This document shows, one piece after another, positions 1 to 34,065 of a stretch of DNA of 34,065 bases. The DNA comes from Planctomycetaceae bacterium. Lineage in GTDB: Bacteria > Planctomycetota > Phycisphaerae > Phycisphaerales > SM1A02. Each line of letters starts with the position of its first letter. The stretch's first letter is position 1. A program made the translations under genes and the position numbers. The stretch is from NCBI GenBank assembly GCA_021297795.1, contig JAJTGL010000012.1:1-34065 (forward strand), written 5' to 3'. Under the pieces are notes generated by a model that worked only from the letters and a program-made list of their open reading frames with translations, searched no databases and was not told where the DNA came from.

Positions 1-122
1 GCGCGGAAGTCGCACGACGACTGGGAATCTCGGAGCTCACCGTGGGAACGCTGTGCAAGCGGATCTTCCGGAAGCTGGGCATCCGCCGCGCGGCGCAGCT
101 CCACGACTTCACGCTCGAGTAG
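1..122 (+). CDS. LuxR-family response regulator, C-terminal HTH fragment (5' end outside window)
   Basis: Reading in frame 3 from the window edge gives about 39 residues up to a TAG stop at 120-122. They contain AEVARRLGISELTVGTLCK followed by a helix ending RKLGIRRAAQLHDF. This is the scaffold-recognition helix pair of the LuxR/GerE DNA-binding domain (typical pattern LGIS-x-x-TV ... RKLG). Family members bind promoter DNA as the output domain of two-component or quorum-type regulators. The sensory or receiver part is outside the window, so the signal is unknown. The recognition helix has GTLCKRIF where family members often have EAHRSRLM, so the target may differ from common NarL sites. No gene follows for 169 bases. 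Confidence 0.75.
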   Translation, partial: AEVARRLGISELTVGTLCKRIFRKLGIRRAAQLHDFTLE

Positions 123-241
123 GCGCCGCGCGCCGGACTCGCGCAGAGGCCGTACCCGATTCCGGGTACAAGGCTCGCGAACTCCGTCGGCCACGCACCC
201 ACCGCGCTTGCCGAACGTTCGAGAGAGAGGCACATTCCAGA

Positions 242-269
242 GGCCTTCTGGAGGCCCCCTCCAGAGGCC
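242..269 (+). other. Inverted repeat (hairpin) between the LuxR fragment and the PQQ protein
   Basis: TCTGGAGG (247-254) and CCTCCAGA (258-265) pair perfectly around a 3-base CCC loop. A flanking GGCC (242-245) can pair with GGCC (266-269) across a one-base bulge, giving about 12 base pairs. It lies 22 nt before the ATG at 292. There is no T-run after it, so a Rho-independent terminator is not clear. It could end the upstream transcript or form a 5' leader hairpin. The rest of 123-291 holds no gene that I can support. Confidence 0.45.
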
Positions 270-291
270 CTTCCCCTGCCTCGAGCCCTCC

Positions 292-1719
292 ATGCACACC
301 ACCCTTCGCCGCATTCGAAATGTCGCCCTCGCCGCCCTCTGCGCCACGACCGCGGCGCATGCCGATTGGTCGAACATCGGCGGTGGTCCGGCGGCCAACG
401 GACTGAGCAGCGCGATCGGGCCGTCCGCGGCCACGCCGATCTGGTCGCGCACGAACATGAACTGCCTGATCTCGTGGATGCCGCTCATCTCCGAGGGCCG
501 CGTCTTCATGGTGCGGCAGACCTACGCGCAGGCGCCGTACAACCCGCCGCCCGGCGAGGCGCGCGTGCACTGCCTCGATCTCCAGACAGGTGCCACGCTC
601 TGGACCTTCGACTGCCCCTTCGAGGCCGGAGACTGGACGACGGTGGTCTACGGGGCGCGCGACGGGCGCGTGTACGTCGGGCGCGGCGGCAACGGCTCGA
701 GCTCCGCGGCGCGTGTCCGCTGCCTCGATGCGGCGACGGGCGCGGTGCTCTGGGTGTCGGCGGACGAGGTGCGCACCGGCAGCTACGACGGCATCGTCTT
801 CATGGACAACGGCGACCCGATCTTCGCAAGCCACTTGGAGATGCGGCGGCTCGATGCGCAGACCGGAGCGACCGTGTGGTTCACCGCCCGCACGTGCAGC
901 GTGAGCGGCAACTGCGGCCCGGCGCGCGATGGCGATGCGATCTACGTCGACGAGGTCGCGCCCGGCGGTCAGCGGATCTCGCGATTCAGCGCCACCACCG
1001 GCCAGCGGCTCTACAGCAGCCAGACGATGCCGGGCTTCCTCAATCAGTGTTCACCCTTCTGCGCGCCGGGCGGCCTCGTCTTCTATCTCCGCGCGAGCAA
1101 CGAAGGCCCGACCAACGACCGCTTCTACGCGTTCCGCGACACGGGGACCGGCTTCGAACTCCTCTGGAACGCCCAGGCCTACACCGAGCCCTTCGCCCGC
1201 CACGCGATCACGCCGGACGGTGGCGTGACGATGCTCGGCCCGGACGGACGACTCCAGATCCGCGACCAGCTCACGGGCACGCTGCGCGCCGAGTCGACGA
1301 CCCCGGTGCTCAGCCCGAGCGGCTTCACCTCGTCGATGGTGACCGTCGATGCGCTCGGACGCATCTACCACAACAATTCGAATGGCGCGGGCGGCGGTCC
1401 CGCGAACCTGCGGTCGCTGAGCCCCGCGCTCGACGAACTGTGGAACGTGACGATCACGGGCATGAGCCAGGGCGGCCCGTCGCTCGCGTCGGATGGCAGC
1501 CTTGTTGTCGCGGCGACCGGCGTGGTGCGGCGCTACTGGACCGCGCCACCGTGCGCGGCGGCCGATCTCAACTGCGATGGCGCGGTCGATGCGACCGATC
1601 TCTCGAACCTGCTCGTCGCATGGGGTCCGTGCGGCAAGGGCGCGTGCAGCGCCGACATCGATGACGATGGAACGGTCGGCGCAGCGGATCTCGCGCTTCT
1701 TCTCGCGGCGTGGGGCTGA
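292..1719 (+). CDS. Secreted PQQ-type beta-propeller protein with C-terminal dockerin-like tail
   Basis: The product is 475 aa. The ATG at 292 is chosen because it starts a clean signal peptide (MHTTLRRIRNVALAALCATTAAHA, shown here only as a description: basic start, hydrophobic core, AHA cleavage site); an upstream TTG at 208 would bury it. Propeller blades of the PQQ/BamB type recur as LD-x-x-TG-x-x-(L/V)W near residues 92, 142 and 187, with a weaker one near 233. Residues about 423-475 hold two EF-hand-like repeats, DLNCDG...DLSNLLVAWG and DIDDDG...DLALLLAAWG. Such tails are frequent in planctomycete extracellular proteins and probably bind calcium. The protein likely acts outside the cytoplasm as a binding or scaffold protein. 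No enzyme residues for a quinoprotein dehydrogenase were recognised. Confidence 0.8.
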   Translation: MHTTLRRIRNVALAALCATTAAHADWSNIGGGPAANGLSSAIGPSAATPIWSRTNMNCLISWMPLISEGRVFMVRQTYAQAPYNPPPGEARVHCLDLQTGATLWTFDCPFEAGDWTTVVYGARDGRVYVGRGGNGSSSAARVRCLDAATGAVLWVSADEVRTGSYDGIVFMDNGDPIFASHLEMRRLDAQTGATVWFTARTCSVSGNCGPARDGDAIYVDEVAPGGQRISRFSATTGQRLYSSQTMPGFLNQCSPFCAPGGLVFYLRASNEGPTNDRFYAFRDTGTGFELLWNAQAYTEPFARHAITPDGGVTMLGPDGRLQIRDQLTGTLRAESTTPVLSPSGFTSSMVTVDALGRIYHNNSNGAGGGPANLRSLSPALDELWNVTITGMSQGGPSLASDGSLVVAATGVVRRYWTAPPCAAADLNCDGAVDATDLSNLLVAWGPCGKGACSADIDDDGTVGAADLALLLAAWG

Positions 1720-1772
1720 TCGGCGGCCGACGCGGCGCCGAGACCGACCAACTTCCGACGGCACGCTCGCGC

Positions 1773-1778
1773 TACATT
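1773..1778 (+). promoter_or_regulatory. Putative -10 element TACATT for the DoxX-like gene
   Basis: TACATT fits the TAnnnT pattern that recurs before first genes in this window. It lies 18 nt before the ATG at 1797, and an AAGGAG Shine-Dalgarno (1785-1790) lies between them. No convincing -35 box was seen. Confidence 0.45.
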
Positions 1779-1796
1779 GCCCGCAAGGAGCAATGC

Positions 1797-2213
1797 ATGT
1801 TCGAACGTCTGCTTGACCCGTGGATCTCCGCGCAGATCCTCACCTCCGCCATGATCGCGATCTGCCTGCTCCAGTCGGGCATCGACAAGGTCGTCGACTT
1901 CAAGGGCAACCTCGCCTGGCTCACCGGGCACTTTGCGAAGACGCCCCTGCGCGGGCAAGTCGCGCCGATGCTCCTCGTGATCACGGTGCTCGAGTGCGCC
2001 GCGGGCGCGCTGTGCGCGGCCGGGATCGTGCAGCTGGCAATGGGGAACGGCCCGAAGATCGCGCTCTGGGGCGCGCAACTCGCCGCGCTCAACATCGTGA
2101 TGCTCTTCTTCGGACAACGGATCGCGAAGGACTACGCGGGCGCGGCCACGCTCGTCAGCTACTTCATCCTCTGCGTGCTCGCGATCGCGTTGCTTGCACG
2201 CGCCGGTGCGTGA
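1797..2213 (+). CDS. DoxX-like membrane protein
   Basis: The product is 138 aa with about four hydrophobic segments (near residues 15-30, 55-80, 85-100 and 112-135), the usual size and layout for the DoxX/SURF4-like superfamily. The ATG at 1797 is preferred over the longer frame because AAGGAG ends 6 nt before it and the upstream codons are intergenic in character. DoxX-like proteins are small integral membrane proteins linked in some bacteria to oxidative-stress handling or thiosulfate:quinone chemistry, but most, including this one, have no assigned reaction. The motif QSGIDKVVDFKGN near the first helix resembles the start of other DoxX-like proteins (GxxKLxDF). Its neighbours give no pathway hint. 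Confidence 0.7.
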   Translation: MFERLLDPWISAQILTSAMIAICLLQSGIDKVVDFKGNLAWLTGHFAKTPLRGQVAPMLLVITVLECAAGALCAAGIVQLAMGNGPKIALWGAQLAALNIVMLFFGQRIAKDYAGAATLVSYFILCVLAIALLARAGA

Positions 2214-2261
2214 CCTCGCGGCGAGGCTCGCGTCCGCCCGATCGGACCCGGAGAACTCCAC

Positions 2262-2720
2262 GTGCACGACATTCCCATTCCATCGCGTTGGTCCGGCTCC
2301 TACGCCTACTCGTCGCTCGCGGCGATGCCGCCGCAGGCAGATGTGCCGTTTACGATGGAACTGCGACGTGGCCTGCTGGGTGGATTGACAGGGACCATCA
2401 CGGGCACCATCACCGACGGACCGGGCGGCATCCCTGAGCCCGCAGACCTCCGTGGACGCATCAGGTCAGGCGACTTCGAGTTCACCAAGGAGTACCGCTC
2501 GCTCTGGGTCCTCGAGGAAGATGGCGCACAGCAGCGCATCCCGGGGCTTCCTTCGCAGCGGATCCACTACACCGGGCGCATCTCGATCGATGGAACGCGC
2601 CTTGAGGGAGTCTGGCGACTCGAAGCGATGCGACTGCGAGTTCAGTCGGAGTTGGTCGAGATCCCAACCGTCGACGGAACGTGGAGCGCGCGACTCGAGC
2701 CGTCGCAGATCCTTGCTTGA
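2262..2720 (+). CDS. Small predicted beta-barrel protein of unknown function
   Basis: The product is 152 aa, starting with GTG at 2262 behind a GGAG at 2250-2253. There is no signal peptide and no membrane segment. The sequence alternates hydrophobic and polar residues with glycine turns: TGTITGTITD, then IRSGDFEFTKEY, then IHYTGRISIDGTRLEGVW, then VDGTWSARLE near the end. The spacing of G-x-I, F-x-F-x-K-x-Y, Y-x-G and G-x-W resembles small avidin or lipocalin-like barrels. I infer a cytoplasmic beta-barrel, perhaps ligand binding, but no function can be named. The zinc-ribbon gene starts 26 nt downstream on the same strand, so the two may be co-transcribed. Confidence 0.6.
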   Translation: MHDIPIPSRWSGSYAYSSLAAMPPQADVPFTMELRRGLLGGLTGTITGTITDGPGGIPEPADLRGRIRSGDFEFTKEYRSLWVLEEDGAQQRIPGLPSQRIHYTGRISIDGTRLEGVWRLEAMRLRVQSELVEIPTVDGTWSARLEPSQILA

Positions 2721-2745
2721 CTTCGGGCACCACGTACGAACGCAC

Positions 2746-3348
2746 ATGGTGACTCACGGCGAACTCCCCTGCCCCGCCTGCGGATACCAGCGCCGCGGGC
2801 TTGCACATTCGCTTGCATGCCCTGAATGCGGCGCGCGCGGCATTGCGGGCGAAGTCGTCGTGAGCGGCACGCCGACCGAGACTCCGGAAGCGAAGCTCGG
2901 AGATCGGATCTGGAGCCTCTTCCACCTCGTACTCGGCGTGCAGGCGCTGCTGCTTGCGATCTGGTGGGGCGCGACCCCGTGGTCGTCCGATCGAATGTTC
3001 ACACGTGTCCGCGCGATCCTCTTGATCGCCGTGCTCGCGCTCCTTATTGCCGGATGGTTGCGACGGAGGCGACAGAAACGAAGTGGGCTCTCGCTCGAAC
3101 GATGCGTGTGGGAGTTCGGCGATGATGCCGTGACGGTTCGTGAGGACGCGAAGGAATCACGCATCCCGTACGACGACATCGCCGAGGTCTCGGTGCAGAT
3201 CGACTTCGTGAAGCGCCATACGCGCGTGACGTTGGTCACGATGGGACAGTCGCTCGGATCCGTCGGACTCCCCGCGCTCATCCTCCACGGCTCGCTCGAC
3301 GTGCAGCGCGCCATCGTCACGGAGATGAGGCAACGCACGAAGCGCTGA
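2746..3348 (+). CDS. Membrane zinc-ribbon protein with C-terminal PH-like region (paralogue A)
   Basis: The product is 200 aa. The ATG at 2746 gives MVTHGELPCPACGYQRRG, with Cys9, Cys12, Cys25 and Cys28 forming a treble-clef or ribbon zinc site (CPxCG ... CPECGA). Two hydrophobic segments follow (about 57-75 and 85-105), then a basic stretch RRRRQKR. The last 90 residues (WEFGDDAVTVREDAKESRIPYDDIAEVSVQ and onward) alternate like a bacterial PH-type domain. The same architecture and many of the same residues recur in the product of 18381-19043. Likely an inner-membrane protein with the ribbon in the cytoplasm; partner and role are unknown. It converges on the hydrolase gene ending at 3378, with 29 nt between the stops. 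Confidence 0.7.
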   Translation: MVTHGELPCPACGYQRRGLAHSLACPECGARGIAGEVVVSGTPTETPEAKLGDRIWSLFHLVLGVQALLLAIWWGATPWSSDRMFTRVRAILLIAVLALLIAGWLRRRRQKRSGLSLERCVWEFGDDAVTVREDAKESRIPYDDIAEVSVQIDFVKRHTRVTLVTMGQSLGSVGLPALILHGSLDVQRAIVTEMRQRTKR

Positions 3349-3377
3349 CTTCATGCACGCTGTGCGGACGGCACCCG

Positions 3378-4376
3378 TCAGGCAAACCGTAGCACCCACG
3401 CCGCAAGTGTCTCGGGAATCCGTTCGGGCGCCTCGCCGGCGGTGAACAGGTGGCTTGTTCCGCCGAGCCTGCAGTACGTCACGCCCGATGGGGGCGATTG
3501 CCCTTCCCCCACCGCGACATCGTGCACTTCCATGTTGGCCGCCCGCGCGATACGCGAGCACAGCGTGTCGCAGGCGAGCCCTTCCGCCACGGCCAGGAAC
3601 GTGGGAACGCGCGCTTCCGCGAGCGTGATCCACGCGTCGACCAGATCACGCGAGACGCCATCCGGCATGCGACCGCGCTCGAGACGTTCGTAGACGCCTC
3701 GTGTCAGCCGCGCGCACGCGGAAGACCAACGCCGACGCTCGAGCCCGCGCAGCGCTCGTTCGATCGACGCCCGAACGCCCGCACGCGCCATTCCATTCGC
3801 GATTCTTGCATCCAGCAAATCCGGTTCAAGCAGGATGAGCCCCGCGCATCGACGGCCCATGCGCCGCGCTCCACGGAGACTCACGACCGCACCCGCGCAG
3901 AGTCCACCGACGAGGAATCGTTCGACGCCATGCCGCGCGCACGCTTGTTCAACGACCTCCGCGACCACATCATCGAGAGGATCGTCCTGTGCAGCGAGGC
4001 GAAAGTCCGCAAGGCGTTGATAGGAGCGCCCCGTGGAGTCGCCGACCCCCGGAAGATCAAAACGCAACGAACAGAAGCCCGCCGCCGCCACGCGATCGGC
4101 GATGCGTACCGAAAGATCGCTGTTTCCGGCGCGGGGAGCAGGCCCGGCGTTGAGGAGCAACAATCCAACCCGCGAGGAGGCCGATCCGTCGGCGGGAACA
4201 TGGCGAGTCGCAAGCATCGTCTCCCCACGCGATCGGAACACCTCGATCGCGCGACGCACATCCCGACGAGGCTCGGACCAGGGCGCCGAGGCTGGCGCTC
4301 CGGACGGCATCGGAACCCGCACGGACGAGCTTGCGCTCGCCACCCCTTGGTTCGCCGTCTCTACCGAGGCGTGCAT
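3378..4376 (-). CDS. Alpha/beta hydrolase with Cys nucleophile elbow (XrtA hydrolase 1-like)
   Basis: The product is 332 aa. The ATG at 4376 sits behind GGTGGA and overlaps the stop of the preceding gene (4361) by 16 nt, indicating translational coupling. It has the alpha/beta hydrolase core: strand GLLLLNAGP (71-79), oxyanion region, FDLPGVGDSTG (106-116), and a nucleophile elbow GGLCAGA with Cys160 where most relatives have Ser. His309 (GGTSH) is a candidate catalytic base. A Cys elbow of the form G-L-C-x-G-A is, as I recall, typical of the exosortase A system-associated hydrolase 1 family. Likely substrate: an acyl thioester or ester made by the upstream genes (inference). It is the last gene of the seven-gene operon. 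Confidence 0.75.
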   Translation of the reverse strand: MHASVETANQGVASASSSVRVPMPSGAPASAPWSEPRRDVRRAIEVFRSRGETMLATRHVPADGSASSRVGLLLLNAGPAPRAGNSDLSVRIADRVAAAGFCSLRFDLPGVGDSTGRSYQRLADFRLAAQDDPLDDVVAEVVEQACARHGVERFLVGGLCAGAVVSLRGARRMGRRCAGLILLEPDLLDARIANGMARAGVRASIERALRGLERRRWSSACARLTRGVYERLERGRMPDGVSRDLVDAWITLAEARVPTFLAVAEGLACDTLCSRIARAANMEVHDVAVGEGQSPPSGVTYCRLGGTSHLFTAGEAPERIPETLAAWVLRFA

Positions 4377-5416
4377 GATTCCACCCCCGATCCTCTGCGG
4401 GCGCCTGCCGACGCGAGCACGTTGCCTTCGATCCAGGACGCGATTGCGTCGATGAGCGCGTGGTCCTCCGGAACCAGCCGCGGACTCGACTCCCAGAACC
4501 GCCGGGCACGGACCCGCCGCGTCCTGGAAAGTCCCTCGGAGGAACCCGCGTTCGAACAACGGTCGCCGGAATCCGATCGATCCTCGCAGGCCGGTCGGTT
4601 GTCGGGGCGATGCCGGGCGTCGCGGGTCTGTGCGCCTGTCTCGCGAGGCGCCGCCTCGCCGGACAGCTCGAATCGCGCCCACGGCCGCGGCTCGTCTCGA
4701 CCGGGAGTCGGAAACCGATGCGCCTCCGCCTCTTCCACCAACCGCGGTGTCCAGAGATAGCCGTCGATGCGCGCAACCGCTCCCGCGGCCACGGCGGAGG
4801 AGCCGGTCCGTGCGCGCGCCGTGCCGACCCCTGTCGGCGAGTGCCCCTCGTGCACGAGCCCGGCGACCAGCGCACGTCTCGACGCATCCCGTAGCAACGA
4901 CCGGCCGTCGCCCGCGCCGATGAAGATCGCCGCATCACCGAGGCCTTCCGCGAAGAGTTCTCCGCCGATCAGCGCTCCGATCCGCACGCCGACGATCATC
5001 GTGCGCGCGTCCGTTTCATTCGTCGATCGGAACGCGTGGAGCACGCGCCGTGCATCATCGGTCCACAGGCCGATGGTGGCCTCCTCGAAGGTACCCGTGC
5101 TCTCGCCGACGCCACGGTGGTCGTAGCGCAACACCTCATACCCGCGCTGCGCCAACTGCCGAGACAACTCGACCATCGTCCGATGCGCGCGTTCCCGTTC
5201 GGCGCCGATCGGACCGATGAAGAGGATGCGACCGATGCATCGACCACGGTCGAGATCACAGGCTGCTCCTCCCTCCGTGAGCCACGGGCGCGACCGCGCG
5301 AATGCGAGCTGCACCCCATCGATCGGGAGAAATCCATGATCCTCGACGATCCCGTCGGCGAGATCCTGCAACGTGACGTCAGGCTCGAGATCCAACGGGC
5401 GCCCCCCTCTCCGCAT
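4361..5416 (-). CDS. Alpha/beta hydrolase-fold protein with Arg in place of the nucleophile (XrtA hydrolase 2-like)
   Basis: The product is 351 aa. The ATG at 5416 follows AGGAGG at a 3-nt gap and lies inside the 3' end of the SGNH gene (38-nt overlap). The fold is recognisable from GRILFIGPIGAERERAH (62-78), YDHRGVGESTG (98-108) and the elbow region IVGVRIGALIG (141-151). At the nucleophile position Gly-x-Ser-x-Gly reads G-V-R145-I-G, so no Ser or Cys is present. This matches my memory of exosortase A system-associated hydrolase 2 proteins (G-L-R-L-G-A). It is either a pseudoenzyme or uses other chemistry, perhaps as a partner of the Cys-elbow hydrolase encoded next. The C-terminal third is Arg-rich and poorly conserved in appearance. 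Confidence is high for the fold, lower for the role. Confidence 0.7.
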   Translation of the reverse strand: MRRGGRPLDLEPDVTLQDLADGIVEDHGFLPIDGVQLAFARSRPWLTEGGAACDLDRGRCIGRILFIGPIGAERERAHRTMVELSRQLAQRGYEVLRYDHRGVGESTGTFEEATIGLWTDDARRVLHAFRSTNETDARTMIVGVRIGALIGGELFAEGLGDAAIFIGAGDGRSLLRDASRRALVAGLVHEGHSPTGVGTARARTGSSAVAAGAVARIDGYLWTPRLVEEAEAHRFPTPGRDEPRPWARFELSGEAAPRETGAQTRDARHRPDNRPACEDRSDSGDRCSNAGSSEGLSRTRRVRARRFWESSPRLVPEDHALIDAIASWIEGNVLASAGARRGSGVESCTPR

Positions 5417-6506
5417 CGTCCTCCTGCAGTCCGCCTGGCTTCACGTCACGCCTCACGTCACGTCTCACGTCACGCTTCTCGTCACGCTTCTCCCGCAGGT
5501 CCGCGGGCGGACCCTCCCGGAAATCCCTCGGTCGTCGATCTGCGCCCCGTCCGTCGGGCTCGTTTCCGCGCGAGCCCGAGGCGGACGGGGACGCATGCTC
5601 GGCAAGCGCGAGCAGCAACGCGCGCGCAACCACCACCTGACCGACCTCGTTGAGATGACCTCCGTCCGACGTATAGCCTGCGCAGAGGACGGGCCACGCG
5701 ACGCCGGACACCGTCGTCGTGACCTCGGATCCGTCGAGTTCGCGCGACTCCGCCCGTGCGATGTCCACGATCTCGCGCTTCGGATAGCGCGCGCGCAGCA
5801 GCAGGTTGTAGCGGCCACGCGCGGCGTTCGACGGCCCCGTGCCTCCACCCGCCAGCCGCTTGACCGCGCCCTTCGCCCCCTGATCGGCCGACTTCAGCGG
5901 CACGGTCGCATGGAGCACCGTGAGGCCGGGTCGAGCCTTCCGGATCCGCTCCACCATCGCGGCGTAGCGGGCGAACAGCGCGTCGACATCCGTGGACGCC
6001 GAGATGTCGGCGTAGCAGAGCTTGACGAACGCGACATCGATCGCCTCGCCACCCGCACCGGTGACGAAGCGCTCGAACGAATCGAACTTCGCGGCCGGAT
6101 CGCCGTTCGACCCGGCGGGACCGTGCACGAGGCCCGGGGATTCGAATGCTCCGCGCGCGGTGGTGGGCGTTTCGCGCGACGGGGCGACCAGCCTTCGCGT
6201 CGCGATGCCTATCGCGGGCCGTTCACGGAGGATCGCACCCAGGCCGCGCATCATGTTGCCACCCACGGACTGGTGGGCGAAGTAGATGCGGCGCTCCCGA
6301 AGGAGCGCCCAACGCTCGGCTGGCACGGCGTCGATCTCGGCAAGCCCGACCCGCGAGAGGGCGTCGGCGTGCGCGTCCGGCCGCTCCGGCGACTTCGGGC
6401 CCGGCGGCGCGCCCTCCACGCCACCCGACCGCGGTGGAGCGATCAGACCGATCCCGACAAGCGAACTTGCGATCGACGCGAACGCGACACGATGCAGCGA
6501 CCTCAT
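5379..6506 (-). CDS. SGNH-like hydrolase, probably exported, with charged repeat tail
   Basis: The product is 375 aa. The ATG at 6506 overlaps the TGA of the NAD-synthetase-like gene as ATGA. Residues 1-25 look like a signal peptide or membrane anchor (MRSLHRVAFASIASSLVGIGLIA in character). The core has RIYFAHQSVGGN (73-84), where Ser80 replaces the usual GDS block, FVKLCYADIS (160-169), and DGGHLNEVG (281-289) supplying the Asp281/His284 pair. HQSVG plus DGGHLN is the pattern of a subgroup of SGNH hydrolases acting on ester-linked acyl groups of sugars or lipids (family knowledge). The last 75 residues are charged and contain a 4-residue period RRDV/EKRD encoded by a tandem DNA repeat. It is the only gene of the operon with an export signal, so the product may act outside the membrane. 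Confidence 0.75.
   Translation of the reverse strand: MRSLHRVAFASIASSLVGIGLIAPPRSGGVEGAPPGPKSPERPDAHADALSRVGLAEIDAVPAERWALLRERRIYFAHQSVGGNMMRGLGAILRERPAIGIATRRLVAPSRETPTTARGAFESPGLVHGPAGSNGDPAAKFDSFERFVTGAGGEAIDVAFVKLCYADISASTDVDALFARYAAMVERIRKARPGLTVLHATVPLKSADQGAKGAVKRLAGGGTGPSNAARGRYNLLLRARYPKREIVDIARAESRELDGSEVTTTVSGVAWPVLCAGYTSDGGHLNEVGQVVVARALLLALAEHASPSASGSRGNEPDGRGADRRPRDFREGPPADLREKRDEKRDVRRDVRRDVKPGGLQEDDAERGAPVGSRA
5444..5491. repeat. Four 12-bp tandem repeats at the SGNH/hydrolase 2 junction
   Basis: The units read CGTCACGCCTCA, CGTCACGTCTCA, CGTCACGCTTCT and CGTCACGCTTCT on the + strand. On the coding (-) strand they encode the EKRD/VRRD repeat in the tail of the SGNH protein. 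They end 28 nt before the ATG (5416) of the next gene. The period is a multiple of three, so copy-number change would keep the reading frame. Confidence 0.85.
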
Positions 6507-7627
6507 CGCGAGCCCCCTCTCTCGTACGCTCCGCGGCACGGCGCGCCCTCGACGAGCAGCGCGGCGCCATCGAGCCGTTCCGCCACACGTCGCTTGCGGT
6601 CGATGTCGTTGTACACACGTCCGATGGCCTCCGGCGTCATGCCGGCCATGCGCGCGGCGCGCTCGACCGGGAGGCCCTCGGCGCGGCACCAGTGGATGAC
6701 GTCGAGCGTGGCGTACGGCAAGCCGAAGTAGAACTCCTGCTGCGACTGGGCGAGGCTGTACGTGTCGGTGGTCGGGATCTGACCGGTGATGGACTCGGGA
6801 AGCCCGAGGTGCCGTCCGATCGCGAAGACCTCGGACTTGTAGAGATGGGCGATCGGCTTGAGATCCGCGAGTCCATCCCCGCCACGCACGAAGAAGCCGA
6901 GCGCGTGCTCGAGGATGTTCGGTGTACCGAGCACGGCGAGGTTGTGCGCGTCGGCCACCGTGTACTCGACGGTCTTCCGGACACGCTGCTTGAGATTCGT
7001 CGCCGCGACGACCTCGAGGTACGCATCCACCGGCAGACGCGCCATCTCGATCGCGCCTCCGCGAGCGGAGAGCGACGCGACCACGTGGAAGTGGCTGACC
7101 CGATCGCTGCCAGCGACGTCTTCGGCGATCGTGATCTTGAAACGATCGCCCGGACGGAACGCAGGCAGGACGCGCGAGATCGCGACATCGCGCCGGCGGT
7201 AGCAGCCGAAGGACTCGAGCATCGGTGTGATGTCGGTCACCTCGGGCCGGACACCGGCAACCGCGCACGCCGCGCGACCGAGCTCGAGGCTCGAGGGCGA
7301 ACTCTCCCGTTCCGGCATCAAGAGCGCCGCCACCCGGTCCCTGCCCAGCGCACGCGCGGCGAGGACGACCGAGACCGACGAATCGATGCCACCGCTCACA
7401 CCGAGCACGACACCGCGCCGACGAAGACGGGTGCCGACCGCGTCACGGATGGCCCTTTCGATCCTCTCGCACTCCGCGGCGGGATCGATCGCCGGCATGC
7501 CGGCATCAGGGGTGCGCGCGGCCGAGGCCGCGGAACGCGGCTCGATGATGTTGACGACCGGAGCTTCCGGCGGGGCGGATGTCGGCCGTGAAACGGTCCC
7601 GAGGGATGCGAGGAAGGCTTGCGTCAT
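6503..7627 (-). CDS. NAD-synthetase-like ATP pyrophosphatase (ammonia-dependent NadE fold)
   Basis: The product is 374 aa. The ATG at 7627 overlaps the amidotransferase stop as ATGA. The PP-loop VLGVSGGIDSSVSV (74-87) is the N-type ATP pyrophosphatase signature. YLEVVAATNLKQRVRK and DGLADLKPIAHLYKSEVF are NadE-like active-site segments. NadE converts deamido-NAD, ATP and ammonia to NAD; this protein has no glutaminase domain and carries about 70 extra N-terminal residues. Its place between an Asn-synthase-type amidotransferase and hydrolases, rather than near NAD genes, suggests a repurposed amide ligase that adenylates a carboxylate and adds ammonia. That is inference: a housekeeping NadE cannot be excluded, since I see only one copy and cannot see the rest of the genome. 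Confidence 0.75.
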   Translation of the reverse strand: MTQAFLASLGTVSRPTSAPPEAPVVNIIEPRSAASAARTPDAGMPAIDPAAECERIERAIRDAVGTRLRRRGVVLGVSGGIDSSVSVVLAARALGRDRVAALLMPERESSPSSLELGRAACAVAGVRPEVTDITPMLESFGCYRRRDVAISRVLPAFRPGDRFKITIAEDVAGSDRVSHFHVVASLSARGGAIEMARLPVDAYLEVVAATNLKQRVRKTVEYTVADAHNLAVLGTPNILEHALGFFVRGGDGLADLKPIAHLYKSEVFAIGRHLGLPESITGQIPTTDTYSLAQSQQEFYFGLPYATLDVIHWCRAEGLPVERAARMAGMTPEAIGRVYNDIDRKRRVAERLDGAALLVEGAPCRGAYERGGSR

Positions 7628-9795
7628 CGATCGATCTCCGTGCATGCGACGGCGGCTTCCGGACGGATGCATGCGCTGCGCCCGGGGTTCTGGAGGAACG
7701 GCGCCTGCCGCGCCGCGATCGGCGCAGACGTCCGTCGTTCGATGAAGCGCTCGTGCCACAGCGTGAGCGTGAGCAGTCCGAAGGCGGCCATCTCCTCGCG
7801 CTCGGAGAGCGGATGCGAGGCGGATGCATCGAAGGCACGCGCCGCGAGCGCCCGCGCGGCACGCGCATCGACCAGTGGATTGCGCGCGAGGCTTCGATCG
7901 GAGAGCGCGTCCCGGACGCGCGACGGCGCGCTCGCGCCGAAGAACGCCCGCTGGATCGGCGAGCGGTACGGCCACTTCGGGCGCGACGCGATCTCCGCGG
8001 GGAGCAGCCCGCGCGCGATGCGCCGGAGCAGCGGCTTCTCGCGCAAGCCGACGAGACGCTCCTCGGTGCGGAGCGACGCGGCCTCCGCGGCAAGCGCACC
8101 GTCGAGGTACGGATACCGCCCCTCGACGCCGCTCGCCATCAGCATGCGGTCACCCTGGCTCGAGAGGAGATAGGGCACCATGAAGGCTCCGATCTCGAGC
8201 TCCTGCGCGCGGTCGAGCTCGTCGAGCTGTCCCCACGCCGGAGGAAGCGACGACGCGATGCCTTCCTCGAAGGAACGCCGATCGAGCGCCTCGCGGATCT
8301 CGGGGGCGAGAAACCTCAGCATCCACGAACCCGCCTGCCAGCGCAGCGCGTGCGAGGCGAATGGACCGGCTCCGTCGGCGGAGCTTGGCTCGAGGTCGCG
8401 CACGTGCCCCGCGAGGAAGGCGCTCCACATCGCCGATCCCCCGCCGACCCGCCTCGGCTGCTGCCGATGGAGCCGCGAGGCAAGGGCCCGCCGCATCGCG
8501 CTCGAGGGATCCCTCGCGAGGAACGCGCGGTAGCGCGACTCCTTGAAGATGTCGTAGCCTCCGAAGAGTTCATCCGCTCCCTCGCCCGTGAGCACCACGC
8601 GGATTCCCTGCGCACGGACGAACCGGGCGAGCAGCAGCATCGGCAGCGGCCCCGCACGCAGGAGCGGCGTCTCCGCATGCGCGATCGCCGCGTCGAGCGC
8701 GCCGACGAGCTCCTCCCGCCCGACCACGACCTCGCGGTGATCGGTGCCGAGGGCCTCCACCACCCGACGCTGCCAGGTTCCCTCGTCGAAACCGCATGCA
8801 TCCCCCGCACCGGCCGCGCATCCGCCGCGTTCGTCCCTGAATCGGATCGAGAACGTCACCGGCCGATCCGCACCCGATCGCCGGAGCTCGTCGGACATCA
8901 GGGCGACGAGGAGCGATGAATCGAGCCCACCCGAGAGATATGCCCCGACGGGAATGTCGGCGCGGAGGCGCAGTCGAACCGCGGTGCGAAGCGAATCGGC
9001 GACGCGCCGCTCACGCGACACGGCGTCGTTCGACGAGACGTCGGTGTTCCCGCTCCGACGCATCCGAAGCCGCGCGTAGGTCCGGCACTCCGCGATCCCG
9101 TTCCGACCCTGCAGCGCCTCGAGGTGCGCCATCCGCCAACCCCGCGAGCCGATCGCATCGAGTGCGAACGCGACGCTTCGACCCGGCTCCAGCGATTCGA
9201 CGCCTTCGTAGACGGTGCGCGAACCTGGTGACGACCAGTTGCGGAAGACCGCGTTGATCCCCGCGGGATCCGTCCGCGCATCGACCCGGCCGCTCGCGAA
9301 GATCGCCTTCGCCTCCGATGCGAACACGACGGAATCAGGTAACCGCGCCAGCAGGAGCGGGCAGATACCCGCCCGGTCGCGGACGAGGTGGAGCAGCCGT
9401 CTGTTCCGGTCGACGAGCGCGAGCGCGAACTGTCCCTCGAGGCGCTCCCACGCATCCGCACCCCATCGCTCGTACGCGGCGAGGATCACCTCGGTGTCGC
9501 TGTGCGTCGTGAACCCGCGGCCATCGGCCTCGAGTTCCCGACGGAGCTCGACATGATTGAAGACCTCGCCGTTGTACGCGATCGTCAGGTCGCGCGAGGC
9601 GCTCGACATCGGCTGCGCTCCTCCCTCGCGATCGAGGACAGCGAGGCGCGCGTGCGCGAGTCCGATCCGACCCGCGCAGAACACGCCACTTCCATCCGGA
9701 CCACGATGCGCGATCGATCGCGCCATGCGCACGAGTTCCTCGCGCGAAGGCGGCGGCGCATCCGGACCGGTCGAGATGCCTGCGAGTCCGCACAC
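7624..9795 (-). CDS. Asparagine-synthase-type glutamine amidotransferase
   Basis: The product is 723 aa. The start is a GTG at 9793-9795, one base after the stop of the ligase gene; it places Cys2 (V/M-C-G-L-A-G) exactly where class II glutaminases need their N-terminal nucleophile, so longer upstream frames are rejected. The glutaminase domain shows RSIAHRGPDGSG (26-37) and AYNGEVFNHVELR (73-85). The synthetase domain shows the PP-loop LSGGLDSS (287-294) and LTGEGADELFGGY near residue 425. Glutamine nitrogen would be delivered to an adenylated carboxylate on an acceptor. At 723 aa it is longer than AsnB (about 550-630), with an extended C-terminus. XrtA-linked loci typically carry such an amidotransferase, which supports a role in exopolysaccharide or carrier-bound product amidation rather than asparagine supply. 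Confidence 0.85.
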   Translation of the reverse strand: MCGLAGISTGPDAPPPSREELVRMARSIAHRGPDGSGVFCAGRIGLAHARLAVLDREGGAQPMSSASRDLTIAYNGEVFNHVELRRELEADGRGFTTHSDTEVILAAYERWGADAWERLEGQFALALVDRNRRLLHLVRDRAGICPLLLARLPDSVVFASEAKAIFASGRVDARTDPAGINAVFRNWSSPGSRTVYEGVESLEPGRSVAFALDAIGSRGWRMAHLEALQGRNGIAECRTYARLRMRRSGNTDVSSNDAVSRERRVADSLRTAVRLRLRADIPVGAYLSGGLDSSLLVALMSDELRRSGADRPVTFSIRFRDERGGCAAGAGDACGFDEGTWQRRVVEALGTDHREVVVGREELVGALDAAIAHAETPLLRAGPLPMLLLARFVRAQGIRVVLTGEGADELFGGYDIFKESRYRAFLARDPSSAMRRALASRLHRQQPRRVGGGSAMWSAFLAGHVRDLEPSSADGAGPFASHALRWQAGSWMLRFLAPEIREALDRRSFEEGIASSLPPAWGQLDELDRAQELEIGAFMVPYLLSSQGDRMLMASGVEGRYPYLDGALAAEAASLRTEERLVGLREKPLLRRIARGLLPAEIASRPKWPYRSPIQRAFFGASAPSRVRDALSDRSLARNPLVDARAARALAARAFDASASHPLSEREEMAAFGLLTLTLWHERFIERRTSAPIAARQAPFLQNPGRSACIRPEAAVACTEIDR

Positions 9796-9796
9796 G

Positions 9797-11398
9797 TCAG
9801 CCCCCACTCCCGACAAGCGCCCGGCGCACGACCTTTCCGTTCGAGGTGCGGGGAATCTCGCGCCGGAACTCGATGAATCTCGGCTGGAGCCCAGGTTCGA
9901 GCGCTTCGCGGCAACTCGCCCGGATCGCACGCTCGTCGATCGATGCTCCCTCCTCGACGACGACCACGGCCTTGATCGCGGTTCCATCCTCCTCGTGCTC
10001 GACGCCGGTCACCGCCGCGTCGACGACTCCGGCGATCTCGGCGAGGACACGCTCGATCGCCGCGGGCGCGACCTTCTCGCCCCGGCACTTGAAGATCTCG
10101 TCCTCGCGCCCGAGGAAGTAGAGGAGCCCGGATTGATCCATGCGGAACCGGTCGCCGGTCCGAAGGCAGCGCTCGAATCCCGACGCGTGGTCGGATGGCG
10201 AGCACATGAACCGCTCGATGGACTCGCGCGTCCGTCGCCAATAGCCACGCGCGACGTTCGCCCCGCGCACGACGAGCTCGCCCTCGCTTCCCGGCGGCAG
10301 CCGATGCCCGTTCGAATCGACGAGGAAGACTTCGGAGTTCGGAATCGCCCTTCCGACCGAATCGGGGTAGGCGCGCGCGAGACGTGGCTCGAGCGTCGAA
10401 GCGCGGGAACACTCGGTCTGCCCGTACATCAGGTGCAGCCGGACCTCCGGAAGCAGTTCGGTGAGACGCAGCGCGTGCGCCGGAGGCAGCCCCGCGGCGG
10501 CGTTCGTGACGGCGCGGAGCGCGGAGAGATCGACGTCGACGCGCGCGAGCGTCGCGTTCATGCGCGCGATCATCGTGGGCACCGCGACCAGCACCGTGGC
10601 GCGGAGCTGCTCGAGCCGCCGCATGGCGTCGTACGGGAACGCGAACGATCGCTCGAGCACCAGCGTCGCACCGCTCCGAAGCGCGGCGAACGACTGCAGC
10701 AGCCCGTAGCTGAACGCGATCGGAACCGCGCAGGAGACGACCTCGGGCGCCGACGCCTGCGCGTGGCCGACGTACTCCGCGATGACCGCCGTCGTGTTGA
10801 GGAGGTTCGCGTGCGTCAGCATCACGCCCTTCGGCTCGCCCGTGGTGCCGGACGTGTAGATGATCGCCGCGATGTCCGCATCGATCGCACCCGCATCGCG
10901 GGCCACCACCGACGGCGTCGAACCGAGCCGACCGAATTCCGGGGCGACCCCGAATGGCCGTCCGAATCGCTCGTCGAGCGTCAAGCCCTGCCATGAACCT
11001 GCGGAAGACTCGACGACCTGGGCGCCGTCGAGGCGCGCGGCCTCGAGCGCCGCGAGGGTCGCGCGCGGCGCCACGACCACGCTCGGCGTGCAATCGGCGA
11101 GGACGGCGCCCAGCCGGGGCATGCGCACATCGCCGGGGATCGGCACGAGCACGGCGCCAGCGCGCAGGACGGCGAGGTATGCGACGATCGACTCGATGGC
11201 GTTCGGAGCAACGACTGCGACGCGGTCGCCTCGCCGGACACCGGCGCGGAGAAGGACGAGCGCGGCGCGGCGCGTCGATTCCGCGAGGTCCTTCCAATCG
11301 ACGAATCGTTCACCGTCGACGATCGCGATCCGCACGGCGCCATGCGCGCGGGAGACGTCGGCCGCACGGTCGAGGATGATGTCATCGATGAGTTGCAC
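9797..11398 (-). CDS. AMP-forming acyl-CoA/acyl-ACP ligase (XrtA-associated type)
   Basis: The product is 533 aa. I choose the GTG at 11396-11398 (V-Q-L-I-D-D) because AGGGGAA lies about 5 nt upstream and it overlaps the ACP gene by only 17 nt; an ATG at 11434 has no visible ribosome site. ANL-superfamily motifs are clear: A3 YTSGTTGEPKGVM (about 181-193), A5 LMYGQTECSR, A7 LRTGDRF, A8 GREDEIFKCRGEKVAP, and A10 TSNGKVVRRAL with the catalytic lysine near the end. The enzyme activates a carboxylic acid with ATP to an acyl-adenylate and passes it to a thiol. The ACP encoded immediately upstream is the natural acceptor. Position and order match acyl ligases of exosortase A loci. Acid specificity cannot be read from sequence. 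Confidence 0.85.
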   Translation of the reverse strand: MQLIDDIILDRAADVSRAHGAVRIAIVDGERFVDWKDLAESTRRAALVLLRAGVRRGDRVAVVAPNAIESIVAYLAVLRAGAVLVPIPGDVRMPRLGAVLADCTPSVVVAPRATLAALEAARLDGAQVVESSAGSWQGLTLDERFGRPFGVAPEFGRLGSTPSVVARDAGAIDADIAAIIYTSGTTGEPKGVMLTHANLLNTTAVIAEYVGHAQASAPEVVSCAVPIAFSYGLLQSFAALRSGATLVLERSFAFPYDAMRRLEQLRATVLVAVPTMIARMNATLARVDVDLSALRAVTNAAAGLPPAHALRLTELLPEVRLHLMYGQTECSRASTLEPRLARAYPDSVGRAIPNSEVFLVDSNGHRLPPGSEGELVVRGANVARGYWRRTRESIERFMCSPSDHASGFERCLRTGDRFRMDQSGLLYFLGREDEIFKCRGEKVAPAAIERVLAEIAGVVDAAVTGVEHEEDGTAIKAVVVVEEGASIDERAIRASCREALEPGLQPRFIEFRREIPRTSNGKVVRRALVGSGG

Positions 11399-11741
11399 GC
11401 GATTCCCCTGCGTTCGGTGTGTTCCGTCCGACATCCATCGGCTGCGTCCGACCCGTCCCGCTCGCCTCGGAGGCCGCCGTGCGCTTCCGAGCGATGAACG
11501 CGACCACCCGCTCGATCGAGTCGAGATTCGCAGGGATCAACTCCTCGTCGGCGAATCCAACGCCGAACTCCTCCTCGACGAAGAGGACGAGGTCCATCGC
11601 TCCGGTCGAGTCGAGTACGCCCTCGCCGAGAAGCGAGGCGCGCGGATCGATCTCCGCATCGGGATCGAAGAGGAATCTCGAGGCGAGAAAGCGGCGGACG
11701 GACTCGCCATCCGCGGAGACGGCTCCAAGCTCTTCCTTCAT
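11382..11741 (-). CDS. Acyl carrier protein
   Basis: The product is 119 aa. The ATG at 11741 follows GGAG with about 7 nt spacing. The segment LLGEGVLDSTGAMDLVLFVEEEFG (37-60, described by key residues) contains Asp44-Ser45, with Ser45 the expected phosphopantetheine attachment site; most ACPs have DSL, here DST. The four-helix ACP core covers residues 10-90. The last 25 residues are a polar tail not found in fatty-acid ACPs. A dedicated carrier next to a dedicated ligase implies a carrier-bound acyl intermediate for the downstream enzymes. It is the first gene of the operon, and a TAGACT -10-like element lies 50 nt upstream. The 208 nt between this gene and the beta-helix gene (11742-11949) contain only that promoter. 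Confidence 0.85.
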   Translation of the reverse strand: MKEELGAVSADGESVRRFLASRFLFDPDAEIDPRASLLGEGVLDSTGAMDLVLFVEEEFGVGFADEELIPANLDSIERVVAFIARKRTAASEASGTGRTQPMDVGRNTPNAGESRATHR

Positions 11742-11791
11742 ACATCGCTCCAGTTCGTAGGTCGCGCCACTGCAGGGCGCGGCGCGCGGCG

Positions 11792-11797
11792 AGTCTA
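11792..11797 (-). promoter_or_regulatory. Putative -10 element TAGACT for the ACP-ligase-amidotransferase operon
   Basis: On the - strand the hexamer reads TAGACT, 50 nt before the ACP start codon. The predicted leader of about 40 nt carries the GGAG ribosome site. It is the only TAnnnT on that strand in the intergenic stretch that I judged well placed. No -35 box recognised. Confidence 0.4.
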
Positions 11798-11949
11798 GTG
11801 ACGCCGCGCCGCAGGTCGAGCGTTGCCACGCGATCCGCGGATGCTTCGTCGCGTTCGCGCATGCTTCCCCGAGAATCGATGCGGAGGCCGGACGCCGCAG
11901 GGAAGTTTCCCCCGGCGGATCCGCCTCACATGTCGCTCGAGCCGAAGTC

Positions 11950-14187
11950 TCAGCGAGGTCCGACCGGCCCGACGCGCACGCCGTCGCACTCCGCAACGCC
12001 ATCCCGCGCCTGTCGCGCGAGTTCATCGCACAGCGCGGGCACGCGCGCCTCGTCGACCTCGTGCCGACGCGTGCCTTCGATCCGCACGCACTCGGTGTCG
12101 TCGATGCGGCCGAGCGGCGTGGCGACGAGCACGTTGCCCACGATCGCGCTGCCGACCGGGCGGCCGAAGCGGTCGGTGAGGTACGTGGCGAGCGCGGGGA
12201 ACCGCGAGCGCCACGGCTCGTCGCCGATCGGCATCGCGGCGAGGTTTCGGTGCAGCGTCGACGACTCGGGATCGGCGATGTGCGGCGCCATCCAGCCGAT
12301 GCCGCGCGCGTCGTAGGAGATCGCCCGGCGACACCCGGCGAAGATGTTCGCGCGGATCATGTTGTCGCGCCCGCCACCGGCGAGGATGCCCCAGTTGCAG
12401 TCGACGAACAGGTTGCCCTCGACCAGGAAGCCGCTCGCCATATCGTCGAGGTACACCGCGTTCTGGAACCGCGCGTCGCTGCCCTCGATCGCGGAGAAGA
12501 GGTTGCCGCGGATCACGTTGCCGTGGCTCGTCCAGTCGCGGCCGCAGTAGACGGCCCCCGCGTCACCCGTCTCGAGCACCACGTGGTGGATGTCGTTCGC
12601 CTCGATCACGTGGTCGTTCCCGCGCAGGAAGACCGCGATATGCGGGTGCTGGGAAATCTCGTTGCGCACCACCCGGTGACCCACGCCCTCGAGGTCGATC
12701 GCGGGGTTGTAGCTGCGCAGGACGCGCCCGCAGCCGACGAAGACGCAATCCTCGATCGCACTGCCCGAGGCGACGAGCATCTTGCGATCGCCCCCGACGA
12801 GCCGCACGCCGCGCCCACCGACGTCCTTGAACAGGCAGCGCGCCGCGCGGATCGCGACGCCTTCCGCATCGACGGCGAACGTGCCGAGGTTCTGGAATCG
12901 GCACTCCTCGATCGCGAGGCGCTCGACACCGCGTGCTTCGATCGCGCCGCCGCGCGTCCGCTCGAAGGCGATCCCCGCGATGCGCACGTCGCGCGCGCCG
13001 TCCACGCGCATCAACGGCTCGGCGAGAAGCGACAGCGACCGCAGCGCCTCGCGCAGCGCATCGGGAATCCAGGCAACGATCCTCCCACCGGTGCGATCGA
13101 TCCAGTACTCGCCGGGCGCATCGAGTTCGGCCAGGATGTTGATCACGCGGAAGCGCCCGCGCGCGGCGAGCCCGTAGCGATGCGGCATCCCGAGGCGCAC
13201 CACGCCCGAGGCGGCGTCGATCGATGCGATCGGAAGCACCTCGTCCGACCAGTCCCAGTTCCAGTAGCCGTGCGCCCACGCGTCTCTCTCCCCCGCGGTC
13301 TCGGCGCCGGCCCAGCGCGCCGCGCGCTCGCGGTCGGCGGGAGCGAAGGCTCCGGCGCGCGGCGCCTCGATGCGTCGCTCGGCGGCCGGCATGTCGGACT
13401 CGGCGGCTCGCGGCACCGAGCCGCGATCGACGAGTTCCCCGATCGCAGCGAATCCCTCGTTCGGCCAGCGCGCAGGCTCGAGCGCGACTTCGCCCGCGAA
13501 GAGCTCGCTTCGCACCGCGGTCACCGGCACCGCGTGACCGCTGTGGACGGGGCCTGAGAGCCCGCCCGACCAGGTGCGCAGATCGTCCGCGTCCAACTCT
13601 GCAACCAACACGTGCGCCCGCGCTTCGTGCGGCACGCGCGCAAGGAGCGCCTCGTCGGGCACGCGCCAGGATTCCGGCGCGACGGTCATCGCGCCAACGA
13701 GCGTCGCACCCGGAGCAGTCGCCTCGATCGAGAGCGGCCCGATCGCAGCACCAAGCACGACGCCGCGGCGAACCTCGTGCACGCCTGGCGCCAGTCGGAT
13801 CGTCCACGGCTCGGTCGAGCCCGCCGCGCGTGCCGCCTCGACGAGCGCGACCGCAGCGGCGAGGCTCGAGACCGAGGGATGCGGCACGCCGTCGGTGGTC
13901 ATGGGCGCCGGGTCCGCGCGCGGTGCGACCCACACCACGCGCGAAGCGATCGGCGGGGACTCAGGAACTGCGACCGCCGCCACGCCGGGGCCTGTCACCG
14001 AACTCGGCGCCTGCGCCGGCGTCTCGATTGCAGATTCGACCTCGCCTTGCCCGTTGACGGGCGATGCCTCTGGAACTGCTCCGGGCCGCTCGGTGGCCTC
14101 GGTCTTCGAGGCCACTGACGCGCAGCCGCCCTCCAGCATCGCGATGCACGCGAAGAGCGCGAAGGACCGAGGGAGCCGCACCGGCAT
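11950..14187 (-). CDS. Secreted right-handed parallel beta-helix protein
   Basis: The product is 745 aa. I use the ATG at 14187, because the -10-like TAGCGT ends 6 nt before it; a GTG at 14193 abuts that element. The N-terminus is a lipoprotein-like signal (LFACIAMLEGGC, Cys22, though E-G-G is not an ideal lipobox), followed by a Pro/Ala/Thr-rich linker to about residue 70. Residues 100-180 (IRLAPGVHEVRRGVVLG) begin a pectate-lyase-type helix, and the body from about 330 to 640 shows coil repeats such as GVAIRAARCLFKDVG, HVIEANDIHHV and NVIRGNLFSAIEG. Such proteins bind or cleave polysaccharides (lyases, glycosidases, epimerases). Being on the same strand 208 nt upstream of the acyl operon, it may act on the same glycan (inference). 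Catalytic residues not assigned. Confidence 0.8.
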   Translation of the reverse strand: MPVRLPRSFALFACIAMLEGGCASVASKTEATERPGAVPEASPVNGQGEVESAIETPAQAPSSVTGPGVAAVAVPESPPIASRVVWVAPRADPAPMTTDGVPHPSVSSLAAAVALVEAARAAGSTEPWTIRLAPGVHEVRRGVVLGAAIGPLSIEATAPGATLVGAMTVAPESWRVPDEALLARVPHEARAHVLVAELDADDLRTWSGGLSGPVHSGHAVPVTAVRSELFAGEVALEPARWPNEGFAAIGELVDRGSVPRAAESDMPAAERRIEAPRAGAFAPADRERAARWAGAETAGERDAWAHGYWNWDWSDEVLPIASIDAASGVVRLGMPHRYGLAARGRFRVINILAELDAPGEYWIDRTGGRIVAWIPDALREALRSLSLLAEPLMRVDGARDVRIAGIAFERTRGGAIEARGVERLAIEECRFQNLGTFAVDAEGVAIRAARCLFKDVGGRGVRLVGGDRKMLVASGSAIEDCVFVGCGRVLRSYNPAIDLEGVGHRVVRNEISQHPHIAVFLRGNDHVIEANDIHHVVLETGDAGAVYCGRDWTSHGNVIRGNLFSAIEGSDARFQNAVYLDDMASGFLVEGNLFVDCNWGILAGGGRDNMIRANIFAGCRRAISYDARGIGWMAPHIADPESSTLHRNLAAMPIGDEPWRSRFPALATYLTDRFGRPVGSAIVGNVLVATPLGRIDDTECVRIEGTRRHEVDEARVPALCDELARQARDGVAECDGVRVGPVGPR

Positions 14188-14193
14188 CCTCAC

Positions 14194-14199
14194 ACGCTA
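14194..14199 (-). promoter_or_regulatory. Putative -10 element TAGCGT, leaderless start of the beta-helix gene
   Basis: On the - strand TAGCGT ends 6 nt before the ATG at 14187, so transcription would begin at or next to the start codon. It is one of seven similar cases in the window. The remaining 14200-14350 to the divergent methyltransferase gene shows no gene. Confidence 0.4.
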
Positions 14200-14350
14200 C
14201 CGACCGGGCGTCGCGACCACAATGGCGCGACCGGTCCCGCGTGCCCGGGCGTCCTCCGACCCGCTTTCATCCCGGTCCACCGCCACGTTCGCGGTCCTTC
14301 CCCGCAGATCGCGCCCCGATCCTGCCGATGATCGGCCGGGAACCAGACCG

Positions 14351-14968
14351 ATGAGCGACACGCCCCCGCCGAACGCCGCCCTCCCCTTCGACTCGCCCGA
14401 GTACCGCGCCCAGCTGAGGGAGCGCTTTGCCGGCGCGAAGCGGCTGCAGCTCCATCTCGGCGGCTGGGAGACGAAGCCGGGTTGGCTGATCGTCAACGTC
14501 GAGGACCGCCCCGGCGTCGACGTCCGGTCGACCTGCAGCGATCTCTCGATGTTCCCCGACGGGAGCGCGGTCGAGATCTACGCATCGCACGTGTACGAGC
14601 ACCTCGGCTACCAGGAGGAACTGCCGAAGGCGTTCGCCGAGGCGGCACGCGTCCTCATGCCCGGCGGCCGTCTGCGCATCGCGGTGCCCGATCTTGAGGT
14701 CCTCTGCCGACTCTTCCTCGACCGGAAGGACGACGTCAACGCGCAGTTCTACGTGCAGCGGATGATCATGGGCGGCCAGATGGAGCCCTTCGACTTCCAC
14801 AAGACCGGCTTCTCGCAGAACATCCTCATCGCGCTCTTGCGCGTGCACGGATTCACCGACTTCCGCCGCGTGGACGACTTCAAGCTCTTCGACGACACGT
14901 CGAAGCTCTACTGGCAAGGCACGCACATCAGCCTCAACATGCAGTGCATCCGCGCGATCGCGAAGTGA
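14351..14968 (+). CDS. SAM-dependent methyltransferase (class I, COG4627-like)
   Basis: The product is 205 aa. The ATG at 14351 follows GGGAA about 10 nt upstream. Motifs: LQLHLGGWETKPGWLIVNVED (residues about 37-57) replaces the classical E/D-x-G-x-G SAM loop in the manner of predicted methyltransferases that begin with KLNLGCG...GWINVD; VEIYASHVYEHL (acid/His motif, about 74-85); and EAARVLMPGGRLRIAVPDLE (95-115), which is the post-motif of methyltransferase type 11. Such enzymes often sit in surface-glycan loci and methylate sugars or lipids. The loop here has LGGWE in place of LGCGxx, so SAM binding may be altered. Convergent with the transporter gene; the stops are 18 nt apart. Confidence 0.75.
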   Translation: MSDTPPPNAALPFDSPEYRAQLRERFAGAKRLQLHLGGWETKPGWLIVNVEDRPGVDVRSTCSDLSMFPDGSAVEIYASHVYEHLGYQEELPKAFAEAARVLMPGGRLRIAVPDLEVLCRLFLDRKDDVNAQFYVQRMIMGGQMEPFDFHKTGFSQNILIALLRVHGFTDFRRVDDFKLFDDTSKLYWQGTHISLNMQCIRAIAK

Positions 14969-14986
14969 CCGGCGCCTGCGACCAGC

Positions 14987-16753
14987 TCACATGCCCGGCA
15001 CGTACGTGACGGGCGCCTTCGTGCCGAGCGGGAAGCCGCTCCAGTACCACGCGAGCAGGAAGAGCGTCCACACCACGCCGAAGACGATCGAGTACGGCAT
15101 CATCAGCGTGATGAGGCTGCCGAGACCCGCGTTCTTCGAGTACCGCTGCATCGAGACGAGGATGATGAGGAGGTAGCTGTTGAGCGGCGTGATGATGTTG
15201 ACCACGCTGTCGCCGATCCGGTACGCGGCGGTCGTGAGCTCGGGGCTCATCCCGACGATCATGAACATCGGGATGAAGATCGGCGCCAGCACGCCGAACT
15301 TGCTGAGCATGCCGCTCATCAGGAAGTCGCCCGCGATGACGAGGATGACGAAGAGGACGATGAGGAGCGGCACCGGCAGCTGCGCCTCGAAGAGGAACGA
15401 GCCGCCCGCGTACGCGAGCATGCGGTCGAGGCCGGTGTAGGTGAGGTAGTTGACGAACTGCCCCATGAAGAACGCGATGCCGAGGATCGGCACGATCGAG
15501 CGGATGCCGTGGTAGATGCCGTCGATGAAGTCGGCCTGCCGGCGCATCGCGCCCGTCGCCCAGCCGTAGGCCATGCCGGGCAGGAGGAAGACGAAGAAGA
15601 TGAGGGGGACGATGACCTGCGACCAGCGGTCGCCCAGCTGCTCGCCCGGGATCGGAACGCCCTTCGCGTCGGTGAGGATGCCCTTCCCGAAGAGCGGCCA
15701 TCCCGGCACCTTCACCATCGCCACGAAGAGACCGAGGACGACCGCCGCCACGAGGCCCGCGGCCAGAAGGCCGCGCTTCTCGTCGGATTTGAGTGCCAGT
15801 TGGTCGAGGGAGGGCGCATCGGTTGGGATCGATGCACCGCCGATCCGGCGGAGCCGCGGCTCGACGATCCGGTCGGTGACGAACCAACCCGCGAGCATGA
15901 TGATGACGCTGCTCGCCGACTTGAAGTACCAGTTGTGCGTGGCCTCGACCGCGTGGTAGCTCGGATCGATGATGTGCGCGGAGGATGTCGCCACTCCCGC
16001 GAGGAATCCGTCGCCCGCGTTCGGGAAGACGCCGCCGCCGAAACCGCCGGCGACGCCCGCGAACGCCGCGGCGAGGCCCGCGATCGGCGGACGGTTCATG
16101 GCGAGATACAGCGCGGCCGCGAGCGGTGGAAGGATGATGTATCCCGCGTCGGACGCGACCGCGGCGTTTGCGCCGATGAAGACGATGACGGGTGTGAGCA
16201 GCTTGCGCGGCGTGATGAGCGCGAACCAGCGCATCAGCGCGCCGAACATGCCGAACTTCTCGGCGATGCCGATCCCGAGCATCGACACGAACACGAGCCC
16301 GAGCGCGGGCAGCGTGGTGAAGTTCCGCACCATCGACGAGAGCATCCAGTAGATGCCCTCCGAGGTGAGCAGGCTCTTCGCGACCAGCTCGACCGGCTTG
16401 CCGTCCTTGTCGGTCGCACCCACGAGCGTGACGATCGGCTTGTTCATCTCGTCGAGCTTGGGGACGAGCACCGGCTTGTTGTCCTTGTCGACGACGGGCT
16501 GCCCAGCCGCGTCCACCTGCTGGACGAGTTCCGCCTTCGGCCGCACCGGCTGGATGCGCCAGTCGGCGGCCGCGCCGATCGCGGAGACCACGATCACGAC
16601 CGCGGAGAGGATGACGAAGATCAGCGCGGGCTCGGGGAGCGCATTGCCGATCCGCTCGATCCTGTCGAACCAGCCGCCGGGGCGCGCCGGCGAGGGCTTC
16701 TGTTCGTGACCATCATGCGAGGAACCGTGCGGCGCGGACGGGGAATGCGACAT
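14987..16753 (-). CDS. AbgT-family transporter
   Basis: The product is 588 aa from the ATG at 16753. After a His/Ser-rich cytoplasmic N-terminus (1-25), GGWFDRIERIGNALPEP is the standard AbgT opening before helix 1 (42-60). The family signatures GGGVFPNAGDGFLAGV, IIDPSYHAVEATHNWYF and the C-terminal NIITPLNSYLLIIL are all present. AbgT proteins move p-aminobenzoyl-glutamate or, in some members, export sulfonamides, driven by ion or proton gradients across the inner membrane. This copy is longer than the usual 500-520 aa because residues about 64-130, between helices 1 and 2, form a polar insert with DKDNKPV and DKDGKPV repeats. It appears monocistronic. A weak CACCCT lies 10 nt before the ATG, one base off the common -10 pattern. 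Confidence 0.88.
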   Translation of the reverse strand: MSHSPSAPHGSSHDGHEQKPSPARPGGWFDRIERIGNALPEPALIFVILSAVVIVVSAIGAAADWRIQPVRPKAELVQQVDAAGQPVVDKDNKPVLVPKLDEMNKPIVTLVGATDKDGKPVELVAKSLLTSEGIYWMLSSMVRNFTTLPALGLVFVSMLGIGIAEKFGMFGALMRWFALITPRKLLTPVIVFIGANAAVASDAGYIILPPLAAALYLAMNRPPIAGLAAAFAGVAGGFGGGVFPNAGDGFLAGVATSSAHIIDPSYHAVEATHNWYFKSASSVIIMLAGWFVTDRIVEPRLRRIGGASIPTDAPSLDQLALKSDEKRGLLAAGLVAAVVLGLFVAMVKVPGWPLFGKGILTDAKGVPIPGEQLGDRWSQVIVPLIFFVFLLPGMAYGWATGAMRRQADFIDGIYHGIRSIVPILGIAFFMGQFVNYLTYTGLDRMLAYAGGSFLFEAQLPVPLLIVLFVILVIAGDFLMSGMLSKFGVLAPIFIPMFMIVGMSPELTTAAYRIGDSVVNIITPLNSYLLIILVSMQRYSKNAGLGSLITLMMPYSIVFGVVWTLFLLAWYWSGFPLGTKAPVTYVPGM

Positions 16754-16846
16754 CGTGCGATCCAGGGTGCCCCGCCCCTCCCGGACGCCGGGGAGTCGGG
16801 GCGCGGGATGTTCGCACGGATCGCGCGGCGGCGAAAGGGCCGCCGA

Positions 16847-18241
16847 TCACGGGGTTTCGAGCGTCCCGCGCGCGGCGGACGCGGATGTGGCGGGACTTTC
16901 CGACCCGGCGGACGCACCGACCGCGACCGCACACGTCCCGGCGGACCCCTGCGAACCTCCCCGGTCCACCGGCGTCACCTCGAGGACGACCTCGGGCAGC
17001 AGGCACGCCGCGAGCATCGCTTCATGGATGTCGATGTGCTCCTGCCACGACGCACATCCCTGTGCGCGCGGGTCGAGCCACGTCCGCTCGATCCGCTCGA
17101 CGAGCGGGAGGTGGCGCGCGAGCCGATCGACGCGCGGCGCGATCGTGACGATCAGGGCGGGCTCGCGCAATGCCGCGGCGCGCATCCCGCCGATCGACTG
17201 GAGACCGATCGCGAGACCAAGTTCGCGGAAGCCGAGACGACGCTCGAGCGCCCCCTCGTGCACCTCGGCGAGCGCGCCCGAGCGGTCGAAGGCCTCGAGC
17301 CCGCGCTCGAGGTCGAGGAGCAGCCGCTCGATCAGTCGATCGAGGGCGAGATCGCGCGGGAGGCCACCCGATGCCGCGAGCCCGATGAACCGTGCAGCAT
17401 CGAGAAGCAGTCCGCCGAGCGTGAGAGGATCGACGGTGGCAAACGTGCCCGCGACGTCGCACATCGCACGCAACTCAGTCGTCGCATGTGCAAGCACCGG
17501 GTCGGCGATCTCCGCCGCGCGCAACTCGGCCTCGAGCGTGGCGAAGGTGGCGAAGCCGTCGATGATGTCGACCAACCCGTAGGCCTCGATCTGCGGTCGC
17601 GTGAGATCGATGCTCATCTTCCACCGGATGCGCTTCGGACCGCCCGGCCACGCCTCGACGACGAACGCCGCGTGCATCGCATGCGCCAGTTCGCGCGCAT
17701 GATCGAGATGCCGCTCGCGCTCGTCCGGGTTCGGTGCGGCCCGGGCGCAAGAGATGAGCGCCATCACCCAGCGCGTGAGGTAGTGGTAGTACTGGCCATC
17801 GCGCTCCCACTCGGCGCGTTCGTCGTAGGGCACGTCCGCCGGGCGCTCGGGAAGCGGCTTTCCGATGCGAAGGCCACCGAGCGTGGGATGCAGATCGGCG
17901 ACCGACCCGTCGAGCCCGCTGATGCGCCCGACGCGCGGGTCGTCGGAGCGATGTGTCCCGAGGTGGAGATGGACGAGCGCCACGAGACGAAACGCATCGT
18001 CTCGATGACGCGTCTCGCCGGTCGCGCGCGCGAGGGCAAGCAAGGCCTGCACCGCGAAGGCGTCGGTCCAGACGTAGCGGCGCGACGCGTCACCGGGCGC
18101 GTGGATGCCGGTGCGTCGCGCGAAGCCCGCGAGGAGATCGCGTGCACGCGCGATGCGCACGTCGTCGCGCGCCTCGCTGAGGCAGGGACCCTTGCAGGGC
18201 TCGGCAGGCGTATCGCTCGCTGCGGATGAGGCATGCGACAT
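16847..18241 (-). CDS. Predicted alpha/alpha-toroid protein of unknown function
   Basis: The product is 464 aa. The ATG at 18241 is chosen because TACCTT ends 9 nt before it; an in-frame ATG at 18271 would place that element inside the gene. The protein is almost all helical: repeated pairs such as RYVWTDAFAVQALLALARATGE, YYHYLTRWVMALISCARAA, LGFRELGLAIGLQSIGG (key segments) resemble the paired helices of six-hairpin glycosidases, terpene cyclases and related toroids. No glycosidase Asp/Glu pair or DxDD/QW motif could be assigned with confidence. No signal peptide is evident, so it is probably cytoplasmic. The last 35 residues are Ser/Ala-rich and look disordered. It is divergent from the second zinc-ribbon gene. 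I cannot name a family. Confidence 0.65.
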   Translation of the reverse strand: MSHASSAASDTPAEPCKGPCLSEARDDVRIARARDLLAGFARRTGIHAPGDASRRYVWTDAFAVQALLALARATGETRHRDDAFRLVALVHLHLGTHRSDDPRVGRISGLDGSVADLHPTLGGLRIGKPLPERPADVPYDERAEWERDGQYYHYLTRWVMALISCARAAPNPDERERHLDHARELAHAMHAAFVVEAWPGGPKRIRWKMSIDLTRPQIEAYGLVDIIDGFATFATLEAELRAAEIADPVLAHATTELRAMCDVAGTFATVDPLTLGGLLLDAARFIGLAASGGLPRDLALDRLIERLLLDLERGLEAFDRSGALAEVHEGALERRLGFRELGLAIGLQSIGGMRAAALREPALIVTIAPRVDRLARHLPLVERIERTWLDPRAQGCASWQEHIDIHEAMLAACLLPEVVLEVTPVDRGGSQGSAGTCAVAVGASAGSESPATSASAARGTLETP

Positions 18242-18250
18242 CGGCGAAGG

Positions 18251-18256
18251 AAGGTA
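18251..18256 (-). promoter_or_regulatory. Putative -10 element TACCTT for the toroid gene
   Basis: On the - strand TACCTT is followed by 9 nt and then the ATG at 18241. This fits the leaderless pattern and decides between the two possible starts. Confidence 0.4.
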
Positions 18257-18368
18257 GCTCGGCTCGTCCATAGGCTCGATCGAAGCGCGCCGGGAGCACT
18301 CCGGGAATGGGGATTTGTGCGCGGAATCGGGCAGTGCGCGCATGCATGGTGGCGAGGCAACCGTCTCG

Positions 18369-18374
18369 TACGAT
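18369..18374 (+). promoter_or_regulatory. Putative -10 element TACGAT for zinc-ribbon paralogue B
   Basis: TACGAT is followed by six bases (GCCCCC) and then the ATG at 18381. No Shine-Dalgarno sequence lies between them, so a leaderless mRNA is likely. Confidence 0.45.
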
Positions 18375-18380
18375 GCCCCC

Positions 18381-19043
18381 ATGTCGGAGCCGGAACCCGC
18401 AACAGTGCGCCGTACCCATGGCGAACTCGCCTGTCCCGCCTGCGGGTACTTCCGACGCGGCGTCGGGACCGCGGACAACTGCCCCGAGTGCGGCGCGCGT
18501 GGATTTGTCGGCGAGATCGTCGTGGGCGGCCGACCGACCACGGTGGCACCGGTCGCTCAACTGCGTCGACGCGTGCGCATCGCGTTCATCGCGGTTCCGG
18601 CCCTGGCGCTCCTCACGATCTTCCTCATCCCATCGCTTCGGGGTCTGCGCGGAAGCGCCGGAGCGTGGCTCCTCTACACCGTGCTCGGCTGGGCGGTCCT
18701 CGGCTTCGCCGTCGTGCTCGTGCCGCGTGTCCGTCCGCTCTTCAGAAGGTGGAGCACCGCCGAACTCTCGCCCGAGCGCGTGGTCTGGGAGATCCGACCG
18801 CTGGGCATCACCGTGCGCGAGGGTCGCGAGAGCCGGTTCATCCGCGCCGATCGCGTGCGACGCATCTGGTCGGATGTCGCCGCCTCGCCGAGAGAGGCGC
18901 GCGTGACGATCGTGCTGCACGACACGCCGGGCGCGGCCGCGTTCGAAACTCCCGAGATCCGTCTGCGCGGAGACATCGCCATGCAGCGCGCGACGGTCGA
19001 GGCGATCCGCGCGCTGCTCGAGAAGCCGGGCAACCTCGGGTAA
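18381..19043 (+). CDS. Membrane zinc-ribbon protein with C-terminal PH-like region (paralogue B)
   Basis: The product is 220 aa. The zinc ribbon uses Cys18, Cys21, Cys34 and Cys37 (GELACPACGYFRRG ... NCPECGARG). Two hydrophobic segments (about 68-85 and 98-120) follow, then the PH-like part VVWEIRPLGITVREGRESRFI. It aligns along its whole length with the 2746-3348 product: GEL-CPACGY-RRG, CPECGARG--GE-VV-G, and (C/V)VWE...TVRE---SR. The family thus has at least two members 15 kb apart in this genome. The function is unknown; the layout suggests a membrane sensor or scaffold with a cytoplasmic zinc site. After the stop, 19044-19131 holds short AACCCCGGC repeats and no gene. Confidence 0.7.
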   Translation: MSEPEPATVRRTHGELACPACGYFRRGVGTADNCPECGARGFVGEIVVGGRPTTVAPVAQLRRRVRIAFIAVPALALLTIFLIPSLRGLRGSAGAWLLYTVLGWAVLGFAVVLVPRVRPLFRRWSTAELSPERVVWEIRPLGITVREGRESRFIRADRVRRIWSDVAASPREARVTIVLHDTPGAAAFETPEIRLRGDIAMQRATVEAIRALLEKPGNLG

Positions 19044-19131
19044 CCTCGTTCATCCCGGTAACCCCGGCAACCCCGGCGAAACGCCGCGGGACACGATCCT
19101 CGCGCCGCCCTCCCCGACGATCTCCTCCACC

Positions 19132-20037
19132 ATGACCACTCCCGCTTCCTCCTCCCCCTCTCGATCCGCCGCGGAGCCGTCGCCGCAGAGGCGCGTGGTC
19201 TCGGCTGCGATCCGCGTGGCCCGGATCACGCTCGTTGCGTATGTCGTCTGGCTTGTCGCGCTCTGGTTCGTGCAGGATCGGATGCTCTTCCTGCCGCAAG
19301 TGGCGGGCATCGGGCTCACCGAGGATGCGATCGCCGCCGAGCCTCGCATCGTGCGGAAGTGGCTTGCACAGGACGATGGCGTCGAGACGGAGGCGTGGGT
19401 CGTGCGCGCGCTGCCGGCGGGAAGTGCGCCCCGCGGGCTCGTCGTCTTCACGCACGGCAACGCCGAACTCATCGATCACGCGCTCCACGAGGCCGAACAG
19501 TGGACGCAGCGCGGCTACGACGTGCTGCTCCCCGAGTACCGCGGCTACGGCCGCACGCCCGGAACACCGGGTGAAACGCGCATCGTTGCCGACGTGATCG
19601 CGCACCTCGATGCGGAACTTGCAGCGAACGGCGCGCGCCCGGTGGTGTTGCACGGACGCTCGCTCGGAACGGGCGTGGCCGCACAGCTGGCGGCACGCGT
19701 CGCGGAACGCAACGACGACGCGCGACCTCCCACCCCGATCGCCGCCCTCATCCTCGAGTCGCCCTTCACGAGCATCGCGTCGTTTGCCGCCGGCTACGGT
19801 GCACCGGCGTTCATCGTGCGGAACCCCTTCCGCACCGACCGGGTGCTGCCCGACCTCGCGTGCCCAGTCCTCATCCTCCACGCACGCGAGGACGAGGTCG
19901 TGCCGATCGCGCACGCGCGCACGCTCGGGGCGTTGCAGCCACGCGCCGTTGTGGTCGAGCTCGACGGCTCCCACAACTCGGGCATCTCGGCCGACGCCGC
20001 GTACTGGAGCGCGATCGATCGGCTGATCGGCGGATGA
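19132..20037 (+). CDS. Membrane-anchored alpha/beta hydrolase (ABHD13/17-like serine hydrolase)
   Basis: The product is 301 aa. Residues 22-48 form one N-terminal membrane anchor (hydrophobic, with QDRMLFLPQ following, as in many bacterial and eukaryotic members). The triad is visible: Ser177 in HGRSLGTG (174-181), Asp254 in HAREDEVVP and His281 in DGSHNSG. The oxyanion strand is VVFTHGNAE (104-112), and PEYRGYGRTPG (134-144) is the family turn motif. Members of this group hydrolyse acyl esters or thioesters at membranes; the substrate here is unknown. The start ATG at 19132 is the first in frame. It stands 88 nt after the zinc-ribbon gene and could be co-transcribed with it. Confidence 0.85.
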   Translation: MTTPASSSPSRSAAEPSPQRRVVSAAIRVARITLVAYVVWLVALWFVQDRMLFLPQVAGIGLTEDAIAAEPRIVRKWLAQDDGVETEAWVVRALPAGSAPRGLVVFTHGNAELIDHALHEAEQWTQRGYDVLLPEYRGYGRTPGTPGETRIVADVIAHLDAELAANGARPVVLHGRSLGTGVAAQLAARVAERNDDARPPTPIAALILESPFTSIASFAAGYGAPAFIVRNPFRTDRVLPDLACPVLILHAREDEVVPIAHARTLGALQPRAVVVELDGSHNSGISADAAYWSAIDRLIGG

Positions 20038-20074
20038 TCGCAGGAACCTGTGCGCACGCAGCACGTCGATCCGT

Positions 20075-20103
20075 GCCGGATTCGCGTGCGCATTGAATCC
20101 GGC
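20075..20103. other. Inverted repeat after the alpha/beta hydrolase gene
   Basis: GCCGGATTC (20075-20083) and GAATCCGGC (20095-20103) pair perfectly over 9 bp around an 11-nt loop that itself contains GCGTGCGC. It lies 38 nt after the stop at 20037. No T-run follows, so it could be a Rho-independent terminator of poor type, an mRNA 3' stabiliser, or an operator before the fasciclin gene. The other parts of 20038-20258 show no gene and contain no TA dinucleotide. Confidence 0.45.
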
Positions 20104-20258
20104 GAACGCGGTTGTTGCGAACTGAGCGCACCTTCGTCGCCCGCACTCCAACGGATGGTTCCGGTGGTGGCAAGACGCTCCGCGCGTCGCGGCTGTCGCT
20201 CGCACGTTGCGGGCGGAGAAGGCCCCAACGATCGCAAGGATCTTTCAGAAGGACACCC

Positions 20259-21245
20259 ATGCTGACCACCTCGCTCGCCCTCGCTCTCACCGCCGGCCTC
20301 GGCATCGCCCCCCCGACCCAGGCGACAACCACGACGACGACCCAGACGACTCCGTCCAAGGCCGCTGCCCCGGCCGCAACCGGCACGATCGTCGACACTG
20401 CTGTCGCCGCCGGTTCCTTCAAGACGCTCGTCGCCGCTGTCCAGGCCGCTGGCCTCGTCGAGACGCTCTCGGGCAAGGGTCCGTTCACCGTGTTCGCTCC
20501 GACCGACGAGGCGTTCGCGAAGCTGCCGGCCGGTACCGTCGAGATGCTCCTGAAGCCTGAGAACAAGGCCAAGCTCGCCGCGATCCTCACCTACCACGTC
20601 GTTCCGGGCAGCGTCATGGCCGCCGACGTCGTGAAGCTGAAGAACGCCGGCACCGCGCAGGGCCAGCGCGTCGACATCAAGGTCGACGGCAAGAAGGTCA
20701 TGGTCGACGGCGCGAACGTCGTCAAGACCGACATCGCCTGCACGAACGGCGTCATCCACGTGATCGACTCCGTCATCCTCCCGTCCGACAAGACGATCGT
20801 CGAGATCGCCGCGTCGAACGGCTCGTTCAACACGCTCGTCGCCGCGGTGAAGGCCGCCGGCCTCGTCGAGACGCTCTCGGGCAAGGGTCCGTTCACCGTG
20901 CTCGCCCCGACCGACGAGGCGTTCGCGAAGCTGCCGCCGGGCACGCTCGACATGCTCCTCAAGCCGGAGAACAAGCAGCAGCTCGTCGACATCCTCACCT
21001 ACCACGTCGTTCCGGCCGCCGCGTACGCCGATCAGGTCGTCACGATGAGCCAGGTCCCGACCGTGCTCAAGACCCCGATCAAGGTCACCGTCAAGGACGG
21101 CAAGGTCATGCTTGGCGCGGCGACCGTGGTCGCCACCGACATCGAGGCCTCGAACGGCGTCATCCACGTGGTCGACACCGTCATCCTCCCGACCCCGGCC
21201 AACAAGGCGCAGGCGTCGGTCGATGCGAGCAGCTCGAAGAACTGA
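20259..21245 (+). CDS. Secreted protein with two tandem fasciclin (FAS1) domains
   Basis: The product is 328 aa; the ATG at 20259 follows AGAAGGA. Residues 1-22 are a signal peptide (hydrophobic [12 protein letters not shown]), then a Thr-rich linker. FAS1 domain 1 spans about 42-175 and domain 2 about 178-315. Each has the H1 motif FTV(F/L)[11 protein letters not shown], the YHVVP strand and the H2 motif NGVIHV(I/V)D-(S/T)VILP. FAS1 domains mediate adhesion to surfaces or polymers. The two copies are 136 codons apart and share a 42-bp run of identical DNA, so they arose by a recent tandem duplication or are kept alike by gene conversion. No membrane anchor or sorting signal is seen at the C-terminus. 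The gene ends before a strong terminator, so it is probably a single-gene unit. Confidence 0.92.
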
Positions 21246-21285
21246 TCCGGCTCACCGGGTCGTCCACGCACGCACGACAATGAAC

Positions 21286-21320
21286 GCGGGCCCGCCAGCT
21301 GGCGGGCCCGCGGTCTTTTT
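21286..21320 (+). terminator. Rho-independent terminator of the fasciclin gene
   Basis: A perfect 26-base palindrome (13-bp arm each side, arm GCGGGCCCGCCAG) at 21286-21311 is followed by GGTC and five T at 21316-21320. It begins 40 nt after the stop codon. It is the clearest intrinsic terminator in the window. On the other strand there is no T-run, so it should not serve the convergent isocitrate dehydrogenase gene. Confidence 0.9.
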
Positions 21321-21359
21321 CAGATGGTGCCAGGAAGCGCTGGGTTCCCCGGATGACCG

Positions 21360-23771
<2,412 letters not shown>

Positions 23772-25079
23772 TCAGGACTCGCCGGGTGATCGCAGGAGAA
23801 ACGCGAGCGCGTCGCCGACCCGCGCGCGCCACGCGCGCTCGCTGTGGTCGGCCCCGTCGTAACGCCGCGACGTGAAGTCGACGCCCTCGACAAGCCCCTG
23901 CCTCGCCAGCCATGCATCGACCTCGCGCTGCACCGGCTCGTACGCGGCATCGAGCCCGACGGTGCCGTAGTCGAACCAGAGCCGCGGCCCCTTCGGGAAC
24001 GTCATGCCGGCGGCGATGTCGCGCAGGATGAGCGGCGTCTCGTCGGCGGCATCTCCCGGCTCGCGGCCTTGCGCACGCGCGAGGTTGCCCGCATGGAACG
24101 GCACATGCGTCGAGACGCATGCGCCGAGTCCGAAGACCTCCGGTCGCGTGCGGCAGAGATGGAACGAGATGAGCCCGCCCATCGACGAACCGAGTGTCAT
24201 CGTGGACGCAGCGTCGGTGCGCGTGCGGAACCCGGCGTCGACGCGTGGCTTCAGTTCCTCCACGAGAAAGCGCGCGTAGAGATCACCAAGATCCCACGGG
24301 TTGTACTCGCGGCGGCGATCGGCGGTGTTCCAGATCGCGACGACGATCGGTGCGGGGATCGGCGGAGGGATCCGCCCTGGATCGCCAGGGTTCGCAGCGC
24401 GCGCGACGATCGCCTCGTCGAGGCCCCAGTCGACTCCGAACGCGGCCAGCCGCGGATCGAACATGTTCTGCCCGTCGTGCGCGTAGATCACGGGATGCCG
24501 CACCGAGGCGCTCGGGTCGTAACCCGGCGGCAGCCACACCTCGACCGTGCGTGGACGCGCGAGGTGGCGCGAGGTCACGTCCTCCCAGCGAACGATCGTC
24601 CCGACGACGCCGCCCGCGGCCGGGTCGTCGAGCGCGGCCTGCGCGCGATCCTCGCGGAATCCTGCGATCACGACATGCGCCGTGCCGTCGCGCGCAACGC
24701 GCTGGTTCTGCATGATGCGGCCGTCGGAGCCAAGCGCCTCGCGCGCCCACGAGCCGAGCGTGAACTTGAACTCGATCTCGCGCACGTCGTCCGCGGGCGC
24801 AACGCGCAGCACGCGCTCGCGCCCGTCGCCTTCCATCGCCACCTTGCCGGGATCCCACGACCCGAGTTCGGGCACGCTGCCCGCGACGTACACGACGGGC
24901 GTCCCCTCGGGCACCGTGGCTCGAACCGTCGTCTGGCGCGGGATCGGCGCGCACGCGCCGGCAAAGACGAGACCGCATGCGACGCCGGCCAAGGCCGACG
25001 CCGAAACGAGCCTGCGTGCGAGGCGGCGGACATGCCGGTCGGTCGGAGAGGATGCCGAGGTCTCGGGGCGAGGCTTCAT
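23772..25079 (-). CDS. Lipoprotein esterase with N-terminal starch-binding-like (CBM20-type) domain
   Basis: The product is 435 aa. GGAG lies 8 nt before the ATG at 25079. A basic N-terminus and hydrophobic stretch end at FAGAC (Cys43), a plausible lipobox. Residues 50-145 resemble a CBM20/48 beta-sandwich: VRATVPEGTPVVYVAGSVPELGSW with the typical ELG-x-W. The catalytic part (175-435) is of the enterochelin-esterase/esterase D type: VEVWLPPGYDP, VIYAHDGQNMFD, nucleophile elbow GSSMGG with Ser299, and DGADHSERAW supplying the His. Such enzymes cleave ester bonds of siderophores, acetylated sugars or feruloyl groups. The fusion with a carbohydrate-binding-like domain suggests a polysaccharide esterase at the cell envelope (inference). 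It is divergent from the DinB-like gene. Confidence 0.85.
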   Translation of the reverse strand: MKPRPETSASSPTDRHVRRLARRLVSASALAGVACGLVFAGACAPIPRQTTVRATVPEGTPVVYVAGSVPELGSWDPGKVAMEGDGRERVLRVAPADDVREIEFKFTLGSWAREALGSDGRIMQNQRVARDGTAHVVIAGFREDRAQAALDDPAAGGVVGTIVRWEDVTSRHLARPRTVEVWLPPGYDPSASVRHPVIYAHDGQNMFDPRLAAFGVDWGLDEAIVARAANPGDPGRIPPPIPAPIVVAIWNTADRRREYNPWDLGDLYARFLVEELKPRVDAGFRTRTDAASTMTLGSSMGGLISFHLCRTRPEVFGLGACVSTHVPFHAGNLARAQGREPGDAADETPLILRDIAAGMTFPKGPRLWFDYGTVGLDAAYEPVQREVDAWLARQGLVEGVDFTSRRYDGADHSERAWRARVGDALAFLLRSPGES

Positions 25080-25099
25080 GTATCGAACTCCATGACGGC

Positions 25100-25105
25100 A
25101 ATGTA
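25100..25105 (-). promoter_or_regulatory. Putative -10 element TACATT for the lipoprotein esterase
   Basis: On the - strand TACATT lies 20 nt before the ATG at 25079, with the GGAG site between. It is only 6 bp away from the divergent TACACT, so the two promoters must share or compete for polymerase. Confidence 0.4.
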
Positions 25106-25111
25106 CTCGTC

Positions 25112-25117
25112 TACACT
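25112..25117 (+). promoter_or_regulatory. Putative -10 element TACACT for the DinB-like gene
   Basis: TACACT is followed by 9 nt and the ATG at 25127, which suggests a leaderless mRNA starting at that codon rather than at the ATG at 25229. Confidence 0.4.
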
Positions 25118-25126
25118 CGCGGCCCG

Positions 25127-25732
25127 ATGCGCGCAGAACCCGCGCCGATACGCAGGACCTCACCACGGCTCGCGTCGGCGAGTACGTCGACGAGTACGAC
25201 CCCGAGTACGACCCCGAGTACGACAACCATGACCACTGCTTCCGCCCCAACCGCCGCCGCCACCCCCGCCATCGCCGCCGCACTCGACTCCTACGCCTCG
25301 GGAGCCACGAAGCTCCGCGCGGGCTGCGCGGGCCTCACCGATGCACAGCTCAACACGCGCATCGGTCCCGGCGAGTGGAGCGTCATGGAGAACGCCGTGC
25401 ATCTCCTCGATAGCGATCTTGCGTCGACGCACCGCATGCGGCGCATCGTCGCCGAGGAGAATCCGCTGCTCGTCTCGTACGACGAGAACGCCTTCATCGC
25501 GAAGCTGCCGTCGTCGCAGGCGAACCTCGCGGAGGTGCTCGACGCCTTCGATGCGAACCGCCGCTTCACCGCGCGCTGGCTGCGCACGCTTCCGGTCGAG
25601 GCGTTCGCGCGCACCGGCATCCACACGCAGCGTGGCAAGGTGACGCTGCTCCAGATCGTCGAGATCTACGCGAACCACGTCGATCACCACCTGAAGTTCG
25701 TCGCCGAGAAGCGGCGCAACCTCGGCGCGTGA
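25127..25732 (+). CDS. DinB-superfamily protein
   Basis: The product is 201 aa from the ATG at 25127; a start at 25229 would give 167 aa. I prefer 25127 because TACACT lies 9 nt before it and no ribosome site precedes 25229. The first 34 residues are then a Ser/Thr/Pro-rich tail encoded by a 12-bp tandem repeat (STST, STTP, STTP, STTT). The domain is a DinB/YfiT four-helix bundle: GPGEWSVMENAVHLLDSD, and EIYANHVDHHLKFV at the end. Numbered from the second ATG, His58, His150 and His154 are the likely metal triad. Family members are metal-dependent thiol S-transferases or hydrolases using mycothiol, bacillithiol or unknown thiols. The gene is convergent with the RNA helicase, 43 nt between stops. 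Confidence 0.75.
   Translation: MRAEPAPIRRTSPRLASASTSTSTTPSTTPSTTTMTTASAPTAAATPAIAAALDSYASGATKLRAGCAGLTDAQLNTRIGPGEWSVMENAVHLLDSDLASTHRMRRIVAEENPLLVSYDENAFIAKLPSSQANLAEVLDAFDANRRFTARWLRTLPVEAFARTGIHTQRGKVTLLQIVEIYANHVDHHLKFVAEKRRNLGA
25180..25227. repeat. Four 12-bp tandem repeats before the second ATG of the DinB-like gene
   Basis: The units are GAGTACGTCGAC, GAGTACGACCCC, GAGTACGACCCC and GAGTACGACAAC, ending one base before the ATG at 25229. If translated from 25127 they encode S/T-T-P repeats. Otherwise they are untranslated leader. Confidence 0.85.
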
Positions 25733-25775
25733 GCGACGGGACCGATGGTGCGAGAGTCTCGAAAGCGCGGAAGGT

Positions 25776-27686
25776 TCAGCGCGCCCGCGGCCGACCGTCG
25801 TCGCGGCGCACCGTGACGCGCCGTCCGCGAAGGGTCGCCCCGCGCAGCGCCTCGATCACGCGCTCGGCGTCGCGCTCGGGAAGCTCGACGATCGAGAACG
25901 CGTCGGCGATCTCGATGGCTCCGATCCCACGCGGGTTCACGTGCGCCTCGTTCGCGATGGCGCCAACGAGATCGGCGGGACGCATGCCCATGCGCCGACC
26001 CGCCGCGATGTAGACGCGCACGAGATCGGCCTCATGGCGTCCACCGCGTCGGTCGCCGCGGTCCTCGTCGCGCCAGCCGCCACGACCTTCGTTCGACCAA
26101 CCTCCGGAGGGGCGGCCCTCATACCCACGACCATCGTGCCCGCCACCCTCGACAGGGCGTCGATAGACCGGGCGTTCCTCGAGGGGGACACCGTGCGGCG
26201 TGTCGCGCCTCGCGGATCCCCCGGCGTGCGGAGCATGCTCTCTTGCGCGCGGCGCGCGGTCGTCGAAGCGCGCGGCGCCGGCAGCGCCGTGCTTCGGTCG
26301 CGCGAAACTCTCGTAGGACGGGATGTGCAGATCATCCTCGGCCGCCGCATCTCCGGCCGACGCCTCGTGCGCGAGCTTGACCGCCGCGGCCGCGACATCC
26401 ATCGGATCGAACTCGCCCGCAAGGGCCTCGACCACGGTGCGGAAACCGTCGAGTTCACCCGATTCTCCCGCCTGCCGCGCCTCGGCCGCCGCCGCGAGCA
26501 CCTCGCGCAGCGCGCCCTTCGTGAGGTCGAGCCGGTGCGACTTGATGTCGTGCGCCGTCGGCACCACGGCGATCTCGATCTTCGACTTCGTGATCCACTC
26601 GATGTTGCGGACGAGCCGGTGCTCGCGCGGTTCGGCGAGCGTGATCGCCACGCCCTCGCGACCGGCGCGGCCCGTGCGGCCGATTCGGTGCGTGTACGCC
26701 TCGGGCGAGCTCGGCACATCGAAGTTGACCACGTGCGAGATGTGCTCGATGTCGATGCCGCGTGCGGCCACGTCGGTTGCGACGAGGAGGTCGACCGATG
26801 CGGCGCGTGCCTTCTTCATGACCCGATCGCGCTCGGCCTGCGTCATGCCGCCGTGGAGCGCCTCGACCGAGTATCCGCGTCCGACGAGCCGTTCGGCCAG
26901 TTCAGCGACCTCGAGCCGCGTACGGCAGAAGACGATCGCAAGGGTCGGCGCCTCGATGTCGAGGACGCGTCCGAGCGCCGCGATCTTGTGGGCGCGCGGC
27001 ACGATGTAGCAGGCCTGCCGCACCTTGGGCGCGGTGCCCGACGCCGCCGGATCGCGTGGAATCAGCACGCGCTCCGGCTCGCGCAGATGGCGCTCGGCGA
27101 TCCCCGCGATGCGCGGAGGAAGCGTCGCCGAGAAGAGCGCGGTCTGACGCGTTTCGGGCAGCGCCTCGAGAATGAGCTCGAGATCCTCCGCGAAACCCAT
27201 GTCGAGCATCTCGTCGGCCTCATCGAGCACCACCGACATCACGCCCGCGAGATCGATCGTCTCGCGGCGCATGTGGTCGAGGATGCGGCCTGGCGTCGCG
27301 ACCACGACGTGCACGCCGCGTCGCAGCGCGATGATCTGCCTGCGGAAGTCCTGGCCGCCGTAGATGGGCGCCACCGAGATCCCGAGCCCGCGTCCGTACC
27401 GGTGGAACGCCTCCGACACCTGCATGGCGAGTTCGCGCGTCGGGACGAGCACGAGGACGAGCGGCTGCCCGGGCTCCGGCGTCTTGCCGGCGACGCGCTG
27501 GAGCAGCGGCAGCGCGAACGCCGCCGTCTTCCCCGTTCCCGTCGCGGCCTGTCCCAGGAGATCTCGCCCGCCGAGGAGCGGCGTGGCCGCCGCGCGCTGG
27601 ATGGGTGTCGGCTCCTCGTAGCCGAGGGTTGCGAGCTCGGCGAGGATCTCGGGGCCAAAGCCCAGCGCTTCAAAGTTGTCCGACAT
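25776..27686 (-). CDS. deaD: DEAD-box ATP-dependent RNA helicase, DeaD/CsdA type
   Basis: The product is 636 aa; AAGGA lies 5 nt before the ATG at 27686. In order: Q motif FEALGFGPEIL...EPTPIQ (5-30), motif I AATGTGKT (47-54), Ia VPTRELA, Ib ATPGR, motif II DEAD (155-158), III SAT, then the second RecA domain with ATDVAARGID and HRIGRTGRAG. After an Arg/Gly-rich linker (about 470-550) the C-terminal DbpA-type RNA-binding domain follows (DLVRVYIAAGRRMGMRPADLVGAIAN ... to the end, key residues). DeaD proteins unwind RNA in ribosome assembly and cold adaptation in the cytoplasm. All helicase motifs look intact. The preceding SGNH gene ends 52 nt upstream, but TACCCT in that gap suggests its own promoter. 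Confidence 0.95.
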   Translation of the reverse strand: MSDNFEALGFGPEILAELATLGYEEPTPIQRAAATPLLGGRDLLGQAATGTGKTAAFALPLLQRVAGKTPEPGQPLVLVLVPTRELAMQVSEAFHRYGRGLGISVAPIYGGQDFRRQIIALRRGVHVVVATPGRILDHMRRETIDLAGVMSVVLDEADEMLDMGFAEDLELILEALPETRQTALFSATLPPRIAGIAERHLREPERVLIPRDPAASGTAPKVRQACYIVPRAHKIAALGRVLDIEAPTLAIVFCRTRLEVAELAERLVGRGYSVEALHGGMTQAERDRVMKKARAASVDLLVATDVAARGIDIEHISHVVNFDVPSSPEAYTHRIGRTGRAGREGVAITLAEPREHRLVRNIEWITKSKIEIAVVPTAHDIKSHRLDLTKGALREVLAAAAEARQAGESGELDGFRTVVEALAGEFDPMDVAAAAVKLAHEASAGDAAAEDDLHIPSYESFARPKHGAAGAARFDDRAPRAREHAPHAGGSARRDTPHGVPLEERPVYRRPVEGGGHDGRGYEGRPSGGWSNEGRGGWRDEDRGDRRGGRHEADLVRVYIAAGRRMGMRPADLVGAIANEAHVNPRGIGAIEIADAFSIVELPERDAERVIEALRGATLRGRRVTVRRDDGRPRAR

Positions 27687-27705
27687 CGGCGTCCTTCATC
27701 GGCAC

Positions 27706-27711
27706 AGGGTA
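27706..27711 (-). promoter_or_regulatory. Putative -10 element TACCCT for deaD
   Basis: On the - strand TACCCT lies 19 nt before the ATG, with AAGGA between. It fits the leadered class of TAnnnT elements in this window. Confidence 0.4.
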
Positions 27712-27738
27712 GCGGAAGCACAGAACGCCGTCGTGCGG

Positions 27739-29406
27739 TCAAGATCCCCACTGCGCGAGCAGGATCGACAGGTCGGACGCGCCCACCTCGCCGTCGTAGT
27801 CGAGATCCGCGGCAGGATAGAACTCGCCCCACGCTGCGAGCAGGATTCCAAGATCGGCGGCGTTGACCGATCCATCGCCATTGATGTCGGCGGTCGCAGC
27901 GGGAGGGCAGAGATCGGCGAATCCGTCTCCGTTCGCATCGGAACAGTCGGTCCCAGGGCCGTTCCACGGCAGCGCGAGCTGTTCGGCGTCGACGTCGGTC
28001 ACGAGGACACATCCCCCGTAGGCACACGTCGAGCCAAGCGTCCTGACACAGTCGGACCACTCAGCCTGGTCACAACCGGGATCGGGGATCTGAAGGGCAT
28101 CGCACAACTCTCCCACGAATGCCTCGGCGAGCATGCGCTGCGCATATGACCGCAGATGCGCAGCGTCGAAAAGGTACGGCCGACGGTCGAGCCAGATGTA
28201 CTCCTCTGCCACGATGCGCGGCAGATTGAGCGCGAGGACATCCGGATCCTGCATGGCGATCTCGTGCGCGATCCCCGGCATCGCGTCGAGGATCGCGAAT
28301 CCCGCATACGGGCCGCTGCGGAGATCGCTCGCGAGGATCACCGGGAAGTCCGGCTGCCCGAGCTCCGCGCGGATCCACCCGATCGTCGCGATCAAGCGCG
28401 TACGCCACTCGTCGAGTCCGATGCCGTACGCGGCATCGTTTGCGCCGAAGTGCAGCACGATGACCGTTGGGTTCATCGCCCGAAGAAACGCGCCGCTCGT
28501 ACCGTGCTCCCCCAGGACATCCTGCAGCCGCATGCCGCCGCGCGCGAATGACTGCACCACGACGCCCCTGGGCGCACCGAGGCTTCGGAAGCGCACGCCG
28601 GCGACGTCGGTGCCGACCTTCGACGACGCGCCGCTCACATACAGCTGGAGATGACGCCTTCCGGCGAAATCGAGCACGGGGGTCTGCAGCCAATGGAAAC
28701 TTCCGACCGCGGCCTTCGCAGGCAGCGACAACGTCCCCTTCGCGACAGGCGGTGCCCCGGCTGCCACGACATTGCCGTCGCTCGGCGCCTGCACCCATCG
28801 CACGGCAGTGGGCGCGGAGCGCGCGACGGCGAGAATCTCCGCGGAGAACGGCCCGACTCGGTCGAACCACGGACCATCGACCAGCGACGCCTCCGACGAC
28901 GCGGCGGCATCGTGCAGGAACAACGTGCGAAACGCCCCGAGCGCGGTTCCATCGTCCTCCAGCAGGCGGTGCACGACGACCGCGGGCAGCACCGCCGACG
29001 ACGGAACCGTGGTGGGCACGCGCGCGCTGCTCGTGGTCTGGCTCGAGAGCCAATGCGGCGGCGACTGCATGCCGATGTTCGTGTAGAGCATGGACTCACC
29101 GGCCGGCCCGTAGACCTCCGCGAACCGGGCGTTGAGATGTGGGAGATACGTGGCGCCGAAACCGCCGGGCATCGTCTCCTGCGAGTCCCCGAGCACCATC
29201 ATGCGCACGATCTCCTCGCGCGCACCCTCGAGCACGCCGCGGAACCTGGCGGTCGACTGCACGCTCACCCGCGGCACCGAGAGAAACGCCGGCTGGTCGC
29301 CCCCGCCGTGCGCGGTCGCGCCGATCCATGCGGCGGCGGACACCGCGACGGCCGAGAGCGCCGTCGAGATCCGGAATCCGATGATCCTGCACACCGCGCA
29401 ACTCAT
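27739..29406 (-). CDS. Secreted SGNH hydrolase with C-terminal dockerin-like tail
   Basis: The product is 555 aa. Residues 1-33 form a signal peptide (hydrophobic ISTALSAVAVSAAAWIGATAHG). SGNH blocks: MMVLGDSQE with Ser75 (nucleophile), HFGANDAAYG near 320-328 with the block III Asn, and DAAHLRSYAQ near 413-422 with the Asp/His pair. The long spacing between block I and block III (about 245 residues) includes a beta-rich insert (about 200-290) that may be a jelly-roll domain, as in some acyltransferases of the alginate (AlgX/AlgJ) type; that is inference. The last 55 residues are two EF-hand-like repeats, ADINGDGSVNAADLGILLAAWG-type and DLDYDGEVGASDLSILLAQWG-type. Likely substrate: an O-acylated polysaccharide outside the cell. 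TATGTT ends 8 nt before the ATG at 29406. Confidence 0.8.
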   Translation of the reverse strand: MSCAVCRIIGFRISTALSAVAVSAAAWIGATAHGGGDQPAFLSVPRVSVQSTARFRGVLEGAREEIVRMMVLGDSQETMPGGFGATYLPHLNARFAEVYGPAGESMLYTNIGMQSPPHWLSSQTTSSARVPTTVPSSAVLPAVVVHRLLEDDGTALGAFRTLFLHDAAASSEASLVDGPWFDRVGPFSAEILAVARSAPTAVRWVQAPSDGNVVAAGAPPVAKGTLSLPAKAAVGSFHWLQTPVLDFAGRRHLQLYVSGASSKVGTDVAGVRFRSLGAPRGVVVQSFARGGMRLQDVLGEHGTSGAFLRAMNPTVIVLHFGANDAAYGIGLDEWRTRLIATIGWIRAELGQPDFPVILASDLRSGPYAGFAILDAMPGIAHEIAMQDPDVLALNLPRIVAEEYIWLDRRPYLFDAAHLRSYAQRMLAEAFVGELCDALQIPDPGCDQAEWSDCVRTLGSTCAYGGCVLVTDVDAEQLALPWNGPGTDCSDANGDGFADLCPPAATADINGDGSVNAADLGILLAAWGEFYPAADLDYDGEVGASDLSILLAQWGS

Positions 29407-29414
29407 CGCTTCGG

Positions 29415-29420
29415 AACATA
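29415..29420 (-). promoter_or_regulatory. Putative -10 element TATGTT for the SGNH/dockerin gene
   Basis: On the - strand TATGTT is followed by 8 nt and then the ATG at 29406. No ribosome site is visible, so the mRNA may be leaderless. Confidence 0.4.
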
Positions 29421-29541
29421 ACCGTGTTGCGGCGCCGCGCCACGCGAAACCCCGAATTCACGGGTCGTCCCGCCGGAGCGACCGGACCAACTCGCGCGAC
29501 CGCACCGAGTCCCAGAACCGCCCGCGCTGGCCGTGCGACCG

Positions 29542-29547
29542 TACAGT
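29542..29547 (+). promoter_or_regulatory. Putative -10 element TACAGT for the polysaccharide operon
   Basis: TACAGT is followed by GGAGGC and the GTG at 29554. GGAGGC looks like a ribosome site but is directly next to the start codon, so a leaderless start is more likely. The rest of 29407-29541 shows no gene. Confidence 0.45.
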
Positions 29548-29553
29548 GGAGGC

Positions 29554-30582
29554 GTGTCCAGCGCTCCGGTCCATCCGCGCGGCCCTGCCGCGCCGCGTCT
29601 CATCGTCGCCATCACCGGCGCGAACGGCTTCGTCGGCGGCGAGATCGCGCGCATGCACAGCGAGCGCGGCGACGAGGTGCGCGCGCTTTCCCGGCGCGGC
29701 AGCGGCTCGTCCGACGCGCTCGCAACCGCTCTCTCCTGGCACACGGCCGATCTCGCGAACGACGACCGCCGCACGGAAGACACACTGCGTCGCTTCGTCG
29801 ACGGCGCCGACATCGTCTACCACGCCGCGGCGGAGCTGGCGGCCCCCACTCGGATGCACGCCACCAACGTCGAAGGCACTATTCGGCTCGCCCGCGCGGC
29901 GCTCGGGCGGTCCGGCGCGTTTCTTCACCTGAGTTCCGTCGGCGTGTACGGACCCGGCCGCGGACGGCGGATCGACGAGCGCACGCCGCCCGCTCCTGTC
30001 AATCCATACGAGCGGTCGAAGGCGCTCGCCGACGCCGAGCTGACTCGGCTCGCGACCGAGTCCGGCCTCGACCTCCGCATCCTGCGTCCCTCGAACGTGA
30101 TCGGCGCGCGCATGGTCAACGGTTCGTTCCGCGCGCTCGTCGACGCGGTGCGACGCGGGCGCTTCATCGAGATCGTCTCGGAAGGCGCCATGTCGACCTA
30201 CGTCGACGTGCGCGACGTGGCGCGCGCCGCACAACTCGTCGCGACGCAGCCGTCCGCACGGGGGCGGATCTACGACGTGTCGTGCGACTGTCCGTGGACC
30301 GATCTTCTCCGCGCGATCGAAGACGCGGTCGGCGCGCGTAGGCGCTCGATGCGCGCGCCGCTTCTCCCGATGCGCGCCCTCGCACGGATCGGCGATCTCG
30401 CCCGCCTCGCGGGGTTCCGTCGTGTTCCACTCACGACCTCGCGCCTCGAGGCGCTGATCTCGCGGACGTCGTACCCGAGCACGCGTCTCCGCGAGGAACT
30501 CGGGTTTGCCTTCGAGCGACCGATGCCCGATGCTGCCGCGGAACTCGCACGGCGATGGACCCGCGGAGACGGGGACGTATGA
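29554..30582 (+). CDS. NAD-dependent nucleotide-sugar epimerase/dehydratase (extended SDR)
   Basis: The product is 342 aa from the GTG at 29554; an earlier GTG at 29533 lies upstream of the TACAGT element and is not used. The Rossmann loop is TGANGFVG (21-28), followed by HLSSVGVYGPG (about 125-135) and the catalytic Tyr152/Lys156 in NPYERSK. Extended SDRs of this type oxidise, epimerise or dehydrate UDP- or GDP-sugars in the cytoplasm. The C-terminal 80 residues are Arg-rich and probably make the substrate-binding part. It opens the operon with a glycosyltransferase, a second SDR and a sugar-phosphate transferase, so it likely supplies a sugar for surface polysaccharide. The stop TGA overlaps the first of three mini-ORFs as ATGA. 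Confidence 0.85.
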   Translation: MSSAPVHPRGPAAPRLIVAITGANGFVGGEIARMHSERGDEVRALSRRGSGSSDALATALSWHTADLANDDRRTEDTLRRFVDGADIVYHAAAELAAPTRMHATNVEGTIRLARAALGRSGAFLHLSSVGVYGPGRGRRIDERTPPAPVNPYERSKALADAELTRLATESGLDLRILRPSNVIGARMVNGSFRALVDAVRRGRFIEIVSEGAMSTYVDVRDVARAAQLVATQPSARGRIYDVSCDCPWTDLLRAIEDAVGARRRSMRAPLLPMRALARIGDLARLAGFRRVPLTTSRLEALISRTSYPSTRLREELGFAFERPMPDAAAELARRWTRGDGDV

Positions 30583-30620
30583 GAAACGTGGCATGAGGAA
30601 CGTGGCATGAAGAGCGCGGC
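30579..30620 (+). repeat. Three 14-bp repeats forming a chain of ATGA-overlapping 5-codon mini-ORFs
   Basis: The units are ATGAGAAACGTGGC, ATGAGGAACGTGGC and ATGAAGAGCGCGGC. Each starts an ORF of ATG plus four codons (M-R-N-V-A, M-R-N-V-A, M-K-S-A-A) that ends in a TGA overlapping the next ATG. They span 30579-30596, 30593-30610 and 30607-30624. The first ATG overlaps the stop of the epimerase, and the last TGA overlaps the ATG of the glycosyltransferase (30621). No Shine-Dalgarno sequence is evident inside, so a terminating ribosome could restart step by step. Confidence 0.8.
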
Positions 30621-31904
30621 ATGAAAAGAACGAGTTTCCGTAGCACCTCCCCGAGGAACGCACCGGCGCCGACACCCGCCGCGGCTTCGCGCACGAACCC
30701 GCACGCAGGTACCGGCGCACCGCGACGCCGGATCGCGGTGGTCGCGACCGTGCCCTACACGTTCAACATGTTCCTCGCGAGCCATCTCCCCGCGCTCGCG
30801 AGGCTGCACGACGTCACGCTGCTCGCCAACGGCTCCGTCGAGGAGTTCGACCCGGCGCTGCGCGAGCGGTGCGACTTCATCCCGATCGGCATCGCACGCG
30901 AGGTCTCCCCGCGCTCCGATCTGCGGACGCTGGTCGAGCTGCGCAACCACTTCCGCCGCGAGGCGTTCGATGCCGTGCTCACCATGACGCCGAAGGCCGG
31001 CCTCCTCGGCATGGTGTCGGCGCGGGTCGCCGGCATTCCCACGCGCATCCATTGGTTCACCGGGCAGGTCTGGGCCACGCGGCGCGGACTGGCGCGCCGC
31101 ACGTTGCGCACGCTCGACGGCGTCACCGCAGGATGCGCGACCGGACTCCTCGCCGACAGCCCATCGCAACGTGCGTTCCTTGCGCACGAGGGAGTCGCGG
31201 CCGAAGCACGCGTGACGGTGCTGGGCGATGGATCCGTCTGCGGCGTCGACACACGACGCTTCAAGCCCGATCGGTCGGCGCGTCAGGCCGTGCGCCGTCG
31301 GCTGCGCATCGACGACGATGCCGTGGTCGCGCTCTTCCTCGGCCGCATGAACGCGGAGAAGGGCATCCCCGAACTTGCGAGCGCCTTCGCCCGCATCGCA
31401 GGGGCGTCTCCGACGCTGCACCTCGTGCTCGCCGGACCGGACGAAGGAGGAAGGGAGGGAGGACGGGAGGGAACCATGCGCGGCCGCATCGAGCCGATCC
31501 TCGCGCCGTTCGCCGGGCGCGTCCACATGCCGGGGCTCGTCCGCGATCCGGAGGCCTTCATGGCCGCCGCAGATCTGCTTGTGCTCCCGAGCCATCGCGA
31601 GGGCTTCGGCCTCTCCGTCCTCGAGGCGGCGGCTTGCGGCATCCCCGCGATCGGGACCGACATCTACGGACTCACCGACGCGATCGTTCGGGGCGAGACG
31701 GGCCTCCTCGTCCCGGTACGCGACGAAGCCGCGCTTGCCGAGGCGATGCGCACGCTGGTCGATGACAGGATCCTGCGCGATCGGCTCGGCACCGCGGGTC
31801 GCGCGCGCGTGCTCGAGCGGTTCACGCGCGCGCGCCTCGAGCAGGCCTTCATCGCGTACATGACGGACGCGCTCGGTTCCGGTCCGGTACACTCGCCCGC
31901 CTGA
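30621..31904 (+). CDS. Glycosyltransferase, GT4 family (GT-B fold)
   Basis: The product is 427 aa. The first 37 residues are a Ser/Pro/Arg-rich leader; the first Rossmann strand is RRRIAVVATVPYTFNMF (35-51). The donor-binding half has ALFLGRMNAEKGIPEL (237-252) and the retaining GT4 signature HREGFGLSVLEAAACG (325-340) with the E-x7-E pair at 327 and 335. It resembles PglA- and WbnE-like enzymes that add a HexNAc or hexose to an undecaprenyl-diphosphate-linked sugar at the inner face of the membrane. After the strand LVLAGPDE an odd GGREGGREG insert is encoded by a G-rich stretch. The stop overlaps the next start as TGATG, and a TACACT element lies in the 3' end. Confidence 0.88.
   Translation: MKRTSFRSTSPRNAPAPTPAAASRTNPHAGTGAPRRRIAVVATVPYTFNMFLASHLPALARLHDVTLLANGSVEEFDPALRERCDFIPIGIAREVSPRSDLRTLVELRNHFRREAFDAVLTMTPKAGLLGMVSARVAGIPTRIHWFTGQVWATRRGLARRTLRTLDGVTAGCATGLLADSPSQRAFLAHEGVAAEARVTVLGDGSVCGVDTRRFKPDRSARQAVRRRLRIDDDAVVALFLGRMNAEKGIPELASAFARIAGASPTLHLVLAGPDEGGREGGREGTMRGRIEPILAPFAGRVHMPGLVRDPEAFMAAADLLVLPSHREGFGLSVLEAAACGIPAIGTDIYGLTDAIVRGETGLLVPVRDEAALAEAMRTLVDDRILRDRLGTAGRARVLERFTRARLEQAFIAYMTDALGSGPVHSPA
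31453..31471 (+). other. G-quadruplex-type motif inside the glycosyltransferase gene
   Basis: GGGAGGGAGGACGGGAGGG has four runs of three G with loops of 1, 5 and 1 nt, on the coding (mRNA) strand. It encodes part of a Gly/Arg/Glu insert that is not typical for the family. It could slow the ribosome or polymerase. Confidence 0.7.
31888..31893 (+). promoter_or_regulatory. Putative internal -10 element TACACT before the second epimerase gene
   Basis: TACACT lies in the last codons of the glycosyltransferase gene and is followed by 10 nt and the ATG at 31904. It is the same hexamer as the elements before icd and the DinB-like gene. It could allow separate leaderless expression of the last two genes. 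Confidence 0.35.
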
Positions 31905-32911
31905 TGCGGAGTGGCTCCGAACCAGTTCGAACCGCGGTGGTGACGGGAGCGTCGGGATATCTCGGGCGTCATCTCGTCGCGGAACTCGAACGGCGCGGAT
32001 GGTCGGTCACTCGGTGTCTGCGCACGCAGTCGGCACCGAGGGACGGCGAAGATCCGCGAGGGTCGGTGCTCGTCCCCGAGCTCGACGACGCGTCGCTCTC
32101 GCGGGTTCCCATGGAGGTCGACACGGTCTTCCACCTGGCGGGGCTTGCGCATCGGTTTCCACCGCATGTGCCGAGTGACGACGAGTACGAGCGCGTGAAC
32201 GGGCTCGGCAGCGAGGCCGTCGCGCGCGTGGCGCGCAACCGGGCGCGGCGGGTGGTGCTCGCAAGCTCGGTGGCCGCGATCGGCGGCGACGGCACGACGA
32301 CGATCCACCGGGGCACGGCACCCACGCCGAAGACCGCCTACGGCCGCAGCAAACTCTCGGGTGAACGACTGGCCCGCGCGGCGCTCGATGGATCCGGCAC
32401 CTCGCTCGTTGTCCTGCGGTTCCCGGCGATCTACGGCGTCGATGCACCGGGTGCGGTGACGCAACTTGCGCGCTGGATCGAACGGGGACGGCCGATCCCG
32501 AGCTGCGCTCGGCACGCGCGGCGAAGCATGATCGCCGTCGCCAACGCCGTCGACGCACTCATCGCGTCATCGCAGTGCGCTTCGCTCGCGGGCGAGGTCG
32601 CGCTTCCGCACGACCGCCAGACGCTCGACGTCCTGTCGGTCGCGCGCACGATCGGTGCGGGCGCATGTATTCCCGTGCGCACCGTGCCGTGTCCTGCAGC
32701 ACTCCTCCGAGTGCTTGGTCGCCTGCTCGGATCGCTGGGAGTCGCAGCAGCAGCATCCGCCGAGCGGCTGCTCGAGCACTCGGTGGTGGAGGACGACACC
32801 CTCGCGCGGCTCGCGTCGTGGACTCCGCCCGTCGATGCCACCGACGCGCTCCGCGCGCTGCTTCGACGCTCCGCGCACGAGCGCGCACCGACGGCGAGGT
32901 CCGCTGCATGA
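31904..32911 (+). CDS. NAD-dependent sugar epimerase/dehydrogenase, WbpV-like (extended SDR)
   Basis: The product is 335 aa. TGASGYLG (14-21) binds NAD, LASSVAAIGGDG (119-130) holds the catalytic Ser region, and Tyr146/Lys150 in AYGRSK are the SDR pair. The sequence TVFHLAGLAHRF (74-85) resembles WbpV and WbiG/WbiB-type enzymes that act with WbpL-type transferases in N-acetyl-quinovosamine or N-acetyl-fucosamine O-antigen initiation (family knowledge). Here the next gene is exactly such a transferase, joined by an ATGA overlap, which supports the assignment. The expected role is last-step reduction or epimerisation of the UDP-sugar that the transferase uses. The C-terminus (SVVEDDTLARLASWTPPVDATDAL) is typical for the family, apart from a polar tail of about 15 residues. 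Confidence 0.83.
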   Translation: MRSGSEPVRTAVVTGASGYLGRHLVAELERRGWSVTRCLRTQSAPRDGEDPRGSVLVPELDDASLSRVPMEVDTVFHLAGLAHRFPPHVPSDDEYERVNGLGSEAVARVARNRARRVVLASSVAAIGGDGTTTIHRGTAPTPKTAYGRSKLSGERLARAALDGSGTSLVVLRFPAIYGVDAPGAVTQLARWIERGRPIPSCARHARRSMIAVANAVDALIASSQCASLAGEVALPHDRQTLDVLSVARTIGAGACIPVRTVPCPAALLRVLGRLLGSLGVAAAASAERLLEHSVVEDDTLARLASWTPPVDATDALRALLRRSAHERAPTARSAA

Positions 32912-34023
32912 GTTCCCCCGCGTCCATCGATCCGATGCTTGCGGGCGGCTGCCTCGCGGCGTCGTTCCTCGGGACACTCGCCTTCCGTCGCGTGCTGCTG
33001 CGCGCGGCGATGCTCGATCTTCCGAACGAACGGAGCTCGCACTCCGCGCCCGTCGCGCGTGGCGGCGGCGTCGTCTTCGTCATCGTGTCGTCGATCGCCT
33101 TCGCGTTGCTCGTCGCGACGGGCGCGCTCGCACCCCCGCTGCTCGCGGCGCTCGGAGGCCTGCTTGCGGTCGCCGCCGTCGGATTCCTCGACGACCGCCG
33201 CCCGGTCGGTGCGGCCCCTCGGCTCGCCGTACACATGTCGGGGGCGGCCGCCGCGGTCTTCGCGGCCACCGAGGGCGCGGCAAGCGTTCTGCCGCCCGAG
33301 TTTGCCGAGCACCCGGCGCTCCCGGTGGCCGGCATCCTGCTCCTTGCGCTGGCAAGCGCCTGGATGGTCAACCTCGTCAACTTCGTCGACGGGATCGACG
33401 GCCTCGCATCGCTCGGCGGAGCTTCGATCCTCGCCGCCGCCGCGATGCTGCCCGCACTTGTTCCAACGGAAGCACCCCTCCGCGACGATGCGGACGCGCT
33501 GCGCTCGCTCGCGCTTGCGATCGCCGCAGCGGTCGCCGGCTTTGGACTCGTCAACATCTCGCGCTGGCGAATCTTCATGGGAGATGCAGGCAGTGGCGCG
33601 CTCGGTCTTGCGATCGCGTTCGCCCTCATCGCGCTCGCCGCCGGCAGAGGCCTCGCGCCCCTTGCTGCGATCGCGCTGCCCGCGACCTTCGTCACCGATG
33701 CGACCGTCACGCTTGCCGTGCGCATGCTGCGACGCGAGCATCCGGCGCGCGCGCATCGCACCCACGCCTACCAGCGGCTCCTCCGAAGAGGATTCCCGCA
33801 CCTCGCGGTCACAAGCATCTACCTCGCGACCTTCGTGGTGGCCGTGCTTCCCGTCGCGATCTACGCGCAATCGGGAGGCCCGCACGCGCTCCTCGCCGTG
33901 CTCGGCCTCTACGGAACGCTCGCCGTCCTCACGCTGTGGCTCGGTGCGGGACGCGAGCCGACTCCCGCGGCTCCCACGGCCGCGACAGCGGCTGCGGGCG
34001 CGGGCGATCACGCCCCGGGCTGA
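32908..34023 (+). CDS. Undecaprenyl-phosphate sugar-1-phosphate transferase, WecA/WbpL family
   Basis: The product is 371 aa with about ten membrane segments. The start ATG at 32908 overlaps the previous stop as ATGA. Family motifs: DLPNERSSHSAPVARGGG (37-54), GFLDDRR (92-98, metal-binding Asp pair), LVNFVDGIDG (156-165), FMGDAGSG (223-230) and HRTHAYQRLLRRG (283-295). The enzyme moves a HexNAc-1-phosphate from a UDP-sugar to undecaprenyl phosphate at the cytoplasmic face, starting O-antigen or exopolysaccharide units. HRTHAYQR is the form seen in WbpL-like enzymes using UDP-QuiNAc/FucNAc rather than the HIHH of WecA (as I recall). The first segment (to residue 35) and a 15-residue Ala/Thr-rich cytoplasmic tail are unremarkable. 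The polysaccharide locus probably continues outside the window. Confidence 0.9.
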   Translation: MSSPASIDPMLAGGCLAASFLGTLAFRRVLLRAAMLDLPNERSSHSAPVARGGGVVFVIVSSIAFALLVATGALAPPLLAALGGLLAVAAVGFLDDRRPVGAAPRLAVHMSGAAAAVFAATEGAASVLPPEFAEHPALPVAGILLLALASAWMVNLVNFVDGIDGLASLGGASILAAAAMLPALVPTEAPLRDDADALRSLALAIAAAVAGFGLVNISRWRIFMGDAGSGALGLAIAFALIALAAGRGLAPLAAIALPATFVTDATVTLAVRMLRREHPARAHRTHAYQRLLRRGFPHLAVTSIYLATFVVAVLPVAIYAQSGGPHALLAVLGLYGTLAVLTLWLGAGREPTPAAPTAATAAAGAGDHAPG

Positions 34024-34065
34024 TCCACGCGACGGTATTCGCGCGCGGGCTGCGCGAGCACGGCG
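34008..34065 (-). CDS. Possible 3' end of a convergent gene at the right window edge
   Basis: On the - strand one frame reads AVLAQPAREYRRVDQPGA and then TGA at 34010-34008, with no stop up to the edge. It would overlap the 3' end of the transferase gene by 16 nt. The codon choice is plausible, but 18 residues do not identify a protein, and this could be chance in GC-rich DNA. Confidence 0.25.
   Translation of the reverse strand, partial: AVLAQPAREYRRVDQPGA

Follow-up and report, generated by a model that had tools for sequence, protein, structure and literature searches.

A seven-gene planctomycete operon built on a recurring four-gene cassette of carrier protein, ligase and two amidotransferases that may make acyl amides

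Introduction

What would a carrier protein, an acyl ligase, two amidotransferases and three hydrolase-like proteins make together? The question is raised by a window of 34,065 nt (the whole stretch of DNA analyzed here) from a Planctomycetaceae bacterium (SM1A02; GCA_021297795.1, contig JAJTGL010000012.1). A preliminary description of this window had compared seven of its genes with the accessory genes of exosortase A (XrtA), and had suggested that a carrier-bound acyl product is amidated and then transferred or released. We know of no established substrates of the exosortase-A accessory enzymes.

Results

Seven adjoining genes recur in related genomes

Open reading frame calls confirmed seven consecutive genes on the minus strand at 3378-11741 (Table 1). 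The gaps from the ACP to hydrolase 1 are -17, +1, -4, -4, -38, and -16 bases, and the statement that all junctions overlap or lie 1 base apart therefore holds. The families first proposed for the seven proteins were borne out by Pfam and NCBIfam matches, the SGNH match being weak and its fold coming from a model. For the ligase, an alternative start (ATG 11434) would give 545 aa. Scanning the window against Rfam and for tRNA genes gave 0 matches in each case.

Table 1. The seven genes of the operon, in order of transcription, with coordinates in the window.
Product	Length (aa)	Position	Strand	Evidence
ACP	119	11382..11741	-	PF00550 23.7 bits, above cutoff 20.8
AMP-forming acyl ligase	533	9797..11398	-	PF00501/PF13193; best NCBIfam TIGR03098
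AsnB-type glutamine amidotransferase	723	7624..9795	-	PF13537+PF00733; TIGR01536 414.8 bits, above cutoff 267.1
NadE-family ATP pyrophosphatase, PRK00876/NF002048 type	374	6503..7627	-	NF002048 392.5 bits, above cutoff 313
SGNH hydrolase	375	5379..6506	-	weak PF13472, below cutoff; conserved blocks; model
Alpha/beta hydrolase-like, "hydrolase 2" type	351	4361..5416	-	TIGR03101 58.9 bits, below cutoff 202.75
Alpha/beta hydrolase-like, "hydrolase 1" type	332	3378..4376	-	TIGR03100 60.1 bits, below cutoff 168.45

The neighborhood comparison proposed in the preliminary description found the seven genes together in related genomes: they occur in identical order in 2 of 15 other congeneric genomes (L040, which is truncated within the last gene, and L041/L095) and in one remoter Phycisphaerales genome (L096). 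A third congener (L039/L094) has five of the seven genes and then a contig end. Given this recurrence, the arrangement is more than chance. In L096, genes for an HlyD protein and an RND exporter come after the operon, a single instance.

Four of the seven genes form a core cassette

All four of the genes for the ACP, ligase, AsnB-type and NadE-like proteins are clustered in the window, and we asked how often this holds elsewhere. In the best 80 of at least 566 confirmed relatives, a sample that favors close kin of the window's NadE-like protein, the NadE-like gene is accompanied by ACP, ligase, and AsnB genes in 67, 67, and 66 of 80 loci; a span of 8 kb holds all four in 56/80 loci overall and in 41/49 of those that extend 5.5 kb or more to either side. 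These loci show 13 gene orders and span at least six phyla. As a control, 20 other stretches of 20 kb, at hand-chosen positions in six cassette genomes, gave one weak ligase match and no ACP, AsnB, or NadE-like match. Evolutionary distances also co-vary (36 of 40 loci having each core protein in full length), most strongly for NadE and AsnB (r = 0.73), and for each of the six core protein pairs 0 of 2000 permutations reached the value.

The core is thus four genes, encoding the ACP, the AMP-forming ligase, the AsnB-type amidotransferase, and an insertion-bearing NadE paralog. The linkage and the control stretches rule out the NadE-like gene as a stray addition; where it had been described as added to an XrtA set, it belongs to the core. 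The SGNH gene, likewise described as added, is indeed a lineage-specific addition, found in 7/80 loci of the same best 80 of at least 566. The NadE-like gene occurs without the other three core genes in 7/84 loci (such "solo" loci being defined by tblastn alone), and some of these solo members adjoin housekeeping genes; the NF002048 subfamily may therefore include genuine NAD synthases too. A literature search, largely outside subscription papers, found no account of the four genes as one pathway.

Carrier protein and ligase

In the window ACP, the phosphopantetheine serine lies within an LDST motif, and DST or DSM is present in 62/62 aligned carrier proteins, while every NCBIfam match of this ACP is below cutoff. 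The ligase scores 343.6 bits against TIGR03098 (cutoff 592.35). Sinorhizobium meliloti 1021 carries the four-gene core on pSymB as a bare operon (asnB-ACP-ligase-nadE), and since pSymB has one PF00501 match, the ligase of that cassette is almost certainly SMb20650. The accessible text of PMC7232532 reports that SMb20650 is cotranscribed with the ACP SMb20651, acylates it in E. coli, and does not substitute for FadD; the function of SMb20651 is called open and in need of further investigation in the available part of PMC5686131. The window ligase, a predicted acyl-ACP synthetase, shares 41% identity with the pSymB enzyme regarded as SMb20650.

The residue equivalent to A-domain Asp235 is mixed among 71 ligases (D in 32, S in 15, G in 12, others in 12); it is Ser in the window and Asp in a close S. 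medicae copy. With such a mixture, we dropped both the assignment of the ligase as a clear amino-acid loader and its assignment as a clear non-loader. A ligase tree indicated that the cassette is served by divergent ligase groups; its rooting is unusable, as two antisense frames (OWN_L002-0, OWN_L003+0) sit at the midpoint root, and it omits a second XrtA ligase (L199), which has a stop codon upstream.

Two amidotransferase-type enzymes

Of 67 AsnB-type proteins in the alignment, 63 carry the N-terminal Cys and the other 4 have a gap there; a SGGLDSS-type motif is also present. Among solved structures, the closest to the window protein is the hydroxyamidotransferase 7ylz (188 bits). The window protein scores 302.2 bits against TIGR03108 and 304.5 bits against TIGR03104 (AsnO, N-acetylglutaminylglutamine amide pathway), below the respective cutoffs of 816.9 and 570.1.

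The NadE-like protein, which scores above the cutoff of the NF002048 (PRK00876) subfamily, is without a glutaminase domain, and its structure model (pLDDT 85) predicts a NadE fold. Between two motifs, 84/84 homologs have 61-65 residues, versus about 12 in the P. horikoshii structure.

Transfer modules

The SGNH protein has the Ser, Asn, and Asp-x-x-His blocks of its family, with S80, N134, D281, and H284 invariant in 9/9 sequences. Its modeled structure suggests the same fold, with a best Foldseek E of 1.2e-5 to SGNH-type structures and matches to sialate O-acetylesterases and PAF-acetylhydrolases; a profile search of solved structures reached a best E of 0.12. The N-terminus is hydrophobic, and judged from this by eye the enzyme is probably exported.

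In hydrolase 1, Cys160 (the nucleophile) and His309 are invariant in 9/9 sequences, and the Cys elbow motif is also present in an over-cutoff XrtA hydrolase 1. Hydrolase 2 has Arg145 at the nucleophile elbow, conserved in 10/11, and hydrolase-2-type neighbors of other cassettes share this motif. Among 90 clustered loci (duplicates L039, L041, and L068 and also L065 left out), GNAT-like genes were found in 16, H2-type genes in 10, and SGNH genes in 8, each a minority, in clusters built on stop-to-stop ORFs in which some antisense frames are mislabeled and short genes missed. By plain count, the 16 GNAT-like and 10 H2-type loci do not overlap. Some cassettes adjoin GNAT-like or cysteine-type transferases, and in at least three loci (L117, L130, L139) a GNAT-like gene precedes AsnB.

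Discussion

A proposed route to a transferred acyl amide

We tentatively propose that the operon combines the four-gene core with a lineage-specific transfer module, and that an acyl amide is made and transferred, most likely to a cell-surface polysaccharide. The ligase would activate a small carboxylic acid as acyl-AMP and load it on the carrier protein, as the portion of the S. meliloti work cited above reports for the homologs. With glutamine, the AsnB-type enzyme would amidate a free carboxylate belonging either to the carrier-bound acyl group or to the acceptor, and the NadE-like enzyme may carry out a second ATP- and ammonia-dependent activation and amidation of a carboxylate in the same pathway, the least certain step. 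Hydrolase 1, of the Cys type, would lift the acyl group off the carrier and pass it to the acceptor, and the Arg-type hydrolase 2 would be its non-hydrolytic partner; in other loci this transfer may fall to a GNAT-like protein. Outside the cell, the SGNH enzyme could edit the acyl group or transfer it again.

An amide product is supported by a PrmC-like amide methyltransferase gene that adjoins the cassette in 8/90 loci; in 8/8 genomes with this neighbor a further TIGR03534 match lies elsewhere. Acyl transfer is supported by the invariant Cys and His of hydrolase 1, and the glycan setting by the surroundings of the cassette: at least one of eight kinds of polysaccharide gene was found in 21/50 loci of at least 15 kb versus 3/20 control stretches, and at least two kinds in 15/50 versus 0/20, with queries drawn from cassette loci (own queries excluded per locus), which biases the comparison toward loci over controls. 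In the window, a glycosyltransferase gene lies about 19 kb from the operon, and no polysaccharide gene was seen directly beside it. The carrier-bound product of the preliminary description still gives the best reading, one in which we infer both the amidation and the transfer.

Other readings

It is possible, if rather unlikely, that the product is a small amide metabolite (natural product, osmolyte, or signal), built on the carrier, set free and exported, with no attachment to a glycan. This would suit the Sinorhizobium operon, which consists of the bare four genes and has no annotated glycan genes beside it, the 29/50 long loci in which all eight kinds of polysaccharide gene were absent, the HlyD/RND exporter genes of L096, and the hydroxyamidotransferase closest to the AsnB-type protein. 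Such a metabolite fits less well with the enrichment of polysaccharide genes over the controls and with the modeled likeness of the SGNH protein to sugar esterases, and an exporter was found beside the seven-gene operon just once.

A diverged exosortase-A accessory set, serving exosortases encoded elsewhere in the genome, is improbable. TIGR03098, TIGR03101, and TIGR03100 are, as the comparison with XrtA genes led one to expect, the best NCBIfam matches of the ligase and hydrolases 2 and 1, which share the Cys/Arg hydrolase signature with XrtA sets, but all exosortase-A scores are far below cutoff. Some cassettes do lie within XrtA-type loci (matches in L121, L158, and L163; an exosortase in L165), and an exosortase is present in 26/50 genomes searched. 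The operon had been described as being without an exosortase; this is right for the operon and the window, but the genome has two, its PF09721 matches being only on contigs C83 and C10, and with the window on C90 the operon is unlinked to them. An exosortase is found in 15/16 genomes of the window's genus but the operon in 4. The search that gave 26/50 covered 50 of the 80 loci, and with the NadE-only loci L112 and L123 (both without an exosortase) excluded, 22/48 cassette genomes, many of them drafts, gave no exosortase match; nor did 6/12 cassette genomes in another search, four of these six being single-contig. At the level of loci, the exosortase count (4 loci, best 80 of at least 566) rests on four queries, because a fifth (L093) looks like an antisense frame. 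TIGR03099 is not among the matches listed for the seven proteins, in agreement with the PLP decarboxylase reported missing, and only 2/39 NadE-like genomes have this decarboxylase and hydrolase 1 above cutoff, away from the cassette. The below-cutoff scores and the decarboxylase and exosortase tests rule out the operon as a plain XrtA set.

Least probable of all is that the NadE-like and AsnB-type enzymes merely make NAD and asparagine and the operon is nitrogen housekeeping: although both pass the cutoffs of NF002048 (NAD(+) synthase) and TIGR01536 (asparagine synthase), some subfamily members adjoin housekeeping genes, and the genome of the window (83% complete) yielded no second full NadE, a separate, higher-scoring NAD_synthase match is present in the operon-bearing congeners G002 and G005 and in 7/8 cassette genomes of other genera (weaker cases being G198, with only a 92.9-bit match, and G011, with only a partial one), and the NadE-like gene, above cutoff in 11/294 genomes of the phylum, travels with the ACP and ligase.

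Wider meaning

The proposal of a transferred acyl amide has a bolder extension that we consider doubtful: an undescribed pathway in at least six phyla, in which a NadE-family enzyme would have been repurposed from amidating a dinucleotide to amidating a carrier-pathway intermediate and, with its AsnB-type partner, would make acyl amides that decorate surface glycans, the XrtA accessory genes being a specialized offshoot. Treating the four genes as a single pathway opens it to genetic testing in a tractable host, S. meliloti, whose megaplasmid carries them, and could help to explain the exosortase-A accessory enzymes. It is also a warning for metabolic models, as genes labeled nadE or asnB in such operons may fall outside NAD and asparagine biosynthesis.

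Comparison with known systems

The XrtA accessory set (TIGR03098, TIGR03099, TIGR03100/TIGR03101, TIGR03108) resembles the cassette loci in its related ligase and amidotransferase, its Cys/Arg hydrolase pair and, for part of the loci, the exopolysaccharide setting. The cassette differs in having the NadE-like enzyme in its core, no decarboxylase and often no exosortase, and in the two genomes having both, the two sets are at separate loci. The dlt D-alanylation system combines an A-domain-like ligase, a carrier protein, and an extracytoplasmic SGNH-type protein; unlike it, the operon encodes no MBOAT O-acyltransferase among its seven proteins and has two amidotransferases in addition.

The CmaE, SyrC, and CysB shuttles are Cys-type alpha/beta hydrolases, defined by a conserved Cys nucleophile and a His, and hydrolase 1, with Cys160 and His309, is likened to the CmaE/SyrC type by this description. 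They transfer aminoacyl groups away from carrier proteins, though the setting is non-ribosomal peptide assembly, according to the available portions of PMC7966384 and PMC8748450. In P. gingivalis, the Wbp/Vim pathway makes a 2-N-seryl glucuronamide linking sugar with an AsnB-type amidotransferase, a deacetylase, and a presumed aminoacyl transferase, and thus arrives at an amidated and acylated sugar; the accessible sections of PMC7468200 do not mention a carrier protein, ligase, or NadE-like enzyme. The SMb20650/SMb20651 operon, unlike the window, stands without SGNH or hydrolase genes alongside and in a host of a different phylum, and it carries the homologous asnB-ACP-ligase-nadE set.

The seven-gene operon and its conservation

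The preliminary description of a tight seven-gene operon was borne out: between 11741 and 3378 of the minus strand, genes for an acyl carrier protein (ACP), an AMP-forming ligase, an AsnB-type amidotransferase, a NadE-like protein, an SGNH protein and two alpha/beta hydrolases, hydrolase 2 (H2) and hydrolase 1 (H1), overlap or almost abut. From ACP-ligase onward, the junctions measure -17, +1, -4, -4, -38 and -16 bases, the first being -17 with a ligase GTG start at 11398 and -53 with an ATG at 11434, and third-position GC of the seven genes ranges from 0.71 to 0.86.

Features around the operon and loci with PrmC-like genes
Feature	Position or locus	Strand	Remark
Large right-handed beta-helix protein	11953-14193, ending at 11950	minus	same strand as operon, directly upstream; gap to ACP start 208 bases
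ORF	2452-3348	plus	convergent with operon, downstream side
Two-domain fasciclin protein	20112-21245		
GT4 glycosyltransferase between two NAD-dependent epimerase-type genes	29533-32911		small sugar-pathway cluster, about 19 kb away from operon
PrmC-like genes	L118, L126, L135, L142, L154, L156, L167, L173		beside cassette; glutamine-amide methyltransferase type

A search of 151 genomes with H2 gave strong matches, outside the window's own genome, only in 3 of the 15 other genomes of the genus. The order ACP-ligase-AsnB-NadE-SGNH-H2-H1 was found in the congeners G002 (L041) and G011 (L040), the latter contig being cut within the last gene, while in the congener G005 the last five genes of the seven are visible before the contig ends. 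All seven genes, in unchanged order, are also present in a more distant Phycisphaerales genome (L096). The comparison with related genomes proposed earlier found the seven genes together in G011 (last one cut), G002 and L096, and the operon and its conservation are established. In L096, HlyD-type and RND exporter genes (13383-17794) directly follow the operon.

A core of four genes

We also looked for the NadE-like protein, which exceeds the NF002048 cutoff (392.5 vs 313), in other genomes. Within the phylum, 11 of 294 genomes have a protein above the NF002048 cutoff. In 11 other fetched neighbourhoods of an NF002048 gene (10 genomes), ACP and AsnB were nearby in 8, with the ligase too in 7 of those 8, and the remaining 3 had none of the three partners. 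When the genomes of 84,980 species were scanned, at least 566 relatives were confirmed; at the best 80 of these loci, tblastn with the window's proteins detected ligase in 67, ACP in 67 and AsnB in 66, and H1 in 7, SGNH in 7 and H2 in 6. All four core genes lay within 8 kb in 41 of the 49 loci having at least 5.5 kb on each side of the NadE-like gene; 3 of the other 8 were without any of the three partners. Four-gene loci make up 56 of the best 80, in 13 different orders or orientations, and their sources include, by record titles, Planctomycetota, Pseudomonadota, Acidobacteriota, Myxococcota, Verrucomicrobiota and Longimicrobiales, which we take to be Gemmatimonadota. As a control, 20 other 20-kb stretches of six genomes carrying this cassette contained no ACP, AsnB or NadE-like match and one weak ligase match.

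Protein distances co-varied across 36 of 40 loci (four near-duplicates left out), most strongly for NadE-like/AsnB (r = 0.73) and most weakly for ligase/ACP (r = 0.30), and none of 2000 permutations reached the value for any of the six pairs, although common species history can inflate such correlations. The core of the operon is established as these four genes. The carrier Ser is kept in 62/62 aligned ACPs, and the amidotransferase Cys in 63 of 67, the other four being gapped at that position. The ligases form groups that diverge from one another; at the position equivalent to A-domain Asp235, 32 of 71 have D, 15 S and 12 G, so their substrates probably differ.

A separate, higher-scoring NAD_synthase match was found in G002 and G005 and, among cassette genomes outside the genus, in 7 of 8, the exception being G198, whose sole NAD_synthase match scores 92.9 bits; G011 has a partial separate match, and none was found in the window's own assembly (83% complete). 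In 84/84 subfamily members, 61-65 residues lie between two motifs (about 12 in the Pyrococcus structure), modelled as a helix and three strands on the NadE fold. As members outside the cassette have an equally long stretch, it marks the subfamily and not the cassette. At 7/84 loci the NadE-like gene has no nearby ACP, ligase or AsnB match, and in one such family it adjoins phosphotransacetylase, acetate kinase, phosphofructokinase and adenosine deaminase genes, so part of the subfamily may make NAD. Four loci with none of the three partners nearby (L112, L123, L128, L100) form a clade of NF002048 proteins, and the first three share a neighbourhood of Rrf2 regulator, phosphotransacetylase, acetate kinase and phosphofructokinase genes (annotation from L112).

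Relation to the exosortase-A set

The likeness to exosortase-A (XrtA) accessory proteins held only in part: XrtA models are the best for ligase, H1 and H2, but none reaches its cutoff. The top NCBIfam models were TIGR03098 for the ligase (343.6 bits vs cutoff 592.35), TIGR03101 for H2 (58.9 bits, under cutoff) and TIGR03100 for H1 (60.1 bits, under cutoff). The amidotransferase is over the cutoff of TIGR01536 (414.8 vs 267.1) and under those of TIGR03104 (304.5 vs 570.1) and TIGR03108 (302.2 vs 816.9). All NCBIfam matches of the ACP were under cutoff, and the same profile search gave none for the SGNH protein. Pfam agreed with NCBIfam for the seven proteins, the SGNH match being under the Pfam cutoff.

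The window's own genome has two exosortase genes, on contigs C83 and C10, neither being the window's contig. Among 16 genomes of the genus, 15 have an exosortase match and 4 the operon. Among 12 cassette genomes covered by one search, 6 had no match, four of them single-contig; a second, of 50 genomes, found exosortases present in 26 and absent in 24. With the NadE-only genomes, two in number, set aside, none is found in 22 of the 48 that carry a cassette; some of these absences may be assembly gaps, as most of the 48 are drafts. XrtA decarboxylase and hydrolase 1 were over cutoff in the same 2 of 39 genomes, distant from the cassette, and four 20-kb stretches at or beside those genes contained no ACP, AsnB or NadE-like match, only ligase and hydrolase matches or nothing. 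The four-gene core is thus established as separable from exosortases. Certain cassettes are nevertheless situated inside XrtA-type exopolysaccharide loci, giving both a common setting. We file the operon under carrier-protein acyl-modification pathways, related to the exosortase-A set and not a member of it.

Sinorhizobium homologs

A search of plasmids gave 115 records with a NadE-like gene (E 1e-50 or better), Sinorhizobium accounting for 75 of them. In S. medicae and S. meliloti, annotated records show the operon bare, as asnB-ACP-ligase-nadE. Identities of the S. meliloti 1021 pSymB proteins to the window's are 48% (NadE), 41% (ligase), 39% (AsnB) and 41% (ACP). The stretch of the pSymB record with the cassette carries no gene annotation; a PF00501 search of pSymB matched the cassette ligase alone, and a PF00550 search gave two other carrier-type matches and missed the cassette ACP. 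As this ligase is the sole candidate, we infer that it is SMb20650. Excerpts of PMC7232532 describe SMb20650 as pSymB-encoded, with an AMP-binding motif, cotranscribed with the ACP SMb20651 and unable to replace FadD; acylated SMb20651 was obtained in E. coli by co-expression with AcpS, credited there to Ramos-Vega 2009. An excerpt of PMC5686131 says that SMb20651 function needs further investigation. Carrier acylation by the ligase is reported for these homologs in others' work.

Proposed product and acceptor, and comparison with known systems

A PrmC-like amide methyltransferase paralog adjoins the cassette at 8/90 loci, and every one of these genomes carries another TIGR03534 match elsewhere, above cutoff except in G489; this points to an amide-bearing product. 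Loci were scored for eight kinds of polysaccharide gene (polysaccharide deacetylase, GT4, GT2, tyrosine kinase, EpsB-type transferase, Wzy, export protein and Wzz). At least one kind was present in 21 of 50 loci of at least 15 kb and at least two in 15, versus one kind, a GT4, in 3 of 20 control stretches and two kinds in none; the glycan setting is therefore enriched, yet not general.

H1 and H2 are a matched pair of alpha/beta hydrolases, H1 keeping Cys and His in 9/9 and H2 having Arg at the nucleophile position in 10/11. At 16/90 loci the cassette has a GNAT-like gene in its vicinity, with weak or no Pfam support. The SGNH structure model resembles sialate O-acetylesterases and PAF-acetylhydrolases. 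In the C-terminal tail of this protein, short in-frame repeats (5430-5490; protein KRDVRRDVRRDVK) fall in a low-confidence region of the model and are absent from 8 aligned relatives. In the pathway that we propose, the AsnB-type and NadE-like enzymes would both amidate, the SGNH enzyme would edit the acyl group, and H1 would transfer it to an acceptor that would be a glycan.

The over-cutoff XrtA hydrolase 1 has the Cys motif of H1, and hydrolase-2-type neighbours have the Arg motif of H2. By analogy with the CmaE/SyrC/CysB shuttles, as described in excerpts of PMC7966384 and PMC8748450, H1 would fit as a Cys-type transferase. In P. gingivalis, a 2-N-seryl, 3-N-acetylglucuronamide sugar is made with an AsnB-type amidotransferase (excerpt of PMC7468200), which is a precedent for the type of product proposed here.
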